Source of the DNA: Procambarus clarkii
Lineage: Eukaryota > Arthropoda > Malacostraca > Decapoda > Cambaridae
Direction: 5' to 3'
Length of the DNA: 64,000 nt
NCBI RefSeq assembly: GCF_040958095.1
Contig: NC_091158.1
Span: 37,580,710-37,644,709, forward strand
The translations under genes were made by a program, and so were the position numbers. Each line of letters begins with the position of its first letter. The first letter of the stretch is position 1. The notes beneath the pieces were generated by a model that was not told where the DNA came from, did not search any database, and was given only the letters and a program-made list of their open reading frames with translations. Below are positions 1-64,000 of this stretch, piece after piece.

Positions 1-2473
1 ACCACACAACCCCACTAAACTACCACACTACCACACACCCCACCACACTACAACACACCCCACCACACTACCACACACCCCACAACACTCTCCACCACAC
101 AACCACACACCCCACCACACTACCACACAACCCCACTACACTACCACACACCCCACCACACTACCACAAACCCCACCACACTACCACACAACCCCACTAC
201 ACTACCACACACCCCACCACACTATAACACACCCCACCACACTACCACACACCCCACCGCACTACCACACAACCCCAACACACTACCACACACCCCACCT
301 CACTACAACACACCCCACCACACTACCACACACCACACTACAACACACCCCACCACACTACAACACACCCCACCACACTACCGCACACCCCACCACACTA
401 CCACACGACCCCACCACACTACCACACACCCCCACCTCACTACCACAAACCCCACCACACTGCCACACAACCCCACCAAACTACCACACACCCCACCACA
501 CTACCATACACCCCACCACACTACAACACACCCCACCACACTACCACACACCCCATAACACTCTCCACCACACAACCACACACACCACCACACTACCACA
601 CAACCCCACCACACTACCACACACCCCATCCAACTACCACACACCCCACTATACTACCACACTACCGCACACCCCAACACAATACTACACATCCCCACCA
701 CACTACCACAAACCCCACCACATTACCACAAAATCCAACCACACTCCCACACAACCCCACCACAATATTACACACTCCACCACACTAACACACGACCCCA
801 CCACACTACCACACACCCCCACCACACTATCACACACCACACCTCACTACCACACAACCCCACTACACTACCACACACACAACCACATTACCACACACCC
901 CACCACACTACCACACACCCCACCCCATACCACACACCCCACCACACTACCACACACCCCATCACACTACCACACACCTCAATACACTACTACACTAACA
1001 CACAGCCCACCACAATTCTACACATCCCCACCACACTTCAATAACCCCACCACACTACCACACAATCAAACCACACTCCCATACAACCCCATCACACTAC
1101 CACACACCCCACCACACTACTACATGACCCCACCACAATACCACACACCCCACCACACTACCACACACCCCATCACACTACCACATACCCCAATACACTA
1201 CCACACACCCCATCACAATACTACACATCCCCACCGCACTACCACAAGCCCCACCACACTACCACACAATCCCACCACACTCTCATACATCCCCACCACA
1301 CTACCACACATCCTACCACACTACCACATGACCCCACCACAATAACACCCCCCCCCCCCCAGCAAACTACCACACACCCCACCACACTACCACACACCCC
1401 ACCACACTCCCACACAGCCCCACCATACTACCACACACCCCACCTTACTAATACAAACCCTAACACACTACAACACAACCCCACCTCACTACCACAAACC
1501 CCACCACACTACCATACGACCCGACCACACTAACACACACCCCCACAACACTACCACACACCCGACGACACTACCACACACCCCACCTCACTACCACACA
1601 ACCCCACTACATTACCACACACCCCACCACACTACTACACATCCCACCACACTACCACACAACCCTAACACACTACCACACAACCCCAACACACTAGCAC
1701 ACAACCGCACCACACTACCACACACCCACCACACTACCACTCAACCCACCACACTACCACACACCCCACCAAACTACTACACATCCCGCCACACTACCAA
1801 ACACCCCACCACACTACCACACATTTCACCGCACATCCCACCACACTACCACACAACCCCACCTCACTACCACACACCACACCACACTACCACACAACCC
1901 ACCACTCTACCACACAACCCCACCACACTACCAAACACCCCATATCCCTACCACGCACACCACCACACTAATACACACACCACCACACACCCCTACCACA
2001 CTACCACACACCCCACCACACTACCAAACACCCCACCACACTACCACACATCCCCACCACACTACCACACACACTCCACCTAACTACCACACACCTCACC
2101 ACATTACCACACACATTCCACAACAATACTATACAACCTCACCACACCACCACACACCCCAATACACTACCACACAACCCCACCACAGTACTTCATACCC
2201 CACTATACTACCACACAACCCACCAAATTACCACACACCCCACGACAATACTACACAACCCCACCACAATACCACACACCCCACCAACCTACCACACACC
2301 CCACCACACTACTACACACCCCGCCACAGTAAACACACCCCCCACCACACTACCACACACCCCACCACACTTCCCACAACAATAATATACAACCTCACCA
2401 CACTACCACACACCCCACTACACTACCACACAACCCCACCACACTACCACGCAACCCACCACACTACCACACA
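1..2473. repeat. A/C-rich satellite block 1 (about 18-20 bp unit)
   Basis: Diverged tandem copies of a short unit close to CACACCCCACCACACTAC fill this stretch. Units vary by point changes and by 1-3 bp indels, so phase drifts and open frames are accidental (His/Thr/Pro-rich). The plus strand has almost no G. The same array resumes at 4113 and again at 24767, always in the same orientation. Confidence 0.95.
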
Positions 2474-4112
2474 TGTGGGATATTTGAGGCTTGACTCTAT
2501 TTATTTAATTATTAAAGTAGTGAAATCAATTACGAAGGACCACCCGCTTTTAAGAAAAGAGGGAAACTAATAAAAAGTGATCATTTGAAACTCCAGGAAG
2601 AACCAGTGTCTATGGCTAAATATTAGGAAGTATAATCACTTAAATAATTAATGGGCTGTATAGATAATTAACTTGAATCAAAGCCTCAAACATCTACATT
2701 GGGGGGTTATTGCTAGAACTTCATATACGTCTAGGAACTAGTGTGGTTCGTGCACCAGTCCATTGTGTAATAACTAATCTTATGACCAAATTAAAGAAAT
2801 CTATAGAAGATTATCACCAGTAATTATAAAGATCATTAGCATCAGAAATTAATCATTCAAATAAACATGGATTATCTCCAGTGTACATGATCAGTATCCA
2901 ATTAGATAATTTGACATAGAATTAATGATTTTTAGAATAAATAAGCGAGTACAAAAAGTCTGAGCTTTAAGACGATTTCAATGACATCAGTCACGACTCA
3001 TCCTCGGGATCTCCGGAATTCCTCGTAGAAACACTTGGAGGTGAATAACACGGAGTAAGGTAACAGCTCGTTGACTCCTCACATGCGAGCTGTAATTTAA
3101 GAGATATTACGTAGCATTGAACTAGGCTACTGAAAAATCTATATTCATGAAAATGGAAAACAATTTTGTTATGATACTAACATTGGATTTGTTATGGTCT
3201 CACGATCTAACGACAAGCTGCCCCGACATATACAATCTCTAATGATGCATCAAAAGGGAATTATATACTTAGCTAAGGGTACCAATTAGGTTGAAGCTTG
3301 CCGAAACCGCGTCCCAAGCTCAAACTCTCGCAATGTCGTGCACGTGGTTGATAGCTTGGCTTGAATGTCGACACGTTATTAGTTAGCCGGTCTCTGCAGA
3401 TCACGTAGAACAATATTAACTAGTTCTATGTTGAGTACCAGGGTAATTCTTGCTGATAATCTCAACTTCACGTGTCTCAGACTCTGACACCACGACCTTG
3501 TTGCTCAATTCCGCAACACGAGACTTCCACGCCACACACCCTGGCGTCTCGTCCACAACAACAATGGCTTCTCCTTCCTCTCCCGCTAGTGTCCCTCATT
3601 CGCCACAGAAATTATTTATCACGAATAATATTATTTAGCGTAATTGTGGCTGAAATGCTTTAATAAAGACTGGGTTGTAATTCTAGGGAGTTAAATATTA
3701 TTACTTTCTCGTCTTATGGTAGGAAACAAGAAATGGAGATTTTAGTTTTCTCCATGGCATTCACGCGTGACGGTAAAATTATTACTTGATAACAATTGTA
3801 ACTAAAAACTCTCGATTTGGAATTATTTGGGGGTTATGTTATCCATAAATAATTATCACACGGAATACTGATGATTTTAGAGAACACATTCAATTCTCTA
3901 ACACACTGGATATATATGTGTTTAATTAGGTATAATCTGACGCAATACTGGTGCTTGGTTTCGGAAGAATTCCAGCATCCCTATACAGATATAATAGTTA
4001 GTTCATGTGAACATCACTGTTAGTAAATTTTAGTAACTACAGTAATTAGTATATTTTAATACTAGTTTATAATAATACAATAGTATTGTATTAGTGTTGG
4101 AAATTTCCAACA
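2474..4112. mobile_element. Probable solo LTR (1639 bp) inserted in the satellite
   Basis: Non-repetitive, mixed-composition DNA interrupts the satellite. It begins TGTGGGATATTTGAGG and ends GGAAATTTCCAACA, giving TG...CA termini. The five bases on each side are ACACA, which fits a 5-bp target duplication but is weak evidence because the surrounding satellite is itself rich in ACACA. No long coding frame is present. The length and the termini suit a solo LTR of a Gypsy or BEL/Pao element. A different kind of insertion is possible, since no internal region or second LTR is seen here. Confidence 0.5.
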
Positions 4113-6063
4113 ACACACCCCATCACACTATCAGATTCCCCACCACACTACAACAAACCCCACCACACTACAACACACCCCACCACACTACCACACACCC
4201 CACCACACTATCAAACAACCCACCACACTACCACACACCCCACCACACTACCACACCCTCCACCACACTACCACACACCTCACCACACTTCCACACACCC
4301 CACCACTCTACCACACACCCCCACCACTCCCACACACCTCACCACACTACCACACTACCACACACCCCAACACACAACCACATACCCCCACCAAAAACTA
4401 TACACCCCACCACACAACCACACAAACCAACACACTATCTCACACCCACCACACACCCCACTACACGACCACACAACCCCACCACACCACCACACAATCC
4501 GACCACATTCCCACACTTCCCTGAATAATAATACGCAACCCCGCCACACTACCACACACCCGCACCGCACTACAACACACCTCACCACACTATCACACAA
4601 CCCCACCACACTGCCACACTCCCCACCACACTACCACACACCCCACCACATTACCACACAACCCCACCACACTACCACACACCCCACCACACTACCACAC
4701 AACCCCACCACAACCACACAACCCAACCACACTGCCACACACCCCGCCACACTCCCACACACCCCTACCACACTCCCCACCATACTACCACAAAACCCCA
4801 CCACACTACAACATATCCCACCACACTACCACACATCTCCACACACTACTACACACTCCCACCACACTACCACATACCCCACCTCACTACCAAACAAACC
4901 ACCACACTATCACTCGCCCACCACACTACCACACACCCAACTACACGACCACACAACTCCACCTCACCACCACAACCCCACCACACTACCACACAACCCC
5001 ACCACAATACCACACACCCCACTACAATAACATAACTCCACCACACTGCCACAATTCCCACCATACTACCACACAACTCTCCACACTGCCACACAACCCA
5101 CCACACTACAACACATCCCCAGCAATCTACCACACACCCACCACACTACCACACACCGCACAACACTACCACACACCCCCACCACAATAATACACAACCC
5201 CACGACAATACCACACAACCTCACAATACTACCACACCGCACCACACTACCACACACCCCAGTAAACTACCACACAGCGCACCACACTACCACACACCCC
5301 AATAAACTACAACACACCCCACAACACTACCACATACCCCACAACACTACCACACTCCACACCACACTACCACACAACCCCACCACACTACCACACTGCC
5401 ACACAACCCCACCACTATCACACAACCCAACCACACACCCCACCACACAACCACACACCCCCAAACTACCACACTCCCCACCACACTACCACACACCCTC
5501 ACCACACACCTTACCACACTACCACACAACCCCACCACACTACCACACATCCCCACAATATAACCACACAACCCCCCCACACTACCACACATCCCCACCA
5601 CACACCCCACCACTATCACACAACCCCCACGACACTTTGACACACCCCACCACACTTCCACACACCTAACAACACTACCACACCCCCCTCACTACTACAC
5701 ACCCAACCACACTACCACACATCCCACACTAAAACACACCCCAGAACATTACACACACCCCACCAAACTATCACACACCACACAACACTACAACACACCC
5801 CAAACTACCACACACCCCACCACACAACCACACACTCCACCACACTGCCACACAACCACACATCACTACCACACTACCACACACCCTATAACACTACCAC
5901 ACGCCCCACCAAAGTACCACAATCCCCACCACACAGCCACACACCCCAGAACACTACACACACCACATCACGCTACCACACACCCCACCACACTTCCACA
6001 CACCCCACAACACTACCACACCCCCCCCCCACACTACTACACACTCAACTACACTACCACACA
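4113..6063. repeat. A/C-rich satellite block 2
   Basis: Continuation of the same CACACCCCACCACACTAC-like array downstream of the probable solo LTR. It ends at the transition to AT-rich DNA near 6064. Open frames here (Thr/His/Pro on plus, Cys/Val/Gly/Trp on minus) are products of the repeat. Confidence 0.95.
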
Positions 6064-6182
6064 CCTTGTTCAGGATATCATATATATTTAAAGATCTTAA
6101 AGTGGCTCATTTTAGATAGAGGTTAACGCTTATGGGAACTCGTGACACACGCACGCACACACGCCCAAATACACGCACACAC

Positions 6183-6212
<30 letters not shown>
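6064..6212. other. Short AT-rich spacer and (CA)n tract before LINE-A copy 1
   Basis: About 80 bp of unremarkable AT-rich sequence is followed by a degenerate then perfect CA repeat (about 6144-6212). The LINE sequence starts immediately after it. The ATG that opens the long frame at 6142 lies in this CA tract and is not a LINE start. Confidence 0.7.
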
Positions 6213-6215
<3 letters not shown>

Positions 6216-7884
6216 GCTACTCCACAGTCACATCAGAAGGAAAACAACAGTGAAAGAACAGGTATTGAAACTTAGAACAGGCGAGGACAGGTATACAGAG
6301 AATGACAGAGAGGTGTGTGAGGAACTCAACAAGAGGTTCCAGGAGGTCTTCACAATAGAACAGGGTGAGGTCACTGTGCTAGGAGAAAGGGAGGTAAACC
6401 AGGCGGCCTTGGAGGAGTTCGAAATTACGAGAGAGGAGGTCAAGAGACACCTGCTGGATCTGGATGTTAGAAAGGCGGTTGGTCCAGATGGGATCTCACC
6501 ATGGGTACTGAAAGAGTGTGCAGAGGCACTTTGCTTGCCACTCTCCATAGTGTATAGTAAGTCACTAGAGACGGGAGACCTACCAGAAATATTGAAGACG
6601 GCGAATGTGGTCCCAATATACAAAAAGGGCGACAGACAAGAGGCACTGAACTACAGGCCAGTGTCCTTGACTTGTATACCATGCAAGGTGATGGAGAAGA
6701 TCGTGAGAAAAAACCTGGTAACACATCTGGAGAGAAGGGACTTTGTGACAAATCGCCAACATGGATTCAGGGAGGGTAAATCTTGCCTTACAGGCTTGAT
6801 AGAATTCTACGATCAGGTGACACAGATTAAGCAAGAAAGAGAGGGCTGGGAGGACTGCATTTTCTTGGATTGTCGGAAAGCCTTTGACACAGTACCGCAT
6901 AAGAGGCTGGTACATAAGCTGGAGAGACAGGCAGGTGTAGCTGGTAAGGTGCTCCAGTGGATAAGGGAGTATCTAAGCAATAGGAAGCAGAGAGTTACGG
7001 TTAGGGGTGAGACCTCCGATTGGCGTGAAGTCACCAGTGGAGTCCCACAGGGCTCTGTACTCGGTCCTATCTTGTTTCTGATATATGTAAATGATCTCCC
7101 GGAGGGTATCGATTCATTTCTCTCAATGTTTGCGGACGATGCTAAAATTATGAGAAGGATTAAAACAGAAGAGGACTGTTTGAGGCTTCAAGAAGACCTA
7201 GACAAGCTGAAGGAATGGTCGAACAAATGGTTGTTAGAGTTTAACCCAACCAAATGTAATGTAATGAAGATAGGTGTAGGGAGCAGGAGGCCAGATACAA
7301 GGTATCATCTGGGAGAGGAAATTCTTCAGGAGTCAGAGAAGGAAAAAGACTTGGGGGTTGATATCACGCCAGACCTGTCTCCTGCAGCACATATCAAGCG
7401 GATAACATCAGCGGCATATGCCAGGCTGGCCAACATACGAACGGCATTCAGAAACTTGTGTAAAGAATCATTCAGAACTTTGTATACCACATATGTCAGG
7501 CCAATCCTGGAGTATGCAGCCCCAGCATGGAGTCCATATCTAGTCAAGGATAAGACTAAACTGGAAAAGGTTCAAAGGTTTGCCACCAGACTAGTACCCG
7601 AGCTGAGAGGTATGAGCTACGAGGAGAGACTACGGGAATTAAACCTCACTTCGCTGGAAGACAGAAGAGTTAGGGGGGACATGATCACCACATTCAAGAT
7701 TCTGAAGGGAATTGATAGGGTAGATAAAGACAGTCTATTTAACACAAGGGGAACACGCACAAGGGGACACAGGTGGAAACTGAGCGCCCAAATGAGCCAC
7801 AGAGATATTAGAAAGAACTTTTTTAGTGTCAGAGTGGTTGACAAATGGAATGCATTAGGGGGTGATGTGAGTAGTAGGGAGTAA
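6213..7884 (+). pseudogene. LINE-A copy 1, 5'-truncated reverse transcriptase fragment
   Basis: The frame encodes the reverse transcriptase half of a non-LTR retrotransposon ORF2 of the Jockey/CR1 kind. Visible motifs are a KAFDTVPH block, SGVPQGSVLGPILF (about 7040) and the catalytic MFADDAK block (about 7129). The endonuclease half is absent: homology to LINE-A copy 2 begins only at 6213, equivalent to about 22974. The frame has no internal stop over 1.65 kb. Its C-terminus is artificial: after GGDV (ending at 7869) the last four residues and the stop are read from the inserted 12.1 kb element. The rest of this copy resumes at 19985. It is a relatively young copy compared with copy 2, which has several stops. 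Retrotransposon identity is certain; the exact clade is not. Confidence 0.93.
7864..7869. repeat. Left target-site duplication GATGTG
   Basis: GATGTG immediately precedes the AGTAGTAGGG terminus. The same six bases follow the right terminus at 19985-19990. Uninterrupted LINE-A copies (around 24623 and 52653) carry a single GTGATGTGGTGGAG at this point, which fits duplication of six bases on insertion. Confidence 0.9.
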
Positions 7885-8544
7885 GAGCCACAGGCTCCTT
7901 TTTTTTTCTGGGAAAAAAAGTGCCTGTGCGCCCCAAGGGTTTCAGGTAAATTTAGAATATCCCCTGTGCGCCCCAAGGGTTTTCAGGCGAATTTGGGGAG
8001 TCACAGATTTAGAATTAGGGAATTCTTATAATGAAAAATAATGTCATACGAGTTTGCTAAAGTTCTTATAAGAAAAATAATTTCCGAGACTTAGAAGTTT
8101 GTTAAGGCCTTATGGGAGAAATTCAAATAACATGTGTAGCACTTTAGGGCTTCCAGGAGAACTCTACGGACATATTTTACGTGTTTTCAACTTACAAAAT
8201 CGTCTATGTAAGCCTTAGTTATTCATATAAATTTAGAAAATCACCTGTGTAAGTCATTGTTTTCAGGGTTTCGTACATCACACCCCCCTCCCTCCCCCCT
8301 TACCTCGCAATCTGTCGCCTCACCTGTGTTTACTTTAGACGTCAGCCAGCCAGTCGGCTCTTAATCTTATCTTATCTTATCTTATCCATAATATCTGGAC
8401 CGTCCCTCCTCTCTCTCTCTCTCTCCTTTCATTCAGTTCAACTATTTTCCAACATCGTATGTTTGCTCCTTTTCATTAAGCAAGTCAGTATGTTTGCTCC
8501 TTTTCATTAAGCAAGTCAGTTTTACACAAATAAATCATGTTAGT

Positions 8545-9365
8545 AAGCAAGTTCTAGCTCACGTTCCCCACCTTAGTCCCCTGTCGTATAAAGAATACTA
8601 TCATTCCAATCCCTCTAAAATTTAAAAATAATCATATTTCAAATGTAGTTCAATACAGTAATTAGTTACCAAGCTCCAGCTCTTGTCCTCCGCCTTAGCT
8701 CTCTCTCGTATCTTCGTTAGTATCAGTCCAATTTCCCTGAAATTTCTACCCTCTGTATTTCAGACATAGTTTAGTAAATGCAAACAATTATCAAACTCTA
8801 GCTCTTGTCCCCAGCTTAGTTCATTTGTACAAAATCATTAGTAACAGTCCAATTTCCCTTAAATTGTTACCCTCTGTATTTCAGACACCGTAAATAAAAT
8901 CAAAATAGTTATCGAGCTCCAGCTCTCGTCCCCGCCTTAATTCTCTTTCGTATCTTTGTAAATAACCCATCAATTTCCCTAAAATTAAAAGCAGACATAC
9001 TTCAAAGTTAGTAAATAAGATCAAGTCAGTTACTGAGCTCCAGCTCTCGTCCCCGCCTTAGTTCTCTTTCATATCTTCGTTAGTATCAGTCCAATTTCCC
9101 TGAAATTTTTACCCTCTGTATTTCAGACATAGTAAATATGAAGTAAACAATTATAAAACTCTAGCTCTTGTCCTCTGTCCAAGCTCACTTTTGTAAAATC
9201 ATTACTCTCAGTCCAAATCACCCAACTACATTTTCAGACATAGTAAATAAAAAACCAGTTCAGTTATTAAGTTTCAACTCTTGTGCCCCAGCTTAGTTCA
9301 TTTGTACAAGTTCTTTATTTTCCAACTAAATCACCCTGAGATTTAAGATCACCGTATTTTCTAAC
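8545..9365. repeat. Tandem units of about 120 bp inside the left TIR
   Basis: Six to seven diverged units each begin near GAGCTCCAGCTCTCGTCC and contain a TCCAATTTCCCTGAAAT core and a CTCTGTATTTCAGACA block, ending in an AT-rich linker. The mirror array is at about 18480-19270 in the right TIR, and further units occur at 25948-26300. The regular spacing suggests a subterminal array of protein-binding sites or simple expansion; the sequence alone does not decide. Confidence 0.8.
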
Positions 9366-9670
9366 GTAGTAAAATTAATCTGGACATTAGCCTTAGATCA
9401 TCAGACATAAATATATTCGATCAAGTCCGTCTCCAGCGTATCTCTTATCCGAGTATACACATAACCCCAACCTGTTTAATTATCTTTCACCCCCTCCCAC
9501 CTTCCTCCATCTCATCCAAGTCTCGTAAATTTAAAATGTAGCTGTTAATTTGCGTTCTTTCCCCGTTCATAGCATATTCTCTGTAAGTTCAGATCTGTAC
9601 TTAGTCTTACATATTCTCTACTTCTTTCCAATTTTATACAAGACTTAAACAACTATTACCGTCTCCTCTA

Positions 9671-10095
9671 TCTTATTTAAACATGAGTCATATGTAAATA
9701 TACCCCGACTCTTTCCATCCAATACAAGTCCTAGCTTGTTCACCGCCCAACTCACTACGCTATTTCTACTCTACATGTTATAGCATGTTTTCCGCTCATC
9801 TTGGTACCAACCCTTACAATCTCTCTCTCATTCCTTTTACATGTCTCAGCATGTCTCAGCATGTTCGCCTCGCATCTTACTACGCTGTCTACTTTACATG
9901 TTGTAGCGTGTATTACTGTGTCCCATATCTTATTTAAACATGAGTCATATGTAAATATACCCGACTCCTTCCATCCATTACAAGTCCTAGCTTGTTCACC
10001 GCCCAACTCTCTACACTGTCTACTTTACATGTTGTAGCATGTTTTCCGCACATCTTGATACCATCCCTTACAATCTCTCAATCCTTTACACATCC
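9671..10095. repeat. Two-copy direct repeat (period about 260 bp) inside the left TIR
   Basis: A segment starting TCTTATTTAAACATGAGTCA and running through a CTAGCTTGTTCACCGCCC block to a CATGTTTTCCGC block occurs at about 9671-9830 and again at about 9930-10090. The right TIR carries the same pair in reverse. The duplication therefore predates the present pair of arms or was copied between them. Confidence 0.75.
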
Positions 10096-10639
10096 CAACT
10101 TTCAACCCTTTCTTACAATTTTCCTCCATCCCTCCGCTACATGTTCTTACCCGTTCATTACAGTCCACTACTTATTCTCTAATCATCTCTGTACTAATTC
10201 TCAAAACTAGTTGGTTCTGTCATTTTAGTAAGTAAGTAAGTAGATCATCGTTATTAACAACGACAACAACAACAACAACAGTAACATTACTAATTCACAG
10301 TAAGTTACTACTGAGCATTTGGTAGTTATCCATTTTCAAATAATGTCAATATAAATCATTCTAAGACATCTTCGTACAATTAAAGATACTTGCCCGTGCA
10401 CTAAGTCATTACTTACAGTAGCATCTTAAGGCATTGTTTTCGTAACTCAGTTTTATTAAACATACACCTTCATTAGTCAAAGGAAAACTTTTCAAGTCAT
10501 TGTATTCAATATTTCCGTTAAACTTACTACATCATGTCATTATTCGGTTTCATAATTAAGTACTTGTTTCAGTCCTCCAATGTAATAAGCAAATTATTCT
10601 ATTAAGGATAAAGAAATCTTATTTAGAAGAGGCATTAAG

Positions 10640-10645
10640 TTTATT
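10640..10645 (-). terminator. Poly(A) signal for the IAP gene inside the left TIR
   Basis: TTTATT on plus (AATAAA on minus) lies about 255 bp beyond the IAP stop. The mirrored AATAAA is at 17162-17167 in the right TIR. Both arms can therefore provide a 3'-end signal to the gene that runs into them. Use of the site is inferred. Confidence 0.5.
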
Positions 10646-10900
10646 ACAACATTTAACGCATACAAGTGTTCTTAGTAGTTATACAGGTATTCAAGAAATC
10701 ATAAGTGTTCTTAGTAGTTTTACAAGTGTTCAAGAAAATCATATACAAGTGTTCTTAGTAGTTATACAAGTGTTCAAGAAATCATAAGTGTTCAAGAAGC
10801 AATTATATACAAGTATTCTTAGTAGTTATACAAGTGTTCAAGAAAATCATATACAAGTGTTCTTAGTAGTTATACAAGTGTTCAAGAAAATCATAAGTGT

Positions 10901-12357
10901 TCAAGAAGCAATTGGATTTATTATATATAAAATATTTCCTCTACAAATTGGACAGCATTTCAGAGCTAAAAGACAACCACTGCATGTCACCATATGTTTA
11001 CATGGTAGTATTACAATATTTATATTTTTATCCATACAAACTCTGCATAAAATATCTTCTTCCCAAGATTGTTCTATACAGTCCTTGTTTTCATCAGTGT
11101 TAGTACAAGTCTCCGGTAAAGTTTTCAATCCCAGATCTTCAAGCGTAGCTTCTTGTTCCTTTTTATCATCAACTGCTTCATAAATTAAGTCCCGTACCCG
11201 TAAATAAATATCTGTTCCCTCTTGCATATACCTCAACACGATTTCTAGACATCTACTTTGTATAATAAAAGGCAACAAATCTCTGGATTCCTTAAGGTAC
11301 TCACTTAAAGCATATCTTATACTCTCCACAGGTATTAATTTTTTATGAATCAGATGTTTGAACTTATCCATACCCTCCATTAAGATATTAATTAAATCAT
11401 TGTCTATAGGTTTTATAGGTAATGGTATTGTCAATCTAGCATTCTTAACAAATTCCTTGCCCCTTGCAAGAATAATGTAAGCACATTCTGGACTACATCT
11501 CGCATGTAACGTCCAAGGATCATCTTCTGGTCTCCAATTTCGTATTCCACAGGCGCAGTGATAGCAGCAGACGTGGTCACTTATACCTGAAAACCATAAA
11601 ACAATCCAGCATTATCTCGTTACTATCTTTTAACTAATATTCATTATTTCTTTACTTATAACTCTATTAAGTTTAAAATAGTTAAAACACTTCATACCAC
11701 AGTAAAAAAAACCAGCTTCTGCCAGCTCATGAGAAGTTTGCTTGACGCTTCCAGGCCATGTCATATCAAATGTCTCTAGGCGAGATTTATAAGTTACCAA
11801 TCCTGGATTCAGCGATTTCCTAAATTTGATCAATCCCAGATCTTCCTTAGGAGGAGCACCACCTAAAAAAATATAACGTAGTTACGTAAATTATTCTTTA
11901 GAAGAATAAGAAGTATCTATTTAAGCAATCAAGTTTTGTACAGAGTATATAAGACTGGTATAAGAATACATCATAAGAATATATACTTACTACTACCACT
12001 TATTTTCTTATTTCCCAGTTCTATTTTATGGGAAACAAATTCCAGTCCATATTTGAAAGCTATCTCAGACACCTCTAAAGAAACATTGTCACTCCTCTCG
12101 CCTCTAATAAAGGCACAGTCTTGATTAATGATCTTATGACGTCTTCTGGGGGTATCACCAACAATCCATGCACCTACTATACAATAACAAAATGCACACA
12201 AACAGTAATCACTATTGCGAAGGTAATAGAACCCATCTTCAACTAAGTCAATAGGGTTTAACCACTTAATAGGCCAATCCACAAATGTTTGTAGTCTAAC
12301 TCCTGCACATTTAAGGCTTTCTATACTGTAAAACTTCCTGGCACACAAAGGATCCAT
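10901..12357 (-). CDS. Inhibitor-of-apoptosis protein, two BIR domains and RING, three exons
   Basis: Proposed exons on minus are 12357-11991, 11862-11698 and 11586-10901. All junctions follow GT-AG (donors GTAAGT and GTATGA; acceptors TTTTAG and TTTCAG) and keep frame, giving about 405 residues. BIR1 (residues about 20-95) shows TFVDWP, GFYYLRNSD, CAFC, W, GDTPRRRH and a final Cys. BIR2 (about 147-215) is built only when exons 2 and 3 are joined: SRLETFDMTWPG, AEAGFFYCG, then CYHCACGIRNW, EDDPWTLHARCSPEC. A C-terminal C3HC4 RING spans about 358-393 (CRVC, CKHM, CSGC, CPIC), typical of E3 ubiquitin ligase activity. No CARD is apparent. Such proteins bind caspases or adaptor kinases and ubiquitinate partners in the cytosol. 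IAP genes occur in arthropod hosts and in baculoviruses and nimavirus relatives; which source applies is undecided. The stop codon lies within the innermost repeats of the left TIR. Confidence 0.92.
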
Positions 12358-12920
12358 CGTGTGAGGGCAGCACTAGCTATTAGAGTAGGATAAGCAAGTA
12401 TATATATCCCTAAAATAAGTATCGTACATCGCTACATATTTAACAGTTTCCTCATTTATAATAGACAGTAATCTCCTCTAAATACTTCTCTATTTAAAAA
12501 TCCTTAAAGTTTCATAATTAAATGAAGCTCTTATATAAATACTTAGTAAACTACTTTCATTATTTATTAGACTTATTAGAAAAATACATCACTTTGGCAA
12601 TCTCGCTAAAAGTATACTGTTACGTCATTATTCGTAGCTGCCGTACATAATGATAGATATATATATATAATTTAGTAGTAAATTCTTATTTAATCTAATT
12701 AAAATATATGCTTAAAGCATCTATATCCTAAAATGAAATATACTATTAGTTATAATGTAATATATAATATCACTCTAAGGTAACAAAAATCCTTATTAAT
12801 ATATTCAAATAAGTGGTAACTTTTACATTTCCCCCAATATAAGAGCGCGGACCTCGCATTAGGGATATTATTACGACTATCTGGTTCGTATCTACTACCT
12901 TACGAGGAAGAAAATTCACC
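12358..12920. promoter_or_regulatory. Central divergent promoter region of the element
   Basis: This 563-bp AT-rich region separates the leftward IAP gene from the rightward genes. On the rightward side a TATAAG box (12838-12843) lies 83 bp before the first macrodomain ATG, in the context AATATAAGAGCGCGG. A clear TATA box for the IAP start was not identified; the stretch 12655-12680 is (TA)-rich. No coding frame of note is present. Confidence 0.55.
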
Positions 12921-13541
12921 ATGGATACTGTTCTGACAACTTGTCAGGGTTATTTAACCGACGATTCATTTTGTAATAATGAAACCTGTATTGTGTACGG
13001 AGTGAACTGTATATCCTGTGTTCCCAGAGGAATGGCTCTAGACTTAGCCAAGAAATATTCTCATGCTGATGCTTATAATGTTCGCCGACCCTTGTACAGT
13101 CTTAAGAGATGTATCCCTGAAGATCGTCCAGTACCAGGAACAATTCATATCTCTAAAGGAGAAAATTTTCCATATATTGTTGCTATAGCCACACAATACG
13201 GTATTGGATTACCTATAGAAAGTAATAACATTGCTCAGGGAATTATAGAAAACTCAAAAGACAGAAACATGCTCTCTGGATTAAACGAAGATACATCCAT
13301 TAATCGTCTCGTCTACTTCAAGAATGGTATGAAAGATTTATTTAACTTTATCAAGGGCTCTCCTCAAATTATGAGAGTTATAATACCAACAGGAATTGGG
13401 ATTACATGTGTTCGAAGAGATAAAGTTTGGGAAAATACTTATCTTCCTGTTATTGAAGATATGTATAAACAGTTAAAACCCTACGGAGTGGAAGTTAAAT
13501 TACTGTTTAACGAGGAGATTATGCAGAGGAAGAGCAAGTAA
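12921..13541 (+). CDS. Macrodomain-like protein 1 (206 aa)
   Basis: The start has a good context (TTCACCATGG) and a TATA box 83 bp upstream. The fold pattern resembles compact TARG1/ADP-ribose-phosphatase macrodomains: a beta strand then GVNCISCVPRGMALDLAKKY (residues 27-46, equivalent to the ADP-ribose-binding N-x-G-x-G-IA helix region), PGTIHI (72-77), a YIVAIATQ strand (85-92), an RLVYFKNGMKDL helix (129-140), IIPTGIG (154-160, equivalent to the phosphate-binding P-x-I-G-x-G-L loop) and VWENTYLP (169-176). Macrodomains bind or hydrolyse ADP-ribose on proteins or nucleic acid; activity here is inferred and catalytic residues cannot be assigned with confidence. The gene is intronless. Its stop is only about 50 bp before the TATA box of the next gene. 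It shares its motif order with the next two genes, so the three are paralogues. Confidence 0.78.
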   Translation: MDTVLTTCQGYLTDDSFCNNETCIVYGVNCISCVPRGMALDLAKKYSHADAYNVRRPLYSLKRCIPEDRPVPGTIHISKGENFPYIVAIATQYGIGLPIESNNIAQGIIENSKDRNMLSGLNEDTSINRLVYFKNGMKDLFNFIKGSPQIMRVIIPTGIGITCVRRDKVWENTYLPVIEDMYKQLKPYGVEVKLLFNEEIMQRKSK

Positions 13542-13592
13542 CACTTGGCAACCTTTTGTGTGCGCAGTGTTTCTACGCGCAGCCTAAAGATG

Positions 13593-13599
13593 TATATAT
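13593..13599 (+). promoter_or_regulatory. TATA box of macrodomain-like gene 2
   Basis: TATATAT at 13593-13599 lies 81-87 bp before the ATG at 13680, nearly the same spacing as for gene 1. It also argues that the upstream in-frame extension back to 13545 is not translated, because that part would lie at or before the transcription start. Confidence 0.5.
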
Positions 13600-13679
13600 G
13601 CTTCCCCCGGAGTGATCTCTTACGGTGTCCTCCTCTTCTTGGATGTCAGAATCTACTTCAAGCTTGGATATTCAAGGCT

Positions 13680-14579
13680 ATGGAGATCAAGACTATTATT
13701 GGAGACTTTGCCTCCCTGCCCGTCTACAATAATCACGACTGTTTATTGTACGATCTTGATGCTACGAGTGTACAAATGTGTAAAATTGTGCAAGGATTGT
13801 GGGATCGTTACCCATATGCGAGATTACATCGTGAAAACTTTCCTTACAAAAACAGGGCTGTTGTATCTTATCGCAGTAACCCTGGCAGTATACATATTGG
13901 AGAACCACCTGAATTTAACAACAGGATGGATGAAGATCCCCATCTACCCCTTATTATTGGTTTAGTGACTCAGTTTGCTAGTAGACCTGCAACTTTACCA
14001 GCATATGAAAATCCTCCGTGTGAAGTACGAAGTTTAGATGAACATTTTTACGATGGACTTGAAAAAGATACAGAATATCAGAGATGGCGCTGGTTTGAAA
14101 ATGCTCTGAAGGAAGCCCTTGTTTTCATTCTTAAAAGATGTGTTAAGAGAATTATTATTCCATATGGGTTTGGCATGTCAAGTTATTTGGACAACTGCGC
14201 AGTATGGGAAAGTAAATATTTGCCTATACTTGAGAAAATAGGACAAAAACTACGAAAACGAGGTATTGTACTCTTCATAGTACGTCCCGAAAACATCGTT
14301 CCTCCTCAGTCATCCACCCACGGCATCTTTGAAAATAAGATTCCATACATTGCTGTTCTTCAAAATGGATCCACAACTAATGCTACTGATGCTGCTAGGA
14401 CACCTGAAGATGATGCTACGCCTGCTACCGCTGATGCTAGTTCACCTTCTATCAACACTAAGTTGTCTGATACAATTAATTCAACACCTGTTAATGTTAC
14501 TACGTCTGTTGATACTAATGTTACAATGTGTGTTAGTAGTAGTTTTACAAATTTAGAAGAGAAGATGGATTGGGAATAA
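13680..14579 (+). CDS. Macrodomain-like protein 2 with Ser/Thr-rich tail (299 aa)
   Basis: The frame is open from 13545, but the first ATG downstream of the TATA box is at 13680 (context AGGCTATGG), so that start is chosen. The domain repeats the order seen in gene 1: DCLLYDLDAT (residues 20-29), RYPYARL (43-49), PGSIHI (68-73), LIIGLVTQ (91-98), RWRWFENALKEAL (135-147), IIPYGFG (159-165), WESKYLP (176-182) and a final strand ending VRPEN. After about residue 205 comes a 95-residue low-complexity tail rich in Thr, Ser, Asn, Ala and Asp, without a recognised domain. The ADP-ribose-binding first loop is altered compared with gene 1 (no NC-x4-RG pattern), so this copy may bind another ligand or be inactive. 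It sits in tandem between its two paralogues, each with its own promoter-like site. Confidence 0.75.
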   Translation: MEIKTIIGDFASLPVYNNHDCLLYDLDATSVQMCKIVQGLWDRYPYARLHRENFPYKNRAVVSYRSNPGSIHIGEPPEFNNRMDEDPHLPLIIGLVTQFASRPATLPAYENPPCEVRSLDEHFYDGLEKDTEYQRWRWFENALKEALVFILKRCVKRIIIPYGFGMSSYLDNCAVWESKYLPILEKIGQKLRKRGIVLFIVRPENIVPPQSSTHGIFENKIPYIAVLQNGSTTNATDAARTPEDDATPATADASSPSINTKLSDTINSTPVNVTTSVDTNVTMCVSSSFTNLEEKMDWE

Positions 14580-14764
14580 TAATGTCTGTAAATAATTTAT
14601 ACTTTGTACATTTTTACAAATTAAATACATTGTACATTTTTACACATTAAATAACAAAATAGAAACTCGTGTGTTTATTTTCTCCCTTTTTAATGTCTAA
14701 ATGTCAACTCTACTTTTCTGAGTATATAGGAAGAGGTACGAAACTTTTTCTGTCTTACTTCAAG
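14580..14764 (+). terminator. 3' end of gene 2 and TATA box of gene 3
   Basis: Two ATTAAA poly(A)-like signals (14620-14625 and 14646-14651) lie in a short tandem duplication built on TACATTTTTACA. A TATATA box at 14723-14728 (context GAGTATATAGG) precedes the chosen start of gene 3 by 37 bp. Confidence 0.5.
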
Positions 14765-15391
14765 ATGGATTGTTCTATGTACATGCAAGTGAAGCTTAAG
14801 CGTTTGAATAAGTGTATTATAGATGCTGATTTTACTAGTGATGAAATTCTAAAACCTGGAGACTGTCTTGTCTACGATTCTCATAATTTATCTGGCGGAT
14901 TTGCACAACTGTTATGGGAAAAATATCCTTACAGTAAAGTTTCCGAGTGTGAAGTGGTACAGAATAATATAACTCCTGGTGGTATAGTACTTGCTTTATC
15001 TCCAGAACCAGAAATAAAACCTCATATTATAGGACTTCAATACAGTAGCTCTAATGAAGATCTAGGATTACAGAAAGATATTATTAAACGTTGGAGTTTT
15101 AAATCTGCAATAAGGCAAATTTGTTGTCAGGCAAGAAATAATAATTTAATCCAGCGTATAATTATTCCATATGGTATTGGGTTTAATGACGGAATAGGAT
15201 GGAGTAAAGAAGAACAAGAAGAATGGGAGACACACTATTTTCCAGGACTAGCCCATTTAGCTTATGTTTTAAAGAATAATAAAAAAGAATTATTAATGGT
15301 TCGTATACCTCTTGGAGAAGATGTTACGGGGACTGGGAGAGAGAAGAAACAAGTAGAGGGTAGATCTAATAAACGGAAGAGAATGTCGTAG
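14765..15391 (+). CDS. Macrodomain-like protein 3 with basic tail (208 aa)
   Basis: The frame is open from 14669, but the ATG at 14765 (CAAGATGG) is chosen because a TATA box lies just upstream at 14723. An ATG at 14693 is the alternative. Motifs follow the order of the two preceding genes: DCLVYDSHNL (residues 33-42), LLWEKYPYSKV (49-59), PGGIVL (71-76), PHIIGLQYS (86-94), RWSFKSAIRQI (109-119), IIPYGIG (133-139) and WETHYFP (154-160). A Lys/Arg-rich C-terminus ending in NKRKRMS could be a nuclear localisation signal. The NC-containing first loop of gene 1 is replaced here by SHNLSGG. Function is inferred from the macrodomain-like pattern only. Confidence 0.73.
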   Translation: MDCSMYMQVKLKRLNKCIIDADFTSDEILKPGDCLVYDSHNLSGGFAQLLWEKYPYSKVSECEVVQNNITPGGIVLALSPEPEIKPHIIGLQYSSSNEDLGLQKDIIKRWSFKSAIRQICCQARNNNLIQRIIIPYGIGFNDGIGWSKEEQEEWETHYFPGLAHLAYVLKNNKKELLMVRIPLGEDVTGTGREKKQVEGRSNKRKRMS

Positions 15392-15555
15392 TTAAAACTA
15401 GTAGATCTGAAATAATACATATAACTAATTTGGAAACTACAGCTAAGAGAGAGGGGGCGGAGCGTAACAATCTCCGATGTGATAAGCTAGGTCGGGATAT
15501 ATCTTGACATAAACTCCCCATCTCGGTCCAGCAGTGAGAAGACATACTCGGATCG
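15392..15555 (+). promoter_or_regulatory. Intergenic region and promoter of the methyltransferase-like gene
   Basis: A GC-box-like GGGGGCGGAGC (about 15453-15463) and an ATATAT box (15497-15502, context GGGATATATCTTGAC) precede the ATG at 15556 by 54 bp or more. No poly(A) signal for gene 3 stands out. Confidence 0.45.
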
Positions 15556-16972
15556 ATGGCTGCTGTATACAGTAAGTGATTATTGTATGATGTACTTACA
15601 GTACTCGTTATATTTGTTGTGATATAATTTTTGCTTATTATTGAATATCTTTTAGTTTTGAAATATTATGATTATTTAATAGTCCCTGTGTTAAATATTG
15701 TATTTTTCTTTGTTTAAAGATCTACCCCATGTGATGGATGTGAAGAGTCTACCAGGGTTTGGAAGCATGCCTGATCTTGTGTCAGAAACTATATGGCAAA
15801 GTCCAGCTTCGACTGTTTTGTGGAAGAATATGCCCCTGGCTGAAAAACGGACTTATAAAGTGATGACACATACTGATAAATGTACGCATGAGAACATTGT
15901 TCCAGCTCTAGCAAAGTTTATTAGCAAAAGTGAAAATGTTTTAATGATACTGATCGGTCATGATTTTATAAAGTTGAAAGAAGAACTTCCAATGATAAAA
16001 TGCGACATAGTCTTATTTAGCTTAAAAGAGAGTGTTACAGATGTACTCAAGAAACATGAGAATTGTCAAGTGTTGTTGCTGACGAAAACTCCTAGTAAGG
16101 CCGAGATGAAGAAAATTTCTTTGTTATTTAAAGGCGATAAAATAATTTGCACTTTTAGACCTAAACCCCGTTTTAAATACATATTTCCAGAATTTGAAGA
16201 AGTGCCTATAGGATGTAACTTAAAGGATAAATTTTTTATAAGAAAATTTGTGGATGAAATTGGTTCTCCAAATGCTGCAAACTGGTTTATTAATAAGTTG
16301 AGTTCTGAAGAACGAGAAGTGTATACTATAATGAGCCAGGATGAACTGAAACAGCAGGTAAATAGTAAGACTGTGAAAGAGCTTAGTATTATTCACCCTA
16401 AAACAGAAGAAGATGAACATTGGAGTTTAATTGATCATATGGAGGAGAGCTTTCCATCTTTTCCGTTAAATTTAATAAAGATGAGACCAGAAATAGGATA
16501 TCATACCCCCCAAAAGATAGAAATAGAGGCAGTGATGAGATTTATAGGACAGGATCCTGTACTTGGTGTTTTCTCTGGTATGGCCTTTATTGAAAATCTT
16601 ATTAGGATAAGACATACTAATGTGGTACGAGCTACAGATAATTACTCGAATATGGGTGAGAGTAAGTGGATGGAGGTTGAACAAATGGATGCTGTAGAAG
16701 CAGTTAGGACTTATTGTAATGACAGAGAAGTACTTCTAATGTCCTGGCCTGAATTGATTCGTGATGATAATGTTTATAGCGATGCTTTCTATGTTTTAAA
16801 GGAATTTAAGGGACAAAAACTAATCTATTTTGGAGAAGGGGAAGGGGGATGCTGTGCATGTGATGGATTTTTTAACTTGCTGGATAGTGAGTTTCATTGT
16901 GTGAAATCAAATACATGTTTTACTTATAATTCTTTTATAAATTCAAATGTTTATTTCTATATAAGACTATAG
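15556..16972 (+). CDS. Protein with degenerate methyltransferase-like C-terminal domain, two exons (about 422 aa)
   Basis: A 16-bp first exon (15556-15571, ATGGCTGCTGTATACA) is joined across a 148-bp intron (15572-15719, GTAAGT...TTTAAAG) to 15720-16972. This replaces the meaningless start MYFSLFKD of the unspliced frame and keeps phase. The C-terminal third resembles a Rossmann-fold SAM-methyltransferase pattern: VLGVFSGMAFIENL (residues 286-299) where a G-x-G loop is expected, VVRATDNY (307-314) ending strand 2 with an acidic residue, a DAVEAVRTY helix, LLMSWPE (344-350, like the LLLxWPP of some eukaryotic families), then LIYFGEGEGG and FFNLLD. The glycine loop is degenerate (FSGMAF), so catalysis is doubtful. 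The N-terminal half (1-250) has alternating strands and helices that I do not recognise. The stop codon abuts the inner border of the right TIR, which supplies an AATAAA signal. Confidence 0.7.
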
Positions 16973-17161
16973 TGTTTATGATTTCTTGAACACTTGTATA
17001 TGTTTTTCTTGAACACTTGTATAACTACTAAGAATAACTGTATATAATTGCTTCTTGAACACTTATGATTTTCTTGAACACTTGTAAAACTACTAAGAAC
17101 ACTTATGATTTCTTGAATACCTGTATAACTACTAAGAACACTTGTATGCGTTAAATGTTGT

Positions 17162-17167
17162 AATAAA
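17162..17167 (+). terminator. Poly(A) signal inside the right TIR
   Basis: AATAAA lies about 190 bp beyond the stop of the methyltransferase-like gene and is the mirror of 10640-10645 (the coordinates sum to 27807). Confidence 0.5.
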
Positions 17168-19839
17168 CTTAATGCCTCTTCTAAATAAGATTTCTTTATC
17201 CTTAATAGAATAATTTGCTTATTACATTGGAGGACTGAAACAAGTACTTAATTATGAAACCGAATAATGACATGATGTAGTAAGTTTAACGGAAATATTG
17301 AATACAATGACTTGAAAAGTTTTCCTTTGACTAATGAAGGTGTATGTTTAATAAAACTGAGTTACGAAAACAATGCCTTAAGATGCTACTGTAAGTAATG
17401 ACTTAGTGCACGGGCAAGTATCTTTAATTGTACGAAGATGTCTTAGAATGATTTATATTGACATTATTTGAAAATGGATAACTACCAAATGCTCAGTAGT
17501 AACTTACTGTGAATTAGTAATGTTACTGTTGTTGTTGTTGTTGTCGTTGTTAATAACGATGATCTACTTACTTACTTACTAAAATGACAGAACCAACTAG
17601 TTTTGAGAATTAGTACAGAGATGATTAGAGAATAAGTAGTGGACTGTAATGAACGGGTAAGAAAATGTAGCGGAGGGATGGAGGAAAATTGTAAGAAAGG
17701 GTTGAAAGTTGGGATGTGTAAAGGATTGAGAGATTGTAAGGGATGGTATCAAGATGTGCGGAAAATATGCTACAACATGTAAAGTAGACAGTGTAGAGAG
17801 TTGGGCGGTGAACAAGCTAGGACTTGTAATGGATGGAAGGAGTCGGGTATATTTACATATGACTCATGTTTAAATAAGATATGGGACACAGTAATACACG
17901 CTACAACATGTAAAGTAGACAGCGTAGTAAGATGCGAGGCGAACATGCTGAGACATGCTGAGACATGTAAAAGGAATGAGAGAGAGATTGTAAGGGTTGG
18001 TACCAAGATGAGCGGAAAACATGCTATAACATGTAGAGTAGAAATAGCGTAGTGAGTTGGGCGGTGAACAAGCTAGGACTTGTATTGGATGGAAAGAGTC
18101 GGGGTATATTTACATATGACTCATGTTTAAATAAGATAGAGGAGACGGTAATAGTTGTTTAAGTCTTGTATAAAATTGGAAAGAAGTAGAGAATATGTAA
18201 GACTAAGTACAGATCTGAACTTACAGAGAATATGCTATGAACGGGGAAAGAACGCAAATTAACAGCTACATTTTAAATTTACGAGACTTGGATGAGATGG
18301 AGGAAGGTGGGAGGGGGTGAAAGATAATTAAACAGGTTGGGGTTATGTGTATACTCGGATAAGAGATACGCTGGAGACGGACTTGATCGAATATATTTAT
18401 GTCTGATGATCTAAGGCTAATGTCCAGATTAATTTTACTACGTTAGAAAATACGGTGATCTTAAATCTCAGGGTGATTTAGTTGGAAAATAAAGAACTTG
18501 TACAAATGAACTAAGCTGGGGCACAAGAGTTGAAACTTAATAACTGAACTGGTTTTTTATTTACTATGTCTGAAAATGTAGTTGGGTGATTTGGACTGAG
18601 AGTAATGATTTTACAAAAGTGAGCTTGGACAGAGGACAAGAGCTAGAGTTTTATAATTGTTTACTTCATATTTACTATGTCTGAAATACAGAGGGTAAAA
18701 ATTTCAGGGAAATTGGACTGATACTAACGAAGATATGAAAGAGAACTAAGGCGGGGACGAGAGCTGGAGCTCAGTAACTGACTTGATCTTATTTACTAAC
18801 TTTGAAGTATGTCTGCTTTTAATTTTAGGGAAATTGATGGGTTATTTACAAAGATACGAAAGAGAATTAAGGCGGGGACGAGAGCTGGAGCTCGATAACT
18901 ATTTTGATTTTATTTACGGTGTCTGAAATACAGAGGGTAACAATTTAAGGGAAATTGGACTGTTACTAATGATTTTGTACAAATGAACTAAGCTGGGGAC
19001 AAGAGCTAGAGTTTGATAATTGTTTGCATTTACTAAACTATGTCTGAAATACAGAGGGTAGAAATTTCAGGGAAATTGGACTGATACTAACGAAGATACG
19101 AGAGAGAGCTAAGGCGGAGGACAAGAGCTGGAGCTTGGTAACTAATTACTGTATTGAACTACATTTGAAATATGATTATTTTAAATTTTAGAGGGATTGG
19201 AATGATAGTATTCTTTATACGACAGGGGACTAAGGTGGGGAACGTGAGCTAGAACTTGCTTACTAACATGATTTATTTGTGTAAAACTGACTTGCTTAAT
19301 GAAAAGGAGAAAACATACGATGTTGGAAAATAGTTGAACTGAACTGAATGAAAGGAGAGAGAGAGAGAGGAGGGAGAGAGAGAGAGGAGGGACGGTCCAG
19401 ATATTATGAAGATAAGATAAGATTAAGAGCCGACTGGCTGTCCGGGCGTAAAGTAAACACAGGTGATGCGAGAGATTGCGAGGTAAGGGGGAGAGGGAGG
19501 GGGGTGTGATGTACGAGACTTGAAAACCATGACTTACATAGGTGATTTTCTAAATTTATATGAATAACTAAGGCTTACATAGACGATTTTGTAAGTTGAA
19601 AACATGTAAAATATGTCCGTAGAGTTCTCCTGGAAGCCCTAAAGTGCTACACACGTTATTTGAATTTCTCCCATAAGGCCTTAACAAACTTCTATGTCTC
19701 GGAAATTATTTTCATCATAAGACTTAAACAAACTTCTAAGTCTCGGAAATTATTTTCATTATAAGAACTTTAACAACTTCTAAAATCAGTGACTGACAAA
19801 AATTTACCTGAAACCCTGGCTAACACGCGGGATATTTCC

Positions 19840-19984
19840 CAGAAAAAAAAAAGGAGCCGCTGGCTCTTACAGTCCACAGGGATCCTCCGGCCTGAAAAAA
19901 AAAGGAGCCGCTGGCTCTTACAGTCCACAGGCACTTTTTTTCCCCCAAAAAAAAAGGAGCCTGTGGCTCTTACTCCCTACTACT
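19840..19984. repeat. Triplicated terminal module at the right end of the element
   Basis: Three near copies of an A-run followed by GGAGCC...GGCTCTTAC occur at about 19845-19890, 19895-19922 and 19951-19984. The first two read GGAGCCGCTGGCTCTTACAG and the last GGAGCCTGTGGCTCTTACTC. Each contains a GAGCC/GGCTC dyad. The left terminus has a single copy. This looks like local duplication of the terminus. Confidence 0.75.
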
Positions 19985-20155
19985 GATGTGGTGGAGGCTG
20001 ACTCCATACACAGTTTCAAATGTAGATATGACAGAGCCCGATAGGCTCAGGAATCTGTACACCTGTTGATTGACGGTTGAGAGGCGGGACCAAAGAGCCA
20101 GAGCTCAACCCCCACAAACACAACTAGGTGAGTACAACTAGGTGAGTACACACAC
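19985..20155 (+). mobile_element. 3' end of LINE-A copy 1, resumed after the inserted element
   Basis: Starts with the second GATGTG and continues GTGGAGGCTGAC through the C-terminal ORF2 codons, the stop and the 3' UTR (TAGGCTCAGGAATCTGTACA, then AGAGCCAGAGCTCAACCC). It ends in the family's 3' tail of repeated ACTAGGTGAGTACA units. It matches the 3' ends at 24623-24766 and 52653-52818. Confidence 0.9.
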
Positions 20156-20674
<519 letters not shown>

Positions 20675-21523
20675 ATGACAGCCAGAGGTACCAGGGGAAC
20701 AGGGAAAAGTCCAGGTGACGAAATGAAGGAAATGTTTGCCCAGTTTCTGGAGGACATCAAGAGTGAGATGCAAGAAATAATGCAGGAAATGAAGAACGAA
20801 ATAAGCAGCCTGAAAAGAGAGCTGACAGCAGCAAAGGAGGAGATTAGAGCCCTCAAAGAAAATGGTATCGAGGCTGAGACTCAGAAAATCATCCAGGGAG
20901 AAGGTGGTAATAGTTTTTTGGATGAGAATGCCACAATAAAAGCAACATTTGCAGAAATGCTAAAAAAAAACTCTGAAGTAATGTCTGCAGTGATGTAGGT
21001 GGCCATGAAAGCCGCCACCTCACAGGAGGCGGCCCGCTCCACTAGCCAACTGCTGGAAAGGAATAGATCAGTGGTAGCTGTGGGTATTAAAGAGAAGGAT
21101 GGCTCCAATAGGACAGAGTGGAATGACAAGGAAAAACCGGCAGTGAATGAAGTACTGAAGGCACTAGACATGGAAGGGGCTGAGCATAGCATTGAGAAGG
21201 TTTTCAGGCTAGGTTGGTACAACAAAGACCGAGACCGAGTGATAAAGACAGTGTTTGCAAACGAGAGCACAAAGGAGAAGATTCTATCAAGGAAGAGATC
21301 CCTAAATAACTTGGGAGAATTAAAAAATGTATTCCTCCAGAGAGACATGACGAGGGAGGAGAGAGCTGTGGTGGCAGAAGCAAGGAAGAGGCGCAGGGCG
21401 AGAGGGGAAAACCAGGAAGTCACAGCTCCCAACACAACACCCCCAGAGGCAAGGGTGGAACCCACAACCAGCTACCCAGAAACACCAGAGAGGAAGACAA
21501 CCCCGCCACCCTCTTCTGCATAG
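20675..21523 (+). pseudogene. LINE-A copy 2 ORF1 (nucleic-acid-binding protein), one internal stop
   Basis: The frame runs through 20675-21523 except for a TAG at 20996-20998. The N-terminal part is Glu/Lys-rich heptad sequence consistent with a coiled coil (residues about 20-70). After the stop comes a region with VVAVGIKEKDG, a helix rich in acidic and hydrophobic residues, IEKVFRLG and NVFLQRDMTREER, like the RRM plus C-terminal domain of LINE ORF1 proteins. The tail is Pro/Thr-rich. In active elements this protein coats the RNA template. The single stop makes this copy defective. Confidence 0.8.
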
Positions 21524-21774
21524 AAAACACTCCTACCTCAAACCCTCCCTGCCCCCGCTCAAATGTTCAGCCAAATCTCCCTCCCCCCACACCCAATCCT
21601 CACCCTTCTACCCCTCCCCACCTCCCGCCGAGTTCCCCTATCTCCCCTTTCCTTCCTGTCCTCCCTCCCCTTTCATCCCATACCCTCCCTGTCCCTCCCC
21701 ATTCACTGGATCCCCCGCCCCTCATCCGAGTATCCTCTGAGTCCCTGTTATCCACCTCACAGGTCCTAACACCC

Positions 21775-24680
21775 ATGGAACAGCTTCCCCCTCCAGCAGA
21801 ACACTCACCAAGGAGGCGATTTGAGAAGAGACAGAAGAAAGTGAGCCTCAAAGCAATGTACACTAACATAGATGGAATTACAAATAAAGCAAATGAGCTT
21901 GGAGAACGGGTACTAGAGGAAAACCCAGACATAATAGCCCTCACAGAAACAAAGCTAACGAAAACAATAACACATGCAGTGTTCCCACAGGACTATTATG
22001 CTATGAGGAAAGTGAGGGAAGGAAGAGGTGGTGGTGGTGTAGCTCTGCTGGTAAGAAAAGGCTGGGATTTTGAGGAAATGGTTATTCAGGCCTGTGAAGG
22101 TTTCAGTGACTACATAGCAGGTACCATAACATATGGAGGGAAAAAAATTATAGTCGTAGTCATATATAATCCACCACCAAATGACAGAAGACCCAGACAG
22201 GAATATGATAGAAACAGCATGGCCACCATTAACATAATAGAAAGAGCAGCTTCTGTTGCTAGCAGGAATGGATCTGGACTACTAATTATGAGAGACTTCA
22301 ACCATGGGAAGATAGATTGGGAGAACAGAGACCCGCATGGAGGACCAGAAACATGGAGAGCTAAGCTGCTGGACGTGGCAACAAGAAACTCTCTAAGCCA
22401 GCACATCAAGGAACCAACAAGAATAAGAGGAGAAGATGAACCAGAAATGCTTGATTTGATATTTACCCTAAAAGAATGGGATATAAGGGAAGTTAAGATG
22501 GAAGCGCCCTTGGGAATGAGTGATCACAGTGTATTGAACTTTGAGTACCTGGTAGAGCTAGGAATTATCTCCCCCCCAAAAAAAAACTAGGAATCAAAAG
22601 GATGGCATACCGAAAGGGGAATTATGAACAGATGAGAAGTTTCCTAAGGGAAATACCTTGGGACACAGACCTCAGAGATAAGTCTGTACAAGGTATGATG
22701 GACTATGTTACCCAAAAGTGTCAGGAGGCAGTAAACAGGTTCATCCCGGCCCAAAGGGAGAAATCCGAGATGCAACAGAAGAATCCATGGTATAATAGGG
22801 CATGTATGAAAGCAAAGAAACTGAACAAAAGGGTGTGGAGGAACTTCTGGAATAACAGAGCACCAGAAAGCAGAGAGAGATACCAGAGAACCAGGAATGA
22901 GTACGTCAGGGTGAGAAGAGAAGCAGAGAAAAGTTTTGAAAATGATATAGCAAACAAAGCCAAGACCGAACCAAAGCTACTCCACAGTCACATCAGAAGG
23001 AAAACAACAGTTAAAGAACAGGTATTGAAACTTAGAACAGGCGAGGACAGGTATACAGAGAATGACAAAGAGGTGTGTGAAGAGCTCAACAAGAGGTTCC
23101 AGGAGGTCTTCACAATAGAACAAGGTGAGGTCACTGTTCAAGGAGAAAGGGAGGTAAACCAGGCGGCCTTGGAAGAGTTCGAAATTACGAGAGAGGAGTT
23201 CAAGAGACACCTGCTGGATCTGGATGTTAGAAATGCTGTTGGCCCAGACGGGATCTCAACATAGGTACTGAAAGAGTGTGCAGAGGCACATTGCTTGCCA
23301 CTCTCCATAGTGTATAGTAAGTCACTGGAGACGGGAGACCTACCAGAAATATGGAAGACGGCGAATGTGGTCCCAATATACCAAAAGGGCGACAGGCAAG
23401 AGGCACTGAACTACAGGCCAATGTCCTTGACTTGTATACCATGCAAGGTGATGGAGAAGATCGTGAGAAAAAACCTGGTAACACATCTGGAGAGAAGGGA
23501 CTTCGTGAGAAATCGCCAACATTGGTTCAGGGAGGGTAAATCTCTCCTGACAGGCTTAATAGAATTCTAAGACCAGGTGACAAAGATTAAGCAAGAAAGA
23601 GAGGGCTGGGAGGACTGCATTTTTTTGGATTGTCGGAAAGCCTTTGACACAGTACCGCATAAGAGGCTGGTACATAAGATGGAGAGACAGGCAGGTGTAG
23701 CTGGTAAGGTACTCCAGTGGGTAAGGGAGTACCTAAGCAATAGGAAGCAGAGAGTTACGGTGAGGGGTGAGACCTCCGATTGGCGTGAAGTCACCAGTGG
23801 AGTCCCACAGGGCTCTGTACTCGGTCGTATCTTGTTTCTGATATATGTAAATGATCTCCCAGAGGGTATCGATTCATTTCTCGCAATGTTTGCGGACGAT
23901 GCCAAAATTATGAGAAGGATTAAAACAGAAGAGAACTGTTTGAGGCTTCAAGAAGACCTAGACAAGCTGAAGGAATGGTCGAACAAATGATTGTAAGAGT
24001 TTAACCCAACCAAATGTAATGTAATGAAGATAGGTGTAGGGAGCAAAAGGCCAGATACAAGGTATCCTCTGGGAGAGGAAATTCTTCAGGAGTCAGAGAA
24101 AGAAAAAGACTTGGGGGTTGATATCACGCCAGAACTGTCTCCTGCAGCACATATCAAGAGGATAACATCAGCGGCATATGCCAGGCTGGCCAACATACGA
24201 ATGACATTCAGAAACTTGTGTAAAGAATCATTCAGAACTTTGTATACCACATATGTTAGGCCAAGCCTGGAGTATGCAGCCCCAGCATGGGGTCCATATC
24301 TAGTCAGGGATAAGACTAAACTGGAAAAGGTTCAAAGGTTTGCCACCAGACTAGTACTCGAGCTGAGAGGTATGAGCTACGAGGAGAGACTACGGGAATT
24401 AAACCTCACTTCGCTGGAAGACTGAAGAGTTAGGGGGGACATGATCACCACATTCAAGATTCTCAAGGGAATTGATAGGGTAGATAAAGACAGGTTATTT
24501 AACACAAGGGGCACACGCACAAAGGGACACAGTTGGAAACTGAGTCCCCAAATGAGCCACAGAGATATTATAAAGAACTTTTTTAGTGTCAGGGTGGTTG
24601 ACACATGGAATGCATTAGGAAGTGATGTGGTGGAGACTAACTACATGCACAGTTTCAAGTTAAGATATGATAGAGCCTAA
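21775..24680 (+). pseudogene. LINE-A copy 2 ORF2 (endonuclease and reverse transcriptase), frameshifted with four stops
   Basis: The apurinic-like endonuclease domain is in 21775-22590: a YTNIDGITNK start block, IIALTETKL, RDFNHGKIDW (the usual GDFN has its glycine changed to Arg) and MSDHS near the end. A frameshift at the C7/A9 run near 22570-22587 moves the frame. The reverse transcriptase continues from 22602 with stops at 23262-23264, 23568-23570, 23988-23990 and 24423-24425. KAFDTVPH, SGVPQGSVLG and MFADDAK are still readable. The frame ends at 24680, followed by the family 3' UTR. This copy is dead but shows the layout of the whole LINE-A family and the uninterrupted sequence at the 12.1 kb element's target. 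Confidence 0.92.
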
Positions 24681-24766
24681 TAGGCTCAGGAATCTGTACA
24701 CCTGTTGATGGACACTTGAGAGGAGGGACCAAAGAGCCAGAGCTCAACCACTGCAAACACAACTAG
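24681..24766 (+). mobile_element. LINE-A copy 2 3' UTR and tail
   Basis: Matches the other two LINE-A 3' ends and stops at AACTAGGTGAGTACA, directly against the A/C-rich satellite. Confidence 0.85.
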
Positions 24767-25947
24767 GTGAGTACACCCCACCCCAATAACACACACCCCA
24801 GAACATTACACACACCCCACCACACTACCATACCCCCCACCACACTACCACACACCCAAAACTACCACACATACCACCACACTACCACACACCCCACCAC
24901 ACTACCACACACCCCACCACACTACCACACAACCCCACCACACTACCACACATCCCCACCACACTACCACACACCGCACCGCACTACCACACACCCTATA
25001 ACACTACCACAATACCCCACCACACTACCACACACCCACCACACTACCACACATCCCAGCACACTACCACACACCCACCACACTACCACAAACTCCTCCA
25101 CACTACCACACACCCACCACACTACCACACATCCCAGCACACTACCACACACCCACCACACTACCACAAACTCCTCCACACTACCACACACCCCACCACA
25201 ACACCACACAAACCCACCACACTACCACTCACCCCACCACACTACCACACAACCCCACCACGCTACCACACATCTCACCACACTACCAATCACCCCACCA
25301 CACTACCACACTCCCAACCATACTACCACACAACCCCACCACACTACCACATTTCCCACCACACTACCACACACCCCTACACACTACCACACACTCACAC
25401 CACAGTACCATACACCCCACCTTGCTACCAAACAAACCACCACACTACCTCACACACCCACAACACTACCATACACATCACTACACGACCACACAACCCA
25501 ACCATACCACCACACTACCACTCAACCAACCACACTACCTCAGCAATCTACCACACACACCCCATCACACTACCATACACCCCAACACACACCTCATCAC
25601 ACTACCACAAAATCCCACCACACTACTAAACAACCCCCACCAAACTACCTGATAACCACACCACACTTCCACACACCCCACCACACTACCACACAGCCCA
25701 TAACAATACGACACAACCCCACCACACTACCACACAACCCCACCACACTGCCATATACCCCAGAACACTACACATACCCTACCACGCTACCACACAAACC
25801 ACCACACTACCACACACTCCACAACACTTCCACACACCCTGCACACTACCACACTACCACACACCCCACCACACAAACACACACCTTCCCCACACTACCA
25901 CACTGCCACAAAACCCACCTCACTACCACACACCCCACTAAACTACG
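24767..25947. repeat. A/C-rich satellite block 3
   Basis: Same CACACCCCACCACACTAC-like array as 1-6063, bounded on the left by a LINE-A tail and on the right by an orphan terminus of the 12.1 kb element family. The 400-residue Thr/His/Pro frame here is repeat-derived. Confidence 0.95.
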
Positions 25948-26917
25948 AGAAGATACGAGAGGGAAGTAAGGTGGATGACAAGAGCTAGAGCTCGGTAAAT
26001 GTGATATATTTACTTACTCAGTTAGAAGTATGGCAGGTTTAAATTTCAGGAATACTGATTGGTTATTAACGAAGATACAAGAAGGAACTAGGAAGGTGGA
26101 CAAGAGCTGGAGCTCTGTAACAAAACTGTCGTATTGTACGATGTCTGAAATACACCGTGTAAAAATTTTAGGGAAGTTAATCTGATAGTAAAGAAGATAT
26201 GGGGATAAACTAAGGCTGAGGACAAGAGCTGGAGCTTGCTTACTGACTTCATATATTTCACTATGTCAGAAATATGACTGTTTAAAATTTCAGGGGAAAT
26301 TGATAGGTTAATATTAAGACTACACTTATAAATGTGGACTCTTACAAATTTTGGTCTTCAATTTTTGGGCACAAAGTGGACTATGACGAATTTTTGGGTA
26401 TAAAATGGATTCTGATGAAAAATGGGTTGAAAATGGACTCCGACAAATTTTGCTCACAAAGTGGACTCTTGACTAATTTTGGTAGATTACAGGATTCTGA
26501 ATATTTTTCGGCACAAACTCGACTATGAATATTTTTGGGCACAAACTGAACTCTTAATATTTTTGGGCACAAACTGGAGAAAAGAACTCTTCACAAAATT
26601 TTAAAAACTCAGAAATTTTTTTTCTCATAAGAATTCCTTAATTCCAAATCAGTGACTGCCCAAATTCACCTGAAACCCCCGACACGCCACACACAATATT
26701 TGAATTTCACCCGTAAGAACTCTTAACAAACTTCTATGATCATATTTTTCGCATGAGAATTCTTAAAAAACTTCTAAGATCTCGGAAAATATTTGTCCCA
26801 TAAGAATTCCTTAATTCCAAATCAATGACTGCCCAAATTCACCTGAAACCCCCAACACGCCACACACGATATTTGCCCAAAACAAAATATCGTCTGTGGC
26901 GTGTCATCCCTACTACT
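25948..26917 (-). mobile_element. Orphan terminus of a second element related to the 12.1 kb element
   Basis: In the same orientation as the right TIR it starts within the roughly 120-bp units (GACAAGAGCTAGAGCTCGG, then two more units to about 26310). It then has short AT-rich units with GGGCACAAA, the ACTTCTAAGATCTCGGAAA and ACTGCCCAAATTCACCTGAAACC blocks twice, and ends TCCCTACTACT at 26907-26917, matching the right terminus at 19974-19984. Overall it is clearly diverged from 16973-19984. There is no second arm in the window. The 33-bp minisatellite begins directly after the terminus. Confidence 0.8.
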
Positions 26918-29900
26918 TATATGAGGGCCGGCACCCGTTCAGTTATGGTATATATATTTAGGCGGGAACCCGTACAGAGGTGGGATATATGTAGGTGGGC
27001 ACCCATACAGGGGTGGGATATATGCGGGCGGGTCCCCATACAGGGGTGGGATATATGAGGTCGGGCACCTGTACAGGGGTGGGATATATGAGGGCAGCAC
27101 CAGGACTGGGGTCGGATATATGAGGGCGGGCACCCATACAGGGGTGATATATATGAGTGCGGGCACCAGTACAGGGGTGATATATATGAGGGCGGGCACC
27201 CGTACAGGGGTGGGATAAATGCAGGCGGGCACCCGAAAAGGGGTGGGATATATGCGGGCGGACACCCGTACAGGGGTGGGATATATGAGGGCAGGCACCC
27301 GTACAGGGGTGGGATATATGAGGGCGGGCACCCGTACAGGGGTGGGATATATGTGGGCGGACACCCGTACAGGGGTGGGTTATATGATAGCGGGGACCCG
27401 TACAGGGGTGGGATATATGTGGGCGGGCACCCGTACAAGGGTGGGATATATGTAGGCGGGCACCCGTACAGGGAGGGATGGATGCGGGCGGGCACCCGTA
27501 CAAGGGTGGGATATATGAGGGCGGACGCCCGTAAAAGGGGTGGGATATATGAGGGCAGGCACCAGTACAAAGGTGGGATAAATGAAGACAGGCACCTGTA
27601 CAGGGGTGGGATACATGAGGGCCGGCACCCATACAGGGGATGGATATATGTGGGCGGGCACCCGTACAGGGGAGCAATATATGAGGGCGGGCACCCGTAC
27701 AGGGGTGGGATATATGCGGGCGGGCACACGTACAGGGGTGGGATGTATGTAGGCAGGCACCCGTACAGGTGTGGGATATTTGCGGGCGGGCACCCATACA
27801 GGGGTGGGAAATATGTGGGCGGGCACCAGTTCAGGGTTAGGATTTATAAGGGCTGGCACCCATACACGGGTGAGATATATGAGGGCAGACACCCGTACAG
27901 GGGTGTGATATATGAGGGCGAACACCCATACAGGGGTGGGATGCATGTAGGCGGGCACCCATACAGGTTTGGGATATATGCGGGCGGCCACCCGTATATG
28001 GGTGTAATATACGAGGGCGGGGACCCGTACACGGGTAGGATATTTCAGGGCGGCCACCCGTACACGGGTGGGATATATGAAGGCGGGAACCCATACAGGG
28101 ATTTGGGATATATGAGGGCGGGCACCCATACAGGGTTGTGATATATGTGTGTGGGCACCCGTACAGGGGTGGGATATATGAAGGCGGGTATCTTTACAGG
28201 GGTGGCATATATGCGAGCGGCCACCAGTACAGGGGTGAGATATATGAGGGCGGGCACCAGTACAGGGGTGGGATATATGAGTGCGGGGACCCGTGCAGGT
28301 GTGGGCTATATATGGGCGGGCACCCGTACATTGGTGAGATATATGAGGGCTGGGACCGGTATAGGGGTGGGGATATATGGGGGCGGGGACCCGCACAGGG
28401 TGCGATATATCAGGGCGGGCACCCGTACAGGGGTGGGATATATGAGGGCTGGGACCCGTATAGGGGTGGGATATACGGGAGCGGGCACCATACTGGGGTG
28501 GGACATATTAGGGCGGGCACCCGTACAAGGATTAGATAAATGAGGGCGGGCACCCGTACAGGGGTCGGATACATGCAGGCGGGCACCCATACTGGGGTGG
28601 GATATATGAGGGCAGGCACCCATTCAGGGGTGATATATGTGTAGGGGGGCACCCGTACAGGTGAGGGATATATGCGGGCGGGCACCCATCCAGGGGTGGG
28701 ATATTTGAGGGCGGGCACCCGTATATGGGTGTAAATTATGAGGGCGGGGACCCTTACACGGGTTGGATATTTCAGGGCGGGCACCCGTACACGGGTGGGA
28801 TATATAAAGGCGGGAACCCGTACAGGGTGGGAAATATGAAGGGGGCACCCATACAGGGGTGGGATATGTGTGTGGGTACCCATACAGGGGTGGGATATAT
28901 GAAGGCGGGTATCCTTACAGGGGTGGCATATATGCGAGCTGGCACCAATACAGGGTTGGGATATATGAGGGCGGGCACCCGTACACGGATGGGATAAATG
29001 AGGGCGGGCACCAGAACCGGGGTGGGATATATTAGGGCGGGCACCTGTACAGGGGAGGGATATATGAGTGCGGGAACCCGTACAGGGGTGGGATATATGA
29101 GGGGTGGGCACCCATACAGGTGTGGGATAAATGTGTGCGGGCACCTGTACAGGGGTGGGATATATATATGCGGGTATCCTTACAGGGGTTGCATATATGC
29201 GAGCGGGCACCAGTACAGGGGTGGGATATATGAGGGCGGGCACCAGTACAGGAGTGGGATATATGAGGGCGGGCACCCGTACACGGATGGGATATATGAG
29301 GGCCGACACCCTTACAGGGGTGGGATATAAGAGGGCGGACACCTGTACTGGGGTGGGATATATGAGGGCGGGCCCCCGCACAGGGGTGGGATATATAAAG
29401 GGCCGTCACCCATACAAGGGTGTGATATATGAGGGCAGGCACCCATACAGGGGTGGGATATATGTGGGCGGGCAACCTTACAGGGGGTAGGATATACGCT
29501 GGCGGGCATCCTTACAGGGGTGGCATGTATGCGGGCGGGCACCAGTACAGGGGTGAGATATATGAAGGCGGGCACCAGTACAGGGGTGGGATAATTGAGG
29601 GCGGACACCCATACAGGGGTGGGAGATATGCGGGCGGGCACCTGTACAGGGGTGGGATACATGAGGGCGGGCACCCGTACAGGGGTGGGATATATGAGGG
29701 AGGGCGCCTGTAAAGGGGGTGGGATATATGAGGGTGGCCATCCATATATGGGTGTGATATATGAGGGCAGGGACCCGTACATCGGATGGATATATGAAGG
29801 CGGGCACTCGTACAGTGGTGGGATATATGAGGGCTGGGACCCGTACAGGGGTGGGATATATCTGGGCGGGAACCCGTTCAGGGGTGGGATAAGAGGGCGG

Positions 29901-30645
29901 GCACCTGTACAGGGGTGGGACACATGCAAGCGAGCACCCGTACAGGGGTGCGATATATGAGGGCGGGCACCCGTACAGGGGTGGGATACATGCAGGCGGG
30001 CACCCGTACAGGGGTGGGATATATGAGGGCGGGCACCCTTGCAGGGGTGGGATATATGAGGGAGGGCACCCGTACAGGGGTGGGCTACATGCAGGCGGGC
30101 ACCCGTAATGGGGTGGGATATATGAGGGCGGGCACCCGTACAGGGGGTGGGATATATGCGGGCGGACACCCGTACAGGGGTGGGATATTTGAGAGCGGGA
30201 TCCCGTACAAGGGTGGGATATATGAGGGCGGGCACCCGTACAGGGGTGGGATATATGTTGGCGGGCACCCTTACATGGGAGGGATATATGCGGGCGGGCA
30301 CCCGTATAGGGGTGGGATACATGCAGGCGGGCACCCGTAAAGGGGTGAGATATATAAAGGCGGGCACCCATACACGGGTGGGATATATGAAGGCAGGCAC
30401 GCATACAGGGGTGGGATTTATGAGGGCACCCGTACAAAAGTGGGATATATGAGGGCGGTCACCTGTACAGGGGTGGGATATATGAGGGCGGGCACCCGTA
30501 CAGGGGTAGGATATATGTGGGCGAGCACCCGTAAAGGGGTGGGTTTCATGATGGCGGGCTCCAGTACAAAAGTGGGATATATGAGGGCGGTCACCTGTAC
30601 AGGGGTGGGATATTTGAGGGCGGGCACCAGTACTGGGGTGGGATA
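26918..30645. repeat. 33-bp minisatellite, block A
   Basis: More than 100 diverged units of 33 bp, each with GGGCGGGCACCCGTACAGG followed by GGTGGGATATATGA. Because 33 is a multiple of three and most frames lack stops, long open frames occur on both strands (for example Met-Arg-Ala-Gly-Thr or Tyr-Pro-Thr-Pro-Val repeats). None has evidence of being a gene. Common variants include CCAGTACAGG and CCCATACAGG. Confidence 0.95.
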
Positions 30646-30954
30646 TATACCAGGAAACAAGTTTAGGTTGCCATAACGTATCTGGAAAGTGTTGGAAAGT
30701 ATTGGCAACGTTTGTTTTCACGCAGTAGATGCGTATTTTTGTGTGGATGTAAATAAGTTTCTAAAACGTATTGCAAGAAATGTTGGCAAAAAAAAAATTG
30801 AAACCTTGTGGCATCCTTAAATGTTTCATAATCGTAGTTTTTTATTGCTGGTATTTAAATAAATGTAGCAATATAAAAGTATATTTCTACATTTATTTAA
30901 ATGAAACAGGGTCATAATAAAGGTAAATTCATAATTTTTACTCATATTCTTAGG
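30646..30954. other. Unassigned AT-rich interval
   Basis: About 310 bp between the minisatellite and the purine-rich block. An imperfect inverted pair around ATTTAAATAAATGTAG (about 30855-30870 and 30888-30903) is the only structure seen. No gene. Confidence 0.5.
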
Positions 30955-32590
30955 AAGAGGTCGATGAGGAAGAATTCCAGGTAAGAGGATGAGGTCGAGG
31001 AGGAAGGAGGAGGAGTTCGAGGAGGAAGGAGGAGGAAGGAGGAGGAGGAGGAGGTCGAGGTAGAGGAGGAAGGAGGAAGAGGTAGAGGAGGATGAGGTAG
31101 AGGAGGAAGTTAAAGAGGACGTTGAGGAGGATTGCGATGAAGAATGAGGGCGAGGAGGAAGGAGGAGGAGGGTGAGGAGGAAGAAGGAGGAGAGCGAGGA
31201 GAAAGGAGGAGGAGGAGGAGGGCGAGTAGGAAGGAGGAGGCCGAGGAAGGAGGAGGAGGGCGAGGAGGAAGGAGGAGGGCGAGGAGGAAGGAGGAAGACG
31301 AAGACGAGAGCGAGGAGGAAGTAGGAAAAGGATTGCGAAGAGGAAGGAGGAAAGCGAGGAAGAAGGAGGTGGAGGAGGGCAAGGAGGAAGAGGTCGAGGA
31401 AGGAGGAGGGCGAGAAGGAAGGAATAGGAGGGCGAGGAGGAAGGAGGAGGAGGGCGAGGAGGAAGGACAAGGAGGGCGAGGAGGAAGGACAAGGAGAAGG
31501 AGAGCGAGGAGGAAGGAGGAGGCGAGCGAGGAGGAAGGAGGAAGGAGGAGGAGGCGAGCAAGGAGGAAGAAGGAAAGAGGAGGAAGGAGAAAGAGCGCTA
31601 GGAAGAAGGAGAGCGAGGAGGAGGGCGAAAAGGAAGGTATAGGAGGTCGAGGAGGAAGGAGGAGGAAGGAGGAGGGCGAGAAGGAAGGAATAGGAGGTCG
31701 AGGAGGAAGGCGAGGAAGGAGGGAGGAATGAGGAGGAGAGCGAGGAGGAGAGCGAGGAGGAAGGAAGAGGAGGAGGAAGAAGGAGGAGGAGGAGGAGGGC
31801 GAGGAGGAAGGAGGGCGAGAAGGAAGGACAAGGAGGGCGAGGAGGAAGGAGGGCGAGAAGGAAGGACAAGGAGGGCGAGGAGAGGGAGCAGGGCGAGGAG
31901 GAGGGAGGAGGGATCGAAGGAGGGAGGGGGAGAAGGAAGGAGGAAGAGGGCGAGGATGAGGGCGAGGAAGGAGGTGGAGGAAGAAGGAGGGCAAGGAGGA
32001 AGAAGGAGGAGGGCGAGGAGGAAGGAGGAGGAGGAGGAGGTCGAGCAGGAAAGAGGAGGAGGCCGCAGAGGAAAGAGGTGAAGAGTGAGGAGGAGGAGGG
32101 CGAGAACGAAGGAATAGGAGGGAGAGGAGGAAGGAGGAGGTCGAGGAGGAAGGAGGAGGAAGGTAAGGAGGAAGGAGGAGGAGGAAGGAGGAAAGAGGAG
32201 AGCGAGGAGGAGGAGGAGGGCGAGAAGGAAGGAATAGGAGGTCGAGGAAGAAGGAGGAGGAGGGCAAAAAGGAAGGAGGAGGGCGAAAAGGAAGGAGGAG
32301 GATGTTAAAGAGGAGGTTAAGGAGGAGAAGAGCCAGGAGAAAGGAGGAGTAGGAGGTCGAAGAGGAAGGAGTAGTTGTTAAGGTAGGAATGTTGCGGATG
32401 AGGAGGTCGAGGAGGAGGAAGGAGGAGGAGGTCGAGGAGGAAGAGGTCAAGGAGGAAGGAGGAAAAATTCCAGGTAGAAGGATGAGGTCGAGGAGGAAGG
32501 AGGAGATCAAGGAGGAAGGAGGAGGAGGAGGTCGAGGTAGAGGAGGAAAGTGGATGAAAAGGAGGAAGGAGTAGGACTAAGAGGAAGGAG
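30955..32590. repeat. Purine-rich (GGAGGAAGGA)n low-complexity block
   Basis: The plus strand is almost entirely G and A, with occasional C or T, built from GAGGAGGAAGGAGGAGG and GGGCGAGGAGGAA motifs. Glu/Gly/Arg frames on plus and Leu/Pro/Ser frames on minus are artefacts. Confidence 0.92.
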
Positions 32591-33095
32591 GAAGAAGGGG
32601 GAGAGGAAAGGAGGAGGGGGGAAGGAGCAGGACGACTGGGGGGGAAAGGGGGAATTAGATAATGGAGGAGAAGAGGACGGGGAAGAATAGCAGGGGTAGG
32701 AGTAGTACAGGTAAGAGGGGGGAGGGGGAAGAGGAGGAGGAGTAAGAGAAGGGGGACGAGAAGAAAGGGAAAGAGGAGGGGGAAGAGAAGGAGGGAATGA
32801 GGAGGAAGTGGAAACAACAGGGGGAGTTGTAAGAGAAGGAAGGGGCTGAGCAGGGGGAGGGGTAAGAGAAGGAACGGGAAGAGCAGGGGGAGGGGTAAGA
32901 GAAGGAAGGGGTAGAGCAAGGGGAGGGGTAAGAGAAGGAACGGGAAGAGCAGAAGGAGGAGTAAGAGAGGAAAGGGGAAGAGCTGGGGGAGGGGTAAGAG
33001 AAGGAAGGGGAAGAGCAGGGGAAGGGGTAAGAGAAGGAAGGGGAAGAGCAGGGGCAGGGGTAAGAGAAGGAAGGGGAAGAACAGGGGGAGGGGTA
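32591..33095. repeat. Purine-rich 33-bp minisatellite, left part
   Basis: Ordered units of about 33 bp containing GGGGGAGGGGTAAGAGAAGG and AAGGGGAAGAGCA. The array breaks at ...GGGGAGGGGTA (33095), where the CR1 element is inserted, and resumes at 36875 with TAAGAGAAGG. Confidence 0.9.
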
Positions 33096-33168
33096 CATAA
33101 GAACATAAGAACATAAGAACAAAGGTAACTGCAGAAGGCCTATTGGCCCATACGAGGCAGCTCCTATT

Positions 33169-36138
33169 CTATAACCACCCAATCCCACTCATATACTTGT
33201 CCAACCCGCGCTTGAAACAATCGAGGGACCCCACCTCCACCACGTTACGCGGCAATTGGTTCCACAAATCAACAACCCTGTTACTGAACCAGTATTTACC
33301 CAAGTCTTTCCTAAATCTAAACTTATCCAATTTATACCCATTGTTTCGTGTTCTGTCCTGTGTTGATACTTTTAATACCCTATTAATATCCCCCTTGTTA
33401 TGTCCATTCACCCACTTGTAAACCTCTATCATGTCGCCCCTAACTCTTCGCCTTTCCAGTGAATGCAACTTAAGCTTTGTTAATCTTTCTTCATGTGAAA
33501 GATTTCTAATTTGGGGAATTAACTTAGTCATCCTACGCTGGACACGTTCAAGTGAATTTATATCCATTCTATAATATGGCGACCAAAACTGAACTGCATA
33601 ATCTAAATGGGGCCTAACTAGAGCAAGATATAGCTTGAGAACCACACCAGGTGTCTTGTTACTAACGCTGCGATTAATAAATCCAAGTGTCCGATTTGCC
33701 TTATTACGAACATTTATGCATTGATCCTTTTGTTTTAAATTCTTACTAATCATAACTCCCAGATCCCTTTCGCAATCCGACTTCGCAATCACAACACCAT
33801 CTAGCTCGTATCTTGTAACTCTATCATCATTACCTAACCTCAGAACTTTACATTTATCAGCATTAAACTGCATCTGCCAATCCTTTGACCATTTCAAAAC
33901 CCTATCTAGATCAACTTGAAGTGATAGTGAGTCCTCCTCCGAATTAATTTCCCTACCGATTTTCGTATCATCGGCAAATTTGCAAATGTTGCTACTCAAA
34001 CCTGAATCTAAATCATTTATATATATTATAAACAACAGAGGTCCCAGGACAGAGCCTTGAGGCACTCCACTTACAACATTTTCCCACTCTGACTTGATTC
34101 CATTTATACTAACTCTCTGTTTCCTTTGGTATAGCCATGCCCTAATCCAACTTTATATAGCACCTCCAATACCATGAGACTCTAACTTTTTAATCAGTCT
34201 TTCATGTGGCACTGTATCAAAAGCTTTGCTAAAGTCAAGGTATACAACATCGCAATCCTTACCACTATCAACTGCCTCAACAATGCTAGAATAAAAAGAT
34301 AACAAATTTGTTAAACATGAACGGCCATTTATAAAACCATGTTGCGACTCAATTATTAATTTATGTTTTTCAAGATGAAGACGAATTTTATTTGCTATTA
34401 TAGATTCGAGTAACTTTCCCACAATAGACGTTAGGCTAATTGGTCGATAGTTAGACGCAAGTGATCTATCTCCTTTCTTAAAAACTGGTAGCACATTAGC
34501 AACTTTCCAAAACTTTGGCACTCTGCCTGACTCTATTGATTTATTAAATATGGTTGACAGTGGGTCACAAAGCTCCTCTTTGCATTCTTTAAGCACCCTG
34601 GCAAACACTTCATCCGGCCCTGGGGATTTGTTTGGTTTGAGTTTTACTATTTGTTTAAGAACATCCTCCCTGGTAACTGCTAAACTCGTCAACCTGTCCT
34701 CGTCCCCACCCACATAGACTTGTTCGGCTGAAGGCATATTGTTAAGTTCCTCTTTAGTAAATACAGATACAAAATATTTATTAAAAATACTACTCATCTC
34801 TTCATCACTATCTGTTATTTGACCTGTCTCAGTTTTTAATGGACCTATCCTTTCCCTAGTCTTAGTACGATATAACTGAAAAAACCCTTTAGGATTTGTC
34901 TTTGCTTGCCCTGCTATGCGAACTTCATAGTTTCTTTTTGCTTTCCTTAACTCTTTTTTAACATTTCTAACCAGTTGTACGAATTCCTGTTCTAAAGTGA
35001 CCTCCCCATTTTTAATCCTTTTGTACCAAGCTCTCTTTTTACCTATAAGGTTCTTCAAATTCTTTGTTATCCACTTTGGGTCATTAGTATTCGATCTATT
35101 CAGTTTGTATGGTATACTACGTTCCTGTGCTTTGTTTAGAATATTCTTAAATAAGTTATATATTGAATCCACATCGAAATCCCCATTTAAGTCACCTATC
35201 GCTGGGTTCATGTCTCGCTCCAAGACCGGCCCACACCCCATACCCAAGACTTTCCAATCAATTTGACCCAAAAAATTTCTTAGGCTATTAAAATCAGCTT
35301 TTCGAAAATCTGGCACTTTAACAGAATTTTCTCCTACTGGTCTATTCCATTCTATGCTAAATCTGATTTCTTTGTGATCACTGCTCCCTAGCTCACTCCC
35401 TATTTCGATGTCATTAATTTGCGTTTCCCTGTTAGTTAACACTAAATCTAAAATATTATTTTCCCGTGTTGGTTCCTTAATGTGTTGCGTAAGAAAGCAA
35501 TCGTCAATTAATTCTAGAAAATCTTCTGCTTCACTATTCCCTGTTTTGTTCAACCAGTTTATTCCGCTAAAATTAAAGTCACCCATGACATAAATACTGT
35601 TAGATCTAGATGCTCTAGATATTTCATCCCATAGATGCTTTGCTTCCATTCTGTCTAAATTTGGTGGCCTATATATTACTCCTATTATAATATTATTAGC
35701 TTTTTCGTTTAATTCTATCCAAATAGTTTCTGTGTGTGGCTCTGTTTTGATTCCCTCTTTGAGACTACATTTCAAATTGTCCCTAACATATATGGCTACT
35801 CCACCTCCTCGTCTAATATATCTATCTGTGTGAAATAGTTTAAATCCATATATTTGATATTCAGCTAATAGTTCTCTATTTTCTACATTCATCCACGTTT
35901 CGGTAAGTGCAATAATATCTATTTTTTCTGTGCAGACAAGAGCATTTAATTCGTTAATTTTATTTCTTAGACTTCTACTGTTAGTGTAATATACCCTAAG
36001 TGAATTGTTACTTTGCGGACCTTCTCTTTCCCTGATCGTTTTGCCAATTCCTTTTTCCCACAAACACATACTTTTATTACCTCCTTCCTCCAAATCAATT
36101 CCCATACCTCTATCTACTAACAGTTTAAACCCAAACAA
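33169..36138 (-). pseudogene. CR1 ORF2, endonuclease and reverse transcriptase, one internal stop
   Basis: A single frame of about 989 codons is interrupted once, by TAA near 34153-34155. The endonuclease comes first: YYTNSRSLRNKI, IIALTETW, GVIYRPP, VMGDFNFSGINW and GSSDHKEI. The reverse transcriptase follows: KPNKSPGPDEV, KKGDRSLASNYRPISLT, DFSKAFDTVPH, then after the stop MPQGSVLGPLLF and CKFADDTKI, ending in a thumb and C-terminal region with ERVQRRMTKLIP. Catalytic motifs look intact on both sides of the stop. The frame starts within the end of ORF1 (22-nt overlap). It would be a recently inactivated element. Confidence 0.92.
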
Positions 36139-36874
36139 ACACCTCTAACCACTTCTTCCAACGAGTTCGCAACAGCAACAACCCCAGCTCTCGATAGATG
36201 CACCCCATCACGAGCATACATTTCATTTCTTCCATAGAAGTGTTCCCAGTTGTCTATGAAAGATATTGCATTTGATTTGCAATATCTTTCCAGCCGGCAA
36301 TTGACACCAAGTGCCCTCGATATCCATTCATTTCCCACTCCCTTTCTTGGAAGAATGCCACATATGATCGGGATTCCTCCCTTGCTCCTAACTAATTCTA
36401 TGGCTGTTTTATACCTCTGAATCAGTTCCTCACTCCTAACTCGACCAACATCATTTCCTCCCACGCTAATGCAAATAATGGGATTGTTCCCATTACCAGC
36501 CATAATATCATTCATGTTGTTTATAATATCACCAATGCCAGCTCCGGGATAGCAAACCCTTAACCTGTTCCCCCTATCTCTAGCACAAAACGCTCTATCC
36601 AAATACCTTATCTGGGAATCTCCCACAACTAATGTTTGCTTAGGTACTTCCTTTACTTTCTGAGGGGCCTGCGCTTCCTTTCTCTTCGTTGCTTTCCCTT
36701 TTGCGCGATCCGCAGTCTCACTACAGCACTCGTCCTCCAAAACGTCAAATGAATTAGAAGTTGCTATGGCGTTTGAAGGCGGCTTTATCAAAGTCTTCTT
36801 AAGGCCCCTGTCTTTCACAACTCTCCAAGACGAGGTCCCTTTACTACTGGTCTCCTCCTTCGTTACTTCTCGTT
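36117..36874 (-). pseudogene. CR1 ORF1 fragment with SGNH/GDSL esterase domain
   Basis: The open frame extends upstream into the minisatellite to 37304, but only 36117-36874 belongs to the LINE. The esterase has VVGDSQIRYLD (block I, Ser), CYPGAGIGDI (block II-like Gly), ISVGGNDVG (block III GGND) and YARDGVHLS (block V Asp-x2-His). Esterase-containing ORF1 proteins are characteristic of CR1 elements, where they are thought to help RNP formation or membrane interaction. The N-terminal part is lost by 5' truncation and replaced by Leu/Pro repeat codons. Confidence 0.85.
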
Positions 36875-37190
36875 GTAAGAGAAGGAAGGGGAAGCGCAGG
36901 GGGAGGGGTAAGAGAAGGAAGGGAAGAGCAGGGGGAGGGGTAAGAGAAGGAAGGGGAAGAGCAGGGGGAGGGGTAAGAGCAGGGGGGAGGGGTAAGAGAA
37001 GGAAGGGGAAGAGCAGGGGGAGGGGTAAGAGAAGGAATGGGTAGAGCAGAGGGAGGGGTAAGAGAAGGAAGGGGAAGAGCAGGGGGAGGCGTAAGAGAAG
37101 GCAGGGACTGAGCAAGGGGAGGGGTAAGAGAAGGAAGGGGTAGAGCAGGGAGAGGGGTAAGAGAAGGAAGGGGTAGAGCAGGGGGAGGGG
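36875..37190. repeat. Purine-rich 33-bp minisatellite, right part
   Basis: Same units as 32591-33095 on the far side of the CR1 insertion. It ends at GGGGGAGGGGGTGATGG. Confidence 0.9.
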
Positions 37191-37530
37191 GTGATGGTCA
37201 CTATGCACGGGTATAAACACTGTACCACCCAGGTGATGGTCAGCTGGGTACCAGCTGACCATCACCTGGTGGGACCCACACGACATCCATCGCTGCCTCG
37301 CCAACCTGCATGTTCACTTAATAATATTAATTTAATTCATTAGTAAAATCAGAGATAAATTAATGTAAAACATTATTATCTTAATCTTTATTTTTCTTGC
37401 TGTATTTGATGAAGATGAACACACCATAGTCATCTACCAAGACATGCCTGTTTAATCCAGCGCCCTAACATGTCATGGCAACTCTGTAGGCCTACAGTGT
37501 ACATGCCCCAGCCGTCACACAGATCCTGTT
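37191..37530. other. Short unique interval with a near-perfect palindrome
   Basis: Contains an inverted repeat at 37229-37269 with 19-bp arms (CCAGGTGATGGTCAGCTGG and its complement) and a 3-bp loop GTA. The rest (37270-37530) is AT-rich unique sequence with no gene. Confidence 0.85.
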
Positions 37531-38650
37531 ACACTCCCTCCCCATCTTCTCCTCCCCACCTTCCTCTCTTCCCTCCTACCCTCTTCCCCTTCCTCCTCAT
37601 TCCATTTATCTTACCCCTCCCCTCTTCCCCTCCTCTTTCCCTTCCTTCACATTCCCCCTTCTCTTACCCCTACCCCATTCTCTTTCCCTTTCTCTTACCC
37701 CTCCATTCTTCCCCTCCTCTTTCCCTTCCTTCAGATCCCCCCCTTCTCTTACCCCCTCCCCACTCCTCATCCCCCTTCTCTTACCCCTCCCCCTCCTCCA
37801 CCCCCTTCTCTTACCCCTACCCCATTCTCTTTCCCTTTCTTTTACCCCCTCCCTTCTTCCCCCTCCTCTTCCCATTCCTCCTCATCCCCCTTCTCTTTTC
37901 CCCTCCCCTCTTCCCATTCCTCCTCAATTTCATCCTCCTTTTCTTCCCCATCCTCCTCATCCACCCTTCTCTTACCCCTCCCCCTTTTTTACCTCCTTTT
38001 TTTTACCCCTCCCTCTCCTCTTCCCCTTCTCTTACCCCTCCTCTCTCCCCCCTTCTCTTCCCTTCCTTCTCATGCCCATCTGTTACCCATCCTTTTCGCC
38101 CTCCTCCCCATCCCCCCTTCTCTTACCCATCCCCCCTTCTCTTACCCCTCCCCCTCCTTACCGCCTCGTTCTCTTACTTCTTCCCCCAACCCTCACCCCC
38201 TCCACTTCCCTTTCCCCTTCCTTCTCATCCCCCTTCCCTCACTCCTCCCCTTCGCCCTCCCCCGTTTCCATCTACTACTTCTACCCCTGCTATTCTCCCC
38301 TCTCCTCTTCTCCTCCGTCACTTAGTTCCCCCTCCCCGAGGTCCTCCTCCTTGCACCTTCTCCTTCCCCCTCCCCTCTCTTCCTCCTTCCTCCTCTACCT
38401 CATCCTCCTTCTACTTTCTCCTCGTTCTGTTCCTTACTTCTCGCCTTCCTCCTTGCCCTCCTCATTCCACCTCATCTTCCTCCTCGCCCACCTCCTCCTT
38501 CCTCCTCGCCCTCCTCCTCCTCCTTCCTCCTCGCCCTCCTCCTCCTCCTTTCTCCTCACCCTCCTATTCCTCCTCGCCCCCCTCCTCCTTCCTCTCCGCC
38601 GTCCTCCTCCTCCTCGCCCTTCTCCTCCTCCTTCCTCCTTGCTCTCCTCT
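37531..38650. repeat. Pyrimidine-rich low-complexity block
   Basis: The plus strand is almost wholly C and T, with CCCCTCTTCCCCTCCTC and CTTCTCTTACCCCTCCCC motifs and, from about 38340, TCCTCCTCCTTCCTCC. It is the strand-reversed counterpart of the purine blocks at 30955-33095 and 36875-37190. Pro/Ser/Leu frames are artefacts. Confidence 0.92.
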
Positions 38651-39154
38651 AATATATAAGACAACAAAACGTTTTCAGATTCTTTCACACCACTTTCCAG
38701 CAACATTTATAATTTATATCAATTATTTTAGGGAATAATACATAAATTATATTTTTAAACATGATACTAGTGTTTAGTGGAATGCATAAGGAGTCAAATT
38801 GTGTTAAAAAGAGCGATTTTTAGAAAATTTGGAAAACTACTTTTTCTGATCATAGAACAACTAAATGTATTTTGAAGGTTTCATTCAGCCATTAAATATC
38901 ATTCACAATTTATTAATAAATTTGACAAAAAACACCATATATTTTATATTCAAACATGTAAAAGCTATTTGTAATACATTAGGAACAAAATAGTCATAGA
39001 AAAAACAATTTATTATCAAACCTATGTGTTTGGATTTTTGGATTAAAAGTTTATCAAAGGCTCTCCTGAACCATTCTCAATGCAAGTCATTCCTACACCT
39101 ATGGGAAGAGATAGACGAACGTTTTCTATATGATTTATGATTGCTGGGTAAGGG
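38651..39154. other. Unassigned AT-rich interval
   Basis: About 500 bp of AT-rich sequence between the pyrimidine block and a minisatellite block. I see no gene, repeat array or terminal repeats. Confidence 0.5.
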
Positions 39155-39955
39155 CTAGCACCCGTACACGGGCGAGATATATGAGGGCGGGCACAAGTAC
39201 AGGGGTGTGATATATGTGGGCGGACACGCATTAAGGGGTGGGATGTATGTAGGCGGGCACCCATACACGTGTGGGATATATGCGAGCGGAACCCATGTAT
39301 GGGTGGGATATATGAGGGCTGGGACCCATATAGGGGTGGGATATATGGAGGTGGGGACCTGTACAGGGGTGCGATATATCAGCACAGGCACCCGTACAGG
39401 GGTGGATATGAGGGCTGGGACCCGTATAGGGGTGGGATATATGGGAGCGGGCACCGTACAGGGGTGGTACATATTAGGGCGGGCACCCATACAGGGGTGA
39501 GATATATGAGAGCGGGCACCTATACAGGGGTCGGATACATGCAGGCGGGCCCCTGTACAAGGGGAGGGATATATGAGGGCGGGCACCCATAGAGGGGGTG
39601 GGATATATGAGGGTGGCCATCCATACATGGGTGGGATATATTACGGCAGGGACCCGGACACGGGTTGGATATATGAGGGCGGGCACTCATACATGGGTGA
39701 GATATATTAGGGCGGGGACCCGTACAGGTGTGGGCTATATATGGCCAGGCACCCATACATTGGTGGGATATATGAGGGCTGGGACCCATATAGGGGTGTT
39801 ATATATGAGGGTGGGGACCCATACAGGGGTGGGCTATATATGGGCTGGCACCCATAAAGGGGTGGGATATATGAGGGCGGGCATTTTTACAGGGGTGGCA
39901 TATATGCGGGCGGGCACCCGTACAGGGGTGGGATATATGAGGGCGGGCGTCCGTT
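39155..39955. repeat. 33-bp minisatellite, block B
   Basis: Same unit and orientation as 26918-30645, about 24 copies, more diverged (frequent GGGACCCGTATAGG and GGCACCCATACATTGG variants). Confidence 0.92.
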
Positions 39956-39960
39956 CAAGA

Positions 39961-39990
39961 GCAAGTTCAAGAGCCTTATCTTGAACTTGC
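39961..39990. repeat. Perfect 12-bp hairpin at the minisatellite edge
   Basis: GCAAGTTCAAGA and TCTTGAACTTGC flank a 6-bp loop GCCTTA. It lies at the junction of minisatellite block B and an inverted-repeat arm. Confidence 0.8.
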
Positions 39991-40369
39991 ATGATACTGT
40001 GGGGTACATTGACATGAAGGGCGAACCATAGAACAGGATCTGCATGTGAGATGGGTCATATTAGGGTTTTAAAGAAGTTAAGATAGCTTTAAAGAGTCCT
40101 GAGTGCTTGATAGTGGGTAAATGGTCAGTCAATAATTCTCGTGTTTTTAATCTGAATGAGGGGTCCTAGTTTGTGTTCTATTCGTAAAATGAGTTCCTTA
40201 GTATATTTGCTATGGAAAATGAGCTTTCAGTACTCTATATAATTTGAAATGAGGTCAAGAAAGACATGTTTATGTGCGAGAAGAGTCAGGTTGGAAACTG
40301 TTTATTCTAGTCATCCCACCCTTGGCTTTGCTCCGTTTTCTGTAGCCAAAGTAAAGATTACATTTTCTG
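39973..40369 (+). repeat. Arm of a roughly 0.4 kb inverted repeat (left)
   Basis: Reverse complement matches 47646-48050 nearly throughout, for example GATACTGTGGGGTACATTGA, CAGGATCTGCATGTGAGATG and TTGGCTTTGCTCCGTTTTCT. The arms enclose 7.3 kb that includes a diverged tandem array and a Penelope-like element. Confidence 0.85.
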
Positions 40370-41795
40370 TGGCATTCAGTTGATTACTGTTGAAAAAGGC
40401 ATGCTTGCATTTGTATGGTTCTAACCTGTTTACAGATTTTATAGATATATTTGTCGGGCATCAAATTAGATTTTAATATGAAAAATAGCATCAAATGTAT
40501 ATCTATCTTTTGTAATAAATGTTACAAGCATTAACAATACCTGTGATATTTCATAGAATACGAAAAGAAGGCTAAATAGTGGGGCCTCAGCCATATTGTG
40601 TTGGGTTTGACACTCCAAACATTAACTTAACACTCGAAATATACTATGTAGAGAAGTAGTTGAGTGGTTTAAGCAATTTAATATATATTAGGAATCTGTT
40701 CATATTCCGTATTAAATTGCATTTATTAACATAGTAGTTTATAGCTTTTGTGGTGGGGGCCCCAAAAACTTCATGTAACGCTTCGACTGGCACTATCTGT
40801 TGCTATGAAATGCTTTTTGATATCATGTGTAAAAATTTAAAAGTCGACTCCATGAGTTGCCTTTTATGTCATTGGTGGTATATCAAGCGCAAAGGTTTTC
40901 AGAAAATGTTACACCTCCACCTTTCAAAAAGTGAAAAGATGAATTTATTTTGGCATTACTGTCATTACTTTGGAAGTTTTTAATGATAACACATGCTTAA
41001 ACAAACTCGCTCGCAAAAACAAACTCATTTTTTTTTGGTTCAACTTACACAAATAAACCCAGGGCTTTCACATTCGCGCAAAATACTTAGTCCCCTCTAA
41101 ACTTAAAACAGTTGCACAATCTTACTTAAACACATTGCTAAACTCTTATACACAAAAAAAACTCTATTTTTAACTTACACAAATAAACACGGGCTTTGCA
41201 CATTCACACAAAAATAATGCTGTGATTATAGGCTATAGGGGGGATTATAGGCTAGGTTAAGGAAAATTTGATTATTTAATGATAGAGATATGGCGAATCT
41301 TATCATGTTTCCTAAGAACATGTGTACAAATGGAGTTCAAATCCATTTATATGAGGTTGGGTTGTGTTTGAACTGATGTAGAGAAAAATGACCATTAAAG
41401 CCATAGTTAATAGAGGTTAGGTTGGGATGGATTTGTTGTGTCCCAAGAATAAGATACCATATATGGAACCAAGATTTTGGTATCAGAGGTATGGGCAAGG
41501 ACGGTTGGGTTGATGCAAAAACATCACTTTCCCCCAAAAAAGAAGGTGCAACAATTAACGTCAGGTCAAGGCAGGTTAGCTTCAGGGTTGTTGAGTCCAT
41601 AAACAACAATGACAGGAATATTCGGCAAAGATCCACGCAGGTTAGGGTACAGGGTAGTTGGGTTAATATCCAAACAAATACTTTTCTAAGAATATAAAAT
41701 ACAATATTTAACAAAGATCCATAACTAACAAATAAAAAAAAAACAGTCGAGAATATTGGACTGCATATTGAAAATGCGCCTTAAATTTGCAGTGT
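40370..41795. other. Unassigned AT-rich interval
   Basis: AT-rich sequence with short similarities between 41000-41070 and 41130-41220 (ACACAAATAAAC...GGGCTTT blocks, about 150 bp apart). The 91-residue plus-strand frame at 41422 has no recognised motif and is not called. Confidence 0.5.
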
Positions 41796-41799
41796 ACGG

Positions 41800-43800
41800 A
41801 ATAGGCGAAACTTGGGGGAAAAATTGGCATTGACCTTACTATAATACGTAAAATCGGGTAAATTTTGTAGAAAATGTCTTAAATTTGGATAAATTGGGGC
41901 AAATTAGGTAGAAATTGTCTTAAATTGTGATATATTTGGTTAAATTTGGTCTTAGCCATGTTAGGGTTGGGTCTGGTTTTTAGGTAAGATTGATGTATAT
42001 AAACGCATCTGTATATTGGAAATGGCTCGTCGGACCCTACACTTTCACTATGAAGTGGTCTCTGGGAATGGAGTATGACATCGACCACTGGATATTGGAT
42101 ACTGGAAATACACATAAACGTTATATGGAATGGGTGAAACTTGGACAAACTGGGGCTTTGACTGTGCTATGATAAGGTGAACTATGGTAAAATTTGGTGG
42201 AAATTGGATAAAATTGTGGCAAATTAGGTGGAAATTATCTTAAATTGGGGAAAATTTGTTTAAATTTGGCCTTAGCCATATTGGGTTAGGTGTGCTTTTT
42301 GGTAGGTTTGATGATATATAAACACATCTGGAACATGGAAATGGCTGGATGAACACTGCACTATTTCCTATGAAATGGTCTTTGGGAATAGGCTGTGACA
42401 TTTGGGGGCGACCTGATATTGAAGATGCACATTAAATTTAATTGGGATAGGTGAAACTTGGTCAAATTGGGGCTTTGGTTGTGCTATGAAATGGTAAACT
42501 CGGGTAAATTTGGCGGGAATTGGATTAAATTAAAAAAATTGGATCAAATTATGTGGAAATTGGATTAAATTGGGATAAATTTGGCCTTAGCTGTGTGTTA
42601 GGTTAGGTCTGGTTGCGAAGGATTGAAGATATATAAACACATCTGGATATTTGGAAATAGCTGGATGGACACTGCGCTATTACTATGAAATGGTCTTGGG
42701 AATAGAGCATGACATAGAACACCTGGATATTAGATATTGAAAATGCACATTAAAATTTATATGGGATAGGTGAAACTTGGTCAAATTAGGCTTTGGTTGC
42801 GCTATGAAATGGACAAACTCGGGTAAATTTATTGGAAATTGGATTAAATTAGGATAAATTGGGGCAAAAATTAGGTGGAAATTTGATTAAATTGGGATAA
42901 ATTGCCATAAATTAGGTGGAAATTGTCGTAAATTGGGACACATTTGGCTAAAATTTGGCCTTGGCTGCATTAGGATAGGACTAGTTTCCTAGGAGTGATG
43001 ATATATAAGCACATCTGGATATTTGGAAATAGCTGGAAGGACAATGCGCTATTACTATGAAATAGTCTTGGGAATAGGGCGACATAGGGCAACTGGATAT
43101 TGGATATTTAAAATGCACATTAAACTTGTATGGGATAGGTGAAAATTGGGTGAAATGGGCTTTGGCTGTGATATGATTTGGCATATTTTCCCAATATTTA
43201 ATGGGGAATTGTCATTAATTGGGATGAAATTAGGTAGATGGCCACAGCACTAACACTATGAAATGGTCTTGGGAATGGGGAATATGTGGTGGCTGGATAC
43301 TGGGCATTGGAAATGAACGTTATATTTAGATGAGATGAAGAAAACTCGGGTGAATTGGGCTTTGGCTTGAACAAATCAGGCCTATTCCTGGGGTGGGGTG
43401 GGGGATGAGTGGATGGGGGAGGCACAATGAAATTTAGCTTTTGGTTCTTATATGATTAGTTACATTTAAATTCAGTTTTATTTTTTTATATAATTGGAGA
43501 TAACTTTTGGTGGACTTGTCTTTAAACTTGAGTAAATTTAAATAAATTTAGCTTGGGCTGTTTTTTTTTTTAAGCTTTGGGAAATTGGGCTTTTAGTTGT
43601 GCCATACACAACAAATTTTAGGTAAAATTGTCTTTAATTTAATGAAATTACCTGGAGGGGTGCAGCACTAACTCTTATGAAATGGTCTTGGGGATGTTGT
43701 ATAATATGCGTTGGCTGTATATATATTGGGTATTGGAAATGCATTTTTTTAAATTTAGATGGGATAGGGAAAGTTTAGGGGAGTATATTGGGCTTTTGGT
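41800..43800. repeat. Diverged tandem array, units about 310-410 bp
   Basis: Successive units contain, in order, TATATAAACACATCTGG, a CACT(A/G)CACTATTACTATGAAATGGTCTTGGGAATA-like block (read in pieces), a GGATATTGGATATTGAAAATG block, GGGATAGGTGAAACTTGG and runs of AAATTGGATTAAATTGGGAT. Anchors occur at about 41996, 42317, 42628 and 43003, with weaker units to about 43780. No open frame is conserved between units. Confidence 0.8.
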
Positions 43801-43949
43801 TGTGCTGTGACACGGCGAACCCCCCTGAATATAATGCATATTTTAGCTGAAAATAAAAAGGGATCTCCCGCATGTAGCGGAGGGAAAAGGGTTCGAGAGC
43901 CGCATAATTGGTTTGGAAACTGAACCCTACATATTGTTTAGCTATGCAA

Positions 43950-43986
43950 GTGACAATCTCTTGAAAGCTCGTTACGCGATTGTCAC
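43950..43986. repeat. 9-bp hairpin
   Basis: GTGACAATC (43950-43958) and GATTGTCAC (43978-43986) flank a 19-bp loop. It is isolated, between the tandem array and the Penelope-like element. Confidence 0.6.
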
Positions 43987-44959
43987 TGCTACATATACAC
44001 ACACATATATGCACCCTAAGTGATTCAACAAGAGGCTTGCAACGGTCTCTATGCAAATCATTTTTACAACTATGGGAAGTCTGCAGTTGCAGGTCTCACT
44101 CCACAACCGCCTAACCGGAGAGTCATGTGCATCCTTCACCTACATACAGTAAGCAAATATTTTGGTTACTTTGCTAAGATTCCTGGCAGCGCATCATTAT
44201 GAATGAAGTACATGCGTATTTCTTGGACTCCATTGATGGTGTTATCTCTGAATTCTGCGAATTTCTTTTTCGTATTCCATTATATAATGACACAAAGTAT
44301 GCGAATAGTTAAACTTGCTCAATGAATTTGTATTAGCTTGCTAATGTAATTGTATGGGGTTTGCATAAGTTTGTTGAGAATATAATTGAATGCTAGTTTA
44401 GTTCATTTATTATGAATCCCATACCCATCTTGTGGGGCGGGTAGTGGGAAGGGTTACCACGGCGGGAAATGGACTCTGGTAATGAACCCAACAATTCATT
44501 TTGGCTCAAGCAAGAAAACAAAACAAATAATGGGTAAACGAAATTGCCAAAATTAATTTGTGCAAGTTTGCAAATGTGATTGTAATTTTTTTTTTTTTTT
44601 TTGCGTAAGTTTGAGAATATATAATTGAATGTTAGTTTTAATTCATTTATTAATGCAGCCCCTATTCCCATCTTGCCACAGGGGAGACATCTCCCATCAC
44701 GCAAGGTGCAGTCGCACCTCCACAGATCTCCAGTATCAGCTATTGATACTGGTAATGACTCAAAAGGGCCACCATGTACGGGCTATTCATGCCACCTTTT
44801 GGGTGGCTTAATCTTCATCAATCAATCAATCCCATCTTGCGGGCAACAGCGGAAAGGGCTGCAGCGATGCATAATGGGCCTCAGAGTCAGAACCTACACA
44901 ATTCATTTAGCTAAAGCAAGCTTTCGCAATCTTAATCGCAATCCTTCAAACGGCCTTTT

Positions 44960-47281
44960 CGCGCCTTTGAATCTTCCCTTCTTGCCGCCAAGCGTCGAAA
45001 GAACCAGCTCAGGTTTCTTAAAGACTGTCTTGCTGAGCAAGTTCTCCCTCATTCTTTATCTCACTTTCTCCAGTTCAACACTTCGGGATCTCCTTTCCCT
45101 GAACATGCCCGCCTTCTTCTTCAAGAACTTATTCATGCCACATCCTTTCAAGTTGACGAGGCTTTTCTTGCTGTTCGTCAAGAGCAACGCTTTTTGTCCT
45201 CTTCTCTTCCCAGTGATCTATGCAATATAATTTTTCCAATTGCATTTGACACTGCTCACGTCTCCTCTTCCCACCACTCCTCCACACTACACAACAAACT
45301 TCAACGCCTGATCTCCAACAGTCCTTGGGCCAAATACTCTCTCTCTGACTGTGTTACCAACCTTTCGTCCTACTCTCTTTCTAAGCACCAGCAAGAACTT
45401 CTTGGTCTTGGTCTGTCTTTTGCTACTTCCCCTGGCCCACGCTGTGGCATTGATCTCATTAGTTCCTTTGACAGGTTTGTCAATTCTAACTCTAGTACTC
45501 TTTCGGACCTGTCTGCCTTTAGAGGGGCCCTTATCCCCGTTCTTGACAGCTTGTTTTCTAAAAATAACCACCTTCCTCGTCGCTTCCAGCTTGCCCTTGC
45601 CTCCCTGAAATCTAACAACTCTATTCTTATCCTTCCTTCCGACAAAAGCAATTCGGTGGTTGTCCTTGACCGTGAGGACTACCTCCGAAAAGCAGATGTC
45701 TTGCTCTCTGACTCTCGCACTTATGCTCCTCTGACTTCTAACCCTTTGGATCGCCTCAAAACTTCCTTTAACCGCAAACTAAGACAGCTCTCTAGTCTTT
45801 GCCCTCCTGACTTTGATCTCATTAAACGTTTCCGTGTCATCTGCCCTTCTCTTCCTTATTTCTATGGTCTTCCTAAGACTCATAAACCTGGTGTTCCTCT
45901 TCGTCCTATCATTTCTTCACGGGGCTCTGTCAGCTATCCTCTTGCCTCCTGGCTCGCTAAAACCCTAACACCTTACCTTGGCACTTTTTCCCCTGCCCAC
46001 CTTCGTCACTCTCAGGACTTCATAGAAAGACTGCGCCTGCAACCCTCTTGTAAGATGCTTAGTCTTGATGTCGACTCTCTGTTCACTAATGTTCCGCTCG
46101 ATGACGTTCTCTCTTTCCTCAGACAGAAGGCGTCAGAGGGCCTCCTTCCTCTCCCACTTCCCACTGACGTTTTCCTCGATCTCATTAGACTCTGTGTTGA
46201 ATCTAACTCTTTCTCTTTCAACGGTAAATATTACACTCAAACATTCGGTGTGGCTATGGGTTTCCCTCTCTCCCCTGTTCTTGCTAATTTCTACATGGAA
46301 TACTTCGAAATTGTTCTTCTTCCTTCTATTGACACTCGTCCCTCTCTCTGGCTTCGATATGTTGATGACATTTTTGCTTTATGGCCTCATGACCTTAATC
46401 TTTTCCAGCCTTTCCTCGCCTCTCTTAACAATCTGGCTCCTTCTATCCATTTCAAAGTTGAGTGGGAATCTAATTCCCTCCTTCCTTTTCTTGATGTTCA
46501 TGTTCACAGCTCTGTGTCTGGGTTCTCTTTCTCTGTCTACCGTAAACCCATGCATAGTGGCATTTACATTCACTTCTTTTCCTACCATCCTCCTTCTGTT
46601 AAGAAAAGTGTCCTCGTCTCTCTCTTCCTCCGCGCTCTACGCATCAGCGACCCTCAGTTTCTTGATTCTGAAATTGCCTTTATCTACAAATCATTCTCTC
46701 GCCTTGGTTATCCTTTGCATTTCATCAACTGTGCCCACTCTCAAGCTAAACGAAATTTCTTTCATCCTAAACCTGCTTCCAACACTAGTAGCACTGTACT
46801 ATGCCTTCCCTTCATATCTGAACTCAAAACTTTTACCAATACCTTTCGTCCTCTTGACATTAAACTCGCCTTTCGACAAACTAACACACTTCGTAGCAAT
46901 CTAGTTCACACTGCTCCTCCTGCTTCTAATGCTGCTGGTGTCTACTCTATTTCCTGTTCATCTTGTCCTCTCCAATACTTTGGTGAAACTGGCCGTACAC
47001 TGAATGACAGACTTAAAGAACACTAGAGAACTGTTAAGTCTGCAGACACTAACAATGCTCTCTTCTGCCATGTGAGGGATTCTAATCATCCCATTGATTG
47101 GTCTTCCTCCAAAATAATCTTTCCTGCCTCTACTCTACACAGACGCCGTCTTGTAGAATCGGCTCTTATAAACAATGTACCCAACATGAACTTTAGTCCT
47201 GGCTTTGTTGCTGTGGACTCTTCCCTTTCACAGTATATACTCAAATGCTCTAATCTTTCTAACAAACGTGACTTAACATAA
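44960..47281 (+). pseudogene. Penelope reverse transcriptase with GIY-YIG endonuclease, one internal stop
   Basis: The frame can be followed from about 44960 (LAAKRRKNQLRF region), past the ATG at 45194, to a TAG at 47024-47026, and then in the same frame to 47281. Motifs are ILPSDKSNSVVVLDR, YGLPKTHKPGVPLRPIISSR, LSLDVDSLFTNVP, GVAMGFPLSPVLANFYME, RYVDDIFALW (catalytic YVDD) and VYRKPMHSG, all typical of Penelope-like polymerases. A C-terminal GIY-YIG nuclease follows: GVYSISCSSCPLQYFGETGR, then after the stop the HVRDSNHPIDW region. Only the one stop breaks it, so the element may be recent. The protein would copy RNA at a nicked or telomeric 3' end. Confidence 0.92.
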
Positions 47282-47539
47282 AGCTTTCCCCCTTCCATTT
47301 CTTTCTTTCTCTTTCCTTTTCTTTCTCTCTTCTCCCTTTTTCTGTTCATTGTCTTCTACGCTCCCTTGCTATCCTCTTCTTTTTCCTATTACTATCTCCT
47401 TCGGTGGTTATAATAGTAGCTGCCTCGTATGGGCCAATAGGCCTGCTGCAGTTCTCATTACTACTATCCCCTACACCTGACTTTCCTCCTCAGCTCTCTC
47501 TTGCCTATTTATTGCCTGTCCCTACCTCCTCATCACAAT

Positions 47540-47575
47540 CGACTTGAGAATGGTCCTGGACGGACCGAAACGTCG
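47540..47575 (+). ncRNA. Hairpin with hammerhead-like core near the Penelope 3' end
   Basis: CGAC (47540-47543) pairs with GTCG (47572-47575), and GGTCC (47552-47556) pairs with GGACC (47562-47566), which is followed by GAAAC. Penelope-like elements are known to carry hammerhead ribozymes with a GAAAC segment. Here the CUGAUGA box is replaced by CTTGAGAA and the flanks pair with each other, so a working ribozyme is doubtful. Confidence 0.25.
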
Positions 47576-47645
47576 TCGTCCCTTCAATTTCTAGTGTGTG
47601 GTCTGGTCAACATACTTCAGCCACGTTATTGTGACTCATCGCCTG

Positions 47646-48050
47646 CAGAAAATGGAATCTTTACTTTGGTTACAGAAAACGGAGCAAAGCCAAGGGGGGG
47701 GGGGGGGATGACTGGAATAAACAGTTTCCAACCTGACTCTTCTCGCACATAAACATGTCTTTCTTGACCTCATTTCAAATTATATAGAGTACTGAAAGTT
47801 CATTTTCCATAGCAAATATACTAAGGAACTCATTTTACGACTAGAACGCAAACTAGGACCCCTCATTCAGATTAAAAACACGAGAATTATTGACTGAACA
47901 TTTACCCACTATCAAGCACACAGGACTCTTTAAAGCTATCTTAACTTCTTTAAAACCCTAATATGACCCATCTCACATGCAGATCCTGTTCTATGATTCG
48001 CCCTTCATATCAATGTACCCCACAGTATCATGCAAATTCATGATAAGGCT
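47646..48050 (-). repeat. Arm of a roughly 0.4 kb inverted repeat (right)
   Basis: Reverse-complement partner of 39973-40369. It contains a G15 run near 47695-47709 absent from the other arm. Confidence 0.85.
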
Positions 48051-48904
48051 TACTATGCCTAAATATCCAACTTGGTCTTTGTAAGGAATCTTGACCCCCC
48101 CCTTGTATATGTTTGACCCCACTGGGTTAATCATAGGTAGGGGGTCCCTATTGCCGACGTCAAGTCATGTGACACCCCCGCGACAAATAAGGAAAATTTC
48201 ACCTGATTGGCCCATGACCCTGGGACAGAAAGAGAATTTTTCTACTCGGCTCCTGATTGGTCAAAAAATCGTGCCCCGTTCTCACCGCTCACCTCTGACC
48301 ATTGCAGAAAATGGAGCTGTGCCAAGGGCTCTCTGTACTATTCAGTCATAGCCTCATTAAAGTACTCCAAAAACTTCTATATTCGCTTTCAACTGTGTTT
48401 CCTGGTTTGAATCTATTGAACATTCACCCTCTGATCTATTCATCAGTAGGGACCCCCAAATTGATTCCGTAGTACTCTGGTTACACCCCTGGCCCAAATC
48501 GTGAATTTTGCTCATGCTATTAAATACTCCAAAAACGTTTTATATGCCTTTCACCAGTGTATTTTTTGGTTTTCATCTATTGAACATTCATCTTCGGTAC
48601 CTTTAGAAAGTAGGGACCCCCTTCTTGATGCCTTAGACTCATCTTGAAAGCAAGCGACAAATCGTACAAAAAAACAAGTTAGGATAGGGCACCAGTTCCT
48701 CAGGTACATCCTGGGTGGTGGGCCCCGGGGACCCCTGGGGGGAACGGACAACCACCCCATCCTGCCACCGAGCCAGGTGCGCGCCGAGAGCGTCCTGACC
48801 CGACCGCTTGAAAAGTTTTTTCACGATCTGGCCCGACAGGGTCGAGTCGGCATGGAAGTGCCCAACCGTTTCTGAAAAATTTATTCCCCATGTGTCTCCT
48901 TTTA
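48051..48904. other. Unassigned interval with a two-copy direct repeat
   Basis: A segment starting ACTCCAAAAAC, with TTTCA.C.GTGTTT...GGTTT and TCTATTGAACATTCA...TAGGGACCCCC blocks, occurs at about 48363-48460 and 48528-48622 (period about 165 bp). The remaining 48630-48904 is GC-rich unique sequence without a recognised gene. Confidence 0.6.
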
Positions 48905-51900
48905 CACTACTGTGGCATACATGCGGGCGGGCACCAGTACAGGGGTGAGATATATGAGGGCGGGCACCCGTACAGGGGTGGGATATATGAAGGCGGGCAC
49001 CCGTACAAGGGAGTGATATATACGGGCGGGCACCTGTACAGGGGTGGGATATATGAGGACGGGCACCCATACAGGGGTGATATATATGTAGACGGGCACC
49101 CGTACAGGGGAGAGATATATGCGGGCGGGCACCCGTACAGGGGTGGGGAAATATGAGGGTGGGCGCCCGTAAATGGGGTAGGATATATGAGGGCGGGCAC
49201 CCGTATATGGGTGTAATATATGAGGGCGGGGACCCGTACACGGGTGGGATATATTTCAGGGCGGGCACCCGTACACAGGTGGGATATATGAGGGCCGGCA
49301 CTCGTACATGGATGGGATATCTGTGGGCGGGCACCCGTACAGGGGTGGGATATATGAGGGCAGGAATCCTTACAGGGGTGGCATATATGCGAGCGGGCTC
49401 CAGTACAAGGGTGGGATATATGAGGGCGGACATCCATACACGGACGGAATATATGAGGGCAGGCACCAGTACAGGGGTGGGATGTATGAGGGCGGGCACC
49501 CGTACACGGATGGGATATATGAGGGCGGACCCCCGTACAGGGGGGGATATATAAATGCGGGTATCCTTACAGGGGTGGCATATATGCGAGCAGGCACCAG
49601 GTACAAGAGATGGGATATATGAGGGCGGGCACCTGTACAGGGGAGAGATATATGCGGGCGGGCACCCGTACAGGGGTGGGATATATGAGGGCGGGCGTCC
49701 GTAAATGGGGTAGGATATATGAGGGCGGGCACCCGTATGTGGGTGTAATATATGAGGGCGGGGACCCGTACATGGGTGGGATATTTCAGGGCGGGCACAC
49801 GTACACGGGTGGGATATATGAAGGTGGGCACCCGTAAAGGGGTGGGATATTAGAGGGCAGGCACCCATACTGGGGTGGGATATATGAGGGCTGGCACCCG
49901 TACAGGGGTGAGATATATGAGGGCGGGCACCCATACAGGGGAGGGATATATGTGTGCGGGCACCCGTAAGGAGGTGAGATATATGAGGGTGGCCATCCAT
50001 ACATGGGTGGGATATATGAGGGCGGGCACTCATACTGGGGTGGGATATATTAGGGCAGGGACCCGTACAGATGTGGGCTATATATGGGCAGGCACCCAAA
50101 CATTGGTGGGATATATGAGGGCTGGAACCAATATAGGGGTAAGATATATGAGGGTGGGGACCCGTATAGGAGTGGGCTATATATGGGCTGGCACCGTACT
50201 GGGGTGGGATATATTAGGGCGGGCACCCATACAGGGGTGCGATATATGAGAGCGGGAATCCGAACATAGGAGGGATACATGCAGGCGGGCACCCGTACAG
50301 GGGTAGGATATATGAGGGCAGGGACCCGTGCAGGGGTGGGATATATGAGAGCGGGCACCCATACAGGGGTGGGATATATGAGGGCGGGCACCCGTACAAG
50401 TGTCGGATATATGAGGGCTGGCACCCGTACAGGGATGGGCTATATATGGCGGGCACCCGTACAGGGGTGGGATATATAAGGGCAGGCACCCATACAGGGG
50501 TTAGATACATGCTGGCGGGCTCCCGTAAAGGGGTGGGATATATGTGGGCGGGCACCTGTACAGGGGTGGGATATATGCGTCCGGACACCCGTACAGGGGT
50601 GGGATATTTGAGAGCGGGAACCCGTACAGGGGTGGGATATATGAGGGCGGGCTCCTGTACAGGGGTGGGATATATGTAGGCGGGCACCCGTTCAGGGGAG
50701 GGATTTATGGGGTCGGGCACCCATACAGCAGTGTGATATATGAGAGCGGGCGCCCGTAAAGGGGGTGGGATATATGAAGGCGGGCACCCAAATATGGGTG
50801 TGATATATTAGTGCGGGGACCCGTACACAGGTGGTATATATGATAGTGGGCACCCGTACATGGGTGGGATATATGTATTTGGGCACCCATACAGGGGTGG
50901 GATATATGAGGCCGGGCACCCTTACAAAAGTGGGATATATGAGGGCGGGCACCCATACAGGGGTGGGATATATGTTGGTGGGCACTCGTACAGAGGTGGG
51001 ATATATGTGGGCGGGCACCCATACAGGGGTGGGATATAAGAGGGCGGGCATCCTTACAGGGGTGGCATATATGTGGGCGGGCACCAGTACAGGGGTGAGA
51101 TATATGTGGGCGGGCATCAGTACAGGGGTGGGATATATAAGGACTGGCACCCGTATACTGGTGAGATTTATGAGGGCGGGCACCAGTACAGGGGTGTGAT
51201 ATATGTTGGCGGACACCTGTACATGGGTGGGATGTATGTAGGCGGGCACTTATACATGTGTGGGATATATGCGGGCGGGCACCCATACATGGGTGGGATA
51301 TATGAGGGCTGGGACCCGTACAGGGGTGCGATATATCAGGGCGGGCACCCGTACAGGGGTGGGATATATGAGGGCTGGGACCCGTATAGGGGTGGGATAT
51401 ATGGGAACGGGCACCATAGAGTGGGGGGACATATTAGGGCGGGTACCCGTGCAGGGGTGAGATATATGAGGGTGGGCACCCGTACAGGGGTCGGATACAT
51501 GCATGCGGGCACCCATACAGGGTGTGATATATGAGGACGGGAGCCCATACAGGGGTGATATATATGTAGGCGGGCACCCGTACAGGAGAGAGAGATATGC
51601 GGGCGGGCACCCGTTCAGGGGTGGGATATATGAGGGCGGGCGCCCGTAAAAGGGTTAGGATATATGAGGGCGGGCACCCGTATATGGGTGTAATATATGC
51701 GGGCGGGGACCCGTACACAGGTGGGATATTTAAGGCCGGGCACCCGTACACGGGTGGGATATATGAAGGCGGGCACCCGTACAAGGGAGTGATATATACG
51801 GGCGGGCACCCGTACAGGGGTGGGATATATGAGGACGGGCACCCATACAGGGGTGATATATATGTAGGCGGGCACCCTTTACAGGTGAGAGATATATGCG

Positions 51901-52305
51901 GGCGGGCACCCGTACAGGGGTGGGAAATATGAGGGCGGGCGCCTGTAAATGGGGTAGGATATATGAGGGCGGGCACCCGTATATGGGTATAATATATGAG
52001 GGCGGGGACCCGTACACGGGTGGGATATATTTCAGGGCGGGCACCCGTACACGGGTGGGATATATGAGGGCCGGCACTCATACAGGGGTGGGATATATGT
52101 GGGCGGGCACCCGTACAGGAGTGGGATATATGAGGGCGGGCATCCTTACAGGGGCGGCATATATGCGAGCGGGCTCCAGTACAGGGGTGGGATATATGAG
52201 GGCGGGCATCCGTACATGGATGGAATATATGAGGGCGGGCATCCGTACATGGATGGAATATATGCGAGCGGGCTCCAGTACAGGGGTGGGATGTATGAGG
52301 GCGGT
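48905..52305. repeat. 33-bp minisatellite, block C
   Basis: About 100 further units, same orientation as blocks A and B. Two stretches about 0.6-2.6 kb apart share longer higher-order patterns (for example 48990-49260 and 51770-52040), pointing to segmental duplication within the array. Open frames on both strands are repeat artefacts. Confidence 0.95.
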
Positions 52306-52500
52306 ATTATAGACTGTGAGTTGTTGGTGTTGTCGTCGTTGATCCTTCTCTACGAACAACCCAACCCACAACTCGGTAGAGTGCTTATACCTTACTAGGA
52401 GATCACCCTTGGCGCTTCTGGCTCTTGGAGAGGGGCTCCACGTCACACGTTTAGGGTATCCGGCTCCACACTTAGCCTCGTTGTCACGTACACACACCCA
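52306..52500. other. Unassigned junction sequence
   Basis: About 195 bp between the minisatellite and a LINE-A fragment, with a GTTGTTGGTGTTGTCGTCGTTG start. No feature recognised. Confidence 0.4.
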
Positions 52501-52818
52501 CTCGACAGGGTTGATAAAGACAGGCTGTTTAACACAAGGGGCACACGCACTAGGGGACACAGGTGGAAACTGAGTGCCCAAATGAGCCACAGAGATATTA
52601 GAAAGAACTTTTTTAGTGTCAGAGTGGTTGACAAATGGAATGCATTAGGAAGTGATGTGGTGGAGGCTGACTCCATACACAGTTTCAAGTGTAGATATGA
52701 TAGAGCCCAATAGGCTCAGGAACCTGTACACCTGTTGATTGACAGTTGAGAGGCGGGACCAAAGAGCCAGAGCTCAACCCCCGCAAGCACAACAAGGTGA
52801 GTAGAACTAGGTGAGTAC
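52501..52818 (+). mobile_element. LINE-A copy 3, 3' fragment
   Basis: Covers only the last ORF2 codons (from about AGGGTTGATAAAGACAGG) plus the 3' UTR and tail (GTGAGTAGAACTAGGTGAGT). It includes an uninterrupted AAGTGATGTGGTGGAG at about 52650, the empty version of the 12.1 kb element's insertion site. Confidence 0.9.
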
Positions 52819-53034
52819 TCGAGCCGCTGTGACTCCCATACACGATACATACACACATATAATAATAATGAATCCTATACTCTATAATATTACAATCAGG
52901 TTGCTCTCCAACACCATCAGAACTCTATTATCAGTTTACCAAGTGGTATCCTATCTTCTGATTCACCACCTGATACTATCACCCTCCTCAAGTAGATCAA
53001 GTCTACATACACTGTTGCACTATCAACAAGAGGA

Positions 53035-53037
<3 letters not shown>
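52819..53037. other. Unassigned interval
   Basis: About 220 bp of mixed sequence leading into a (TA)n tract. Nothing recognised. Confidence 0.4.

Positions 53038-53122
<85 letters not shown>
53038..53122. repeat. (TA)n microsatellite, left of the foldback element
   Basis: Uninterrupted TA dinucleotides directly abut the inverted-repeat element; a second tract follows it. Confidence 0.95.

Positions 53123-54077
<955 letters not shown>

Positions 54078-54141
<64 letters not shown>
54078..54141. repeat. (TA)n microsatellite
   Basis: Pure TA repeat, about 32 units. Confidence 0.95.
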
Positions 54142-54142
<1 letters not shown>

Positions 54143-54494
54143 GTGTACAATGAAACTCAGCATGTGAGTGCAATACCATATATCAGTATAAATGTTCATT
54201 GACACACAACAATGATTAATCGATCACCCTCTCAGTCCTAGAACGCATACGTCTGTAGGTAATCCAGCCTACGTCTGTAACTCTAAACTTCAGTATAAAA
54301 CACTCCTTGACATAAGAATGCCAACAATCACTCACCTCTCACTGCGTCTTGCACGCTAATCACAACCAAACACTATCAACTCCCTACAAGTAATCCACCA
54401 GAACTTCCTTCCACCTCTGGAAGTTCACTAACCTGATATCTTCAGGTTCTTCTGGGCTTCACTACCTGGATCCTCTGCAGCTCCTCCAGGCTGC
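54142..54494. other. Unassigned interval before the candidate LTR
   Basis: Mixed sequence with a short inverted motif around CTTCCACCTCTGGAAG (54413-54428). No gene. Confidence 0.4.
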
Positions 54495-55717
54495 TGTAAC
54501 ACGGGTTCGGGTCCTCTCACTTTACTTCCTTCTTTCTACTCCCTCTACCCGTATTCTTACTTTTATTTCTAAACCAAGGGACTCCAAAACTTTTAACAAA
54601 GCCAACTCCACGCCACGTGGTCCTAAGACGATTGACCGACTTAGGATTCTACACCCAGTATGACGTGACCTAAGCTCTGAACAAAACCCTAGAGTCACCT
54701 CTGCTGCCACCACCAGACCAGTAATACAAGAGCAATGATCGAGGTCTGGATCGATCACGCTAATTAATCAACCTAGGGGCTTGATCCCCACTATAAACGA
54801 TGACCTTGAGTGTGGAATAAATTACACGGTAATGATAATTCCGATTCGATGTTAGAATCGGCGCCCAATGCAACTCTGCCTCGTGTGGACCACGTGACCA
54901 GGACAAGTATACACATAAAACACATGGAAACAATAAAATGCAAATTAATAACAAATTTAATTTATTAAAAGAAAACTAAAACAAAATCTAAATAGGTTCA
55001 CTCCCTATCACTTTAACACTCCCTACTTGACCTGAGTGGCAAATGAGACTATTTCTATACTTAACAATAGCAACTATACCTTGGGCGACCAGCTAGATGT
55101 CTTGGGGAGAGGTAAGATGTTTGACCTCTCCCAGCTGCTCCCGTATTCACACTGATTTTTTTCTTGTCTGGACTACCCCAGACAGAGTATTGTATCCTTC
55201 CGCCTCGCTTACCCAGTTACTTTAGCAAGGTTAAGTTATAACAATTATCCTCTGTTTATACTGAATTGATCCAGACTGGTTGAATTATTTTACTTTAATT
55301 AGATTACACAAACATCTAACGGCAAAGCTGTTCCCGATCACAAAAATGGTTATTAAAACTTTGAGAAATATTAGACATGTCAACCCTGCTGACCTATGAC
55401 CGCCGGTCACTCCGCCTCAAAAGTTAGATCTGATTCGTGACGTCACTGATGGTGACTTAAACTCAATAATTAGAATACTCTTGATATTGTATCCAGTACT
55501 ATTATACAATACAATTTTAATGCAAAATGAATAAAGGCTAATTTTCTCTAAATTACTGAATACTATAGGATGATTCATTTACGCAGATATGAACAAAGCG
55601 TCGGTTATTTCCACCGCGAATTCCCCTGGGGGTCAGGTCACCATGCGGCTCAGCTTCCCATTCTCCTTTGTCGATAAACCACTCTGGATAATTCTTACAA
55701 CAGCCTAGTTTGTTACA
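54495..55717 (-). repeat. Candidate 3' LTR of the Gypsy-type element (1223 bp)
   Basis: On minus it begins TGTAACAAACTAGG directly after a G7 polypurine run (GCGGGGGGGT) and ends CGTGTTACA, giving TGTAACA...TGTTACA short inverted termini common in Gypsy LTRs. An AATAAA-type signal lies inside (near 54965). No 5' LTR partner was found up to 64000, so the call rests on termini only; the partner would lie outside the window. Confidence 0.45.
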
Positions 55718-57752
55718 ACCCCCCCGCACAAGCACTTAGTAAACCTTGTTAATTTGTTAAAATTCACGAGGTTTAGTATCCAAACCCACAATTCAACTCA
55801 TGCCACAAACAAAAGCTAACCTAACTAATAAAATTCGACAAATAATAGTCCAACATCATAATAAACATGTTCATATTTCATAAATTTCTCAGCTGTCAAC
55901 TGACAGCAATCCTCCAATATCAGGAAACATACATCCTACCCTTACTGACATAGCTAAATAACATGTCCCTACTTTACCATAAAAAACTAGCTATTAAACT
56001 CTTTTGGCTCTTCACTAGCCAAGTCCATGTGTCCTCTAGAGCCGGCCACACCGTGCTCAAACAAACATTAAAGTTATATCATCAGACTGAACTTTCAGTC
56101 ATCCGGGAGCGTACTACGGAACTATCAGGTACACATCCGTGTACTAACCACTCCCCATCAATGTCAACCTTGACATGTTAAGGAACACACCTAATGTTTA
56201 TTACATGTATCTAAAAATATAAAAAAAAATTCCTATACTATATCACAGGTTTCAGCTGACTGTACAGCCAAGTGTTCTCACTCACTAGAAATGTCAATGT
56301 TTATATTGGTCCGCCTCTCCTGTGTTCAAACATTCTGCAAAAATAGCACAACATAATTTTCCATAACCGTTTGTTCTGGGCTGAGACAATTATACAGGGG
56401 CTTCGATTTTGATTACTGACCAATTTATAGTTAAATTTTCATATATTATACCAGAATTATTTTAAATCTGTTTTTCAACATTTAAAAAGTATTGTGATTC
56501 TAACTCTGTTTTTCAACATTTAAACAAAAGTGTCCAGATGTTCTTTACACAGATGTTCAGAGCCACTTTGTTGTTTGTATCAATTGTTCATATTGAGTAA
56601 TCGAAGAAAAAAATCGATGCTGCTGGATGCTGAATGTAGTCGCTGACGATGACGGTGTCGATCTTGCTTCTTCTCATGTGTAGACATCAATACCTGGTCC
56701 TCTTGTACTCCCATCCGGTACTACTGAATGACGACAGAGTGTAGTAGAGCTGAGTGCCAAGTGACAGCTGTAGAATACTGTTACTTCGGCCATTAATCTT
56801 GCTCTCGACAGTCCACACGCCTTCGTATCAATCACAGTTCACACGGTAGTCTTGATGTTAAACTTGTCGCAGATGACCACAGCAGAGCAGAACTGGATGT
56901 ACCAACGGTGTCTCTTAGCAGGAGTGATGTTAGAAGGTCGTAGAGGCGGGTTGCTTGTTTGCAGAACAGGTGAATCTCGTCTTCCATCATTGCTCACGTC
57001 ATCTCAGGCGTTTCTTGATGTCACCAGGTTACTAGGCCGTAAACACCAACTGTGCATACCCTCGTACCGCCGACTTTAGGCCAAAGGAGACAATTTTGCG
57101 ACCTTCTATTGGCGAGTCCCGGTACTCTGTAGGGAAACCGTGCCTTCCACCTGTGACCGCCTTACTTCTGCTTTCTTGTTACTTCAGATGACGTAATCAT
57201 TAATCTTCCGGCGAAATTCTTGAGTACTGCTACGTGCTTTCCATTTCTTGACCTCTCCTCCAACACTGCTGGAATGGCTGCAGTCTTGATGACGCAGCAG
57301 GTGGGTAGTGGTGATCTCGAGACAGCTACCCCGGCGTTGTATGGCACCTCCGGTGACTGCTATAATGTGGACAGCTCGCTGGCCCTGACAACCTCGTTAG
57401 TGACGTGAGGCGTCGGCCGGGTGACTCTTGGACAGTCACTCATCCCCAAAGTAACTGATGTATGGGTTACTGGGTCTGGTGGGGGGAGGGCTTTGTGTAA
57501 CGTGCCTCCCCCCTCGGTCTTTACAGACAAGGGTTCACGTGTGGCTGGAACAACTGGGTCGGTGTACCAATCAGACCTGGGAACAGACAGACACAACACA
57601 GCGGAAGCATAGATATACTCTGGGTTTGGTGGAGGTGGAACCCCAGAGCACGGTAAAAGTTGCTACCTGAGTTAAGTATAGACATAGTACATCTCATTGC
57701 CTTTACAGGAAAATCTAATGAATACTAAATTATACTAACCAAGGAAGTTACT
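55718..57752 (-). other. Noncoding region between pol and the candidate LTR
   Basis: About 2 kb without a convincing frame on either strand; frames are under 85 codons. If the LTR call is right this is an unusually long 3' untranslated region, possibly the relic of a lost third gene. A separate insertion is also possible. Confidence 0.4.
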
Positions 57753-60700
57753 TTACTGTACAGCGCGAGATCTCGTCACCATAGGGTGGCGAGACTGCAC
57801 CTGACTACTGATGAGCGATGACAGAGGGTCATCCTCATCTTCTGACTCGTCGGTGAAGCCATGAGTCAGCACTGCTGAGTCAGGAACTAGACCCGCTGAA
57901 GGCAGTTCTAATTCCTCTCTAGCATGATAATGTTTCAATTTATTCACGTGAATTGTCCTTTCCACCTGGTCCTCGAACACTCCTTTTATAACAAGATTAA
58001 CCGGCCCCGCCCTTTTAATTACTCTATATGGTCCTCGCCACCTCGGAGCTAGTTTCCTGCTCTGATTGGCGGGCGCAGCCTCATTCACTCTCAATACGAG
58101 GCTTCCTTCCTTCAACTCAAGAGGGCGCACTTTCTTGTCATAAAAATGAGCATACCGAGTCCGTGCCTTCTTGGACGCTTCAGCTGCAATATTCCATGCA
58201 TTTCTCATTTTTCCAAGGACCTCTGAAGGATAGTCCTCCCCGTATGCAACATTATGTCTGTTAAGCAGACCTGAGGGGAAATTGCATGAATTACCAGTAA
58301 ACAAATGAAGTGGTTGGGTGTTAATTGATTGGTGGATGGCAGTATTCAAGGCGAACTGAACATAGGGTAGGTGTTCCTCCCAGGTGTTTGCATCATGTTC
58401 AGCAAGGATTGCAAGCATATCCTTGACTGAACGATTAGTCCGTTCCGTCATTCCGTTTGCTTGTGGGTGGTAGGCCGTTGTAAAAGCCGAAGTTGTCTCT
58501 AAAATCTTACAAACTTCTCTAAATATATTCCCATTGAATTCTTGACCCCGGTCAGAGACTAAAACTTTAGGAGGTCCGAATACAGTAACGAACCTACGCA
58601 AGAATGCATCTGCAACCGTACGAGAATCCTTCTGAGGTAATGCAACTAGTGTAGTGTATCTAGACAGATGGTCAACTAGCACCAACACGTATCTGTTACC
58701 CGCATGACTGTGGTGTAAATCAATCAGATCGGCCCCCACACGATCTAACGGTTCACGAATTTCAGGAAATTCCTGAAGTGGGGCTTGTACCTTAAGGGTA
58801 CCTTTCCTCCTCTGGCAACGAGGGCACGACTTCACGAAATTGATTACCTCAGAAAGTAATCCTGGAAAATAAAATAGAGACTTTGCTTTTAAGTGGGTTT
58901 TAAAGATCCCTGGATGCCCTGCAATTTTTGAAGCATGCGCAAGCTTTAACGCTGATGACCGCAACGCGTCCGGAATAACTAGCTGAAATACTGCCCTATC
59001 ATTCTGGCTATTAACATAATACAGGACGCCCTGTTTCATCTTAAAATCATGTATAGGTAAATTCTTTTTCTTTTTGGGGTATTTTCCTCCCTCTAAATAC
59101 TCAATAATCTCTTTCCATCTAGGCTCGCTCATCTGGTATTCTCTCATTTTATCTGATGGAATGGTTTCAATGTTTTCATTAATTTGAACTGCCGCTATAT
59201 TTCTACTTAGCGTATCTGGCACAACATGTGCTGGACCAGGCTTGTACAAGATCTGGAATGAGTGGGCCGAAAGTTCGTGAGACCAGCGTGACATTCGTGG
59301 GCATTTTGTTCGCTTCTTAAATATGTGTGTTAACGCTCGATGGTCTGTGTAGATTACAAAATGCCGCTGAAATAGGTAAGGCTCGAAATACCTAACTGAT
59401 TCTACTACTGCCAGTGCCTCCCGATCCGCAGCTGAATAACGAACTTCAGGTCCTTTGACCTTCCTACTGAAATAGGCTACTGGATGGGGTAAATTATCTG
59501 CGTCTCGCTGAATTAAGCACCCGCCAATAGCTATACCGCTGGCGTCAGTGTGCACTTCCCACTCTTTATCAAAATCAGGAATAGCCAATACCGGTGTCGT
59601 GATTAGTTGGTCTTTCAGTTTGCGATAGGCCTCGTCATGTTCTGATTTCCACACAAACTTCGCATTTTTCTTTGTCAGATCAGTCAGGGGTGCTGAAATG
59701 CCAGCGAAACCTTCAATATGACGACGAAAATATCCGGCCGCCCCCAAAAACCTACGCACGTCCTTTGCTGTCCTTGGAGTAGGCATGTCAGCAATGGCGC
59801 GGCAAGAATCTGGGTCAGGTCGGATACCGTCTGGGCACACCTGGAACCCCAGAAATTTGAATTTCTGAGCCGCCAAGGTGCACTTCTGAACATTCAGCCT
59901 GAAACCTGCCTGATCTAACAATTTCAAAGTCTCAGTCAAGTCCTGTAGGTGTTCCTCAAACGTCCTGGAATATATCACAACATCATCCAGGTACGCTAAA
60001 GAATGCCTACCCAGTACCGGACTAAGGATAAAGTTGATGGCCCTCTGAAACGACGAAGGCGCTGTCTTCAAACCAAACGGCATCCTACGGAATTGATAAG
60101 TGTGCCTACCATCCGAGAATGCTGTTTTTTCCCTATCCTGTTCTGCCACCGGAATCGCCCAATACGCCGACTTTGCGTCAAGAGTTGAGAAATACTTAGC
60201 AGCACCAAATTGATCTATTATCTCCTGTATTCGGGGCAACGGATACACATCACCCTTAGTTAGTTCGTTCACCTTCCGGTAGTCAACACAGAAACGATAA
60301 CTACCGTCCGGTTTCCGAACTAGCACAACAGGAGAGAGCCACGGTGACGTACTAGGCTCTATCACGCCCTGTCTCAACATTTTCCGGCACTCCTCCCTGA
60401 TAATGTTCTTTGCCTGTTCCGGCAACCTCCACTGTCTTGTGTACACAGGCAAATGGTCACCAGTTGGAATGGTGTGCTCGATCTTATCAAGGAGACCAAT
60501 CTGGTCATCCTCTGTCGCAAACAATTTCGGGAATTTTCGTAAAACTCCTCTCAGTGCCTTCCTATCCGCCTGTGCAACATGTTGCAAATCAAGTGCTGAA
60601 ATTAATTTTTCTATTTCCTCTACATTCTGTGCAACATTTCTCGTCTGGTATTGTACTTTGGATGGTGTTTTAGTGTTCAACATATTTAGTGCACTACATT

Positions 60701-61460
60701 GTGCAGTGACGGCTGGCGTCTCAGCTGACTCATGGTGAAAGATTTCTGTGTCCTCCACCATGGTTCCCTGAGATACCCTATCACCTGCCCTGAAGCGAAA
60801 AGTCTTATGTGAAAGATTGACAACTGGAATGAGTGCACCTTTATCGAGCACTTCAACTAAGTGATGAGGAATTAATAAACTATCACATCTCCCAGCCACC
60901 TGAAGGGTGGTACCTGGTTGTATGTGACGTCCCACGGCTACTTTAATAAATTTAACAGAATGTGGTGGGCAACTCTGTTTGGTCAATGCATGCAAGGCGC
61001 ATGACCTCTTAACTGTGTCTGGAAGAGACTTAAAAATCAATTTTGGATAGTGCGCATTATATTTCAGCTTCCTCTTAATTGAAGCTACAACTGGGGGATG
61101 GTCGATCATCTCCACTGGGTAGGAAGTCTGTCCCAACTGCAACCTGCAGTTCCTAGCCCCTTTTTGAGCAGACAAGGAATAATCAAATCGCGACAGAAAA
61201 TCAGTTCCCATTAAGATGTGACCAGGAAAATCAAGGTTCTCTACGATCGTACATGTGTGAGGCTGCAATTCCCCATCAATCTCAAAATTAACTGTACCTT
61301 GACCTACGATCTCAATCTTTTCCCCATTGACTGCTGTTAATGTCTTTGCGCACCGTTGAAGACGTGCATACTTAAAATTGCTGAAGGCTGACTTTTTAAT
61401 TACTGTTGCCTGGCTTCCTGTATCAACAAAAGCTGTCAATCTCACACCTTCCACTTTCAC
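57753..61460 (-). CDS. pol: Gypsy-type pol polyprotein (protease, RT, RNase H, integrase), intact
   Basis: An intact frame of 1235 codons. Domains in order: aspartic protease (AFVDTGSQATVI, residues about 9-20; ILMGTDFLSRFD), reverse transcriptase (YRFCVDYRKVNELT, MPFGLKTAPSSFQRA, LAYLDDVVIYS near residue 490), RNase H (EVHTDASGIAIGG, DREALAVVESVR, YTDHRALTHIF), integrase with HHCC zinc finger (HASKIAGHPG...CPRCQRR) and D,D-35-E core (ADLIDLHH; VLVSDRGQEF near residue 968; YHPQANGMTERTNRSVKD), then a C-terminal region with WRGPYRVIKRAGPVN. The order RT-RNase H-integrase defines Metaviridae/Gypsy. The frame continues upstream of this first Met to the gag stop with no other stop, so translation by readthrough of gag's TGA is likely. 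The intact catalytic residues suggest a young, possibly active copy. Confidence 0.96.
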   Translation of the reverse strand: MKVEGVRLTAFVDTGSQATVIKKSAFSNFKYARLQRCAKTLTAVNGEKIEIVGQGTVNFEIDGELQPHTCTIVENLDFPGHILMGTDFLSRFDYSLSAQKGARNCRLQLGQTSYPVEMIDHPPVVASIKRKLKYNAHYPKLIFKSLPDTVKRSCALHALTKQSCPPHSVKFIKVAVGRHIQPGTTLQVAGRCDSLLIPHHLVEVLDKGALIPVVNLSHKTFRFRAGDRVSQGTMVEDTEIFHHESAETPAVTAQCSALNMLNTKTPSKVQYQTRNVAQNVEEIEKLISALDLQHVAQADRKALRGVLRKFPKLFATEDDQIGLLDKIEHTIPTGDHLPVYTRQWRLPEQAKNIIREECRKMLRQGVIEPSTSPWLSPVVLVRKPDGSYRFCVDYRKVNELTKGDVYPLPRIQEIIDQFGAAKYFSTLDAKSAYWAIPVAEQDREKTAFSDGRHTYQFRRMPFGLKTAPSSFQRAINFILSPVLGRHSLAYLDDVVIYSRTFEEHLQDLTETLKLLDQAGFRLNVQKCTLAAQKFKFLGFQVCPDGIRPDPDSCRAIADMPTPRTAKDVRRFLGAAGYFRRHIEGFAGISAPLTDLTKKNAKFVWKSEHDEAYRKLKDQLITTPVLAIPDFDKEWEVHTDASGIAIGGCLIQRDADNLPHPVAYFSRKVKGPEVRYSAADREALAVVESVRYFEPYLFQRHFVIYTDHRALTHIFKKRTKCPRMSRWSHELSAHSFQILYKPGPAHVVPDTLSRNIAAVQINENIETIPSDKMREYQMSEPRWKEIIEYLEGGKYPKKKKNLPIHDFKMKQGVLYYVNSQNDRAVFQLVIPDALRSSALKLAHASKIAGHPGIFKTHLKAKSLFYFPGLLSEVINFVKSCPRCQRRKGTLKVQAPLQEFPEIREPLDRVGADLIDLHHSHAGNRYVLVLVDHLSRYTTLVALPQKDSRTVADAFLRRFVTVFGPPKVLVSDRGQEFNGNIFREVCKILETTSAFTTAYHPQANGMTERTNRSVKDMLAILAEHDANTWEEHLPYVQFALNTAIHQSINTQPLHLFTGNSCNFPSGLLNRHNVAYGEDYPSEVLGKMRNAWNIAAEASKKARTRYAHFYDKKVRPLELKEGSLVLRVNEAAPANQSRKLAPRWRGPYRVIKRAGPVNLVIKGVFEDQVERTIHVNKLKHYHAREELELPSAGLVPDSAVLTHGFTDESEDEDDPLSSLISSQVQSRHPMVTRSRAVQ

Positions 61461-61496
61461 CTCAAAAGTAGGCCTGCCATCACTAGGAGCCTGCTT

Positions 61497-62528
61497 TCAT
61501 GCTTTCGTAGGAGTGACTTCGCAATCCCTCTGTATATGCCCGCGCTTCCAGCAGGAGTAACACCTCCGCGGATCTCTGTTGGTACCCCGCGCAGGGTGGC
61601 TCGAACTTGCAGCTGAGGGCTGCTTCCCGCCTGATGAACCCGCGCCACAGTTCCTCGGCTTGGCTCCCTCGCCTTTACTTAACGCCTCTACGTATGGCGA
61701 CAACTGAGTGCCCGGCGTCTCCGTGCGCATCTGCCTGTCTAAGGCTGTGGCGGCCTGGGGTTGGGGTTGAGGTATGGTGTGGGTGGCCTGGGGTTGGGGT
61801 GTGGATGGAGGTTGGGGTTGAGGTATGGTGTGGGTGGCCTCGGGTTGGGGTGTGGATTGAGGTTGGGGTTGAGGTATGGTGTGGGTGACCTCAGGCTGGG
61901 GTGTGGATTGAGGTTGGGGTGGGTATGGGGTGGCCTGGGGCTGGAATGGGTATGGGTATGGGTATGGGGTGGCCTGGGGTTGGAATGGGTATGGGTATGG
62001 GGTGGCCTGGGGTTGGAATGGGTATGGGTATGGGGTGGCCTGGGGTTGGAATGGGTATGGGTATGGGGTGGCCTGGGGTTGGGGGAAGGGTTGGTATGGG
62101 AATTGAGGATGGGGTTGGGGTTGGGGTTGTTGTAGTGACGGATGAGGTGTACCTAGGTGTTGTGGGTGCTGTGGTATTGGTGTTATGTTGGGTAGTTCCT
62201 GCTGTTGGTGTGGTTGTTCATGTTCCCGTTGAACGGGTTGCTGTTCTCTACCGAGCGAAGTGGGACGTCCTGCCATACTAACTGAGGCCCCCTGTCTGCC
62301 CTGCTGGCATGGCGTCGATGTTCTTTGTGGGGGAACCCAAGACGGCTCTCCCCACTCATGGGACGACTCCTCGCAAGACTCCCCACTCATGTCAATAATA
62401 GTATCGCTACCTGAGCGATCCCCAGTGGTGTCGGAAGAGGTTCTATCCTCTACACTCCCATTCCCACTGGTCCCTACTGACTGGTCATTATCAGGGTTAA
62501 ACATTTTCTGTGATTCCTGGTGTGCCAC
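61497..62528 (-). CDS. gag: Gag-like protein with Pro/Gln repeats and CCHC zinc knuckle (343 aa)
   Basis: The N-terminus is acidic and Ser/Thr/Gly-rich. The middle (residues about 130-270) is a Pro/Gln/Tyr/Thr region made of 11-residue repeats (QPQATPYPYPF, four copies) followed by variants with HTIPQPQPQ. The C-terminus has a CCHC zinc knuckle (CYSCWKRGHIQRDC), the nucleic-acid-binding signature of nucleocapsid. A recognisable capsid fold is not obvious, so this may be a shortened or divergent Gag. It ends in TGA at 61497-61499; the pol frame follows in the same frame. Confidence 0.85.
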   Translation of the reverse strand: MAHQESQKMFNPDNDQSVGTSGNGSVEDRTSSDTTGDRSGSDTIIDMSGESCEESSHEWGEPSWVPPQRTSTPCQQGRQGASVSMAGRPTSLGREQQPVQREHEQPHQQQELPNITPIPQHPQHLGTPHPSLQQPQPQPHPQFPYQPFPQPQATPYPYPFQPQATPYPYPFQPQATPYPYPFQPQATPYPYPYPFQPQATPYPPQPQSTPQPEVTHTIPQPQPQSTPQPEATHTIPQPQPPSTPQPQATHTIPQPQPQAATALDRQMRTETPGTQLSPYVEALSKGEGAKPRNCGAGSSGGKQPSAASSSHPARGTNRDPRRCYSCWKRGHIQRDCEVTPTKA

Positions 62529-64000
62529 GTCTCTTCTAAACTACCCTTTAGTACACCCTCGACCCGGACTCACTACAACCGTGATCTTACACCAATAAAA
62601 AAAAATCACAACTCTTTTTCTAAGAGAAAACTACTAAATTCCCAAAATAGGAAATACAACGATTTATCGAGAGAATCGCTGAAGTGAATCCAATGAATGA
62701 GTGTCTGCCCCGCACTCGTGTCTGACCGTGAAATATCCCGCAGTTCTATTGCTGAAGCCTAAGTCCTTTACGTTAAAAAAATTAAAGAATCTAATTTATA
62801 TAAAACAATTTAAATGATAACGCAACTAACGCGCAGCACTCGTGATGGATTAATAAAGAATATTTACTGTACTTGAATACTAAGCGCGCTGGAAGTGAAC
62901 AGCGTGGCCACTGATGACTGATGGAGCAGGACCAGCTGCGCTGAAAAAAAAACTAAGTCCCGCGCTTTTTCGCTTAAACGCTGAAAAATCAAAATTTTTG
63001 TTCTGAAGGAAAATAACTAGTTTTACGTTAATAAACCGCTCTAGCGATTAATATAGACACCCAGGACCTATATATGCTTACCAAAATTTGAATTTTTATC
63101 AAAAACTGCGTTTTTTACTCAATTGCTGGACTCTGCCAATTTTTCTGACTCCGAGGGAAAAAATTTCTATCACCCCAAATATCACAAAACTCCTTTAATT
63201 CACAAAAATTTGGGTTTCTCGTTCCCAGATATAAATACGTTATTATTTACTACTGACGTTGTATGCAGAACAATACTGACACATCGGGCGGTTTCAACAC
63301 TCACTAATTCGATTTTTCGTCAAAATCCGAGATTTTCACCTCAAATGGACTCTGACAAAATTACGACACGATTTTCTCGAAAATTAACTAAATTCGGCAA
63401 AAATGTAATTATCACTGTTTAATGCTTATGGACAGAATTACGTCCCTTGCGCGCACTAGAGAGTAATACTGACCCCAGAATATACACGAAACATGAAAAT
63501 CAATTTCCGCCAAAAAGTCAGATTCTAGCCCAAGCTGGACTTAGAAAATTTTCCACCTACGTTTCTACTGAAAACAGAATTCTAAGTCTACAAACACAAT
63601 TTTACCGTCTTACTGGTAAAAACTAGAAAATATCATCCGCATCGACTGGAGAATCCTAATGACGCCCAGAACATACACGTGACCCACGAATACAAATTAA
63701 TTACAGTTAACGACTTTCCGACATCGACTTAGCCGAAAACTTATCCCAAAATACTTAGAAATATTCCACGGACAAATAACATTTACACGCAACTTACTAT
63801 CCCTTAAACTCCTTCACTTATCTATCGTGACCGACATATAGCCCTAAGTCCAGAGGATTAACTACACTCTAGCAACAACGCCTCTGACTTAGACTAATAG
63901 AACAGGGAATAACAAAACTTAACGTACGCACTTAGCCTAATATGCAAGAAAACGCTAAACACTTGGGAAAAATTTTAACCGGGGATTGAATTTAGGGGAA
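62529..64000 (-). other. 5' leader and flank of the Gypsy-type element (to window end)
   Basis: AT-rich sequence without a convincing gene. No copy of the candidate LTR termini (TGTAACA/TGTTACA) and no clear tRNA primer-binding site was seen. It is presumed 5' untranslated region, with the 5' LTR beyond 64000. Confidence 0.4.

What the first reader, a model, noticed from the sequence alone, without database searches (positions are those of the whole stretch)
7870..19984. 12.1 kb element with 3-kb inverted repeats carrying a five-gene cell-death/ADP-ribose cargo and no replication genes
Seen: AGTAGTAGGG termini, about 3-kb near-identical TIRs, 6-bp TSD GATGTG, insertion into a LINE whose empty site is present twice in the window, and five genes in two divergent groups. 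Known: Maverick/Polinton elements have 6-bp TSDs, 5'-AG termini and TIRs, but normally encode PolB, integrase, ATPase, protease and capsid proteins, none of which is here. Inference: a non-autonomous, virus- or Polinton-derived element that spreads host-manipulation or immune genes as cargo. I know of no described element with this gene set.
Basis: partly seen in the sequence, partly recalled or inferred. Interest (0 to 1): 0.93.

Follow-up and report, generated by a model that had tools for sequence, protein, structure and literature searches.

The report
Cargo-carrying Polinton satellite in crayfish
A 12-kb mobile element, found about a hundred times or more in one crayfish genome (most likely the red swamp crayfish), shares its end sequence with an apparently complete virus-like transposon (a Polinton) that likely moves it, and in place of replication genes it carries a gene of the anti-cell-death (IAP) family and three related genes predicted to handle ADP-ribose, kept largely open in the copies examined, so it would be a satellite that spreads host-manipulating cargo.

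Summary
In detail: AGTAGTAGGG ends, ~2.9-kb inverted repeats with a 2,126-bp perfect core, GATGTG duplication, two empty sites. The element belongs to a large family. ORF5 matches 99 scored places (93 without stops); 93 of the 99 have the first macro-like gene within 6 kb. All 10 elements read at both ends have a matched 6-bp duplication. The same genome holds a Polinton with PolB, chromodomain integrase and A32-type ATPase whose terminal ~560 bp match this element's at 84.6%; one cargo element, C88, has ends 94-95% identical to it. Cargo: a spliced BIR-BIR-RING IAP gene, three paralogues (the first models as a macrodomain, best viral match a nimavirus wsv206-like protein), and ORF5 of unknown function. 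Nonsynonymous changes between copies are depleted (pooled P 9e-9; M2 alone not significant). 38 elements measure 11.5-14.0 kb, PolB-bearing, cargo-bearing and gene-less ones among them, which hints at, but does not show, packaging in Polinton capsids. Movement in trans and cargo function are inferred.

The parts
7864..7869 (.). left target-site duplication GATGTG
19985..19990 (.). right target-site duplication GATGTG
7870..10913 (+). left terminal inverted repeat, begins AGTAGTAGGG; holds a 121-bp tandem-repeat block at 8664-9138; inner border approximate (tandem repeats)
   Evidence: bases 30-557 are 84.6% identical to the TIR of a Polinton of the same genome
16988..19984 (-). right terminal inverted repeat; inner border approximate
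10901..12357 (-). IAP gene: exons 12357-11991, 11862-11698, 11586-10901; 405 aa, two BIR domains and a C-terminal RING
   Evidence: BIR 2.5e-14; second BIR split over exons 2 and 3 (2.7e-5 and 1.7e-8) and RING 1.2e-12; exon model
12921..13541 (+). M1, 206 aa, predicted macrodomain, wsv206-like fold
   Evidence: model pLDDT 79.4
13680..14579 (+). M2, 299 aa, paralogue of M1 with a longer tail
   Evidence: BLASTP 27%, E 4e-19 to M1; database protein P0001 starts here
14693..15391 (+). M3, 232 aa if it starts like P0003 (208 aa from the next ATG), paralogue of M2
   Evidence: BLASTP 28%, E 2e-12 to M2; P0003
15556..16972 (+). ORF5, 422 aa, exons 15556-15571 and 15720-16972, function unknown; the C-terminal part matches phrog_19090 (unknown function)
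   Evidence: P0008, 98% identical, gives the exon structure on the sequence; phrog_19090 E 1.8e-10
24430..24775 (+). empty site
52504..52818 (+). second empty site
25949..26917 (-). one-ended remnant of a related element; AGTAGTAGGG terminus at 26917

Best explanation
The element is a non-autonomous Polinton (Maverick) derivative that likely moves in trans by means of the integrase and polymerase of Polintons with related ends in the same genome, and it carries a recurrent cargo of an IAP gene, three related genes predicted to be macrodomains, and one gene of unknown function. SHOWN: terminal ~560 bp and 6-bp target duplication shared with a Polinton that has PolB, integrase and ATPase genes; no similarity to the Polinton's genes; about a hundred or more copies in which ORF5 and M1 stay together; frames mostly open in the listed copies; depletion of nonsynonymous changes between copies. 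INFERRED: (1) the Polinton integrase (rve + chromodomain) recognises the shared end and inserts the element with a 6-bp staggered cut; (2) the Polinton DNA polymerase copies it from its ends, which would make the two repeats of a copy alike; (3) the cargo acts for the element: the IAP would hold back host-cell death while elements replicate, and the macrodomain proteins would bind or remove ADP-ribose marks set by the host's damage or antiviral response; (4) because the measured elements lie at 11.5-14.0 kb, gene-less ones included, they may be packaged in Polinton capsids. Steps 1 and 2 are likely; 3 is plausible; 4 is a hypothesis.
Against: No transposition was observed. The window's own ends are 84.6%, not fully, identical to the Polinton's, so another Polinton may have moved this copy. 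In the window and in C84 the two repeats are only ~96% identical, and the window's left repeat is closer to C65's (99.6%) than to its own right one. M2 alone shows no significant selection (P 0.11), and pairwise divergence of introns and intergenic DNA (0.020-0.029) is at or below that at synonymous sites (0.025-0.046), so the neutral rate is uncertain and the signal may be weaker than the test says; some selection may also date from a few source elements. The macro fold rests on one model at pLDDT 79.4 made from 8 sequences; Pfam finds no macro domain in M1, M2 or M3 (7, 138); M2 and M3 were not modelled; the second viral match, a marseillevirus protein, is close in E-value (7.2e-9) though lower in TM-score (0.60). 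ORF5 has no usable model (pLDDT 30.6). Length and copy figures come from the best-scoring part of large candidate lists (40 of more than 3,000), which favours young, similar copies, and the content of 20 of the 38 measured elements is unknown.
Confidence: 0.82

Rival explanations
1. Passive passengers: host or viral genes were trapped once between Polinton ends and have been copied along since, without any use to the element.
For: Gene-less members with the same ends exist (C62, C43, by a 2.1-kb piece also C22), so the cargo is not needed for spread. Non-coding divergence is no higher than synonymous divergence, and M2 shows no significant selection.
Against: Nonsynonymous changes between copies are depleted (pooled P 9e-9); 93 of 99 ORF5 and 140 of 150 M1 matches have no stop; a second M1 subfamily at 61-62% identity is open in all 20 listed places.
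Confidence: 0.12
2. ORF5 is an unrecognised recombinase or replication protein, and the element is autonomous.
For: ORF5 is open in 93 of 99 listed places, is under selection (omega 0.49) and has no known fold.
Against: The ends are those of a Polinton that has its own integrase; gene-less members with the same ends also have 6-bp TSDs; tblastn finds no ORF5 relative in the Polinton flanks (best E 0.056).
Confidence: 0.05
3. A piece of an endogenous nimavirus that moves on its own.
For: IAP genes with introns and wsv206-like macro proteins occur together in the endogenous shrimp nimavirus Nimav-1_LVa (PMC7016691, passages); the M1 model is closest to a nimavirus protein.
Against: Ends and TSD are Polinton-like; the nimaviruses studied by Kawato et al. 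insert in telomere repeats, 28S rDNA or AT microsatellites (PMC10871703, abstract and passages), this copy in another repeat with a 6-bp TSD. Nimavirus core genes were not tested: the genome search for one did not complete.
Confidence: 0.02
4. Assembly artefact.
For: Long near-identical inverted repeats are a known source of misassembly (general knowledge).
Against: Ten elements in different places each have a matched 6-bp duplication, and empty sites are in the same window.
Confidence: 0.01

Closest known systems
Polinton / Maverick DNA transposons
   Same: 6-bp TSD, 5'-AG ends, long TIRs; terminal ~560 bp shared with a Polinton of the same genome
   Different: no similarity to PolB, integrase, ATPase or the other Polinton genes; TIR ~3 kb instead of 0.93 kb; a recurrent five-gene cargo
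Cargo-bearing Mavericks of nematodes (wosp proteases, krma kinases; told in the meeting report PMC10680173, one passage read)
   Same: Polinton-type element carrying non-core genes that spread with it
   Different: as told there the cargo was acquired by Mavericks, which encode many proteins including integrase, polymerase and capsid; here cargo replaces them
Endogenous nimaviruses (Nimav-1_LVa, majaniviruses; PMC7016691 passages, PMC10871703 abstract and passages)
   Same: intron-bearing BIR-RING genes and wsv206-like macro proteins in one mobile genome; wsv206 suggested to be acquired independently in two nimavirus lineages
   Different: those are large viral genomes with core genes and other integrases; this is 12 kb with Polinton ends
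Phage satellites (PICI, P4) and virophage-type parasites (recalled, no call)
   Same: gene set without replication or capsid genes, ends of a helper, size near that of the helper
   Different: no packaging or helper dependence has been shown here

Membership tests
Polinton/Maverick (autonomous) | 6-bp target-site duplication | tested here: met
   (10 of 10 elements read at both ends)
Polinton/Maverick (autonomous) | 5'-AG...CT-3' ends and long TIRs | tested here: met
Polinton/Maverick (autonomous) | encodes PolB, rve integrase, ATPase, protease, capsid proteins | tested here: not met
   no such Pfam match in six ORFs scanned; no nucleotide match of the core, and no tblastn match of ORF5, M1, M2, to two Polintons
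non-autonomous Polinton derivative | terminal sequence shared with a PolB/integrase-bearing Polinton of the same genome | tested here: met
non-autonomous Polinton derivative | mobilised in trans by Polinton proteins | not testable with these tools
   inference from shared ends and TSD
IAP (BIRC) family | BIR domain(s) plus C-terminal RING | tested here: met
   Pfam BIR 2.5e-14, second BIR in two exon parts and RING 1.2e-12
IAP (BIRC) family | inhibits caspases / cell death | not testable with these tools
   inferred from domain content
macrodomain family | macro fold | tested here: met
   M1 only, as a predicted model; M2 and M3 only by homology
macrodomain family | Pfam macro profile match | tested here: not met
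   none for M1, M2, M3
macrodomain family | binds or hydrolyses ADP-ribose | not testable with these tools
   no assay
endogenous nimavirus | nimaviral core genes | not tested
   a genome search with PF12175 did not complete
endogenous nimavirus | insertion into telomere repeat, 28S rDNA or AT microsatellite | tested here: not met
   this copy sits in a LINE-like repeat, TSD GATGTG

The most novel reading that the evidence does not exclude
Crayfish Polintons are a live virus-like system with satellites: size-matched parasites that own no replication or capsid genes, ride in Polinton particles (hence 11.5-14.0 kb in all elements measured, with PolB, with cargo or without genes), and survive the single-copy bottleneck of transfer between cells or animals by carrying a survival kit of an IAP and ADP-ribose-handling proteins of the kind found in shrimp nimaviruses. 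It would be an animal counterpart of phage satellites, and a pool from which large crustacean viruses and Polintons draw the same anti-host genes.
Probability: 0.28. Interest if true: 0.93.

Novelty: new variant of a known kind. Interest (0 to 1): 0.76.

Why it matters
Polintons are known as virus-like transposons and, in nematodes, as vectors of cargo; whether they have dependent satellites, and whether they form particles in animals, is to my knowledge open. Here is a genome with Polintons that have open genes and at least two kinds of elements with the same ends and similar length but no Polinton genes found, one of which keeps an IAP and macro-like gene set that looks selected. The same gene pair occurs in endogenous nimaviruses of shrimp, kin of white spot syndrome virus, so these elements may show how such genes travel between viruses and host genomes. 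The length constraint and the selection on cargo are both directly testable.

Tried and rejected
ORF5: Pfam, NCBIfam, PADLOC and PDB gave nothing above noise; phrog_19090 matches but has no known function; a protein search with its C-terminal part found nothing; the structure model (pLDDT 30.6) was not used for a fold search. From memory the C-terminal half recalls methyltransferase-like proteins; no call supports this and it is not claimed. IMG/VR: searches with ORF5 and with the macro alignment found no relative; the one 20-base terminus match lies in a contig with phage-like genes, judged by reading, and is taken as chance. PDB sequence search with M3 and M1: nothing useful. A capsid gene in the C16 Polinton is likely by position and length but was not confirmed. 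Polinton family A (L044/L045) has rve, Chromo and A32 matches in the same order but its terminus was not identified. Papers: no held paper has the phrases non-autonomous/nonautonomous Polinton or Maverick, defective Polinton, Polinton satellite; Polinton + inhibitor of apoptosis gave two papers on other matters (listing only); three of the terms Maverick/Polinton/inhibitor of apoptosis/macro domain gave three papers (listing only); Polinton + crayfish one repeatome paper (listing only); Maverick + Procambarus clarkii four (listing only). Subscription papers and preprints are mostly not in that library. Non-autonomous Polintons are, as I recall, in Repbase; that was not checked.
Full report
WHAT WAS CHECKED. 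The element at 7870-19984 is real as described. GATGTG flanks it on both sides, both ends read AGTAGTAGGGAGTAAGAGCC, and the two repeats align over 2,938 columns at 94.4% with a 2,126-bp perfectly complementary core. The same stretch without the element is found at 24430-24775 and 52504-52818, each with GATGTG once. The window also holds a one-ended remnant of a relative, 25949-26917, ending in the same ten bases.

HOST. The tool places the window in G000:C9 of a 4.03-Gb genome. Protein P0008, 98% identical to ORF5 and named as Procambarus clarkii, comes from a contig of 35,838,553 bases, which is the length of G000:C53, where a match 100% identical to P0008 is found. So the host is most likely P. 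clarkii (taxid 6728).

COPIES. A search with the outer 731 bp of the left repeat gives 98 matches with 40 of 3,233 candidates scored. ORF5: 99 matches scored of 624 candidates, 94-100% identity, 6 with a stop. M1: 150 matches scored of 1,934, of which 130 at 78% identity or more and 20 at 61-62%, 10 with stops, all among the 130. 93 of the 99 ORF5 places have M1 within 6 kb, at a median of 2,804 bp; three of the other six (C17, C35, C124) have an M1 match 9-10 kb away. These lists are capped and so are lower bounds. Ten copies were fetched. In the main 10-kb stretch of each, M2, M3 and ORF5 are found in 10 and M1 and the IAP exons in 9; the exception is C17, where M1 lies further off and the IAP was not looked for outside that stretch. 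Seven of the ten show both ends in the fetched stretches, one of the 14 ends with a single mismatch, and all seven have matched 6-bp flanks; C53 and C17 showed one end, C61 none. Two further elements, C62 and C43, have matched flanks as well.

HELPER. Pfam PF03175 (PolB) gives 95 matches in this genome, 91 of 1,428 candidates scored, many in open frames of about 1,300 aa. Flanks of two were read. The one at C16 (L042/L043) has inverted repeats of 928 columns at 99.1%, terminus AGTAGTAGGG, CCCCTT on both sides, and behind PolB an A32-type ATPase (3.3e-8), an rve integrase with chromodomain (6.9e-9, 4.2e-6), and further ORFs where Polintons have protease and capsid genes (weak Peptidase_C48, 0.033). 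Its end aligns to this element's left repeat at 84.6% over 544 columns and to the eight other cargo ends tried in pieces at 76-91%, patchily for C14 and C29. Interior sequence is not shared. Searching with the Polinton's own end (55 matches, 40 of 3,534 candidates scored) gives 17 inverted pairs: six hold a listed PolB match (13,360-13,545 bp), one, C88, holds ORF5 and M1 (12,481 bp, ends 94-95% identical to the Polinton's), and ten hold no listed PolB or ORF5 match. One end at C13 is 100% (rounded, one gap) identical to the Polinton end over 514 bp and an M1 match lies 6.4 kb inside it, about where the window's element has M1 from its right end (6.4 kb); its partner end was not among the scored places, so that both belong to one element is inferred. 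The second Polinton (L044/L045) has similar genes but no identified AGTAGTAGGG end in the stretch.

SIZE. Two elements with the same ends, C62 (12,027 bp) and C43 (12,690 bp), have no cargo gene and no ORF above 176 aa in their middle 6.2-6.6 kb, which folds back on itself with arms of 2.7-2.9 kb; a 2.1-kb piece of a third, C22 (13,063 bp), is of the same type. Over 38 distinct elements with both ends located the length is 11,455-13,980 bp, mean 12,818, s.d. 596; nine with cargo 12,098-12,815; six with PolB 13,360-13,545, i.e. about 1 kb longer; three gene-less or partly read as such 12,027-13,063; the content of the other 20 is unknown. Many ends were set by extrapolating from the match, so lengths are good to some tens of bases. 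The pairing allowed 3-25 kb and 0.5-25 kb, and no shorter pair appeared. Members without genes that keep the length fit a limit set by packaging; common descent of a young burst is the other reading.

SELECTION. Against the window's sequence, changes in 9 or 10 other copies are: ORF5 33 synonymous / 55 nonsynonymous (P 0.0012), M1 15/17 (0.004), M2 16/32 (0.11, not significant), M3 14/19 (0.012), RING exon 15/25 (0.03), BIR1 exon 9/10 (0.018), with a transition weight of 2 assumed; pooled 158 of 260 nonsynonymous against 0.766 expected, P 9e-9. Five of the changes make stops. Pairwise, dN is 0.008-0.015 and dS 0.025-0.046, while three non-coding stretches differ by 0.020-0.029: non-coding DNA lies above dN but not clearly above dS, so the neutral rate is not well fixed. 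With about a hundred dispersed copies, selection by the host on each is implausible, so the products probably matter to the element. If products are shared in the cell, selection on single copies needs moments when a copy is alone, as in transfer by particles; that is inference.

REPEATS. The two repeats of one element are 98.8-100% identical in 6 of 8 elements (about 96% in C84 and the window); left repeats of different elements are 81.7-99.6% identical in their best stretch, while the genes of the copies are 95.5-100% identical to the window's. This fits renewal of one end from the other at some rounds of copying, and exchange of ends between elements, as in the window, whose left end resembles C65's more than its own right end.

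VERDICT. A non-autonomous Polinton derivative with a recurrent, apparently selected cargo, high copy number and a likely helper family in the same genome. Known in outline (Polintons, cargo-bearing Mavericks, nimavirus IAP and macro genes), new as a combination as far as the searches show. What it does for or to the host is not shown.

Noticed in passing
25949-26917: One-ended remnant of a related element: AGTAGTAGGG terminus at 26917 on the minus strand, about 70% like the element's repeat, other end lost in an ACCACACT-type repeat.
   Followed up: partly
L046, L047, L048 (G000 C62, C43, C22): Fold-back elements of 12.0-13.1 kb with the same ends and no cargo gene in the part read; most of the sequence read is inverted repeat.
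   Followed up: partly
G000: A second M1 subfamily at 61-62% identity, 20 places listed, all without stops; its ends and neighbours were not read.
   Followed up: no
L042/L043 and L044/L045: Two Polinton families with open genes in this genome; PF03175 gave 95 matches, 91 of 1,428 candidates scored.
   Followed up: partly
P0004: The NCBI gene model 'ionotropic receptor 93a-like' of P. clarkii has an M1-like stretch fused to its end, perhaps an annotation error caused by an inserted element.
   Followed up: no
57753-62528: Long open frames (1,235 and 343 aa, minus strand) that read like a gypsy-type LTR retrotransposon with gag and pol; named by reading only.
   Followed up: no
45194-47026: 610-aa frame that reads like a Penelope-like reverse transcriptase; named by reading only.
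   Followed up: no
8664-9138 and 18669-19144: 121-bp tandem repeat block, about 3.9 copies, inside each terminal repeat.
   Followed up: no
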